The notes under the pieces are model-generated. The model was not told the origin of the DNA. It ran no database searches and was given only the letters and a program-made list of their open reading frames with translations. A stretch of DNA of 39,506 bases, taken from contig JAGLDK010000059.1 of the NCBI GenBank assembly GCA_023145615.1, positions 1 through 39,506 of the forward strand, written 5' to 3'. Below are positions 1 to 39,506 of this stretch, piece after piece. The stretch comes from Ichthyobacteriaceae bacterium. GTDB taxonomy: Bacteria > Bacteroidota > Bacteroidia > Flavobacteriales > JADGDT01. The translations under genes were made by a program, and so were the position numbers. How positions within the stretch are numbered: the first letter of the stretch is position 1; each line of letters opens with the position of its first letter.

Positions 1-3000
1 TAAAGTATCACTTTTATATTTATAATTTCTCTCTTTAATTTCGTTATTACTTTTTATTTTAAATAAATTATCCAAAAACTCTTTAAACGTATCGAAATTT
101 GTGTAGTACGAAATACCGATACCTTGTGTGTAACCTTCGTTTTCGAATAAATCGGTTACTCTGTTTTGGCGCACAAATACTTTTCCTTTATACCTACCAT
201 CTTCGGTTAGGTTAAGAAGCACTTCAACATCTCCAACTATCGACGATTGACTACTTCCAACCGGCACACCAACATTTCCGTTTACTGTAACTCTATCGTT
301 AAAAAACTGACTTGATAATCCAACCTCAAGCTCGTCGGTTGATTGTATTTGACTAACATTTGTAGTAGTGGAGTAGTTAACATTAACATCAAATTTATCG
401 CTTATACTTGATGCCATATTTCCTATTTGATTTGCTAAAAGTTCATAAGTACTACTGGCCGCACTTCCAATAACTGCAATATCGCTATTTGCCGATGCAA
501 ATGAATTTAAGGTAATAAGCATAATAAATTGTCTACCTCTTTCATCTGGATTTTCATTTAATTTAAAATTTAATTGAGATTGAATACTTGGGTCGGCATT
601 TGGTATTTTTATATCGAAATTAAGATTGGGTTGTTCTAATCCACCCGATAATTTAAGATAAAGCTCAACTAGTAATTTATGCGATTTCTGATCGGTATTA
701 TAATCTAAATACGATGCAACATCTGTTTTGGTAGGATATATAGCATCCATGTTTATTGTTGCATTAAGCGGATCGCCATTCCAACTAATAGTACCACCCG
801 GTTTTATTTTAAACTTCTTATTAATTAAATTTTGTAGTGTAAATAAATAATTTCCATTTGTTAGAGTGTAAGTTCCGTTAATTCCAAAATCTCCTTTGGT
901 ATCAATATCAATAAGTAAATCGGCATTTCCTCTACCTTTCATTACATCACCAACTTGCTCGTCAAGTACAATTTCTACTTCGGCATCTGGCGTTACTTTT
1001 AGTTTGAATTCAAGTTTCATTCCACTTCTTAAATTCGACTCTAAACCTCTTTTTTTAGCATTTGCTTTTTGTTCTAATTCTTTATTTATATACTCATTTG
1101 GAGCAGTAAAATATATAAAAGAACTTTGGTTAGCAGTTTTATTATTCGATAAAGGAATTGAAAAAACAGTACCCTTTTCTGTACGCAAATTAATATCGAA
1201 TTGTAATCTTTCGGTAGAACCTTTTAAAGTAGCATTACCCGATGCAAATACAGTACCATAAAAATCAGGATTATCTTCTTCATCGGTTTTTAATAGCAAT
1301 AACTTTTTTGCATTAATAAGTAAATCTAAATCCCAATCTATATAATTATTATTGTGTACTATGGCACCTACAATTGTACCTTTAGTTCCTTTTTCGGCAT
1401 CAATTATTGTGGTTTTAGGTATATGAATCTCGTTTTTATTAACTAATACATGAGGTACACCTTCAAAATTAAATTTCACACCTAAATAATCAATTCCCAT
1501 ACCGCCTTCGGCAATATCAATAAAGCCATCTAAATTAGGATCGGTTAAAGGTCCATTTACATTAACATCGCCACTAACAAGTCCGGCAATACCATAAAAT
1601 AAGTCGGTAGTAAAAGTATTAACAAATTTCAATCCAAACTTATTCAACTTAACATCCATGTTAATTTCAGGCTCACCAAGTAAACTTATGTTACCCGATG
1701 CATCAACCGTTTTACTATTATTTTTAACAACTGTAAAAGATGTATTATAAATTTTATGAACATCAGAATTAGCCATTTTTAAATTTACATTTCCAATATA
1801 GTCGTTATACAAGCTTAAACTATCAATATTAACATTAGCAACCGGGCGTATAATATCATTATTAATATCTACCATAACATCAGCATTAAGTACACCTTTT
1901 GCTTGCATACTAGTACTTGATGAAAGTAAATTTGCTAAATCAATATTGTTTAATTTAAAATTGTAATGATGATTATTTTTTTTCTTAAAACCATTTACCG
2001 ATAACGATTGTTTGTTATTGTAAACAATAATTGAATCGATATTTAACACCTCCGAAGCAGTATTATAAACAATCCTATTATGTTTATTTAACTTAAGTTT
2101 CCAATCGTTATTTCCAAATAATAAATCCGAATTCATAAATCCTAAAACAATATTAGAATCGTTTTCTATAGTTTGATAAAAATTAATATTGAATTTATCA
2201 TCCATCATTTTACCTCCTTCGAAACTTGAAACAGCATAAATTGAATCGGCTCTTTCTTTAATAATAACATTTAAATTATGAATAGGGTAGGTGTTGTTAT
2301 TAAAGTGCTTTACATCAAGAAAAGCTGAGTATAACTCGTTTTTATTATCAAACAAAAACGACATAGAATCAATAATATTATCCTGATAAGAAAATCCAGG
2401 AGACTCAAATTTCATCTTTAAATGATTTGTTTCGGAATTTATACTTCCATCTAAACTTGTACCATATTTAATGTTAAGTTCGGGTAAGAATATATCTATG
2501 ATTTTATTTTTTAATTCAAAATCGAATTCTAAATACTGATTATCTCTACTTATTTTTTTGTATTCATCATTTTTATAAACCTTCTCTACAATAGCATTTT
2601 TAAACATTTTAGGAAGATCAATAAATTTAAAATTGCCTTTCATATACCCATCTATAATATCGGTAGATCTAATTTCTATTAATTTTTCTTCATTATTTTT
2701 TTGAGATTTAATTTTTAGTTTTTCAAAATAATAAAGATTAATATTGTTATGATAAGTAAAGTTTAAAAGAGAAAGGCTACCAATTAAATTATCGTAATCA
2801 TTTCCTTTAATATCCATTTTTATATGCCCTTCTAAAAAAGAAATACTATCTCTAACAAACAAGTTAGTAGCACTTAAATTGGCTTTATCAATGTATAAAT
2901 TAAAATTGTATTCCGGAATATTAGATCTTGCATCTGCAAGTCCATCAAACGAAACTCTAAGATTTTCATCGTCGATATTTAATAAACCTTTAAAAAGTTT

Positions 3001-4458
3001 TTCTCTTAAATCTCCTTCAATACTGATATTACTATACTTGTAATTTTTAAAATAAAAGTCAGAAATATTTCCTTTTATATACGAGTCTAAAGTTTCAAGA
3101 GTAAAACCCTGACCATCGATATAAACATTAGCATTAGCAGTTTTAAATAATTTTGGATTAATTAATTTACCCAAATTAAGATTGTCTAATTTTAAATTAC
3201 CCATGTAATTTGCATGCTTAATAGAGTCCTGAAAATTTAATTGAATTTCAGCATCAACATTTCCAACATCGGTTAAAAGATTAAAAATAGATTTATAATC
3301 TCCTTGTTCTAAAATTGCATTTCCGCTTAAATTAATAATACCTAATTTTTTAAGAGAAACAGGTATATTATTTTTGTATTTCTTAGGTAGCAGGTTATAT
3401 GAATCGTTATATGAAGTAGAAAATTTATCAAGTTTAATATAATATCTAAAATCGGTATCCGAAAACATATTTGTAATTCTACCATTTGTAGTAATTACAG
3501 TATTTTCACCAGTAAAAAGGCGTAACCTTTTAATCTGTAAATCCGATAAAGTTCCTGATACTCTCAAGGAAATACTAATATCGTTATTTATAGATTTTAG
3601 ATTTGTAAAGTAGCTCAGATCTTTTAATCCAAAATGAGAATTAAAAACAGTTAAATATACACTTGTGTTTTTATAGTTTTTTATAAGATCAGAGATGCTA
3701 TTAAAACATAAATCAATGTTAGAGTTTATTTCGGAATTAGGAGTTTTAATATGTAATTCTCTCAGTGCAATTTCCGAATCGGTTAAGTTAAAATCTGCAC
3801 TAAAATCTTCAACTATAAAACCATTATCGGCAATAAAATTTAAATCTTTAATATTTAATCCAACATTATTATTGCTGATGTTTATTTTTTTTGCTGATAA
3901 GTTAATATCCGAAATATTGTGTTTAATATTTTTAAATAAATCAGCATATTTAAAATTAAGGTTGTTTATTTTAATTGATGAAGAATTAAACTCGAAAGCC
4001 GATTTGTTTTTATTTGTAGATTCAGTAGTTAACGTGTCGGTTTCTGATTGTTTAAACTTATTTAAAAATATTTCAATGTTAGTTATTGAATCGTTCTGAT
4101 ATTTTATCAAATTAAAATTACTGTTTGATAACGAAATATTATCAACATTAATTTTACCCGAAAGAACGTCAGAATTAATTAGGCTTCCACGTAATTCACC
4201 AACATAAATTAAAGTGTCGGGATAATGATCCATAACCAAAATTTCATTTAACGAAACCTTTCCTAAAATTGATAAGTCAACTGCTTTAATACTTATTTTA
4301 GTATCGTATTTTTTATAAACATACTCCGTTATGTATTTTGCCAAATAAGTTTGTACAGGTGGTAAGCTTAAAAATATAGATATAAGCACAAATATTGCTA
4401 ATATAACAAGTAGAATACGTAATATTTTTTCTCTAATTGGTTTGATATTGTTCTTTAT
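1..4458 (-). CDS. tamB: TamB-like translocation/assembly module protein, C-terminal end cut off by the window
   Basis: The minus-strand frame is open, codon by codon, from a TGA at 4494-4492 to the window edge: about 1486 codons from 4458. The N-terminus reads K/R-rich residues followed by a hydrophobic anchor (about residues 13-35: KILRILLVILAIFVLISIFL) and then SLPPVQTYLAKYITEY, typical of Bacteroidota TamB/AsmA-like proteins. A long beta-rich body follows, and the last visible residues (VFVRQNRVTDLFENEGYTQG, then GISYYTNFDTFKEFLDNLF) match the usual TamB end, so only a short tail is probably missing. TamB proteins span the periplasm from an inner-membrane anchor and are thought to help lipid transport or outer-membrane protein assembly. 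Divergence from tsaD is a common arrangement in this phylum. No ATG/GTG/TTG exists before the anchor: 4458 is an ATA, chosen because it gives MKNNIKPIREKILRILLV. ATC (4446) and ATT (4437) are alternatives. The first in-frame ATG (4233) would remove the anchor. Confidence 0.85.
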   Translation of the reverse strand, partial: MKNNIKPIREKILRILLVILAIFVLISIFLSLPPVQTYLAKYITEYVYKKYDTKISIKAVDLSILGKVSLNEILVMDHYPDTLIYVGELRGSLINSDVLSGKINVDNISLSNSNFNLIKYQNDSITNIEIFLNKFKQSETDTLTTESTNKNKSAFEFNSSSIKINNLNFKYADLFKNIKHNISDINLSAKKINISNNNVGLNIKDLNFIADNGFIVEDFSADFNLTDSEIALRELHIKTPNSEINSNIDLCFNSISDLIKNYKNTSVYLTVFNSHFGLKDLSYFTNLKSINNDISISLRVSGTLSDLQIKRLRLFTGENTVITTNGRITNMFSDTDFRYYIKLDKFSTSYNDSYNLLPKKYKNNIPVSLKKLGIINLSGNAILEQGDYKSIFNLLTDVGNVDAEIQLNFQDSIKHANYMGNLKLDNLNLGKLINPKLFKTANANVYIDGQGFTLETLDSYIKGNISDFYFKNYKYSNISIEGDLREKLFKGLLNIDDENLRVSFDGLADARSNIPEYNFNLYIDKANLSATNLFVRDSISFLEGHIKMDIKGNDYDNLIGSLSLLNFTYHNNINLYYFEKLKIKSQKNNEEKLIEIRSTDIIDGYMKGNFKFIDLPKMFKNAIVEKVYKNDEYKKISRDNQYLEFDFELKNKIIDIFLPELNIKYGTSLDGSINSETNHLKMKFESPGFSYQDNIIDSMSFLFDNKNELYSAFLDVKHFNNNTYPIHNLNVIIKERADSIYAVSSFEGGKMMDDKFNINFYQTIENDSNIVLGFMNSDLLFGNNDWKLKLNKHNRIVYNTASEVLNIDSIIVYNNKQSLSVNGFKKKNNHHYNFKLNNIDLANLLSSSTSMQAKGVLNADVMVDINNDIIRPVANVNIDSLSLYNDYIGNVNLKMANSDVHKIYNTSFTVVKNNSKTVDASGNISLLGEPEINMDVKLNKFGLKFVNTFTTDLFYGIAGLVSGDVNVNGPLTDPNLDGFIDIAEGGMGIDYLGVKFNFEGVPHVLVNKNEIHIPKTTIIDAEKGTKGTIVGAIVHNNNYIDWDLDLLINAKKLLLLKTDEEDNPDFYGTVFASGNATLKGSTERLQFDINLRTEKGTVFSIPLSNNKTANQSSFIYFTAPNEYINKELEQKANAKKRGLESNLRSGMKLEFKLKVTPDAEVEIVLDEQVGDVMKGRGNADLLIDIDTKGDFGINGTYTLTNGNYLFTLQNLINKKFKIKPGGTISWNGDPLNATINMDAIYPTKTDVASYLDYNTDQKSHKLLVELYLKLSGGLEQPNLNFDIKIPNADPSIQSQLNFKLNENPDERGRQFIMLITLNSFASANSDIAVIGSAASSTYELLANQIGNMASSISDKFDVNVNYSTTTNVSQIQSTDELEVGLSSQFFNDRVTVNGNVGVPVGSSQSSIVGDVEVLLNLTEDGRYKGKVFVRQNRVTDLFENEGYTQGIGISYYTNFDTFKEFLDNLFKIKSNNEIKERNYKYKSDTL

Positions 4459-4492
4459 ATTAAATTTGCAGAAATTATGAGTGATAACCGCT

Positions 4493-4500
4493 CAAAATTA
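4493..4500 (-). promoter_or_regulatory. Candidate -7 promoter element of tamB
   Basis: On the minus strand TAATTTTG matches the Bacteroidota -7 consensus TAnnTTTG. It ends 34 bases before the ATA at 4458, giving a short leader. No convincing -33 TTG lies about 19-22 bases upstream, so this is a single-element call. Its position agrees with a translation start near 4458 and not at the downstream ATG. Confidence 0.45.
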
Positions 4501-4637
4501 AGGTATCCCAAAGGTTTTACATAAATTTTTTGTTTAAATATTTACTTAACAGATTATAGGAATTAAAAAATTGGTTTCTGCATTAAATATATAAATATAA
4601 CATTGTTGTTTTTGTATATTAAATTTAAAAAATTAAG

Positions 4638-5657
4638 ATGGAAAAAGATATATATATACTTGGTATAGAATCGTCGTGTGATGATACAAGTGCTTCGGTA
4701 ATTAAAAATGGAAAAATTTTATCAAACATAGTTTCCACACAAAAGGTTCATGAAGAGTATGGTGGTGTGGTTCCCGAATTAGCATCTCGTGCTCATCAGC
4801 AAAGTATTATTCCGGTGGTTGATCAGGCAATTAAAAAATCTGGAATAGAATTATCTCAACTAAATGCGGTGGCGTTTACAAGTGGACCAGGATTAATGGG
4901 TTCGTTATTAGTGGGTACATCTTTTGCCAAGTCGTTATCAATGTCGTTAAATATTCCGCTTATAGAAGTTAACCATATGCAGGGGCATATTTTGGCAAAT
5001 TTTATACAAGATGGAGATATGACAAGTCCTAACTTTCCGTTTTTAACATTGGTTATTTCGGGTGGTCATACACAAATAGTAAAAGTAAATAGCCATTTTA
5101 ATATGGAGATTTTAGGAGAAACTATTGATGATGCAGCCGGAGAAGCTTTTGATAAATCGGGTAAAATTATTGGATTGCCATATCCCGGAGGTCCGTTAAT
5201 TGATAAATATGCTAAAGAAGGAAATCCAAAAGCATTTAAATTTACTAAGCCTCGTGTTGATGGTTATAATTTTAGTTTTAGTGGGCTAAAAACAAATATC
5301 CTGTACTTTGTACAGAAACAGGTTAAAGAAAATCCAGATTTTGTTAAAGAAAATTTACACGATTTATGTGCTTCAATACAGTTTACAATAGTTGAAGTTT
5401 TAATGGATAAACTTAAAAAAGCAGTAAAAGAAACTGGAATTACAGAAGTAGCAATGGCAGGTGGAGTATCTGCAAATTCCGAAATTAGAGCAAGGTTTTT
5501 TAAAGCCGAAAAAGATTGGAATTGGACAGCTCATGTTCCTAAATTTGAATTTACTACCGATAATGCAGCAATGATTGCAATGGTTGGTTATTTAAAATAT
5601 AAGGTAGAAGATTTTAGTGATATTAGTGTAACTGCAAAAGCCCGATTTAGTTTGTAA
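4638..5657 (+). CDS. tsaD: tRNA N6-adenosine threonylcarbamoyltransferase TsaD
   Basis: 339 residues, the normal family length. TsaD transfers the threonylcarbamoyl group from TC-AMP to A37 of ANN-decoding tRNAs (t6A), working with TsaB and TsaE in the cytoplasm. Visible landmarks: ESSCDDTS at residues 11-18, the metal-binding HMQGH at 113-117 (H113, H117), the SGGHTQ nucleotide-binding loop near 146-151, AGEAFDK in the substrate region, and AGGVSANSEIR towards the C-terminus. All are intact. The ATG at 4638 gives the canonical start MEKDIYILGIESSCDDT. It is transcribed away from tamB, with 179 bp between the two starts, and about 100 bp separate it from the next gene. Partners TsaB/TsaE are not in the window. 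Confidence 0.97.
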   Translation: MEKDIYILGIESSCDDTSASVIKNGKILSNIVSTQKVHEEYGGVVPELASRAHQQSIIPVVDQAIKKSGIELSQLNAVAFTSGPGLMGSLLVGTSFAKSLSMSLNIPLIEVNHMQGHILANFIQDGDMTSPNFPFLTLVISGGHTQIVKVNSHFNMEILGETIDDAAGEAFDKSGKIIGLPYPGGPLIDKYAKEGNPKAFKFTKPRVDGYNFSFSGLKTNILYFVQKQVKENPDFVKENLHDLCASIQFTIVEVLMDKLKKAVKETGITEVAMAGGVSANSEIRARFFKAEKDWNWTAHVPKFEFTTDNAAMIAMVGYLKYKVEDFSDISVTAKARFSL

Positions 5658-5760
5658 TAATACTTTTAGATTGCATATTTTAAACGTTTATATGTAGTTT
5701 AAATTTAAAATTAGGTTAATAAACTAAATGGTTGTTATTTATATATTACGATAACAATTT

Positions 5761-6369
5761 ATGGAAATTATTAATAATATAAATGGTATGTCAATAATTA
5801 TGAAAACACTTTTCGATTTTATATTTGGAGTGTTATTACTTATTTTTATACTACCAATTATTATAATATTGGTAGTTATTGCAACGTTTTCGACACGTAA
5901 ATTTGGTGTTTTTAATCAGCAAAGAGTGGGAAAAGGAGGTAAGTTGTTTACTATATACAAAATACGGTCGATGTTTCTGCAAAAAGGAGATACTGTTACA
6001 ACCGAAAACGATCCAAGAATTACAAAATTTGGACAATTTTTAAGAAAAAATAAGCTTGACGAGTTATTACAACTTGTAAATATAGTTTTAGGCGATATGT
6101 CGTTTGTTGGCCCCCGACCTGATGTTGAAGGTTATGCCGATAAACTAATAGGAGATGATAAAATAATACTTAGTGTTAAACCAGGTATTACAAGTCCGGC
6201 TTCGTTGTATTTCAGAAATGAAGAACATTTGTTAGCCGAACAAAAAAATCCGATAGAATATAATGATAATGTAATTTGGCCTAAAAAAATTAAACTAAAT
6301 ACCGAATACATCAAAAATTGGAGCTTTAAATATGATATGCAAATAATTTATAAAACAGTTTTTAATTAG
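5761..6369 (+). CDS. Bacterial sugar transferase (PglC/WcaJ-type polyprenyl-phosphate sugar-1-phosphate transferase)
   Basis: 202 residues, the minimal monotopic phosphoglycosyl transferase size. Such enzymes move a sugar-1-phosphate from a UDP-sugar to undecaprenyl phosphate, the first membrane step of O-antigen, capsule or glycoprotein glycan synthesis. One hydrophobic segment (about residues 17-41) holds a proline (P32) as expected for a re-entrant helix. It is followed by QQRVGKGGKLFTIYKIRSM, the catalytic Asp-Glu dyad in KLDELLQLVN (D100, E101), and GDMSFVGPRPDV at 111-122. The C-terminus (WSFKYDMQIIYKTVF) is also typical. Starts at M10 or M14 (5800, MKTLFDFIFG) are equally possible. No glycosyltransferase, flippase or nucleotide-sugar gene is nearby, so it is an orphan initiating enzyme here. 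The sugar substrate cannot be read from sequence. Confidence 0.92.
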   Translation: MEIINNINGMSIIMKTLFDFIFGVLLLIFILPIIIILVVIATFSTRKFGVFNQQRVGKGGKLFTIYKIRSMFLQKGDTVTTENDPRITKFGQFLRKNKLDELLQLVNIVLGDMSFVGPRPDVEGYADKLIGDDKIILSVKPGITSPASLYFRNEEHLLAEQKNPIEYNDNVIWPKKIKLNTEYIKNWSFKYDMQIIYKTVFN

Positions 6370-6383
6370 ATAATGGTTAATTC

Positions 6384-6418
6384 AAAAAATCAGAGTAATA
6401 AATACTTTGATTTTTTTT
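6384..6418 (+). terminator. Intrinsic terminator after the sugar transferase gene
   Basis: AAAAAATCAGAGTA (6384-6397) pairs with TACTTTGATTTTTT (6403-6416) through one G-T wobble, with a 5-base loop and a T run to 6418. It lies 15 bases past the stop codon and separates this gene from the TetR operon. Confidence 0.75.
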
Positions 6419-6430
6419 ACAAAAACATAA

Positions 6431-6444
6431 TGACTGACCAGTCG
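6431..6444. promoter_or_regulatory. Palindrome 1, candidate TetR operator
   Basis: TGACTGACCAGTCG contains GACTG-AC-CAGTC, a perfect 5-bp inverted repeat with a 2-base centre. It resembles the palindrome at 6513-6526: 9 of 14 positions are identical and all differences are transitions. It lies about 100 bp before the TetR gene. Binding by that regulator is inferred. Confidence 0.5.
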
Positions 6445-6452
6445 GGTTTTAT

Positions 6453-6466
6453 ATGATACATATCAT
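6453..6466. promoter_or_regulatory. Palindrome 2 upstream of the TetR gene
   Basis: ATGATA-CA-TATCAT is a perfect 6-bp inverted repeat. Its centre is 22 bp from that of palindrome 1, about two helical turns, so the two could be bound on one DNA face. The sequence differs from the other two sites, so it may serve another regulator or be chance in AT-rich DNA. Confidence 0.35.
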
Positions 6467-6512
6467 TAATTTTAACTTAGATGACGATTATATATTGTTG
6501 TACATTTATTTA

Positions 6513-6526
6513 TGACTAATTGGTCA
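6513..6526. promoter_or_regulatory. Palindrome 3, candidate TetR operator next to the start
   Basis: TGACTAATTGGTCA is TGAC-N-AATT-N-GTCA, a 14-bp inverted repeat with one mismatched pair. It ends 13 bases before the ATG at 6540. TACATTTA at 6501-6508 is close to the TAnnTTTG -7 element, which would put the transcription start on this palindrome, where a bound repressor would block it. Autoregulation is inferred. Confidence 0.5.
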
Positions 6527-6539
6527 ATAATTTACAATT

Positions 6540-7139
6540 ATGCAAGAGAATAATAAAATAGATAATTTAAAATATAAAGCTGCAAGCAATAAGGCTTTAA
6601 GCAGAGATGAACTTATAATAGAAAGTGCATTAAAGTTATTTTCGAAATTAGGTTTCGAAAATACGTCAATGCAATTGGTAGCTAAAGAAGCAGGAGTATC
6701 GAAAGGAAATTTATATAATTATTTTAATAGTAAAGATCATTTATTAGAAAGTCTACTTGCACATTGGGCTAAAAAAAACATTGAATTATATAGTAGTGGA
6801 TTAAATTATGGTTTAAAATCGGTAGATGATTTTGAGAATTTAGTACGATATAATTTCAAATTAATAAAATCGGACAAATACTTTTGGAAACTATATTACA
6901 ATTTAGCAGGACAGCCGAGTGTAAATAAAATTTTCATGAAAGTGTTTTATCCTTTTAAGATGAAATATATATTGGGATTCAGCAATTACTATAAACATAA
7001 AGGAATTGAAAATTATAATGCAAAAGCAACTTTATTAGTAAGTGCTATTGATGGTGTGGCCTTGAGTTATATCATGATGATAAATAATGAATATCCGCTT
7101 AATGAAGTTTTAAATGAATTAATTAAACAATACAAATAA
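6540..7139 (+). CDS. TetR/AcrR-family transcriptional regulator
   Basis: 199 residues. The N-terminal TetR DNA-binding domain covers about residues 22-70: RDELIIESALKLFSKLGFEN, then the helix-turn-helix (TSMQLVAKEAGVSKGNLYNYF) and SKDHLLESLL. The C-terminal two thirds is a divergent all-helical ligand domain in which I recognise no specific subfamily. It is the first gene of an operon: its stop is 5 bases from the next ATG (7145), followed by a LolA-like protein and a complete ABC transporter. Palindromes at 6431-6444 and 6513-6526 are plausible operators, so it probably represses itself and the transporter and responds to an envelope or lipid ligand. An N-terminal extension of about 20 residues precedes the domain. 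The ATG at 6540 is the only reasonable start. Confidence 0.93.
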   Translation: MQENNKIDNLKYKAASNKALSRDELIIESALKLFSKLGFENTSMQLVAKEAGVSKGNLYNYFNSKDHLLESLLAHWAKKNIELYSSGLNYGLKSVDDFENLVRYNFKLIKSDKYFWKLYYNLAGQPSVNKIFMKVFYPFKMKYILGFSNYYKHKGIENYNAKATLLVSAIDGVALSYIMMINNEYPLNEVLNELIKQYK

Positions 7140-7144
7140 TAAAT

Positions 7145-7903
7145 ATGAAAAAAACAGTTCTGTTACTTGTTACATTATTTTTAAGTGTGGCATTTACTGA
7201 AGGATACTCTCAGGAAATTACTGCCGAATTAATTATAAAAAAGGCTGATGAACTTACCCGAGGTAAAACCAATAAATCAGAAATGACTATGGAAATAATT
7301 CGTCCTACTTGGAAACGCTCGGTAAGTATGAAAAGTTGGAGTAGAGGTACTAATTATTCAATGACATATATAACGGCTCCGTCAAAAGATAAAGGTCAGG
7401 TTTTTTTGAAAAGAGATACCGAAATGTGGAACTGGATTCCATCAATTGGTAGAATGATGAAGATACCTTCGTCAATGATGTCTCAAGGTTGGATGGGATC
7501 GGATTATTCTAACGATGATATTTTAAAGGAAAGTTCAATAGTAAATGATTACGTACATAAAATTGTTTCGGAAGAAAAAATTGATGGTTACGATACTTAT
7601 AAAATTGAAATGACTCCGAAAGAAGAAGCTGCCGTTGTTTGGGGTAAGGTTTACAAGTGGATTATTAAGGATAAGTATATTCAAATTAAATCGGAGTATT
7701 ACGATGAAGATATGGATTTAATTAAAAGTGATATTTCATCGGATTTTAAAATTATTGGTGGCAGATTTCTTCCTTCTAAAATTGAAATTATACCTACCGA
7801 TGAGCCTGATCAAAAAACTGTTATACACATAAAAAATATAACCTTTGATGTTGATTTACCCGAATCATTCTTTTCTCAGCAAAAAATGAAACGTATAAGA
7901 TAA
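7145..7903 (+). CDS. Outer membrane lipoprotein-sorting protein (LolA-like fold), secreted
   Basis: 252 residues with a Sec signal peptide (MKKTVLLLVTLFLSVAFTEGYSQ, cleavage probably after Q23 or just before it). The mature part fits the LolA/LolB-like 'outer membrane lipoprotein-sorting protein' family: an early helix (ITAELIIKKADELTRGKTN), then strands rich in aromatic and charged residues, with the family hallmark around WNWIPSIGRMMKIPSSMMSQ and GWMGSDYSNDDI. These proteins fold as half-open barrels that bind acyl chains. It sits 5 bases after the TetR gene and before two permeases and an ATPase, so it is the likely periplasmic carrier or partner of that transporter. Whether the cargo is a lipoprotein or a lipid is unknown. 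It is not the housekeeping LolA by sequence feel, and no lipobox is present. Confidence 0.88.
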   Translation: MKKTVLLLVTLFLSVAFTEGYSQEITAELIIKKADELTRGKTNKSEMTMEIIRPTWKRSVSMKSWSRGTNYSMTYITAPSKDKGQVFLKRDTEMWNWIPSIGRMMKIPSSMMSQGWMGSDYSNDDILKESSIVNDYVHKIVSEEKIDGYDTYKIEMTPKEEAAVVWGKVYKWIIKDKYIQIKSEYYDEDMDLIKSDISSDFKIIGGRFLPSKIEIIPTDEPDQKTVIHIKNITFDVDLPESFFSQQKMKRIR

Positions 7904-7908
7904 GTTAA

Positions 7909-7929
7909 TAATGGTTAATAGTTAATTAT
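7909..7929 (+). repeat. Dispersed post-stop repeat, copy 1 (GGTTAAT type)
   Basis: TAATGGTTAATAG at 7909-7921 continues as TTAATTAT, so the 15-mer TTAATAGTTAATTAT spans 7915-7929. It starts 6 bases past the stop of the LolA-like gene. Shorter relatives TAATGGTTAATTC (6371-6383) and TAATGGTTAGGAG (11257-11269) also touch stop codons. Confidence 0.45.
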
Positions 7930-7973
7930 CTGGCACTTATAAACTATCATTAGTTGAATATAAAAACATAAAA

Positions 7974-9197
7974 ATGAATACAATTATAAAAATAGCATGG
8001 CGTAATATTTGGCGTAACAAACGTCGAACTTTTATTACAATTGCATCGATAATGTTTGCTTTGTTTTTTGCAATTATTATGCGTGGGTTTGCACTTGGGG
8101 CGTATTCTAATATGAAAGAAAATGCTGTTGAGTCGTATTCGGGTTATGTGCAAATAAATAAAAAAGGATATTGGGATGATAAAAATATCAACAACATCTT
8201 TACAATAGATAAAGGCATTTTAGATAAAGTAAAATCTACTGAAAATGTAAAAACTGTTATTCCAAGATTAGAATCGTTTGCATTAGCATCAACCGGAGAA
8301 ACAACAAAAGGTGTAGCGGTTATGGGTATTTCTCCTGAAAGAGAAAATGAAATGACCAAAATGAAAACCTTTATGAAGGAAGGTGAATTTATTTCTGAAA
8401 ACGATAAATCGGTATTGGTTGCCGAGGATTTGGCTAAATATTTAAAAGTAGAAGTAAACGATACATTGGTTTTATATTCTTCGGGATACCACGGTACAAC
8501 AGCGGCAGGTTTGTATCCTATAAAAGGTATTGTTAGTTTGCCAACTCCTGAAATGAATATGGGTACTATTTTTATTCCAATAAAAGAGGCTCAGAATTTA
8601 TATTCGGCACCAAATATGTTTACGGCAATTGCACTAAATTTAAATAGTGTTAATGATGTGGATGATGTAATATCTGATATTAAAGTATTTGTAAATACAG
8701 ATGAATATGATGTTTTGAGCTGGGAGAAAATGAACGAGGAGTTATTGCAGATGATTGAAGCCGATAATGCAGGACAACTAATTATGATTGGTATTTTATA
8801 TATGGTTATTGCTTTTGGTATTTTGGGAACCGTTTTAATGATGACAAACGAACGTTTACGCGAATTTTCGGTAATGATATCAATAGGAATGCAAAAATAT
8901 AAATTGGCAATGGTTGTGGTGTTAGAGTTAATTATGCTTACCATTATTGCAATTTTTGCAGGTATATCAATTAGTTTACCTGTTGGAATTTACTTTTACA
9001 ATAATCCAATTCAGTTTTCGGGTAAAGAAGTTGAGGCTATGAAGAGTTTTAATTTAGAACCTTCGATGCCTATGAGTATTGATGTTGAAGTTTTTGCTTA
9101 TCAGGCTTTAACTATTTCAATTATAACTTTGGTTGCAATGACTTATCCGGTTATTAAAATTTTTACAATGAATGTTGTAAGTGGATTAAGAGGTTAA
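7974..9197 (+). CDS. ABC transporter permease, FtsX/MacB/LolE type (first of two)
   Basis: 407 residues with the type VII (mechanotransmission) permease layout. A short cytoplasmic start (MNTIIKIAWRNIWRNKRRTF) precedes TM1 at about residues 20-40, a large periplasmic domain (about 45-262), TM2 (about 268-290), the cytoplasmic coupling region (TNERLREFSVMISIGM), TM3 (about 310-340) and TM4 (about 375-397). These permeases do not pass substrate through the membrane but couple ATP hydrolysis to periplasmic movements, as in LolCDE lipoprotein extraction. It pairs with the second permease (9281-10513) and the ATPase (10576-11259). Seventy bases separate it from the LolA-like gene, containing a GTTAAT-rich repeat at 7909-7929. 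Confidence 0.94.
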   Translation: MNTIIKIAWRNIWRNKRRTFITIASIMFALFFAIIMRGFALGAYSNMKENAVESYSGYVQINKKGYWDDKNINNIFTIDKGILDKVKSTENVKTVIPRLESFALASTGETTKGVAVMGISPERENEMTKMKTFMKEGEFISENDKSVLVAEDLAKYLKVEVNDTLVLYSSGYHGTTAAGLYPIKGIVSLPTPEMNMGTIFIPIKEAQNLYSAPNMFTAIALNLNSVNDVDDVISDIKVFVNTDEYDVLSWEKMNEELLQMIEADNAGQLIMIGILYMVIAFGILGTVLMMTNERLREFSVMISIGMQKYKLAMVVVLELIMLTIIAIFAGISISLPVGIYFYNNPIQFSGKEVEAMKSFNLEPSMPMSIDVEVFAYQALTISIITLVAMTYPVIKIFTMNVVSGLRG

Positions 9198-9280
9198 TGA
9201 ATATATTTTTTATTAGATAATATTTTTTACAAAAAACACTAACATAAAATGTGTAGAGCGTTTTATAAAAAACAATAATT

Positions 9281-10513
9281 ATGATGCTATTAAAAATAGC
9301 TTGGCGGAATGTTTGGAGAAGTAAATTGCGTAGTAGCGTGGTTATACTTGCCATTGCATCGGGTTTAATTGGAGGTTTAGCTTCAACGGCTTGGATGAAT
9401 GGAATGGCAGACCAACGCATTGAAAGTACTTTTGCAATTGAAACTGCACATATACAATTACATAATAAAACTTTTAACGAAAATTTTGAAATAACTAAAA
9501 CCATTGATTCTACTAATTACGTACTGAATGAAGTACGTAAAATTAAAGGGGTAAAATCTGCAACAAGCCGTATTTCAATACAAGCAATGGCATCAACTGC
9601 AAGTAATAATACAGGTGTTACTTTAATTGGGGTGGATAAAGAAATGGAAAAAGAAGTTTCTATGGTTTATTCTAAAATTGATAGTGTTAGCGGAAATTAT
9701 TTAGAAACTAAAAGTAGAGTAATTCCAACAATAGTTGTTTCGAAAGCGTTGGCAAAGGAATTGAAACTAAAGCTGAAATCTAAAATTATTTTAACATTTC
9801 AGAATTATAATGGAGATTTAAACGGAAGTCCTTTTAAAGTTGTGGGTATATATAAAACCGATAATAGTAAATGGGATAAGAGGTTTGTATTTGCAAAACA
9901 ATCGGACTTAAGAAGATTGGCAAGCGTACCGAAAGATGAAACACACGAAATTGCAATTTTAGTGGACAACTATAATGAGGCAAAAAAAATATCAGAAATA
10001 ATTCAGAATAAATTTCCACAAATAAAGTCGGAAGATTGGGCAGTTATACAACCTTATACCGAAATGATGACAAGTTATATGGGTATTATGATGTATGTTT
10101 TTATGTCGATAATATTGGCTGCACTTGGTTTTGGAATAGTAAACACAATGCTAATGGTTATTTTAGAACGTACCAGAGAACTTGGTATGTTAATGGCAAT
10201 TGGTATGTCGGGCAAACGTATTTTTATAATGATAATGCTTGAAACAGTATTTTTATCGTTAGTAGGTGCAATTGTTGGAGAAATTTTAAGTTATACTTTA
10301 ATTGAATATTTAGGAGTAGCTGGTATAGATTTATCGAGTATGGCACAAGGAATTGAATCGGTTGGTTTTAGTGTAGTTTCATATCCAAAATTAGATTTAT
10401 ACAGTTATGTTGAAATAACTATTATGGTTTTTATTACTTCAGTAATAGCATCGATATATCCAGCATATAAAGCTGTAAAGTTAAATCCAACGGAGGCAAT
10501 ACGATCAATTTAA
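9281..10513 (+). CDS. ABC transporter permease, FtsX/MacB/LolC type (second of two)
   Basis: 410 residues with the same design as the preceding permease. LLKIAWRNVWRSKLRSS leads into TM1 (about residues 18-38), then an extracytoplasmic domain of about 220 residues, TM2 (about 262-290, ending NTMLMVILERTRELGMLMAIGM, the coupling helix), TM3 (about 310-335) and TM4 near the C-terminus before YPAYKAVKLNPTEAIRSI, the classical MacB/FtsX tail. The two permeases are clearly related but diverged, which suggests a heterodimer like LolC/LolE. ATG at 9281 or the adjacent ATG at 9284 could start it. The 83-bp gap from the first permease and 62-bp gap to the ATPase contain no terminator-like hairpin that I can see. 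Confidence 0.94.
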   Translation: MMLLKIAWRNVWRSKLRSSVVILAIASGLIGGLASTAWMNGMADQRIESTFAIETAHIQLHNKTFNENFEITKTIDSTNYVLNEVRKIKGVKSATSRISIQAMASTASNNTGVTLIGVDKEMEKEVSMVYSKIDSVSGNYLETKSRVIPTIVVSKALAKELKLKLKSKIILTFQNYNGDLNGSPFKVVGIYKTDNSKWDKRFVFAKQSDLRRLASVPKDETHEIAILVDNYNEAKKISEIIQNKFPQIKSEDWAVIQPYTEMMTSYMGIMMYVFMSIILAALGFGIVNTMLMVILERTRELGMLMAIGMSGKRIFIMIMLETVFLSLVGAIVGEILSYTLIEYLGVAGIDLSSMAQGIESVGFSVVSYPKLDLYSYVEITIMVFITSVIASIYPAYKAVKLNPTEAIRSI

Positions 10514-10575
10514 TTATTTGTTGTAGATGGTTACTAAACTAACTGCAATTTTTTAAAAGTTTAAATTCAGGAAAA

Positions 10576-11259
10576 ATGAGTGTTATAAAAATAAAAAACA
10601 TTACTAAAACATATACCGAAACAGAGGTGCCAGTACATGCAGTTAATGGTGTTGATTTAGAAATAGAAAAAGGAGAATTTACTGCAATAGTAGGACCGTC
10701 GGGTTCGGGTAAAACTACTTTATTAAATATGATTGGTGGTTTAGAAAAGCCAACATCAGGAAATATTACAATAAACGATACTGAAATAGAAAATTTATCA
10801 TCGAGCGATTTAATCGATTTCAGATTAAGAAATATTGGATTTGTTTTTCAGGCTTATAATTTAATTCCGGTATTAACAGCCAAAGAAAATGTTGAGTTTA
10901 TAATGAGCTTGCAAAATATTGATAAGGCTGAAATAAATAAACGTACAATAAGTTTATTAGAATCGGTTGGGTTAGGCAATAGGGTAAATAGTAAGCCAAC
11001 ACAGTTATCGGGTGGACAACAACAAAGAGTTGCAGTTGCACGAGCTTTGGCATCGAAACCACAATTTGTACTTGCCGATGAACCTACTGCAAACCTCGAT
11101 TCGGTTTCAACATCTCAATTACTTGAAATTATGGAGGAACTGAACAAAAAAGAGAATATGACTTTTATCTTTTCTACACACGATCAGCGTGTTGTTGATA
11201 AGGCACACCGAATTATTACTATTGAGGATGGTAAGATAATATCGGATGTAAGAAAGTAA
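10576..11259 (+). CDS. ABC transporter ATP-binding protein, LolD/MacB-type
   Basis: 227 residues, a stand-alone ATPase of the LolD/FtsE/MacB group. Walker A is GPSGSGKTT at residues 40-48, the Q-loop glutamine Q92 (FVFQAYNLIPVLTAKENV), the signature LSGGQQQRVAVARAL from 144, Walker B FVLADEPTANLDS at 164-176, and the switch histidine H202 (STHDQ). All catalytic elements are present. It powers the two preceding permeases and is the last gene of the TetR operon, which ends at the palindromic terminator 11313-11348. The whole set (TetR, LolA-like, two permeases, ATPase) looks like an inducible second Lol-type system. The cargo is not evident. Confidence 0.96.
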   Translation: MSVIKIKNITKTYTETEVPVHAVNGVDLEIEKGEFTAIVGPSGSGKTTLLNMIGGLEKPTSGNITINDTEIENLSSSDLIDFRLRNIGFVFQAYNLIPVLTAKENVEFIMSLQNIDKAEINKRTISLLESVGLGNRVNSKPTQLSGGQQQRVAVARALASKPQFVLADEPTANLDSVSTSQLLEIMEELNKKENMTFIFSTHDQRVVDKAHRIITIEDGKIISDVRK

Positions 11260-11312
11260 TGGTTAGGAGATGGTTATAGATTAGTTCAATTATAAGTATT
11301 TAAGATTAAAGC

Positions 11313-11348
11313 AAAAAAAAGGTTAACCAATTGGTTAACCTTTTTTTT
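11313..11348. terminator. Bidirectional terminator, perfect 36-bp palindrome
   Basis: The core GGTTAACCAATTGGTTAACC (11321-11340) is self-complementary and is flanked by exactly eight A's and eight T's, so all 36 bp are palindromic with no spacer. As RNA it folds with a tight central loop and a U-run in either direction. It lies between convergent genes (the ATPase stop at 11259 and the satP stop at 11368) and can serve both. Confidence 0.92.
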
Positions 11349-11367
11349 ATTGTATATGATAAGTTGT

Positions 11368-11931
11368 TTATCCTAAAGGAAGAACTTCTTTTCCGTAAGT
11401 TTCGTTTATTACCTGACCCATTGAATCGTAAATAGCAGCTAAACCAGTAAATATACCAACATAACCAGCAATATGTTTTACAGTAACGCTTCCAGAGAAA
11501 TCAGCAGCAGCTAGTAAGAAAAATAATAATGTTAAACCTCCAAATACTGTTTGAGAAATTCTGTTTTTCTTTAAAGTTGCAATAAACATTCCGAATGTAT
11601 AAATACCCCAAAACATTAAGTAATATCCCATTGATGCTGCAGTAGGTGCTTGAGCTTTATCAAGACCCATGCTTGGCATAATCCAGATAGCTACTAACGA
11701 CATCCAGAAAAATCCGTATGAAGTAAAAGCAGTAAATCCGAAAGTATTTCCTTTACCTGATTCCATAATACCCGCAATAACCTGCGCTAAACCTCCAACA
11801 AAAATTCCCATTCCCATTACAGTAGTATCTAATTCTGTAATTCCAGAATTATGGATGTTTAATAAAACCGTAGTCATTCCGAATCCAATTAACCCTAAAG
11901 GTGCCGGATTTGCAGTAGCATTTGTGCTCAT
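11368..11931 (-). CDS. satP: Acetate/succinate transporter, GPR1/FUN34/YaaH (SatP) family
   Basis: 187 residues from the ATG at 11931. It begins with the family signature NPAPLGLIGFGMTTVLLNIHN just after the N-terminus. Six hydrophobic segments follow, with GIFVGGLAQVIAGIMESGKGNTFG between TM2 and TM3 and FWGIYTFGMFIATLKKN near TM4-5, as expected for AceTr channels that carry acetate/succinate with protons. A longer frame starts at 11985, but its extra 18 codons overlap a strong TAnnTTTG promoter (11956-11985), so the start at 11931 (MSTNATANPAP) is the real one. The gene is monocistronic and convergent with the ABC operon. Frequent GCT/GGT/ACT codons suggest fairly high expression. Confidence 0.93.
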   Translation of the reverse strand: MSTNATANPAPLGLIGFGMTTVLLNIHNSGITELDTTVMGMGIFVGGLAQVIAGIMESGKGNTFGFTAFTSYGFFWMSLVAIWIMPSMGLDKAQAPTAASMGYYLMFWGIYTFGMFIATLKKNRISQTVFGGLTLLFFLLAAADFSGSVTVKHIAGYVGIFTGLAAIYDSMGQVINETYGKEVLPLG

Positions 11932-11955
11932 TCTTTCTTGTTTTGTTATGAGGTG

Positions 11956-11985
11956 CAAAAGTACAAAATATAACCATTTGTGCAA
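11956..11985 (-). promoter_or_regulatory. Promoter of satP with -33 and -7 elements
   Basis: On the minus strand TTG (11985-11983) and TACTTTTG (11963-11956) are separated by 19 bases. This fits the Bacteroidota sigma-ABfr type consensus TTTG...TAnnTTTG. The -7 box ends 24 bases before the ATG at 11931. This is the clearest promoter in the window. Confidence 0.78.
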
Positions 11986-12513
11986 CTTAACAAGTAATTA
12001 TGTTTTATAACCTATAATGTGTAGTGTAGTGTATTGTTTATCAGCTATTTCAAGATACAATAGTAATGTGTTTTAGAAAAAAAAAGCTATTTTTAAATAA
12101 ATAAAATAATTATAAACGCTTAAAACTTACTTATTTAAGCAACAAATAGTGTGAGATGAAAATTTATATATCTAGTTATTTTTATTATGTGTACGCTAGG
12201 GTAACATAGCATTATAGGAGTAGATATAATGAAAAAGTGTAAACATTAAAAAATTACAGTAATGATAGTGTAGGTAATGTATGACAAGTAAAACATGCAT
12301 TGTAGAGAACATCTAAATAATCTAACATTTATATTAAAATTTTTGAAAAATTGCATTAACAACACTATGTTTGTTATTAATACAAAATTACATGTAAAAA
12401 CTAAGCTCTCTTACTCAGTATACCATTACTTTTTAATTACACATTGCTAATTTAACGAAATGCTGTTACTATGAGTAACATATAAACTGTGGTAGTATAA
12501 AATCAGAAATGAA
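11986..12513. other. Long gene-free interval between satP and the DUF4294 gene
   Basis: Together with the satP promoter and leader, about 580 bp carry no believable protein gene. It is AT-rich and has many stops in all frames that I scanned. Items visible are a weak inverted repeat GCTTAAA (12118-12124)/TTTAAGC (12134-12140), a six-codon frame ATG...TAA at 12229-12249 preceded by AGGAG, and the palindrome at 12464-12480. No tRNA cloverleaf or recognised riboswitch was seen. A small RNA cannot be excluded. Confidence 0.6.
12464..12480. promoter_or_regulatory. Perfect inverted repeat before the DUF4294 operon, possible operator
   Basis: TGTTACT-ATG-AGTAACA: a 7-bp perfect inverted repeat with a 3-base centre, ending 33 bases before the ATG at 12514. 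Its position fits a repressor site at the promoter of the three-gene operon, but no matching -7 element is obvious. No regulator can be assigned. Confidence 0.4.
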
Positions 12514-13224
12514 ATGAAAATTAAGTATTACATAAAAACATATATATTATGTATTGCCTTGTTTGTAGGTAGTAATACTTATGCCCAAGAAATAGTTAAC
12601 GAAATAGTTAACGACACTATTGATGTTGAATTAGAAAGAGAAATACAAGCTACAATTGATAATGAGAGTTTAAGGGTATTTATATTAAAAGAAGTTTTGC
12701 TTTTTAATACTCCAGTATTAGACACTAAAGAAGCCCGACGAAAATATTATTATTTAAAAAAGAGAACCCGAAAAGTATATCCATACGCAATATTGGCATC
12801 GAAAAGAATGATTACGCTTGAGGAAAGATTAGAAACTATAAAATCGAAACGCAGACGTAAAAAGTATATAAAAACTGTTTACGATTATTTAAAGAATGAG
12901 TTTGAACCAACATTAAAAAACTTTACTCAATCGGAGGGAAGAATTTTGATTAAGTTAATTTATAGACAAACAGGTATTACTATGTATGATATAGCAAAGG
13001 AATACCGAAGCGGTTGGAGTGCATTTTGGTATAACACCACTGCAAGTGTATTTAATTTATCATTAAAATCGGATTACAATCCATTTAAAAACAAAGATGA
13101 TTTTATGATAGAGAGTGTATTAAGTCAATCGTTTGAAAATGGAATATTAGAATACGAATCGGCATTTTGGGAAAAGTTGCCATATACCGATTCTTTCTTC
13201 GACCCAAATACAACAGAGAAATAG
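12514..13224 (+). CDS. DUF4294 family protein, secreted
   Basis: 236 residues with a signal peptide (MKIKYYIKTYILCIALFVGSNTYA, cut before Q25). The DUF4294 region covers about residues 45-210: VFILKEVLLFNTPVLDTKEA, then a basic stretch (RRKYYYLKKRTRKVYPYAILASKRM), KYIKTVYDYLKNEFEPTLKN, the hallmark GRILIKLIYRQTGITMYDIA, and GWSAFWYNTTASVFNLSLKS. The family is widespread in Bacteroidota and has no known function. The protein is probably periplasmic. It heads a tight operon with a DUF6495 protein (32 bases downstream) and a thioredoxin-like protein. Two copies of GAAATAGTTAACGA-like sequence near codons 27-34 give the repeat EIVNEIVND. Operator-like palindrome upstream at 12464-12480. Confidence 0.86.
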   Translation: MKIKYYIKTYILCIALFVGSNTYAQEIVNEIVNDTIDVELEREIQATIDNESLRVFILKEVLLFNTPVLDTKEARRKYYYLKKRTRKVYPYAILASKRMITLEERLETIKSKRRRKKYIKTVYDYLKNEFEPTLKNFTQSEGRILIKLIYRQTGITMYDIAKEYRSGWSAFWYNTTASVFNLSLKSDYNPFKNKDDFMIESVLSQSFENGILEYESAFWEKLPYTDSFFDPNTTEK

Positions 13225-13256
13225 ATTATTGCTTTATTTGCACAAAAATAATAAAA

Positions 13257-13730
13257 ATGAAATACACAAGACTAACAAAAGAACAATTCGAAATATTTCA
13301 CCAACAATTTTCGGAGTTTTTAGCTACTCAAAAAATAGACACAGATGAGTGGAAAAAAATTGTAGAAACTAATCCTAAACTTACCGAAGATCAACTTGAC
13401 TTGTTTAGTGATATTGTATGGGACGATGCATTAAATAATGCTGAGTACTTAGAACATATAAGTGCTAAAGATTTAAAGGCTTTTAAATTTAACGAAAAAA
13501 CCATTGAAGTTTTATCTGTTAAAATAAATGAAGATTTAGATATTGATTTAACAAAAGAAGAATCGATTAAATTGCTTTTCGAAAATATAATGGATTCGAG
13601 AATTGATTTATTTCAGGGTAACAAAAATATTGACACCATACGAAACGAAGAAATGTTTCAGCTAGTTACAGAGGGTTGTATTATTACTGACGGAAGAATG
13701 TTTAAGGCTTTAAAAGAAATTATAAATTAA
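13257..13730 (+). CDS. DUF6495-like cytoplasmic protein
   Basis: 157 residues from the ATG at 13257, which begins MKYTRLTKEQFEIFHQQFSE, the characteristic start of a Bacteroidota family I recognise as DUF6495. The upstream extension of that frame to 13167 overlaps the previous gene and is not credible. Other landmarks: FLATQKIDTDEWKKI, LFSDIVWDDALNNAEYLEHI and a C-terminal RNEEMFQLVTEGCIITDGRM. It is acidic, with no signal peptide or membrane segment. Its stop is 2 bases before the start of the thioredoxin-like gene, so translation is probably coupled. Function unknown. The linkage to a membrane-anchored thiol oxidoreductase hints at a shared envelope role, which is inference only. Confidence 0.8.
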   Translation: MKYTRLTKEQFEIFHQQFSEFLATQKIDTDEWKKIVETNPKLTEDQLDLFSDIVWDDALNNAEYLEHISAKDLKAFKFNEKTIEVLSVKINEDLDIDLTKEESIKLLFENIMDSRIDLFQGNKNIDTIRNEEMFQLVTEGCIITDGRMFKALKEIIN

Positions 13731-13732
13731 TT

Positions 13733-14338
13733 ATGAGTACAGAAAACAACAAGGAGAAGGGTAAGAAAAAGAAGAAATCGGAATTATATAAAAACATTGC
13801 TTTTGTTGCATTTTTATTGATTCTGTTTTTTACTCCAGCAGGAAAAGAAATAAAACTTTGGGCTCAGAAATTAAGAGTAGCAGTAAGTAGCCCAAGTATT
13901 GAAAATGTAGAAGATCAGAAACAATTAACTAGCTACGATTATAAATGGCAATTTAAAGATGCTGAAGGTAATTTAGTATCGTTGGCCGATTATAAAGGAA
14001 AGGTTGTTGTACTTAATTTTTGGGCAACATGGTGTCCGCCTTGTGTAGCCGAAATGCCAAGCTTTCAGGAGTTATACAATACTTATAACAATAAGGTAGT
14101 TTTCTTATTTGTATCGAACGAAGAGTTTTCAGTAACAAAACCTTTCATGAAAAAGAAAGAGTTTAATATGCCGGTATATAATCAAATATCAAATGCTCCA
14201 GGTGTATTAAAGCACTCAGTTTTACCAACAACTTTTTTAATTGATCAGAATGGTAAAATAGTAATTGAAGAATCGGGTGCTACTGATTGGAATAGTAAAA
14301 ATATGCACGAACTTTTAGAGAAACTAATTGTAGAATAG
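13733..14338 (+). CDS. TlpA-like membrane-anchored thiol-disulfide oxidoreductase
   Basis: 201 residues. A lysine-rich N-terminus (residues 7-16) precedes a single anchor (about 21-35, NIAFVAFLLILFFTP), which orients the thioredoxin domain (about 65-200) to the periplasm. The active site is WCPPC with C101 and C104 in VVVLNFWATWCPPCVAEMPS. The cis-proline is P165 in VLPTTFLID, followed by GKIVIEESGA. Such proteins reduce disulfides in periplasmic targets, for example in cytochrome c maturation or isomerase recycling. Which target applies here is unknown. It is the last gene of the DUF4294 operon and is followed at once by a strong terminator (14382-14421). Its start overlaps nothing and lies 2 bases after the previous stop. 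Confidence 0.94.
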   Translation: MSTENNKEKGKKKKKSELYKNIAFVAFLLILFFTPAGKEIKLWAQKLRVAVSSPSIENVEDQKQLTSYDYKWQFKDAEGNLVSLADYKGKVVVLNFWATWCPPCVAEMPSFQELYNTYNNKVVFLFVSNEEFSVTKPFMKKKEFNMPVYNQISNAPGVLKHSVLPTTFLIDQNGKIVIEESGATDWNSKNMHELLEKLIVE

Positions 14339-14357
14339 TGTTTGTGATTTTTAATAA

Positions 14358-14372
14358 TCAATAGTCAATTAT
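14358..14372 (+). repeat. Dispersed post-stop repeat, copy 2
   Basis: TCAATAGTCAATTAT, 19 bases after the stop of the thioredoxin-like gene. It differs by two T-to-C changes from TTAATAGTTAATTAT found after stops at 7915-7929 and 30128-30142. Confidence 0.4.
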
Positions 14373-14381
14373 TTAATACAT

Positions 14382-14421
14382 AAAAAATAGCCTCAGCATA
14401 AAAATGTTGAGGCTATTTTTT
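14382..14421 (+). terminator. Intrinsic terminator of the DUF4294-DUF6495-thioredoxin operon
   Basis: TAGCCTCAGCAT pairs with ATGTTGAGGCTA (one G-T wobble) around a short A-rich loop, flanked by six A's before and seven T's after. It lies 44 bases past the stop. Confidence 0.92.
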
Positions 14422-14528
14422 TATGTGCCAAACACTTACGTAAAGTATAAATACTTAGTGTTTTCTATTTGCAAATTCATCAATCAATTGCTATATATTA
14501 GCATGCTTTAAAAACAAAAATCAATAAA

Positions 14529-15737
14529 ATGAAAGTACTACATACATCAGATTTACACCTAGGACATAGATTTCATGAACAGATACAGACAGAAGATCAA
14601 AAGCAATTTTTGACTTGGTTATTAAACTACATCAACCTAAACAATATAGATATACTATTAATTGCTGGCGATATTTTTGATACTGGATATCCATCATCTA
14701 TAAGTATGACAATGTATTATGATTTTTTGGTTGATTTATCTAATTCTAAATGTAAGCATGTTGTAATTGCAGGTGGTAATCATGACGCTCCGGGTACACT
14801 AAACGCACCAAAAGAATTACTAAGTGCAATTAATGTTGATGTTGTAGGTAAGGCTACCGAAGATGTAAAAGATGAGATTTTTGAATATAATGTTAATAAC
14901 GAATCTGTAATTATAGCATCTGTTCCGTATTTAAGAGATCAAGATATACGACGCGCATTAGCTGGAGAGACCTTTGATGAGGTAAACGATAGATATAAGT
15001 TTGCTTTGATTAATCATTATAATGAGGTAGCCGAATGTTGTAATGAAATAAATAAAGATAAAGTACCTGTTATTGCTTTAGGACATTTATTTGCTATAGG
15101 AGGAGACACATCGAACAGTGAGCAAACTATTTATGTAGGAGGTACTGGAGATATAGGAGCTAATGATTTTTCGGAAGTTTTTAATTATGTTGCTTTAGGT
15201 CATTTACATCGTCCGCAAAAAGTAGGAGGCAAGAAACATATTAGATACTCGGGAGCTCCGAATGTTTTAAGCTTTAGTGAGGTTGGTTATGATAAAAAAG
15301 TAGTTGAGCTAGAGATTAATGATAATTTAATAGATACAATTAACGAAGTAACAGTTCCATTGTTCAGAATTATAAAACGCATAAAAGGAACTGTAGATGA
15401 AAGTATTTTATTGCTTAAAGAAATTGAAATAAATGAAGGCGATTTAACTCCGTGGATTGAAGTTGTTATTGATAATTTGGTAGAAAAAAACATAGATACT
15501 ACCGAAATATATAAGGTAGCAGAAGAATTAGGTATTAAGGTTTTAAAAATTACGTTGAGTAATTATGAATTAACAGAAGGTATTGAAGGTATACTTGATA
15601 ATAATGTTGATTTAAAAGAGATTACTCCTAATGAGATTTTTAAACTTAAATGCGATGAGAAAGGAATTATACTAGATGAAAATCCTGATTTATTAGACGC
15701 ATTTAACGAGGCTTTACAAATAGCTAAAAACGCATAA
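14529..15737 (+). CDS. sbcD: Exonuclease subunit SbcD (Mre11-type nuclease)
   Basis: 402 residues, normal for SbcD. The metallophosphatase motifs appear in order: MKVLHTSDLHLGH (D8, H10), LLIAGDIFDTG (D48), VIAGGNHDAPGT (N84, H85), VPVIALGHLFAIGG, and VALGHLHRPQ with the last metal-binding histidines. The C-terminal part contains the capping domain and the segment that docks to SbcC. SbcD is the endo/exonuclease of the SbcCD complex, which cleaves DNA hairpins and protein-blocked ends in the cytoplasm. sbcC starts 29 bases downstream, so the two are cotranscribed. The preceding terminator (14382-14421) shows that the promoter lies within the roughly 107 bp before the ATG, where TATATTAG near 14494 loosely resembles a -7 element. 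Confidence 0.97.
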   Translation: MKVLHTSDLHLGHRFHEQIQTEDQKQFLTWLLNYINLNNIDILLIAGDIFDTGYPSSISMTMYYDFLVDLSNSKCKHVVIAGGNHDAPGTLNAPKELLSAINVDVVGKATEDVKDEIFEYNVNNESVIIASVPYLRDQDIRRALAGETFDEVNDRYKFALINHYNEVAECCNEINKDKVPVIALGHLFAIGGDTSNSEQTIYVGGTGDIGANDFSEVFNYVALGHLHRPQKVGGKKHIRYSGAPNVLSFSEVGYDKKVVELEINDNLIDTINEVTVPLFRIIKRIKGTVDESILLLKEIEINEGDLTPWIEVVIDNLVEKNIDTTEIYKVAEELGIKVLKITLSNYELTEGIEGILDNNVDLKEITPNEIFKLKCDEKGIILDENPDLLDAFNEALQIAKNA

Positions 15738-15766
15738 TACTAAACCAATTTTATCAAAAAAATATA

Positions 15767-18700
15767 ATGAAAATAATTAAACTAGAATTTAAAAATATAA
15801 ATTCATTAAAATCGGATACTCCAATTGTAATTGATTTTGAAAGTGATAAGTTTAAAAATGTTGGTTTATACGCAATTACAGGAAGTACAGGTGCCGGAAA
15901 AACAACAATTTTAGATGCTATAACAATTGCTTTATATAGAAAGGTTCCAAGATTTACAACTTCAGGAAAGGCAAAATTATGGGATGTGGTAAGTTATGGT
16001 GCTTATGATGCAATGTCGATAGTTACTTTCGAAAATGATGGCGAAATATATGAAGCTTCATGGAGTGTTAGAATTAAAAAAGATAATGGAGAGAATTTAA
16101 AAAACATTAAGGATAAAATAAGTGTTAAAAATTTAAGCACGGAAAAAATATTAGCTAATAAATCATCGGACTGCTTAAGGGCTATTGAAAATATTACACA
16201 TTTAAATTATAATCAATTTTTACGTTCGGTAATGTTGGCTCAAGGAGAGTTTGCATCGTTTTTAACTGCAAAACCATCTGATAAAGGAAGTCTGTTAGAA
16301 CAAATAACCGGGGAAGATATTTACTTGAAAATTGGAGATGTTATAAATAATTGTAAAACAGAAGAGAAAAAAAAGTTAGATCTTTTAGAAACAAAAATTA
16401 ATACCGATGATGTATTAAGTAATGAGGTAAGAACAGAACTAGAAACAGATTTATTAAATATAAATAAAGAGTTAAACTTTTTAAGTACTGAACAAAAAAA
16501 GCTTGAAGATATTGTTAGATGGTTTATTGATTTTGAAAAAATTAAACTTGATAAAAAAACAATTTCTGAAAGTTTAAATAATCTAGAAAATCAGAAAAAA
16601 GAAAACGAAAGTATTTACATAGCAATTGACAAAGATAAAAATGCACAACCTTTTGTTGAGGTTTTAAATAATAGTACCCGAATTAAAAAATCGATATTAA
16701 CTAAGGATATTGAAAAGAATAATTTAGTAAAACGTATTTCGGAATTAAATAAGACTATAGAAGAGCAAAAAATTACATTAGATAAATGTAATAGCAGTTA
16801 TACCCAATTTGAAAAAGAATATGAATTATGGGCTGATAAATTAAGAAAGGTTTCGATTATTGATACCAATATAATTCAGAAAACAAATGACAAAGAAGAT
16901 GCAATAACAAAAATAAAAGATTCTGAAAGCTATATAAAGGAAATAACTACATCAATAAAAAATGTAAATGCAAAATTGCTAACAAATGAAGAGGATATAC
17001 TAACTACAGATAGTTATATTAATAACAATAAACAAATACCCGAAGTTGAAAAGCTAATAAATAATTGGATTGCAAAATTAACTGAACGTAAAACTTTAAG
17101 TACTGGTATTAAAAATAGTATTACTGATTTTAATCAAAAAAATAGCAATTTAGAAAAAAGCAGAAAAGATTATAAAATAAATTCTGAAAAATTAAAAGAA
17201 GAAAGAAAGGAACATAAAGATTATTACGATAAAGAGGTAGCGTACAATAATCAGCTTTCTGTATTAAACATTGATGAATTTAATATAGAAAGAGATAAGC
17301 TTACTGCACAACTTAATACTTGGGATGATGTAAATAGATTGGCGAATACTTATATTGAAACCAATGATAAAATAAAAATACACAATAAAAAACTTAAGGG
17401 TTTTGAAATACAGAATATTGAAGATGAAAAGAGTGTAGAAGATTTAAAGGTTAAAATTAAATATGAAAATAATCTTTTAATTATTTCTGAAGAAAATCTG
17501 GAATTAAAAAATAAGATAATTCGTTTTGATGATGAACGTAAGTTATTAGAAAAGGGAGAGCCTTGTTTGCTTTGTGGATCTAAAGCACATCCGTTAGTAG
17601 ATGAGTATAAAGATATAAATACTAACAAAAACAGTTTAGAGGTAAAGAAACTTAAAGAAAATTTAAAACAATTAGAATCGGATAAAAATAAATCGGAAAT
17701 AAAAGTAGCAACAGCTAAAAATAATATTGAAAATACTAAAAATGACATAGCTGTTTATACAGAAACACTCAATGAAATTCAAGATAAATTTAATACCCAA
17801 AAACTGAGTTGTTTAATTACTGATTATGATTTTATTGTAAATACTAAAGCTGAAATTAATAATTTTTTATTAGAAATAAATGCTAAAATTTTAGATAGAA
17901 ACAAAATTCAAAAACAAAAAGATCTTAATTATACATATTTAAATAAGCACAGTAAAATTATTGAAAATTTAGAAAAAGACGAATCTACTTTAAAAGAACG
18001 AGGGAAGGGATTAGCACAAGATGTTAATGAATTAACTATTCTGAAAAATAATAAAACTTCGGAAATTGAAACATTAGAAAATGTTATTAATGATGAGATT
18101 TCGAAATATGATTTTGAATTACCTAAAGTTGATGAAACCGAAAGTTTTACACAAAATATACAACGCAAAATTTTAGATTATAACAATCAAGAACTAAAAA
18201 TAATTACTTTAAAAAATGATAAAGAGTTACTAATTCAAGAAAACACAAGCTACAAAAGTAAGTTACATGAAAAGGAGGGTTATTTGAAAGAATTAACTGA
18301 TGCAGAAAAAAATATTTCAAATAAATTAATTGAATTTAAAGAAGCTAGAAAAGGGTATTTGCCTAATGACGAAAAGGTTGAGGTTAAACAACAATATTTA
18401 AATGAAGAAAAAAGTGATTTAAAACAAAAACTTGATGATATAAATAAAACACAAAATTCATCGGAAAAAGATATTGCAACAGCTAAGAATAATAATGAGC
18501 GCTTAGTTGAAGAATTGAAAAATGAAAACTCTGAATTTGAAGAGTTAGAAAGTGAATTTAATAAACTGCTTGAAAATAGTATTTTTAAAAATAAAGATGA
18601 GGTTGAAAATTCTGTTTTATCAGAAAATATAAGAACCGAATATTTAGCTATTGAAAAAAAGATTGAAAATAACTTGATAGAAATTAATAGTCAGAAAGTT

Positions 18701-19423
18701 AAAAATAATAAACTATTTGAAAATGCTACAAAACTTAAGGATTTTGAAATTGAGAAAGAAAAAGCAGTAGAAAATTTACAAGAAATAAAAGAAAAATCAG
18801 CAACTGAAAATAAAAATAGTGGTGTTGTTTCTCAGAAATTAAAAAAAGATGATGAGGTAAAAACACGAAACAAGAGTTTTATGTCTGAAATTGATACTCA
18901 GAAAAAAGCACTAAAAAGATGGACAGATTTAATTAAGATTTTAGGAGGATCGAAAGACGCTTTTAATACTTATGTACAGCGTTTAACTTTAAGTAATTTA
19001 ATAAATTTAGCTAATGTGCATTTAGATAAATTGAATAAAAGATATTCGTTATTACTACCTAAAGAATATGCTGAAAAAGAGGAATTAACATTTTTGCTAG
19101 TTGATCATTTTCAAACAAATCAACAGAGAAATGTAGAAACATCAAGTGGGGGAGAAAAATTTATTATAAGTTTGGCGTTGGCTTTGGGATTATCGGATTT
19201 GGCAAGTAAAAACGTAAAAGTTGATTCATTATTTATTGATGAAGGTTTCGGAACACTTGATAATAATACTTTAGATATTGTTATTTCTACTTTAGAAACT
19301 TTACAGTCTCAAGGAAAAATGATTGGCGTTATATCTCATGTTGAAAATTTGAAACAACGTATTTCTACACAAATACAGGTAAATAAAAAGAGTAATGGAG
19401 TAAGCGAAGTGGTTATAGCATAA
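15767..19423 (+). CDS. sbcC: Exonuclease subunit SbcC (Rad50-type SMC ATPase)
   Basis: 1218 residues. The N-terminal ATPase half has Walker A TGSTGAGKTTILDAI (K45) and MLAQGEFASFL (Q-loop region). About 900 residues of K/E/N-rich coiled coil follow on both sides of the zinc hook CLLC, where C600 and C603 sit almost exactly mid-protein (PCLLCGSKAHP). The C-terminal half has the ABC signature SSGGEKFIISLALALGLSD (from S1126) and Walker B SLFIDEGFGTLD (D1158, E1159). These are the complete elements of a Rad50-like dimer that tethers and gates SbcD. The frame is uninterrupted. Start MKIIKLEFKNINS is canonical. The coiled coil is long, at the upper end of SbcC sizes. Confidence 0.97.
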   Translation: MKIIKLEFKNINSLKSDTPIVIDFESDKFKNVGLYAITGSTGAGKTTILDAITIALYRKVPRFTTSGKAKLWDVVSYGAYDAMSIVTFENDGEIYEASWSVRIKKDNGENLKNIKDKISVKNLSTEKILANKSSDCLRAIENITHLNYNQFLRSVMLAQGEFASFLTAKPSDKGSLLEQITGEDIYLKIGDVINNCKTEEKKKLDLLETKINTDDVLSNEVRTELETDLLNINKELNFLSTEQKKLEDIVRWFIDFEKIKLDKKTISESLNNLENQKKENESIYIAIDKDKNAQPFVEVLNNSTRIKKSILTKDIEKNNLVKRISELNKTIEEQKITLDKCNSSYTQFEKEYELWADKLRKVSIIDTNIIQKTNDKEDAITKIKDSESYIKEITTSIKNVNAKLLTNEEDILTTDSYINNNKQIPEVEKLINNWIAKLTERKTLSTGIKNSITDFNQKNSNLEKSRKDYKINSEKLKEERKEHKDYYDKEVAYNNQLSVLNIDEFNIERDKLTAQLNTWDDVNRLANTYIETNDKIKIHNKKLKGFEIQNIEDEKSVEDLKVKIKYENNLLIISEENLELKNKIIRFDDERKLLEKGEPCLLCGSKAHPLVDEYKDINTNKNSLEVKKLKENLKQLESDKNKSEIKVATAKNNIENTKNDIAVYTETLNEIQDKFNTQKLSCLITDYDFIVNTKAEINNFLLEINAKILDRNKIQKQKDLNYTYLNKHSKIIENLEKDESTLKERGKGLAQDVNELTILKNNKTSEIETLENVINDEISKYDFELPKVDETESFTQNIQRKILDYNNQELKIITLKNDKELLIQENTSYKSKLHEKEGYLKELTDAEKNISNKLIEFKEARKGYLPNDEKVEVKQQYLNEEKSDLKQKLDDINKTQNSSEKDIATAKNNNERLVEELKNENSEFEELESEFNKLLENSIFKNKDEVENSVLSENIRTEYLAIEKKIENNLIEINSQKVKNNKLFENATKLKDFEIEKEKAVENLQEIKEKSATENKNSGVVSQKLKKDDEVKTRNKSFMSEIDTQKKALKRWTDLIKILGGSKDAFNTYVQRLTLSNLINLANVHLDKLNKRYSLLLPKEYAEKEELTFLLVDHFQTNQQRNVETSSGGEKFIISLALALGLSDLASKNVKVDSLFIDEGFGTLDNNTLDIVISTLETLQSQGKMIGVISHVENLKQRISTQIQVNKKSNGVSEVVIA

Positions 19424-19479
19424 AGAAATGTTCTTTAGTTAAAAATCAGAAGAAGAGTAAGAACCTATTCAATAAAAAT

Positions 19480-20394
19480 ATGAAAAACATAATTATTGCA
19501 TCACTTATTTCGGCAACTATATTAACCGGATGTGATGCTCAGTTTAATAAAAAATCGGTAAAAACAAATGTTACAAATTCTGAGTTAGATTCATTTATAA
19601 AATCGGCAGAAAAAGACACTAAAATAAAAGAGGAAAGAAATAAAGAGAAATCGGGTAAAAAATCTGCTGTAAAAAACAGTGGTAATAAAAGTAATACCGT
19701 TGGTAAAACTTCGGGTAAATTAAATATTGCAACTACAAATAATGGTAAAATTATTAAGCACCAATATTATACACTTTCGTATAACGAAAAACATGAACAA
19801 GCGGAGTGGGTGGCTTATAAATTAACATCTAAAAGTATTACGGGAGGAATAAAACGTAAAGATGATTTCAGACCAGATCCTTTGGTTTCAACAAGCTCGG
19901 CAAGTTTAAATGATTATAGAAAATCGGGATACGATAGAGGTCATTTAGCTCCGGCAGGAAGTATGAAAGCAAATAAATTGGCTATGAGCGAAAGTTTTTT
20001 CATGAGTAATATGAGCCCTCAAAAACCATCGTTTAACCGTGGTATTTGGAAACGTTTAGAAACTAAGGTGCGTTATTGGGTGGCTACAAACGATTCGGTT
20101 TTTGTAGTAACAGGTCCTATTTTAGATAATCCATTAGGTTATATTGGTAGAAATAAAGTGTCAATTCCGCGTGCATATTATAAAACAATTTTGGGTTATA
20201 AAAACGGAGAGGCTAAAGGATTAGCATTTATAATGCCAAATGAAAAATCTGGAAAATCGTTATATTCTTTTAAAACTTCAATTGATGAGGTTGAAAAAAT
20301 TACAGGTATTGATTTTTACTACAATCTTGATGATGCTACAGAAAACAGAGTGGAAGCAAATAATGATGTAAAAAAATGGTTTTTGAAAAAGTAG
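19480..20394 (+). CDS. Secreted DNA/RNA non-specific endonuclease, lipoprotein (NUC/EndA family)
   Basis: 304 residues with a type II signal peptide: MKNIIIASLISATILTGC, lipobox LTGC with C18 as the lipidated residue. A lysine-rich, low-complexity linker (about residues 35-85) leads to the beta-beta-alpha-metal nuclease domain (about 95-300). The active site is YDRGHLAPAGSM (D152, R153, G154 and general base H155), with FFMSNMSPQ and the metal-binding N186 and E194 in FNRGIWKRLE. The family degrades single- and double-stranded DNA and RNA without sequence preference. As a surface or periplasmic lipoprotein it would scavenge nucleotides or degrade extracellular DNA. It starts only 57 bases after sbcC with no visible terminator, so read-through from sbcDC is possible. 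Confidence 0.95.
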   Translation: MKNIIIASLISATILTGCDAQFNKKSVKTNVTNSELDSFIKSAEKDTKIKEERNKEKSGKKSAVKNSGNKSNTVGKTSGKLNIATTNNGKIIKHQYYTLSYNEKHEQAEWVAYKLTSKSITGGIKRKDDFRPDPLVSTSSASLNDYRKSGYDRGHLAPAGSMKANKLAMSESFFMSNMSPQKPSFNRGIWKRLETKVRYWVATNDSVFVVTGPILDNPLGYIGRNKVSIPRAYYKTILGYKNGEAKGLAFIMPNEKSGKSLYSFKTSIDEVEKITGIDFYYNLDDATENRVEANNDVKKWFLKK

Positions 20395-20451
20395 ATTTTG
20401 TATTACATTAGTCAGAATGTTTATTTCTTAGTTATATATAAAAAACTATAA

Positions 20452-20478
20452 TTGGTAAGTTTAAAAAAGCTAATTTTG
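20452..20478 (+). promoter_or_regulatory. Promoter before the small unknown gene
   Basis: TTG (20452-20454) and TAATTTTG (20471-20478) are separated by 16 bases. The -7 box matches TAnnTTTG exactly and ends 27 bases before the ATG at 20506. It marks the start of a transcript separate from the nuclease gene. Confidence 0.6.
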
Positions 20479-20505
20479 CAGTAATTAATAAAGAGCAATT
20501 AAAAG

Positions 20506-20874
20506 ATGAAGAAGTATAAATTTACAGAGGAAGACAAAATAGTATTAACTCCCTTAATTGAGGCTAGATATATTTCGGTTTACGGAACTTACGACAGACC
20601 AAACCAAAAAGATATTGAAACAATTTCGGATCTTAAAGGTGAGTTTGCAGAGTATGACGAATGCTTGTTTGGTAAAGAAGAAAGAAGTATGCTTTGCTCT
20701 ATTATTGACGAAAATTTAATAAATCCTCATTCGGAATTAATGCAGGATTATAAAGAAATGACTGAAGAGGAGTACGAAAGTATTGCTGATGAGTACAAGG
20801 AAATAATTGAAAATGTAAAATACTATAAAGCATTAAAAAATAAAATATCTCCTTATAAAAAGAATAAAGATTAA
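20506..20874 (+). CDS. Small acidic cytoplasmic protein, unknown
   Basis: 122 residues. I do not recognise the family. It has no signal peptide or membrane segment. The protein is rich in Glu, Lys, Asp and Tyr and looks mostly helical, with a highly charged C-terminal third (EMTEEEYESIADEYKEIIEN) and a lysine-rich tail. Two cysteines (ECLF and MLCSI) are separated by about eleven residues and form no obvious metal site. The coding assignment rests on an exact -7 element 27 bases upstream, an ATG start and codon use like its neighbours. The GH25 gene begins 32 bases after its stop, and the single terminator at 21694 suggests that the two genes share a transcript. Confidence 0.82.
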   Translation: MKKYKFTEEDKIVLTPLIEARYISVYGTYDRPNQKDIETISDLKGEFAEYDECLFGKEERSMLCSIIDENLINPHSELMQDYKEMTEEEYESIADEYKEIIENVKYYKALKNKISPYKKNKD

Positions 20875-20906
20875 TAATAATTAACCCAATTTTACACTAA
20901 CCCAAA

Positions 20907-21692
20907 TTGAATTATAAATTAAATACTAAGTTAGTAGCTATATTTAGTATATCAACAATCTTAGTTATAGCATTAATATTTATTGCATACAAAAATACTG
21001 ATAAAATAAATTATTACTATAATAAATTGGCTACCAGAGTTTTAACTGGAAATGATATTTATAAAAGAAGTGATATATCTAAATATGAAATTCATGGTAT
21101 TGATATTTCTCATTATCAAGGTTTAATAGACTGGAAAAAAGTTAATCATCCGGACGTAACAAAAAAGATAAATTTTATTTTTATAAGAGCTACAATGGGG
21201 CTTAAAAAAGATAAATTATTTAGTTATAATTGGGGAAAATCTACAAAGCATAATTTTACACGCGGGGCATATCATTATTATTGGTCTAACTTAAATTCAA
21301 CAATTCAGGCAAATAATTTTATTAAGAATGTTGAGTTAAAAAAAGGTGATTTACCTCCTGTTTTAGATGTTGAAAAATTGCCTAAAACCCAAACGAGAAA
21401 GAATTGGAAAAGAGGAATTAAAAATTGGATTAGCATTATTGAAAAACATTATGGTATAAAACCCATAATATATACTGGCGATACTTTTTATAAAGATAAT
21501 TTAGAAAGTGACGATTATTTTAAAGATTATCCGCGTTTATGGATAGCAAATTATAATAAAGTTAAACAGCCACGTAGTAAATGGCATTTTTGGCAATACA
21601 CCGATAAAATTAAAATTGAAGGTATAAAAAGTTATGTTGATGCCAATGTTTTTAAAGGCGGACACAAAGTTTTTGAAGATTTAATTATGTAA
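20907..21692 (+). CDS. Glycoside hydrolase family 25 lysozyme, membrane-anchored, TTG start
   Basis: 261 residues. An N-terminal anchor (about residues 9-28, LVAIFSISTILVIALIFIAY) places the GH25 domain (about 60-258) outside the cytoplasmic membrane. Family marks: IHGIDISHYQGLIDW with D66, then FIFIRATMG, GAYHYYW, PPVLDVEKLP carrying the acidic pair D154 and E156, IIYTGDTFY and HFWQYTDK. GH25 enzymes are muramidases cutting the MurNAc-GlcNAc bond of peptidoglycan by the Asp/Glu mechanism. The only workable start is TTG at 20907, because the first in-frame ATG falls inside the domain. It follows the small unknown gene by 32 bases. Uses could be wall remodelling or attack on other bacteria, and the sequence does not decide. 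Confidence 0.93.
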   Translation: MNYKLNTKLVAIFSISTILVIALIFIAYKNTDKINYYYNKLATRVLTGNDIYKRSDISKYEIHGIDISHYQGLIDWKKVNHPDVTKKINFIFIRATMGLKKDKLFSYNWGKSTKHNFTRGAYHYYWSNLNSTIQANNFIKNVELKKGDLPPVLDVEKLPKTQTRKNWKRGIKNWISIIEKHYGIKPIIYTGDTFYKDNLESDDYFKDYPRLWIANYNKVKQPRSKWHFWQYTDKIKIEGIKSYVDANVFKGGHKVFEDLIM

Positions 21693-21693
21693 T

Positions 21694-21731
21694 AAAAGGT
21701 TTCTATCGAAAAAAAATGATAGAAACCTTTT
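21694..21731 (+). terminator. Intrinsic terminator after the GH25 gene
   Basis: AAAAGGTTTCTATC (21694-21707) and GATAGAAACCTTTT (21718-21731) form a perfect 14-bp stem with a 10-base A-rich loop. It begins immediately after the stop codon. Confidence 0.93.
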
Positions 21732-21937
21732 ATGTTTATTATCTGAATCTAAGTTTTGAATTTAATATGTAAATAGCCAATTAGTATTTTTTTACTACTG
21801 AATAATGCAAATAAGATTAATCAAAACATATAAAATACACATATTTGCTTTGTTCTACAATTTTAAGTAAAAAAAAATGACGTTTTAATTTGAAATAAGA
21901 TATATATTTTGAATATTCGCACAAAATAATAAGAATC

Positions 21938-22696
21938 ATGAGAAGAAAAATTGTTGCAGGAAACTGGAAATTAAATCTTGATATTAACCAAGGTTTAGAA
22001 TTGGTAAAAGAATTAGCTAAAGAGGTTGCTGAAAAGAACCCAGTTGCAGAAGTAGTAGTTACTCCTTCGTTTGTAAACTTAGCTGGTATTGTAGCTGAAT
22101 TAAAAGATTCGAAAATTGAGGTTGCTGCTCAAAACGTTAACGAAAACAAAAACGGAGCTTTTACAGGTGAAGTTGCTGCAAATATGTTAACTGCTATTGG
22201 AGTTGAAAAAGTAATTTTAGGACACTCTGAGCGTAGAGCTATTTACGGAGAAGACGATGCTTTACTTGCTAAGAAAGTAGATGCTGCTTTCGAAAACAAC
22301 ATGGAAGTAATTTTCTGTATTGGTGAGCAACTTGAAGAAAGAAAAGAAAACCGTCATTTTGATGTTGTTTCTGAACAAATTGAAAAAGGTCTTTTCCACT
22401 TAGAGGCAAAAGCTTTTGACAAAATTGTTTTAGCATACGAGCCAGTTTGGGCTATTGGTACAGGTGAAACTGCATCTCCAGAGCAAGCTCAGGAAATGCA
22501 CGCACACATACGTAAAGTAATTGATACTAAGTACGGAGTAGAAGTTGCATCTAAACTTCCTATTCTTTACGGAGGTAGTGTAAAACCAGCTAACGCTAAA
22601 GAAATTTTCTCGAAAGAGGATGTTGATGGTGGACTAATTGGTGGTGCTGCTTTAAAAGTTGAAGACTTTATGGGTATTGTTACTGCTTTTAACTAG
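21938..22696 (+). CDS. tpiA: Triosephosphate isomerase
   Basis: 252 residues, full length for TIM. It interconverts dihydroxyacetone phosphate and glyceraldehyde 3-phosphate in glycolysis and gluconeogenesis. Catalytic residues are all present: K11 in AGNWKLN, H96 in ILGHSERR, E168 in LAYEPVWAIGTG. The flexible loop is AIGTGETAS, and the phosphate-binding ends LYGGSVKP and GGLIGGAAL are intact. Codon use is visibly more biased (GCT, ACT, GTT, AAC, TTC) than in neighbouring genes, which fits high expression. It is monocistronic, with its own terminator at 22724-22748 and about 206 bp of AT-rich DNA upstream, including TATATATTTTG about 30 bases before the ATG as a possible promoter element. 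Confidence 0.98.
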   Translation: MRRKIVAGNWKLNLDINQGLELVKELAKEVAEKNPVAEVVVTPSFVNLAGIVAELKDSKIEVAAQNVNENKNGAFTGEVAANMLTAIGVEKVILGHSERRAIYGEDDALLAKKVDAAFENNMEVIFCIGEQLEERKENRHFDVVSEQIEKGLFHLEAKAFDKIVLAYEPVWAIGTGETASPEQAQEMHAHIRKVIDTKYGVEVASKLPILYGGSVKPANAKEIFSKEDVDGGLIGGAALKVEDFMGIVTAFN

Positions 22697-22723
22697 TAGA
22701 AAACACATACAATCATACATTAT

Positions 22724-22748
22724 AAAGGAGCTGAAAAGCTCCTTTTTT
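22724..22748 (+). terminator. Intrinsic terminator of tpiA
   Basis: AAAGGAGCT-GAAA-AGCTCCTTT: a 9-bp stem with a GAAA tetraloop and a run of six T's, 27 bases after the stop. Confidence 0.95.
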
Positions 22749-22816
22749 GTTGTTTATTTTTACTATTTTGCATTATTAAAATCACATATTAAATAGAATT
22801 GTAAAAATCTGATATA

Positions 22817-23647
22817 ATGGAATATATAGAATATAATTTTGTAGTTAAACCTATTGAGCCTTGGCGTGATATTTTAGTAGCCGAACTTGGTTCAGTTGGT
22901 TTCGAAAGTTTTGTTGAAACTGAGAATGGAGTAGATGGTTTTATTCAGGAAGAATTATTTATTGATGATGATTTTAACAACATGAACATATTTAGTAATG
23001 ATATGTGTGAGGTTACTTTTAAAAGTAGCAATGTTGAGCCTAAAAATTGGAACGAAGAATGGGAAAAGAATTTTTCGCCAATTATAGTTGGTGATAATTG
23101 TGTTATTAGAGCTCCGTTTCATGAAAAAACAAATGTTGAATTTGAAATAATTATTGAGCCAAAAATGTCGTTCGGTACCGGACACCATGAAACTACACAT
23201 TTAATTACAGAATATATTTTAGGCATGGATATGACCAATAAAGTGGTTATGGATATGGGATGCGGAACCGGAATACTTGCAATACTAGCAGGTTTAAAAG
23301 GATCGAAAGAAATTGATGCTGTTGATATTGACGAATGGGCTTACGAAAATACCGTTGAGAATGCTCAACGCAATAATGTTGATTTTATAAAAGTATATAA
23401 AGGCGATGCCAGTTTTTTAAACGAAACACCAAAATACGATTTATTTATAGCCAACATAAACCGAAATATATTAACCAACGATATGGATAAATATGTTAAA
23501 ACATTAAAAACTAATGGTAACATATTATTTAGTGGTTTTTACGAATCGGATGTTGATATAATAGTAAACGAAGCAAAAAAACACAACTTAACCTTAGTTG
23601 AAAAGAAAACAAAAAATTCGTGGGCTGCACTTAAATTTAAAAAATAA
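22817..23647 (+). CDS. prmA: Ribosomal protein L11 methyltransferase
   Basis: 276 residues. PrmA trimethylates lysines and the N-terminus of ribosomal protein L11 using S-adenosylmethionine. The N-terminal L11-recognition domain (about residues 1-85, including EPKNWNEEWEKNFSPI) leads into the Rossmann methyltransferase domain. That domain has the PrmA-specific motif MSFGTGHHETTHL (119-127 core), the SAM motif I VMDMGCGTGILAILA (146-152 core), the acidic D in AVDIDEWAYENT and the FIANINRNIL motif. Start at ATG 22817 gives MEYIEYNFVVKP, a usual beginning. Neighbours: tpiA with its terminator upstream, and a 175-bp gap before the large secreted protein. Confidence 0.96.
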   Translation: MEYIEYNFVVKPIEPWRDILVAELGSVGFESFVETENGVDGFIQEELFIDDDFNNMNIFSNDMCEVTFKSSNVEPKNWNEEWEKNFSPIIVGDNCVIRAPFHEKTNVEFEIIIEPKMSFGTGHHETTHLITEYILGMDMTNKVVMDMGCGTGILAILAGLKGSKEIDAVDIDEWAYENTVENAQRNNVDFIKVYKGDASFLNETPKYDLFIANINRNILTNDMDKYVKTLKTNGNILFSGFYESDVDIIVNEAKKHNLTLVEKKTKNSWAALKFKK

Positions 23648-23822
23648 GCCAACAATTAAACACATACTAACCACCCCTTATATTATACATATATTGAATA
23701 TATACACTATTTTATTTGCCTTACTAACATAATATGCAAGTATTTAGTGTATTTATTCAGAAATACAGAAGTTGAATATTATTTTCATATCAACTACTTA
23801 AATGTATAAAAATTAATGAAAT

Positions 23823-26800
23823 ATGAAAAACATCTTATTAGTATTACTATTTATAACCTTATCGAACTTTGGCTTTTCGCAAAGTAAAAATAAGTTTTCA
23901 AGAGATATTGAAAAGTTCGATTCTGAACTAATTAGCTTTTTAAAAACTAGAGGTGATAAAGGTAAATCTGTAGCAAAAGATTTTTTAGAAAACTTCGATT
24001 CATTTAACGAAAGTGAAAAACAATTAATAATTGCAAACTTAAATTCGTTTTATAAGTACCGAATAATATCATTAAATTATTATTCCGACTTTTTAAATTC
24101 GGTATATATGTTGGATTCTGTAAAAACTAATTCAGGTCAGGGTTTAGATAAATGGTTGAGTTTATATAATAAGTATGTTGAAGATAAAGATGTAACCCGA
24201 AAAAATAAAGAAAAATTTATATCAACAAACTATAATGTACTTTCGGGCGGTAATTTAAATCCTAAATCAAAAGTAAACTGGAATGTAGATTCTAAGCTTA
24301 CATTAAATTTAACCGATCAAATTAAATATTCATTTTACAATTCGAAGTTAAGTTGTGGAAAATCAAACGACAGTTTATACTTAAATAATGTAGATGCTAG
24401 TTTTTATCCTGAAACAAATTTAATAAAAGTTGAAAAAGCAAAAGTATATTGGGATTCAAACAGATTTTCAAAAGATTCGTTATATGTTTTAGCTACTAAT
24501 TTCGATATAAATTCTTTAGAAGATAAATATAAAGCCGATTCTGTTTTTTTTACTACCAAGTATTTCATTAACGAAACCATAATGGGTAAGGTAGAGGGCA
24601 AAATTGAATCTGTAATAAATAAAAAGAAGAAATTTCCATTATTTGTAAGTTACGATAGGCAAATGCTTTTCGAAAATTTAGTACAAGGCGTAAATTATAA
24701 TGGTGGAATTATGGTACGTGGAAATATGTTTGTAGGAATAGGAAGTAAAGATCAACGTGCAGAAATGACATTTAAATCAAATAATACAAACTCACCTATT
24801 TTAATTTCATCTAGCAAAATATTATTTACACCTAAAGCTTTTTTCGCTCAAAAATGTGGAATTGATATTCCTGTTAAAGAATATTCAATATCGCATCCTG
24901 AAGTAAATGTTAAATATAATATAAAAGACAGCAAATTAACTGCAAAAAAAGGAACCTCAAATTTAGCTAAATTATCATACTATAATTCGTTTAGTTATCT
25001 TGATATGGATATTGAAATATTAACGTGGCATTTAGGTGCCGATGAATTTGCATTTTCAACATCGCCTTACAATAACTTACCATATATTTCATCGAGATAT
25101 TACGAACAGGATATTTATCGTAAATTTCAAGGAATGAACTCCGTTAATCCTTTAGACAAATTACGTAATATGATAATTAGCTACGATGGAATGGATTATT
25201 ATTCTATTGAAACTGTAGCTGATTTTATGGAAATGCCAAAAAACTATGCTTTGCATTTGTTAAAAGATTTGGCAGGTTTAGGTTATGCAAAAGTTGAATA
25301 TGATTTAGATAGAGTAAGTTTTAACGAGAGATTTAATTATTTAATTGATGCTAGTAGAGGTAATGTTGATTTTGATGTATTAGCTTTTCATTCGGAAGAA
25401 GGTAAAGCTACTAATGGAAAAATTAACTTAAATACTGGAAAACTAACTTTATTAGGTGTACATCAAATTAATGTTTCAAACGAAAAAGCAGTATCACTAT
25501 TTCCTCAAGATAGCGTGTCAATTACCAAAAACTTAGACTTTAAATTTGATGGAATTATTAGAGTTAAAGATTATGAATTTCATGGTACCGATTATAGTTT
25601 TAACTATGATGACTATAAAATAGACATGAATGGTAACCAACGTATGGAATTTTATACTCGACGAATAGATAGAAACACTCAAAAAACACTGGTTTATAAG
25701 GTATTTAACCCAATTGACTCAATACGTGGGCAATTGTTAATTGATGTGCCAACAAATAAATCGGGTAAAATTAAAAACCACCAATATCCTATATTTAATA
25801 ACACACGAGAAGCTTATGTTTTTTATGATAGAAGTGAAATTAAAGACTCGGTATATGGAAGAGATGATTTATATGTTAAGTTAAATCCATTTGAGCTAGA
25901 TTCGTTAAACACAGTATCGTCTGACGATATTGCACTTTCGGGAATGGTACACACAAGTGTTTTTCCTGATTTTGAATACGAATTGGCTGTACAACCCGAT
26001 TTCTCGCTTGGTTTTGTCTACGAAACTGACGATGTTGGATTATCACTTTATAATAAAGCCCAATACCGAGATGTAATTATCTTAAATATGAAAGGTTTAA
26101 ATGGATTGGGTAGAGTACGTTACCATCCATCAATTATAAATTCAGGAGATATATTATTTTATCCAGATTCTTTAATATCAATTGCCGACGAATTTGAACT
26201 TACTAAAGTTGATAACGATAAAATGAGTATTCCTAATGTTTTATCGGAAGATATAAATGTGGCATGGACTATAAATAACGATTCGATGGTTGCAACAAGC
26301 GTACAAAAACCTTTTTACATGTACGATAAAGCAATTGAATATAAAGGTGAACTTATATTAAAAAGTAATAAGTTATTAGGTAACGGTGTTGTAGATTTTG
26401 AAACTGCTGGAATAAAAAGTGATGAATTTAATTTTACATCGGATGAATTAGAATCAGAAAAACTTGACTTTGGATTAAGAGATAATAAAAAAGCTAAAGT
26501 AGAATTTGATATAAAAGGTGCGTATGGAAAAATTGATTTAACAACAAGACAGGGACATTTTTTACTTAAAGAAAAAGATGCTTCTGTTACGTTTATTGAA
26601 AATAACTACATGGCATATATTAATGATATAAAGTGGGATATTGACAATAAAGTAATTAATCTTAAAAGTACTGATAAAAGTAAAATACCATGGTTTATTT
26701 CATTAGATCCATCTCAGGATTCGTTACGATTTAGAGCAAAATCGGCAACATATAACCTTGTAACAAATGAACTTATAGTTGCTGATTTAGCAGGTATTGA

Positions 26801-28184
26801 AGTAGCAGATGCATTTGTTTATCCATCAACTCCAACCATGAGTATTACAGGAAATGGTGTGATGGAAAAATTTGATGACGCAAAATTAATAATAGGTGTT
26901 GGTAAAGGATTGTATCAGCATACATTAACTAAAGCATCGGTAAATATTACATCATCAAAAGAGTATAAAGCATCGGCAGAATACCAATACATAGATATTG
27001 ATAAAATAAAACATCCAATTATTTTAGATGATATATCTGTGGGTAAGGACAGTATATCAATAGCAAAAGGAACCATACCAGAATTAGAAAATTTTATGCT
27101 TAACCCATATTTTGGATTTAGCGGAAATGTTGAAATAACTGGTAATTCTCCATATTTAAAACTTAATGGAGAAGCCGAAATTCAGAATTATTGCGAAAGT
27201 ATAAATACAAGTAAATTTCCTATAAATGATTTTATAAATTCGGATAAGGTAATATTGAAAGTAGATAAAAATAACCCGTATTTTAAAGATATTTTTACAG
27301 GTTTTTATACTGTTGATAATGTTATACAACCAGCATTTTTAACAAGAGATAAAACTTATAATAAAACCAAATTTGCTTCAGCAACAGGTATTGTAACATT
27401 TAATGATAAAGAAGCTTGCTACGAAGTTAAAGCTGGAAAAGATTCTATTAGTGGAGTAGAACTAGATATGGTTAGTTATTATAACGATGAATGTAGAGTA
27501 AAATCGAAAGGAAATATTGTTTTTAATAGTAAGGGAAAAACAGTTTCTATAAAATCGTATGGTACTGTTGATTTTGATATGAATACCGATGAAATTAAAG
27601 CCAATTTGGTTTTGGGTATGAATTTTAAGCTAGATAGGTTAATTATGAGAACAATAACAGAACGAATTAAAATTGAACTTTCGGAAGGTGTTATTGAACA
27701 AAACTCAGAACTACAAAATTATGCTTTTTCAAGATTACAAAATAAAATAATAAATAAAACAACAGTTTCGAAGGGGGGATTTTTTAAAACAGATATTCCT
27801 GAAGAATTAGATTTTACAATTTTATTAACTGATTTAGAAATGCAATGGGATATGGAAGATGATTGTTTTGTATCGTCAGACAAAATATCAATTCATAACT
27901 TTAATGGTGTAGAATTAAAGAAAATATTTAATGGTAAAGTTGTTATTAGAAAAGGAAAAGTTGACGATGAAATAACTATATATTTTATAAATGAACGTGG
28001 TAGATATTATTACTTAAGGTATCGAAATGATGTTGTAAGCTTTTACTCTAATCAAAAAGATATAATGTCACGATTTGATGAATTATCATCTGAAAAAAGA
28101 TCATACGAAATTAACGGTGCAAAATATATGTATAAAAAAGAATCGGAAGAAGTAGTAGAAGAATTTATTGATTTTTACATGTAA
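23823..28184 (+). CDS. Very large secreted protein of unknown function
   Basis: 1453 residues. A Sec signal peptide (MKNILLVLLFITLSNFGFSQ) is followed by a helical region (about 25-150), then a very long beta-strand-rich body with alternating polar/hydrophobic residues and many N/D/K turns. At about residues 455-495 lies a compact helical segment (YYSIETVADFMEMPKNYALH, then LLKDLAGLGYAKVEYD) that reads like a winged-helix module, odd for an exported protein. There is no lipobox, no C-terminal sorting domain and no obvious barrel signature. It resembles large uncharacterised proteins that I associate with Bacteroidales, roughly 1450-1500 aa, but I cannot name a family. It stands alone between prmA and a strong terminator, with ordinary codon use and no frameshift. 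A structural or lipid-bridge role (TamB/AsmA-like shape) is speculation. Confidence 0.85.
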   Translation: MKNILLVLLFITLSNFGFSQSKNKFSRDIEKFDSELISFLKTRGDKGKSVAKDFLENFDSFNESEKQLIIANLNSFYKYRIISLNYYSDFLNSVYMLDSVKTNSGQGLDKWLSLYNKYVEDKDVTRKNKEKFISTNYNVLSGGNLNPKSKVNWNVDSKLTLNLTDQIKYSFYNSKLSCGKSNDSLYLNNVDASFYPETNLIKVEKAKVYWDSNRFSKDSLYVLATNFDINSLEDKYKADSVFFTTKYFINETIMGKVEGKIESVINKKKKFPLFVSYDRQMLFENLVQGVNYNGGIMVRGNMFVGIGSKDQRAEMTFKSNNTNSPILISSSKILFTPKAFFAQKCGIDIPVKEYSISHPEVNVKYNIKDSKLTAKKGTSNLAKLSYYNSFSYLDMDIEILTWHLGADEFAFSTSPYNNLPYISSRYYEQDIYRKFQGMNSVNPLDKLRNMIISYDGMDYYSIETVADFMEMPKNYALHLLKDLAGLGYAKVEYDLDRVSFNERFNYLIDASRGNVDFDVLAFHSEEGKATNGKINLNTGKLTLLGVHQINVSNEKAVSLFPQDSVSITKNLDFKFDGIIRVKDYEFHGTDYSFNYDDYKIDMNGNQRMEFYTRRIDRNTQKTLVYKVFNPIDSIRGQLLIDVPTNKSGKIKNHQYPIFNNTREAYVFYDRSEIKDSVYGRDDLYVKLNPFELDSLNTVSSDDIALSGMVHTSVFPDFEYELAVQPDFSLGFVYETDDVGLSLYNKAQYRDVIILNMKGLNGLGRVRYHPSIINSGDILFYPDSLISIADEFELTKVDNDKMSIPNVLSEDINVAWTINNDSMVATSVQKPFYMYDKAIEYKGELILKSNKLLGNGVVDFETAGIKSDEFNFTSDELESEKLDFGLRDNKKAKVEFDIKGAYGKIDLTTRQGHFLLKEKDASVTFIENNYMAYINDIKWDIDNKVINLKSTDKSKIPWFISLDPSQDSLRFRAKSATYNLVTNELIVADLAGIEVADAFVYPSTPTMSITGNGVMEKFDDAKLIIGVGKGLYQHTLTKASVNITSSKEYKASAEYQYIDIDKIKHPIILDDISVGKDSISIAKGTIPELENFMLNPYFGFSGNVEITGNSPYLKLNGEAEIQNYCESINTSKFPINDFINSDKVILKVDKNNPYFKDIFTGFYTVDNVIQPAFLTRDKTYNKTKFASATGIVTFNDKEACYEVKAGKDSISGVELDMVSYYNDECRVKSKGNIVFNSKGKTVSIKSYGTVDFDMNTDEIKANLVLGMNFKLDRLIMRTITERIKIELSEGVIEQNSELQNYAFSRLQNKIINKTTVSKGGFFKTDIPEELDFTILLTDLEMQWDMEDDCFVSSDKISIHNFNGVELKKIFNGKVVIRKGKVDDEITIYFINERGRYYYLRYRNDVVSFYSNQKDIMSRFDELSSEKRSYEINGAKYMYKKESEEVVEEFIDFYM

Positions 28185-28206
28185 AAATCAATAATAATAT
28201 TTTATT

Positions 28207-28248
28207 AAAAGCCACAAGAAATCATAATTCTTGTGGCTTTTCTTTTTT
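28207..28248 (+). terminator. Intrinsic terminator after the large secreted protein gene
   Basis: AAAAGCCACAAGAA (28207-28220) and TTCTTGTGGCTTTT (28228-28241) form a perfect 14-bp stem with a 7-base loop, followed by a T-rich tract. It is 22 bases past the stop. Confidence 0.94.
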
Positions 28249-28261
28249 GATTAATGTTGCT

Positions 28262-28269
28262 TACCTTTG
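28262..28269 (+). promoter_or_regulatory. -7 promoter element of the YgiQ-type gene
   Basis: TACCTTTG matches TAnnTTTG exactly, 24 bases before the ATG at 28294. A TTTG at 28246-28249 is too close to be an ideal -33 element. The box overlaps the TTG at 28267, which argues against that codon as a start. Confidence 0.6.
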
Positions 28270-28293
28270 CAACTACTAAAAAAAAATAAGAAT

Positions 28294-30123
28294 ATGCAGG
28301 AGGCACCACGATTATCGGAATGGTTACCAATTACCAAAAAAGAAATGAAGCTCAGAGGTTGGGAAGAATTGGATGTTATTATTGTTACAGGCGATGCCTA
28401 TATTGATCATCCATCTTTCGGAGCGGCTGTTATTGGTAGAATTATTGAATCGGAAGGTTTTAGAGTTGGTATAATTCCACAACCAAATTGGAGAGATGCC
28501 GATAAACACGAGTTTATGAAATTTGGTGCACCAAAATTATTTTTTGGAGTTACTGCCGGAAATATGGATTCGATGGTGAACCATTATACTGCAAATAAAC
28601 GTTTACGATCAAACGACGCTTATACTCCTGGTGGAGAATCGGGATATAGACCCGATAATGCAACTATAACTTATTCTAATATTTTAAAAGATATTTATCC
28701 TGATGTTCCGGTGTTAATTGGAGGTGTTGAAGCATCGTTACGTAGGGTTACTCATTACGATTATTGGGCTGATAAATTAATGCCTTCGATATTAAAAGAT
28801 AGTAATGCCGATATGCTAATGTACGGAATGGGCGAACAGCCTTTAAGAGAAATATTACGTTTATTAAAACGTGGTGTTCCTTTTAATTCGTTAAAAACAA
28901 TAAATCAAACGGCTGTTTTAATTGGTGCAGAACAAAATATTCCTAAAAATAAAAGTGTAGAAGATGTTGAATTATTTTCGCACGAAGTATGTTTGAAAGA
29001 CAAATTAAAATTTGCGCAGAATTTTAAAACTGTTGAAATTGAATCGAACAGAATGAAAGCTCGTAGAGTTCTTCAGAATATAGGAGATGAAACATTGATT
29101 ATAAATCCACCTTTCAAAACAATGAAAGAGAAGGAAATTGATGCTTCGTTTGATTTACCATATACAAGATTGCCTCACCCAAAATATAAAAAGCGTGGAG
29201 ATATTCCAGCTTTCGAAATGATAAAATTTTCGATAAATATGCACCGTGGTTGTTTTGGAGGTTGTAGTTTTTGTACAATTTCGGCACATCAAGGAAAATT
29301 TATTGCATCTAGAAGTGAAAAGTCAATTTTAAAAGAAGTTGATGTAATGACTAATATGCAAGATTTTAAAGGATATATTTCTGACATTGGAGGGCCATCG
29401 GCAAACATGTATAAAATGAAAGGTAAAGATCTTTCGATATGTGAAAACTGTAAAACACCATCTTGTATTCATCCTGTAGTTTGTAAAAACTTAGATACAT
29501 CTCATGCTTCTTTAACTGAAATTTACAAGAAAATTGATAATCATCCTGATGTAAAAAAAGCATTTATTGGTAGTGGTATTCGTTATGATTTATTGGTTAA
29601 AGAACACAATAAAAATGCAGATGAAAAAGATATTAACGCATATTTAAAACAAGTATTAACTCATCATGTTTCGGGTAGATTAAAAGTTGCACCAGAACAT
29701 ACATCTGATAATACTTTAAAAATGATGCGTAAACCATCGTTTAGTAATTTTAAAAAGTTTACTGAAAAATTCAATAAAATTAATAAAGAGGAAAAACTTA
29801 ATCTGCAGTTAATACCATATTTCATCTCGTCTCATCCCGAATCGAAATTAGAAGATATGGCAAACTTGGCTGTCGAAACAAAAGATTTAGGTTTTAAACT
29901 CGAGCAAGTTCAGGATTTTACACCAACACCAATGACGGTTGCAACTGTTGCATATTATTCGGGATATCATCCTTATACTTTAAAGCCAGTTTTTGTGCCG
30001 AAAAGTAAAGAAGAAAAACTAAATCAACATAGATTTTTCTTTTGGTATAAACCTGAAAATACGGGTTGGATAAAAACTAAATTAAAAGACAATCCTGAAT
30101 TACTAAAAAAACTAATGAAGTAA
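28294..30123 (+). CDS. YgiQ-family radical SAM protein
   Basis: 609 residues from ATG 28294 (MQEAPRLSEWLPITKKEMKL). The frame stays open back to a TTG at 28267, but that codon lies in the promoter. The N-terminal YgiQ domain has DVIIVTGDAYIDHPSFG, IIPQPNWRD and VPVLIGGVEASLRRVTHYDYW. The radical SAM core begins at about residue 310 with SINMHRGCFGGCSFCTISAH, where C320, C324 and C327 ligate the 4Fe-4S cluster, and continues through the C-terminal DUF3362-like region (TPTPMTVATVAYYSGYHPYT). A second cysteine cluster (CENCKTPSCIHPVVC) lies after the core and could hold another cluster. The substrate of YgiQ proteins is unknown. It is transcribed alone and followed 5 bases later by a dispersed repeat. 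Confidence 0.94.
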   Translation: MQEAPRLSEWLPITKKEMKLRGWEELDVIIVTGDAYIDHPSFGAAVIGRIIESEGFRVGIIPQPNWRDADKHEFMKFGAPKLFFGVTAGNMDSMVNHYTANKRLRSNDAYTPGGESGYRPDNATITYSNILKDIYPDVPVLIGGVEASLRRVTHYDYWADKLMPSILKDSNADMLMYGMGEQPLREILRLLKRGVPFNSLKTINQTAVLIGAEQNIPKNKSVEDVELFSHEVCLKDKLKFAQNFKTVEIESNRMKARRVLQNIGDETLIINPPFKTMKEKEIDASFDLPYTRLPHPKYKKRGDIPAFEMIKFSINMHRGCFGGCSFCTISAHQGKFIASRSEKSILKEVDVMTNMQDFKGYISDIGGPSANMYKMKGKDLSICENCKTPSCIHPVVCKNLDTSHASLTEIYKKIDNHPDVKKAFIGSGIRYDLLVKEHNKNADEKDINAYLKQVLTHHVSGRLKVAPEHTSDNTLKMMRKPSFSNFKKFTEKFNKINKEEKLNLQLIPYFISSHPESKLEDMANLAVETKDLGFKLEQVQDFTPTPMTVATVAYYSGYHPYTLKPVFVPKSKEEKLNQHRFFFWYKPENTGWIKTKLKDNPELLKKLMK

Positions 30124-30127
30124 AATA

Positions 30128-30142
30128 TTAATAGTTAATTAT
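30128..30142 (+). repeat. Dispersed post-stop repeat, copy 3
   Basis: TTAATAGTTAATTAT, identical over 15 bases to 7915-7929 and starting 5 bases after the YgiQ-type stop codon. Confidence 0.45.
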
Positions 30143-30221
30143 ATAATACTTATTAATTAATTTTTATAAAGGTGTTCATTACTAAAAGCCACATTACTTT
30201 AAATAAACAAAACCAATTATA

Positions 30222-30983
30222 ATGAAAATAGTATCATGGAATGTAAACGGAATAAGAGCCGTTGCTAAAAAGAATTTTTTTGAGGATTTTAAAGAAATGG
30301 ATGCCGATATACTTTGTTTACAAGAAACAAAGGCACAGGATAATCAGGTTGCTGAAGTTTTAGAAAAATTAGATGGTTATACTTTTTATTCAAATTCGGC
30401 TGTAAAAAAAGGATATTCGGGTACTGCAATTATTAGTAAAACTGAGCCTATATTAATTATTAAAGGAATTGGTATTGAAGAGCACGATAATGAAGGGCGA
30501 GTTTTAACTGCCGAATACGATAATTTTTATTTAGTAAATGTTTATGTTCCGAATTCTAAAAGCGATTTATCTCGTTTAGATTACAGAACAGAGTGGGACG
30601 CAGAATTTTTAAAATTTCTGAAAAATTTAGAAGAAAAAAAAGAAATTGTTGTTTGCGGAGATTTTAACGTAGCACATACAAATATTGATCTTGCACGTCC
30701 AAAACCAAATTATAATAAATCGGCAGGATTTACTCAGAAAGAAATTGATGGAATGGATAATTTTACTGAAGCAGGTTTAAAAGATACTTTCCGTTATTTA
30801 TATCCTGATGCTACCGAAAAATATACATGGTGGAGTTATAGAGGTGGAGCAAGAACAAGAAATGTAGGTTGGAGAATTGATTATTTTTTGGCAAGTGAAA
30901 CTATTTTGTCAAAATTAAAAGATGCTACAATTTATGCCGATGTACTTGGTTCTGATCATTGTCCGGTAGGAGTGGAGTGGTAA
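30222..30983 (+). CDS. xth: Exodeoxyribonuclease III (AP endonuclease)
   Basis: 253 residues, normal for the ExoIII/APE1 family. It cleaves DNA 5' of abasic sites and removes 3' blocking groups in base excision repair. Motifs: MKIVSWNVNGIRA (N7), DILCLQETKAQ (E35), VNVYVPNSK, VVCGDFNVAHTNIDLARP (D147, N149), YTWWSYRGGARTRNVGWRID and the C-terminal GSDHCPVGVEW (D245, H246). All the metal and catalytic residues are there. It is monocistronic, about 100 bp after the YgiQ-type gene, and shares a bidirectional hairpin (31020-31082) with the convergent htrA gene. TACTTTAA at about 30194 is a weak -7 candidate. Confidence 0.97.
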   Translation: MKIVSWNVNGIRAVAKKNFFEDFKEMDADILCLQETKAQDNQVAEVLEKLDGYTFYSNSAVKKGYSGTAIISKTEPILIIKGIGIEEHDNEGRVLTAEYDNFYLVNVYVPNSKSDLSRLDYRTEWDAEFLKFLKNLEEKKEIVVCGDFNVAHTNIDLARPKPNYNKSAGFTQKEIDGMDNFTEAGLKDTFRYLYPDATEKYTWWSYRGGARTRNVGWRIDYFLASETILSKLKDATIYADVLGSDHCPVGVEW

Positions 30984-31019
30984 TAATAACAACAAGACGT
31001 TATTACTTTTACAAAGTAT

Positions 31020-31082
31020 AATGATTCTACATAAAAAAAGTATGCGGTAAAATCACCTTGTACTTTTTTATATAGAATCATT
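31020..31082. terminator. Long bidirectional hairpin terminator between convergent genes
   Basis: AATGATTCTA at the left end pairs with TAGAATCATT at the right end, and inside them AAAAAAGTA pairs with TACTTTTTT. A further GGT/ACC pair sits in the loop. One stem strand is a base longer, giving a small bulge. It serves xth (plus) and the htrA gene (minus, stop at 31097). Confidence 0.85.
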
Positions 31083-31096
31083 ATGTTTTAAATATG

Positions 31097-32539
31097 TTAT
31101 TTCAGTTTCAAAGCAAAATAATCAACATAACCATTTGGCTTAACAATTTCAACTAAAACAGCTTTGTCTTGATTTTTAAGAATATCAATAATATCTTTTT
31201 CGTTATTAATCCATTTATTTTGAATTCGTAAAATGATATAACCATTTTTCATACCAGCATTTTTCAAAGCTCCATCCTTTATGTTTTTAACAATAACTCC
31301 GCCTCTTATTCCTAAACTATATTTCTGAGTTTCGGTTAATGGAATAAAATCGGCATTTAATATTGATGAAATATCTTTTTCAACATATTTATTTAGTTCT
31401 GTAGTTCCTGCTGAATTACAAAGTTTTACATTAAATAATTTAGTTTTATTTTCTCTGTAAACAAAAGCATCAACAATATCTCCTGGACGTTTCGATGCTA
31501 AATATCCACGTAAATCGGCAAACGAATTTATTTGCTTATTATTTATTTTGTAAATAATATCTCCTTTTTGCAAACCACTATTTTCGGCAAAACCTTTATT
31601 CGATAAACCCGATATATAAATTCCTTCTGTTCTGTCAATATCTAGTTTATTGGCAACCTCGCTATTAAGTTCCATAATATTTATACCTAAATAAGCTCGT
31701 TGCACAATTCCATATTCAATAATATCCTCAACAACTTTTTTAACAATATTTGATGGAACTGCAAAAGAATATCCTTCGAAAGAACCAGTATGAGTAGATA
31801 TAGCAGTATTAATTCCTATTAATTCTCCATTAGTATTTACCAAAGCACCACCACTATTTCCAGGATTAACAACAGCATCGGTTTGTATAAAAGATTCAAT
31901 ACCCGATTCTCCTAAAAGCTGAATATCTCTGCCAATTGCACTAATAATTCCGGCAGTTACGGTTGAAGTTAAATTAAATGGATTTCCAACAGCCAATACC
32001 CATTCTCCGAGTTTAATATTATCAGAGTTAGACAAAGTTATATATGGCAAATCCTCAGCATCAATTTTCAACAGAGCAATATCAGTTTTTTCATCAGTAC
32101 CAACTATTGTGGCATTGTATGTTTTTTTGTTATTCAAAATAACTTTTAATGCTTCCGATTTATCTATAACATGATTATTTGTTACAATATAACCATCGGC
32201 AGTAATTATTACACCCGAACCACTACCAATAACTGGTTTATTATTTTGGTTATTTTTACCTCCCCAATAAAAATTAGAATATGGATTTTTAGATTGCTTA
32301 CTACTTTTTATTAAGCTTTTTACGTGCACAACCGAATTTACAGTTGATTGTGCCGATTTAGTAAAATCAGTTGAATTATTAAGAGTAGGAGTATTGCTTA
32401 CAAAAGTTGAAGGTGAAATTGCATGAGTTTCAAAACTATTTATGTTATTCGTGTTATTGTAAGTATTTAAAAAATAATATGTAGCTCCAGCCGACGATAT
32501 TGATAAAATAACTGTCAGTAATGATTTTTTTAACAACAT
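31097..32539 (-). CDS. Periplasmic serine protease, HtrA/DegP (Do) family
   Basis: 480 residues. An N-terminal signal or anchor (LLTVILSISSAGATYYFL) is followed by an Asn/Ser/Thr-rich linker to about residue 65. The trypsin-like domain carries the full triad: H123 in YIVTNNHVID, D153 in DEKTDIALLKID, and S229 in VVNPGNSGGALVN. PDZ1 covers about 268-360 (AYLGINIMELNSEVANKLDI and GDIIYKINNKQINSFADLRG) and PDZ2 about 385-478 (GGVIVKNIKDGALKNAGMKN). HtrA proteins degrade or refold misfolded envelope proteins. It is monocistronic on the minus strand, 165 bp from the XRE regulator upstream. No sigma-E-like promoter was seen, as expected for the phylum. Which paralogue (DegP, DegQ) cannot be said. 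Confidence 0.95.
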   Translation of the reverse strand: MLLKKSLLTVILSISSAGATYYFLNTYNNTNNINSFETHAISPSTFVSNTPTLNNSTDFTKSAQSTVNSVVHVKSLIKSSKQSKNPYSNFYWGGKNNQNNKPVIGSGSGVIITADGYIVTNNHVIDKSEALKVILNNKKTYNATIVGTDEKTDIALLKIDAEDLPYITLSNSDNIKLGEWVLAVGNPFNLTSTVTAGIISAIGRDIQLLGESGIESFIQTDAVVNPGNSGGALVNTNGELIGINTAISTHTGSFEGYSFAVPSNIVKKVVEDIIEYGIVQRAYLGINIMELNSEVANKLDIDRTEGIYISGLSNKGFAENSGLQKGDIIYKINNKQINSFADLRGYLASKRPGDIVDAFVYRENKTKLFNVKLCNSAGTTELNKYVEKDISSILNADFIPLTETQKYSLGIRGGVIVKNIKDGALKNAGMKNGYIILRIQNKWINNEKDIIDILKNQDKAVLVEIVKPNGYVDYFALKLK

Positions 32540-32704
32540 ATATTTAAGTTTATAGATTTATAATTTAGCACACCCTTTGAATATAATATTCTATTGGAAC
32601 TCTAAATTCTACAATTATTATCTAAAACGAAAACAAATTAACAGTTTTTAACTAAATAAACATCAGTGTTATTATAAATTAAGGTTCTGCTATTATTTTA
32701 CTTA

Positions 32705-33508
32705 TTATAATAATTTTTTCAATTCAGTTTCCATAGCAACAACTTTACGTTGCAGTTTTTTTACAGCAATTTCTAAATTACTATCATTATTATTGTCGAA
32801 TAAATTTGTATTTATATAACTAATTACTTGCCAAATTTCTAAAACATCCGAATATTTTACAAAAATAGGTTCTTGCAACACGTTTACCGATTCGGCAATA
32901 AAACCACTTTTCATATTTTCGGTATAAACCTGTTTCACTTCAATTCCGTTTAATTCTGTAACAATAATATAAAGTTCCGAATCATTAATTTTAGTCCAAT
33001 CTAAAAGGTATTCTCCAATTACAAATAAATTTTTATTATTGTTAACTATTGCACAACTACTAAACTCAAACATTCTGTAATGTTTACTTTCTTCTAAAAA
33101 AGGAAGTTTAATAAGAGGTAAGCCACTAATAAAATTAAAATCATCATATTTTATAATATATTCAATAAAATTATTGGCACTAACTAATTCTCCATTAGTT
33201 TTATAATTAGTTGAATTATTAGTTACTAATGTTCGTAATTTATTTCCATAAATATCAAAACTATTACTATCCTGAGCCTTATTTAAATTTTGTTCCGAAA
33301 ACGTATTCAAATCCTTTTTCAATAAAGTATCAACCGATATTTTATAATAATCCGAAATATTTATAAGAACATTATGAGGAGGCTGAACAAAGCTATTTTC
33401 GTAGCCATTTAATGTAGATCGAGTTAAACCTATTTTTTTAGATGAAGCATCCTGAGAAATCCCCTCTCTTTTACGGAGTAATTTTATATTCTGAGAAAAT
33501 ATTGACAT
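32705..33508 (-). CDS. XRE-family regulator with a LexA-like C-terminal domain lacking the catalytic serine
   Basis: 267 residues. The helix-turn-helix is at about residues 6-62 (FSQNIKLLRKREGISQDASS, then KKIGLTRSTLNGYENSFVQP). After a linker, GNKLRTLVTN begins a C-terminal region whose layout follows LexA/S24-type regulators of Bacteroidota: NGELVSANNFIEYI, LPLIKLPFLEESKHYRMFEF, then FVIGEYLLDWTKINDSELYI and GIEVKQV. Where active proteins have G-D-S-M after the FE strand, this one has S151-C152-A153-I154, so the nucleophilic serine is an alanine, while a lysine (K192) remains at the position of the general base. It is therefore probably not self-cleaving. A coiled tail (LEIAVKKLQRKVVAMETELKKLL) may dimerise. 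It lies downstream of DUF6048 beyond a terminator. Confidence 0.85.
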   Translation of the reverse strand: MSIFSQNIKLLRKREGISQDASSKKIGLTRSTLNGYENSFVQPPHNVLINISDYYKISVDTLLKKDLNTFSEQNLNKAQDSNSFDIYGNKLRTLVTNNSTNYKTNGELVSANNFIEYIIKYDDFNFISGLPLIKLPFLEESKHYRMFEFSSCAIVNNNKNLFVIGEYLLDWTKINDSELYIIVTELNGIEVKQVYTENMKSGFIAESVNVLQEPIFVKYSDVLEIWQVISYINTNLFDNNNDSNLEIAVKKLQRKVVAMETELKKLL

Positions 33509-33539
33509 TTAACTTTTTTGTTTATAATTAATATAAATA

Positions 33540-33578
33540 AAAAAAGCAACTACTAAAAATTATAGAAGTTGCTTTTTT
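33540..33578 (-). terminator. Intrinsic terminator of the DUF6452-DUF6048 operon
   Basis: AAAAAAGCAACT and AGTTGCTTTTTT form a 12-bp stem around a 15-base loop, with a T run on the minus strand formed by the A's at 33539-33545. It sits about 35 bases past the DUF6048 stop and before the XRE gene. Confidence 0.88.
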
Positions 33579-33611
33579 ATATAAGATATAATATTGTAAT
33601 AAAAAATAATT

Positions 33612-34358
33612 TTAGTTAAATGGCAACAAATACATAATTGAATAATTAAATGCAAAAGCTATACCATCTTTCCGAAAACCAAAACCGGGTATATATAAAT
33701 TTTTAAAACCTTCGGGAGCATAATCGGTAATTAAAAAATTAACACCTGCCGAACCACCAATATAAAGGTTTTTAAGAGTTTCAACTTTCATAGTTAATCT
33801 AACATTTAACCAATGTGCCGATGCATCCTGCTCATCGAGTGTTCCTTTATAAGGCTGATTTAACCAATAACCGTTTTCAATAATAAAATTATTTACAGTT
33901 TGAGTAAATTTAGAATATCCATATCTAACACCAAGTGCAAACATATCGTTTCTGCCTTCTTTATAACCAAGTGTATTTTTATCAAATCCAATTGCTGAAA
34001 AATTTCCTTCCGATGTATAATCGAAAGTAGTGGAGTAAACATGATTTTTTACATACCCAAAATCTCCAGCAACAAACCACTCTTTATATACACGAGCATC
34101 GATATTACCCTCGTACGAAATATAATTTTTATTGAATAATGTTTTAATAGGTCCGCTAATATCAACACCTAATCTAATTCCATATTTATAAGGAATTGTA
34201 TCTAAAACAACAGTCTCTTCGGGCTTAACAATTTTTAAATCTGTTGAATTATTATCTTCTTCTTGAGCATATCCCAACATACTAACTAATAGCAAGGCAG
34301 GTATTAATAAAACCTTACTTAAGGAATATTTTAAGGTGTTGTTCAGTATCATATTCAA
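33612..34358 (-). CDS. DUF6048 family outer-membrane-like beta-barrel protein
   Basis: 248 residues with a signal peptide (MNMILNNTLKYSLSKVLLIP, then ALLLVSMLGYAQ, cut after A or Q near residue 31). The mature part is built of alternating strands with many aromatic residues (YGIRLGVDISGPIKTLF, ARVYKEWFVAGDFGYVKN, MFALGVRYGYSKFTQ, VRLTMKVETLKNLYIGGSAG) and ends in a strand with a C-terminal PFN, fitting a small outer-membrane barrel. I recognise it as DUF6048, a Bacteroidota family usually found beside DUF6452 and near rlmD, as here. Its start overlaps the end of the DUF6452 gene by 44 bases in another frame, so translation is coupled. An ATG at 34352 would shorten the overlap slightly. Function unknown. 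Confidence 0.85.
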   Translation of the reverse strand: MNMILNNTLKYSLSKVLLIPALLLVSMLGYAQEEDNNSTDLKIVKPEETVVLDTIPYKYGIRLGVDISGPIKTLFNKNYISYEGNIDARVYKEWFVAGDFGYVKNHVYSTTFDYTSEGNFSAIGFDKNTLGYKEGRNDMFALGVRYGYSKFTQTVNNFIIENGYWLNQPYKGTLDEQDASAHWLNVRLTMKVETLKNLYIGGSAGVNFLITDYAPEGFKNLYIPGFGFRKDGIAFAFNYSIMYLLPFN

Positions 34359-34830
34359 TATTTTGAGATAAAATTTCAGCAGAACTTATTTTGTTATTAC
34401 TGTGTATAATAGAAATGTTATGAAATGTTGTTTTAAATCCACAGTTTACTCCAACAAAATCTCGTTTTCGGGTGTACGAAATTGAAACAGTATCAATAAC
34501 ATCTTCGAATTTAAAAACATAATTAATTTTATCTCTATCAACATCAAATATTAAAGAGATAAGTTTTTCTTGATCAGCTTGAACCAAATTAGGATATAAA
34601 TACTCTATATTTTCTTCATTCTTTGATATAATACCTGTATTATCTTTAACCCCGTAAATTACTAAATTGTTAGGGGGCTGAATACTTATTTCATTATCAT
34701 ATTTATCGAATGATGAAAATCCGGTCATTAATTTTGGAGTAACCGGTTCGGAGCATAATCCTATAGAATCGCACGAACTAAATAGTGCAACTGTAAAAAC
34801 GGATGATATTAGGATGAGTTTTTTAATCAT
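34315..34830 (-). CDS. DUF6452 family lipoprotein
   Basis: 171 residues from the ATG at 34830: MIKKLILISSVFTVALFSSC gives a type II signal peptide with lipobox LFSSC. The frame also begins at an ATG at 34860, but TACTTTTG, an exact -7 element, lies between the two (34841-34834), so the shorter form is preferred. The mature protein has CSEPVTPKLMTGFSSFD, IQPPNNLVIYGV, a run of short strands, and near the end GVNCGFKTTFHNISI, typical of DUF6452. It is probably attached to the inner leaflet of the outer membrane and may act with the DUF6048 barrel encoded by the next, overlapping gene. The partner relation is inferred from constant linkage and overlap. No biochemical role is known to me. Confidence 0.86.
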   Translation of the reverse strand: MIKKLILISSVFTVALFSSCDSIGLCSEPVTPKLMTGFSSFDKYDNEISIQPPNNLVIYGVKDNTGIISKNEENIEYLYPNLVQADQEKLISLIFDVDRDKINYVFKFEDVIDTVSISYTRKRDFVGVNCGFKTTFHNISIIHSNNKISSAEILSQNIEYDTEQHLKIFLK

Positions 34831-34833
34831 ATT

Positions 34834-34841
34834 CAAAAGTA
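34834..34841 (-). promoter_or_regulatory. -7 promoter element of the DUF6452-DUF6048 operon
   Basis: TACTTTTG on the minus strand, with a TTG (34860-34858) 16 bases upstream. It ends only 3 bases before the ATG at 34830, which implies a transcript that is leaderless or nearly so, if the element is real. Confidence 0.5.
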
Positions 34842-34978
34842 TGAAAATTTGGTCATTCAATAATAAATAGATATTATTTTTTAAGCAAATTCATCAAAAA
34901 TATTTGGCAATAAAAAATTCCATATCAATAAATATTATTGATTGATATTTAATACTTGAATTTAAGATTCTATTCAAC

Positions 34979-35022
34979 AAAAAAATGCTTGACTTTGCAT
35001 AAAGCAAAAACAAGCATTTTTT
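34979..35022 (-). terminator. Intrinsic terminator of the double FKBP gene
   Basis: AAAAAATGCTTG pairs with CAAGCATTTTTT (12 bp), and inside the loop TTTGC (34994-34998) pairs with GCAAA. The minus-strand U-run follows. The hairpin begins about 31 bases past the FKBP stop at 35054. Confidence 0.9.
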
Positions 35023-35053
35023 GTATTCTGAAAATAAATAGGAGTGGAGTGTA

Positions 35054-35884
35054 CTAATTAACGGAAATTAAATTAATATCAAAAACCAATACCGAACCTC
35101 CTGGTAAAGAATTTCTATCGTAATAACCATATCCTAATTTGGCAGGAATTAATAAAGTTCCTTTTCCTCCTTCTTTAAAATAAGTAATTCCTTCGGTCCA
35201 ACCTTTTATAACTTTATCAAGATTAAACGAAATTTCAGAACCTTCATCAAAAGTTTCTCCATTTAAATAATAACCTTTATAATCAACAGTTACATTAGAG
35301 AAACTACTTGGTTCCGAACCAGTACCTTCTTCTGAAATTACGTAATACAAACCTGTTTTACTCTTTTTTGCAGTAAGATTATTTTTTTCGATATACTGTA
35401 AAATATCAGCTTCGTTTTTTTCGTCGTATCCTTCAGGAGTTTTTTTAACTTCAATTAATTTAATATCGAAAGCTAAAACCGAACCTCCCGGAATGCTATG
35501 AAAATCTTTATATCCGTAACCAAGTTTTGCAGGTACAAATAAAGTTCCTTCTCCACCTTCGTTAAAATAAGGAATTCCTTCGGTCCAACCTTTTATAACA
35601 TGCTGAAGACTGAAAGTTGATCTTGCATTTTCGTCAAAAACCTTTCCATCTAAAAAATATCCTTTGTAGTTAACTACAACTTCCGACGACTTACTTGGTT
35701 TTTTACCTTCTCCTTCTTTATCAATAACGTAAAACAAACCCGATTCGGACTCTATTGCATCAAGATTTTTTTTAGCAATATATTTTTCAATATCACTTTT
35801 GTTTTCAGAATCGTACTCGGCATCATCTTTTTGGCAAGACGAAAAAACTGTTACTATTGCAAATATTGCAAAAAATTTATTCAT
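35054..35884 (-). CDS. Lipoprotein with two tandem FKBP-type peptidyl-prolyl isomerase domains
   Basis: 276 residues. A type II signal peptide ends at the lipobox FSSC (C17). Two FKBP units follow, each preceded by a DI..YI..KNL helix: unit 1 about residues 31-146, unit 2 about 160-276. Roughly 60% of positions match between them by eye. Each has the binding-pocket pattern: YKGYFLDGKVFDE / YKGYYLNGETFDE, VIKGWTEGIPYF / VIKGWTEGITYF, PAKLGYGY in both, and GGSVLAFDIKLI / GGSVLVFDINLI. FKBPs catalyse cis-trans isomerisation of prolyl bonds, here for folding of envelope proteins. The near repeat points to an internal duplication. The gene stands alone. Start at ATG 35884 is the only one before the signal peptide. 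Confidence 0.95.
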   Translation of the reverse strand: MNKFFAIFAIVTVFSSCQKDDAEYDSENKSDIEKYIAKKNLDAIESESGLFYVIDKEGEGKKPSKSSEVVVNYKGYFLDGKVFDENARSTFSLQHVIKGWTEGIPYFNEGGEGTLFVPAKLGYGYKDFHSIPGGSVLAFDIKLIEVKKTPEGYDEKNEADILQYIEKNNLTAKKSKTGLYYVISEEGTGSEPSSFSNVTVDYKGYYLNGETFDEGSEISFNLDKVIKGWTEGITYFKEGGKGTLLIPAKLGYGYYDRNSLPGGSVLVFDINLISVN

Positions 35885-35930
35885 TAAAATGGTTTTATTG
35901 AGTGGTTGTTTTTGTGTGTTAATTTTAAAC

Positions 35931-35985
35931 TAATAAATGTGCAATTATCAATTAAAATACATAATTGATAATTGCACATTTATTA
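35931..35985. repeat. Perfect 24-bp inverted repeat with a 7-base spacer
   Basis: The left arm 35931-35954 begins TAATAAATGTGCAATTATCA and the right arm 35962-35985 is its exact reverse complement, with the AT-rich spacer 35955-35961. It lies between rlmD (stop 36074) and the FKBP gene (start 35884), both on the minus strand. It could be the rlmD terminator, but it is low in GC, lacks a clean U-run, and is longer than the other terminators here. A mobile palindromic repeat or a protein-binding site are the other options. Confidence 0.8.
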
Positions 35986-36073
35986 ACTTATTTGGTTTAT
36001 AATTGCTATTACAAAATTATTTATAGACATTAAAAAATTAACTATTTACAGTTAAAATTACATTACCTATTAA

Positions 36074-37486
36074 TTATCGTTTTTCTAAAAGCACTACATT
36101 TTCAACATGGTGTGTTTGTGGAAACATATCAACAGGTTGTATGCGTGTAACTTTATACATTTCGTCCATTAAAGCTAAATCTCGGGCTTGTGTAGCCGAA
36201 TTACAACTAACATAAACAATTTTTGGAGCACCAATTTCTAATATTTTTGCCACAACATTTTTATGCATTCCATCTCTTGGAGGGTCGGTAATAATAATAT
36301 CAGGCATACCGTTTTCGTTAATAAATGCATCGTTGAAAACATCTTTCATATCTCCTGCATAAAAAACAGTATTATCAATTCCGTTATTTTCTGCATTTAT
36401 TTTAGCATCAGCAATAGCGTCAGGCACAGCTTCAACACCAACAACTTTTTTGGCTTTTTTAGCAACAAACTGAGCAATTGTTCCGGTACCAGTATATAAA
36501 TCGTAAACAATTTCGTTACCAGTTAAACCAGCAAAATCTCTTGTTATTTTATATAATTCGTATGCTTGTTTCGAGTTTGTTTGATAGAATGATTTTGGTC
36601 CAATTTTAAATCTCAAACCTTCCATTTCTTCAAAAATATGATCCTGACCTTTATACGAAATAATATCTAAATCGTAAATAGAATCGTTTCCTTTTGAATT
36701 GATAGTGTACATCAACGCAGTAATATTAGGAAACTTTTCAGCTAAATTATTCAGTACAGCTTCTCGTTGTTCAACATCCTCACGAGCAAATTGAATAACA
36801 ACCATTATATCTCCGGTTGATGAAGTACGAACCATCATAGTACGTAAAAAACCTGTTTGCTTATAAGGGTTAAAGAAATCGTAACCATTTTCTTCGGCAA
36901 ACTTTTTAGTTTCTAAACGAATATCGTTTGATGGATCTTCTTGAAGGTAACAGCTTTTAACGTCTAAAATTTTATCCCAACGTCCCGGAATATGAAAACC
37001 ACAAGCATTACGATCGTTAATTTCATCTCCACCCTGAATTTCCTCTAAAGTCATCCAACGGGTATCAGAAAAAGAAAATTCCATTTTGTTACGGTAAAAA
37101 TATTGTTCTGCCGATCCTAAAATAGGAGTAATTTCAGGCAACTCAATATGTCCAATACGTGTAATATTATTAATTACTTCGTTTTGTTTGTATTCGAGCT
37201 GATATTTGTAATCCATATTTTGCCACTTACAACCACCACAAGTTCCAAAATGTTCACATTTTGGTTCGGTACGTTTATCAGAATAAGTATGAATTTCTAC
37301 CGGAGTTGCCTCGTAATAAGCCTTACGTTTTTTGGTAACTCGTGCATCAATAACATCTCCCGGAATTGCTCCGGTTACAAAAACAACACGTCCATCTTCG
37401 GCATGTCCAACAGCTTTACCTTTTGCACCAGCATCGGTAAGTGTTAAATTTTCTAAAACCTGATTTTTATCTCTTCTTCTTCCCAT
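36074..37486 (-). CDS. rlmD: 23S rRNA (uracil-1939-C5)-methyltransferase RlmD
   Basis: 470 residues. RlmD methylates U1939 of 23S rRNA with SAM. The N-terminal TRAM domain (about residues 8-65: LTLTDAGAKGKAVGHAEDGR, VVFVTGAIPGDVIDARV) precedes the iron-sulfur site CEHFGTCGGCKWQ (C77, C83, C86, probably with C179 as the fourth ligand). The methyltransferase core has FYQTNSKQAYELY, the SAM motif VYDLYTGTGTIAQFVA, IITDPPRDGMH and the catalytic cysteine C428 in IVYVSCNSATQARDLA. It ends in the standard VDMFPQTHHVENVVLLEKR. RumA and RlmCD-type paralogues are close, so the exact target base rests on the Bacteroidota context beside DUF6452/DUF6048. No clear promoter was found upstream. Confidence 0.93.
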   Translation of the reverse strand: MGRRRDKNQVLENLTLTDAGAKGKAVGHAEDGRVVFVTGAIPGDVIDARVTKKRKAYYEATPVEIHTYSDKRTEPKCEHFGTCGGCKWQNMDYKYQLEYKQNEVINNITRIGHIELPEITPILGSAEQYFYRNKMEFSFSDTRWMTLEEIQGGDEINDRNACGFHIPGRWDKILDVKSCYLQEDPSNDIRLETKKFAEENGYDFFNPYKQTGFLRTMMVRTSSTGDIMVVIQFAREDVEQREAVLNNLAEKFPNITALMYTINSKGNDSIYDLDIISYKGQDHIFEEMEGLRFKIGPKSFYQTNSKQAYELYKITRDFAGLTGNEIVYDLYTGTGTIAQFVAKKAKKVVGVEAVPDAIADAKINAENNGIDNTVFYAGDMKDVFNDAFINENGMPDIIITDPPRDGMHKNVVAKILEIGAPKIVYVSCNSATQARDLALMDEMYKVTRIQPVDMFPQTHHVENVVLLEKR

Positions 37487-37591
37487 ATCCTTATTTTTTG
37501 TTGAAAGCCACTAATTATAAATAATTAAACAACTAACAACATATATTTTATACTAAATCTAAGCTTTTATAAAACAGCTTATAATTATATT

Positions 37592-37615
37592 ATTCTAATG
37601 TTTTTTATTTAGAAT
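37592..37615 (-). terminator. Weak AT-rich hairpin after the TPR protein gene
   Basis: ATTCTAA-N10-TTAGAAT, a perfect 7-bp inverted repeat 10 bases past the stop of the minus-strand TPR gene. It has little GC and only a loose T-rich tail, so termination here is uncertain. Confidence 0.35.
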
Positions 37616-37624
37616 CAATATACC

Positions 37625-38998
37625 TTATATCTGACTTTTTAAAATTGTAGCTTTTAAAACCATCAATTCGTTTTCGGCTAAAAGCACAATTTCTTCTTCT
37701 AATTCGTTTAATTCTTTAATTAATTTCCAATATACGTTTGCCGATGCAATATCGTTTTGAGTGGTAAAATACAAACACATAATAGAGTAGTAGTTAACCA
37801 CTTCTAGTATATGAAACTCCTTACGGTTTGGCAATAAAGTTGGTAAATCTAACTTGTTATTAAAAACCTCAAGCACTTTATGGCTCATACCTTCTTGCAA
37901 CAAAGTTTGTGCGTACGATATTTGTCCGAATAAATAATCTGGAAACTTAATAAAACCACTTTTTGTAGTTTCATCGGCTTCGGTAATATTATTTAGTTTT
38001 ATATATGTATTTGTTAAATAACTATATAATTGCGGATTATTTGGATGAAGTTTAATAGCGTTTTTAAAATACTCAATATGTTTATTACTTGGTTTATCAA
38101 GCATATCAAGAAACTGCTCTCTTACTTCTGTTTTAATTTCTGTATTTTCGAAAAAATCATTTTCTTTAATAGGTTCTTTCGAAATTTTCAGTTTTTTAAC
38201 ATCTAAATTATCAATATTAATTAAGTCACTAATTTCCTCATCAATAAAATGAGAATTGTACATGAAATCAATTACTTGCAAGGTAATTTTTTCTGTAACT
38301 TTCATTTCTCCATTTTCAAAAGCTTGCCAATCGGCTTCAGTCCAATTTTCTACATTTTTTCCATTATCTGGTTCTGAATTTTCAGGCAAATCGAAAATAT
38401 GATTGTGCGAATGGTCATGATGATGATGATCGTCTTCTTCGGCTTCTAAATCTTCAATATTTATAACCTTAAAACTATCAGCACCAACATTTTTTGTAAG
38501 CTGAGATATTAATTCCTTTTTTTCATTACCTACCGAAACAATAACCAATGGCATATTATCATCTCCAAATTCAATATTAAATTCTTCATCGGCATGGTAG
38601 CTAATAGGCTCTAATAAAAACTGAGTAGTATCAAAATTTACATGAGGTTTTAACTTAAATTCTTTAGCAAACTCAAAAGACCCCCAAATAAGTTCGTGGG
38701 CTAAATCGTAAGCACATTCTACTAAATTTTGTTCTTTAGTATAATGTTCAATTAATTTGTTATATGATTCCGATTCAAGATTAAACTCAAAAAAAGTATT
38801 AACAATTCCTTCAGCCAATAAATCAATTTGAAATAAAGCATGAGTAATATTTCCATCTTTATGCTTACGCGATATAATAATTGTAGCAATACCTGCACTG
38901 CTCCAATTATCGCTTATATAAGCTTTTTCTAATTCCAGATTTCGTGCCTTTGTAGTAATGTATTTTTCAGGACTTAATACCTTTTGCTCTTTACTCAT
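37625..38998 (-). CDS. TPR-containing protein with a histidine-rich segment
   Basis: 457 residues, no signal peptide, so cytoplasmic. The N-terminal part (about 20-150: ELEKAYISDNWSSAGIATII, THALFQIDLLAEGIVNTFFE, YDLAHELIWGSFEFAKEFKL) recalls an uncharacterised domain that I have seen accompanying SEC-C-type zinc segments, a low-confidence likeness. An acidic linker then ends in a run of histidines at residues 191-200 (EEDDHHHHDHSHNH), a probable divalent-metal-binding tract. The C-terminal half holds tetratricopeptide-like helices (about 315-430: HIEYFKNAIKLHPNNPQLYS and YLTNTYIKLNNITEADE), suggesting protein binding. The gene is alone, with an exact -7 element at 39043-39050. Function unknown. 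Confidence 0.85.
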   Translation of the reverse strand: MSKEQKVLSPEKYITTKARNLELEKAYISDNWSSAGIATIIISRKHKDGNITHALFQIDLLAEGIVNTFFEFNLESESYNKLIEHYTKEQNLVECAYDLAHELIWGSFEFAKEFKLKPHVNFDTTQFLLEPISYHADEEFNIEFGDDNMPLVIVSVGNEKKELISQLTKNVGADSFKVINIEDLEAEEDDHHHHDHSHNHIFDLPENSEPDNGKNVENWTEADWQAFENGEMKVTEKITLQVIDFMYNSHFIDEEISDLINIDNLDVKKLKISKEPIKENDFFENTEIKTEVREQFLDMLDKPSNKHIEYFKNAIKLHPNNPQLYSYLTNTYIKLNNITEADETTKSGFIKFPDYLFGQISYAQTLLQEGMSHKVLEVFNNKLDLPTLLPNRKEFHILEVVNYYSIMCLYFTTQNDIASANVYWKLIKELNELEEEIVLLAENELMVLKATILKSQI

Positions 38999-39418
38999 AA
39001 ATTACCTTTTTAGAGTTGAATTTTTTAGATTCATAATTTCTGCAAAAGTACAAAAAAATATAGTGCTGTTTTAATGTTTATTTTAAATAGAAATTTACTG
39101 TTTTTTTTAGTAAAACTTAATTAGTGGTTGGCTATAATAGCTACTATTATATTTTTAAACATTATTTAATGCTAAGTTCTCATGAATTATAGTTATTAAA
39201 AAGTAAGCTACTTGCAAGCTTATAATTAAATTTAAGTACCTAATAACAAATATATAAAAATGATTAAAATCACCTTTTATGATGTTTATTCTATTGAAAT
39301 TAGCTGTTATTATAAAAAGAATGATTGCTCAAGTTACACACTGTAAATAATAAAGTAGTAGTTAGGCTAAACAGAGAAGATAATAGTTGGTAATAATAAA
39401 AAAGTAAAAAATATAATT
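38999..39418. other. Gene-free interval before the last partial gene
   Basis: 420 bp of AT-rich DNA between divergent genes. Apart from the -7 box at 39043-39050 I see only one inverted repeat, TAAGCT (39204-39209) / AGCTTA (39217-39222), which may extend through the flanking AATTATA/TATAATT. No tRNA, no recognisable structured RNA and no credible frame. Confidence 0.55.
39043..39050 (-). promoter_or_regulatory. -7 promoter element of the TPR protein gene
   Basis: TACTTTTG on the minus strand, an exact TAnnTTTG match, 44 bases before the ATG at 38998. No clear -33 TTG at the ideal distance. Confidence 0.55.
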
Positions 39419-39506
39419 ATGGATTTAGATAGAAGAGATATCATTAAAATTATTGCAACACCAAGAAGAATTGATAAAAGGTATAGTATTAATTTAAGAG
39501 GTGTTA
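39419..39506 (+). CDS. Start of an unidentified gene, cut by the window end
   Basis: ATG at 39419 opens a frame of 29 codons to the edge: MDLDRRDIIKIIATPRRIDK followed by RYSINLRGV. The ATG follows an A-rich stretch, as usual for leaders in this phylum. No signal peptide is visible and the segment is basic. Too short to assign. The final INLRGV could be the beginning of a repeat-type protein, but that is a guess. Confidence 0.5.
   Translation, partial: MDLDRRDIIKIIATPRRIDKRYSINLRGV

Follow-up and report, generated by a model that had tools for sequence, protein, structure and literature searches.

The window analysed here comprises the full 39,506 nucleotides of contig JAGLDK010000059.1 from an Ichthyobacteriaceae bacterium, and contains an ATG-initiated open reading frame for a giant protein of 1453 residues, P0001, present in a single copy in its genome (Table 1). 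The N-terminus of P0001 (MKNILLVLLFITLSNFGFSQ) reads as a signal peptide, as the sequence-only reading had claimed. With a simple script, rather than SignalP, a signal-like hydrophobic start was found in 72 of the 79 family open reading frames that begin within the locus; of these 72, 68 have [AGS]Q close to where cleavage would be expected and one has a lipobox-like motif. The prevalence of signal-like starts argues against a cytoplasmic location, and P0001 is likely exported to the periplasm. Relatives align to P0001 over its full length, with an internal stop within the match in one of the 80 named relatives kept (L125).

Searches of Pfam, NCBIfam and PDB sequences with P0001, the family profile or individual members returned nothing that reached the cut-off; the confident match to a characterised family that would speak against the earlier reading was thus looked for and not found. 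The absence of a lipobox or sorting domain, also part of that reading, was upheld by the signal tally and by family searches, in which neither a lipobox nor a domain for type IX sorting or of the repeat adhesin kind turned up. No description of the family was found in literature listings, the opening parts of abstracts or selected passages of PMC12045153. The giant so far belongs to no described family and has no Pfam or NCBIfam entry.

Table 1. Features of the P0001 gene and its conserved upstream neighbours in the window
Feature	Position	Strand	Basis
tpiA, conserved second upstream neighbour	21938..22696	+	Pfam/NCBIfam search, loci comparison
prmA, conserved upstream neighbour	22817..23647	+	Pfam/NCBIfam search, loci comparison
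Whole gene, exported protein P0001	23823..28184	+	Open reading frame and copy-number check
Signal peptide, residues 1-20 (...NFGFSQ), without lipobox	23823..23882	+	Sequence; family tally
N-terminal all-helical domain, residues ~28-142, six helices	23904..24248	+	AlphaFold model 21-1000
First β-strand region, residues 150-427, 23 strands; fold tentative	24270..25103	+	Model, fold comparison, hydrophobicity
Winged-helix module, residues 428-514	25104..25364	+	Model, fold comparison, profiles, family alignment
Main β body, residues 515-1030, with a number of overlapping stretches that resemble Lpt jelly rolls	25365..26912	+	Models, fold search
C-terminal region, residues 1031-1453, more strands and helices	26913..28181	+	Model 540-1453
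Stretch Cys1124 to Cys1224	27192..27494	+	Family alignment

Scanning contigs with the single P0001 sequence yielded no relative, whereas a ten-row alignment yielded 474. Cultured species with the giant include Phaeocystidibacter luteus and Thermaurantimonas aggregans. The giant is present in 38 of 60 related genomes (absent from 22) and in 160 of 192 genomes of another order, and its family is old and vertically conserved over two Bacteroidota orders. Its neighbours are housekeeping genes, not envelope genes: prmA lies directly upstream in 67 of 74 usable loci, and no lpt gene is among the recurrent neighbours. In clades without the giant, prmA can adjoin clpS.

The structure was modelled in two overlapping pieces whose halves were folded separately, residues 21-1000 (AlphaFold, mean pLDDT 89.5) and 540-1453 (mean pLDDT 88.8). 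The models show a helical N-terminal domain, a long antiparallel β body and a winged helix, with further helices near residues 1272-1310 and at the C-terminus. Because of these helical parts, the earlier description as almost all β-strand needs correcting. The most conserved block (~552-770) lies inside the main β body; the C-terminal region is absent from natural versions of ~1030 residues in family f6. All 81 aligned members of this order have both Cys1124 and Cys1224, which the other order does not retain. In an hhalign self-comparison, positions 741-801 resemble 832-892 (E 1e-5, alignment numbering), and weaker, longer self-similarities are also seen, consistent with repeated β units.

A helical, winged-helix-like module had been proposed at residues 455-495. 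The model does show a separate helical module, and fold comparison supports a winged helix, although one larger than proposed, spanning 428-514: helices 443-453, 462-469 and 473-485, strands 489-492 and 497-500, and helix 502-511. The N-domain of Rio2 superimposes at Z 10.3 (2.5 Å over 82 residues), and several MarR proteins match at about the same range (Z 5.9-9.1). No HTH model matched whole P0001 at E 1 or better; isolated segments gave weak profile matches to HTH_IclR (10 of 45, best E 0.0014) and TFIIE_alpha (7 of 45, best E 0.0065), which support the winged-helix reading. The module is not a chance resemblance: all 81 aligned members have it, as do 13 of 14 additional ones, the fourteenth being a fragment. 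In contrast to the Rio2, MarR and IclR domains, whose fold it shares, the P0001 module is predicted to be exported, is inserted into a β protein and lacks a basic recognition helix: over the 81 members the mean net charge is −1.15 for the segment and −0.42 for helix 3, where no position holds a conserved basic residue. A winged helix retained across a whole exported family is already an unusual feature.

Among the folds found, the one nearest to the modelled β body is the Lpt jelly roll (LptC, LptA and the LptD N-domain), not that of TamB/AsmA. The best superpositions are with LptC on residues 801-999 (6mit_C, Z 10.1, 2.8 Å over 138) and 861-995 (4b54_B, Z 9.7, 2.6 Å over 120 of 125), and with LptA on 859-996 (2r1a_C, Z 9.1, 2.8 Å over 119). 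Further matches place LptC at 540-717 and 556-712, LptA at 892-1028, and the LptD N-domain at 743-907 and 834-1011; overall, the jelly-roll domains superpose at 2.6-3.7 Å over 114-159 residues (Z 9.1-10.1). These superpositions are local, occurring in several registers, and whole-chain LptD matches have TM < 0.2. MORN1 repeat sheets reach similar Z values on the body (9.5-9.8), but at 5.5-6 Å, and there are matches to OspA sheets as well. C-terminal to the winged helix, the strands are hydrophobic on one face, the observed alternation being reached by 6 of 2000 shuffles, whereas strands before it show no such pattern (822 of 2000).

The likeness to Lpt proteins, which probably extends to periplasmic export, is not accompanied by detectable sequence homology. 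Comparison by hhalign gave probabilities < 1% for OstA, LptD and TamB, with small alignments (4, 10 and 10 rows, respectively, the TamB rows being partial at 970-1002 residues), and the PF13100 (LptA/OstA) and PF19838 (LptD_2) profiles did not match P0001 or 22 other A1 members. P0001 is also nearly three times as long as the genome's own OstA frame (512 codons), and adds the winged helix and the helical N-domain. In most genomes with the giant, OstA/LptA and LptD are separate genes, so the giant is not simply their LptA or LptD. In this genome too, OstA and LptD are other genes, and we rejected the giant as a replacement for either.

A periplasm-spanning scaffold like TamB or AsmA proteins had also been suggested. 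The resemblance of the body to known β-groove proteins of the periplasm makes the scaffold itself plausible, but the comparison needs amending: the nearest predicted fold is Lpt, and P0001 has no match to a TamB (PF04357) or AsmA domain. The giant was rejected as a TamB member, since the window carries its own, separate TamB gene (1-4389, minus strand; PF04357 match in the frame at 4-4389, E 1e-59). With such bridge proteins P0001 shares its size, a strand-rich body and a conceivable periplasm-spanning role, and differs in having, as far as its sequence indicates, a signal peptide with a plausible cut site rather than a membrane anchor. The fold-match lists contain no AsmA/TamB structure, which does not exclude a β-taco.

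Passages of PMC12045153 report TamB and TamL to be essential in two species. In all 11 genomes of families f8 and f11 the giant is present and TamB undetectable. Of the 47 genomes with a completeness of at least 90%, 17 carry the giant together with TamB, 11 the giant only, 16 TamB only and 3 neither; in a 42-genome set that leaves out five tiny f16 genomes and counts G001 as TamB-positive (its TamB is cut by the contig end), the counts are 18, 10, 14 and 0. The chance probability of this complementarity is 0.009 ignoring kinship and 0.46 at the level of 13 families, and because of the latter value we regard it as only suggestive.

Our leading, still tentative interpretation, to which we give slightly less than an even chance, is that the giant is a periplasmic β-groove carrier, with lipid or outer-membrane protein as its cargo and a winged helix that serves to dock a partner, not to bind DNA. 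The protein would be Sec-exported, soluble and periplasmic, its body a long antiparallel β jelly roll or β-taco acting like Lpt bridge proteins. The elongated groove would shield hydrophobic cargo (lipid, lipoprotein or outer-membrane protein) between the inner and outer membranes, and the N-terminal helical domain and inserted winged helix would be docking modules for partner proteins, the latter having no DNA-binding role. The computations show a signal-like start, an intact and conserved reading frame, the winged-helix fold, the local Lpt-like fold and deep vertical conservation, from which location, groove function, cargo and partners are inferred. In favour of a groove carrier are the high-confidence models, the Lpt superpositions, the one-face hydrophobic strands after the winged helix, the lack of a basic recognition helix, and the f8 and f11 genomes that have the giant but no detectable TamB. 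Counting against it, fold likeness is not function, MORN1 ties in Z and the superpositions on Lpt domains are only local; sequence comparison does not connect the giant to OstA, LptD or TamB, the neighbours are housekeeping genes, 22 of 60 relatives lack the giant, and strands before the winged helix lack one-face hydrophobicity.

A rather unlikely alternative is that the giant acts on proteins rather than lipids, as a chaperone or scaffold in the periplasm whose clients are outer-membrane or type IX-secreted proteins. Edge strands of the sheet would be offered to these clients, while the helical domain and the winged helix would bind the assembly machinery. The long antiparallel body of the models would suit this role, f8 and f11 keep the giant without detectable TamB, and TamB, the window's other giant, is part of a module described in passages of PMC12045153 as transporting proteins and likely lipids. 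The best local fold matches, however, are lipid carriers, and no linkage of the giant to TamL or BamA was found; an Omp85 (PF01103) search for TamL retention in f8 and f11 returned no match at all, BamA included, in 5 of 17 genomes, which limits what it says about TamL. Less probable still is a lineage-specific accessory of the Lpt machine, handling LPS or another surface glycolipid, for example as an extra bridge segment between an LptC-like protein and LptD. Lpt jelly-roll domains join end to end, and they are the nearest domain-sized folds; yet OstA_2 (53 of 60) and LptD_2 (54 of 60) occur in the relatives whether the giant is present or absent, and both the missing homology to OstA/LptD and the missing lpt neighbours speak against a dedicated accessory.

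The matching MORN1 and OspA sheets could instead mean that the Lpt likeness reflects only the general look of long antiparallel sheets, in a structural or surface protein (matrix, adhesin or gliding-related). We consider this improbable: searches revealed neither a lipobox nor domains for type IX sorting or of the repeat adhesin kind, and the gene is single-copy, syntenic and conserved over two orders, in which respects most adhesins differ from the giant. An exported protein whose winged helix binds DNA would fit the MarR/IclR-type fold, but is very improbable in view of the signal peptide, a helix 3 that is slightly acidic on average with no conserved basic position, and the failure of any HTH model to reach the cut-off in P0001.

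Extending the groove-carrier interpretation, the family could represent an undescribed class of bacterial bridge-like carrier: a single-chain periplasmic β-groove without sequence kinship to Lpt or AsmA/TamB. It would have been present in the ancestor of two or more Bacteroidota orders, its winged helix would be an obligatory docking module, and in f8 and f11 it would have taken over the role of TamB after TamB loss. We consider this broader proposal doubtful as a whole. As modelled, the giant resembles lipid-carrying bridge proteins, with a long sheet-like trough into which a compact winged-helix block is set. In Bacteroidota, little is known of how lipids and proteins of the outer membrane traverse the periplasm, and an Lpt-like groove protein of this size, which is near-core in one order and also common in a second, is a concrete candidate for a missing part. 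Genomes with the giant and no detectable TamB make its role directly testable, and the giant may connect the inner and outer membranes of Bacteroidota in a way so far overlooked.

The giant exported protein of the window is encoded by a gene that is single-copy in its own genome. Its N-terminus, MKNILLVLLFITLSNFGFSQ, reads as a signal peptide, and a crude script applied to family ORFs whose 5′ end falls within the locus found a signal-like start in 72 of 79, with [AGS]Q near the cut in 68 of these 72 and a lipobox-like motif in just one. The sequence-only reading had claimed a signal peptide and no lipobox, sorting domain or known enzyme motif, and it holds. No confident match to a characterised family came up: the window protein has no Pfam or NCBIfam model at cut-off and no PDB sequence match, and a 23-row family alignment, whether as profile or as members, likewise returned nothing from these libraries. 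No published description of the family was found in a literature search that had most subscription papers outside its reach. The giant is a real, well-conserved, undescribed protein.

Among 60 relatives the giant was matched in 36 with the window protein as query and in 38 with the family profile; the profile also matched 11 of 296 genomes sampled across the phylum and 160 of 192 from a second order of the same class, where the open frames are mostly ~1560–2170 codons. Scanning named genomes with a pattern turned up 474 relatives, and the best 80 were kept, among them those of the Flavobacteriales Thermaurantimonas aggregans and Phaeocystidibacter luteus. Within the 60 relatives, no match was obtained in genome families f2 (at a guess, Flavobacteriaceae-like), f3, f5, f10 and f16 (genomes of 0.3–0.6 Mb), nor, in the second order, in any listed f81 genome (0.7–1.9 Mb) or in part of f22. 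Gene order was read in the window and the 80 named loci, with genes named by likeness of reading and prmA and tpiA anchored to window genes. Of the 74 loci with sufficient sequence, 67 have prmA directly 5′ of the giant and in the same orientation, preceded by tpiA in 57 of the 67. Of 68 loci, 17 have plsY and 10 have clpS as the nearest ORF downstream; in the window, a YgiQ radical-SAM gene and xth follow. In the second order prmA is 5′ of the giant in several loci and plsY 3′ in two. In giant-less f2 (6/6 tested) and f3 (a single genome) clpS directly follows prmA; in six giant-less f5 genomes prmA was found with clpS not adjacent. Most simply, the giant is read as an ancient gene placed behind prmA, passed on vertically and lost from some clades. 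Housekeeping genes surround it and give little hint of its function. Elsewhere in the window, tandem metallophosphoesterase and AAA/SbcC-like ATPase genes form an SbcDC-type pair (14529–19423, +), and a DNA/RNA non-specific endonuclease (19480–20394, +) lies close to a GH25 lysozyme-family protein (20907–21692, +).

Coordinates of the giant, its winged-helix module and other genes of the window
Feature	Position	Strand	Remarks
TamB gene	window 1–4389	-	frame reaching window edge; PF04357, E 1e-59
tsaD	window 4638–5657	+	divergent from TamB gene
tpiA	window 21938–22696		upstream of prmA
prmA	window 22817–23647		upstream of giant
Giant gene	window 23823–28184	+	intact ORF, 1453 codons
Winged-helix module of giant	residues 428–514		predicted model and fold comparison

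The giant was folded as two overlapping pieces, residues 21–1000 (mean pLDDT 89.5, pTM 0.68; 79 sequences) and 540–1453 (mean pLDDT 88.8, pTM 0.64; 80 sequences). The earlier description of the body as almost all β-strand stands in part: the predicted chain is mostly antiparallel strands from residue 150, broken at 428–514, but has six helices at ~28–142 and further helices near 1272–1310 and at the C-terminal end. Conservation is strongest at ~552–770. Cys1124 and Cys1224 are kept in 81/81 aligned members of this order and are not retained in members from the second order. Natural short forms of ~1030 residues in three f6 genomes (G007, G020, G057), ending near profile position 1026, suggest that the C-terminal third is dispensable.

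The embedded winged-helix-like module expected from sequence is present in the predicted model (helices 443–453, 462–469 and 473–485, strands 489–492 and 497–500, helix 502–511), although the helical block proposed at ~455–495 aligns over a wider range. The Rio2 kinase N-domain superposes on ~428–514 with Z 10.3 (2.5 Å/82 residues), as do numerous MarR regulators with Z 5.9–9.1; Foldseek probabilities for winged-helix matches reach 1.00. In a search with the profile of the isolated segment, winged-helix chains rank first, but their E values (0.012 and 0.035) are not significant; weak Pfam matches to HTH_IclR (10/45 members) and TFIIE_alpha (7/45) occur in module segments. The winged helix was found in 81/81 aligned members and in 13 of 14 further members, the second order included, the fourteenth being a fragment. 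While the fold is shared with MarR-type winged helices, the third helix of the giant's module has no conserved basic residues across the 81 members, with a mean net charge of −0.42 (−1.15 for the whole segment). We read the winged helix as a docking or structural module.

Whole-chain Foldseek matches are mostly to LptD and carry little weight because their TM scores are <0.2. At domain size, LptC superposes on residues 801–999 (Z 10.1, 2.8 Å/138) and 861–995 (Z 9.7, 2.6 Å/120) of the first model and on 540–717 (Z 10.3, 4.2 Å/134) and 556–712 (Z 9.5, 3.4 Å/114) of the second; LptA on 859–996 of the first (Z 9.1, 2.8 Å/119) and 892–1028 of the second (Z 9.6, 3.2 Å/124); and the LptD N-domain on 743–907 (Z 9.5, 3.7 Å/147) and 834–1011 (Z 9.9, 3.6 Å/159) of the second. 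Matches in several registers fit a continuous predicted jelly roll over ~540–1030. As a counterpoint, MORN1 repeat sheets reach Z 9.1–9.8, but at 5.5–6.3 Å. In strands of at least six residues, the hydrophobicity alternation after the winged helix was equalled by 6/2000 shuffles, and that before it by 822/2000, i.e. no excess. The predicted body shares a local, domain-sized fold with the Lpt jelly rolls, whereas sequence comparison of the giant family with OstA, LptD and TamB showed no relationship. A periplasmic scaffold like TamB or AsmA, as suggested earlier, remains plausible for a strand-rich body resembling known periplasmic β-groove proteins, but the nearest folds found are those of Lpt proteins and TamB is a separate gene in the same genome.

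OstA_2, LptD_2 and TamB occur in 53, 54 and 42 of the 60 relatives, respectively, the window's genome included in each case. The divergent TamB/tsaD layout recurs in the control genomes G001, G003, G005 and G015. All six f8 and all five f11 genomes carry the giant; these 11 have no match to the TamB profile or to the window TamB, and none adjoining tsaD, its place in the controls. TamB appears lost in 11/11 genomes (L201–L205, L207–L211, L213), which is notable because one study reported TamB and TamL in every Bacteroidota species it examined and as essential in two (PMC12045153). Beside tsaD, these genomes have other genes, by reading often ribAB-like. Some fairly complete f8/f11 genomes (G022, G042, G024, G044, G052 and others) also gave no OstA, LptD or Omp85 match, which may reflect search sensitivity. 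None of 42 genomes (at least 90% complete, f16 excluded) lacks both giant and TamB, an absence that is not significant by family because there are just two TamB-less families.

Our tentative reading, held at a little under an even chance, is of a periplasmic β-groove carrier working like the Lpt bridge. Exported via its signal peptide, the giant would reside in the periplasm, where its β body would form a groove holding cargo in the fashion of that bridge, and the N-terminal helical domain and winged helix would serve as docking modules for partners.
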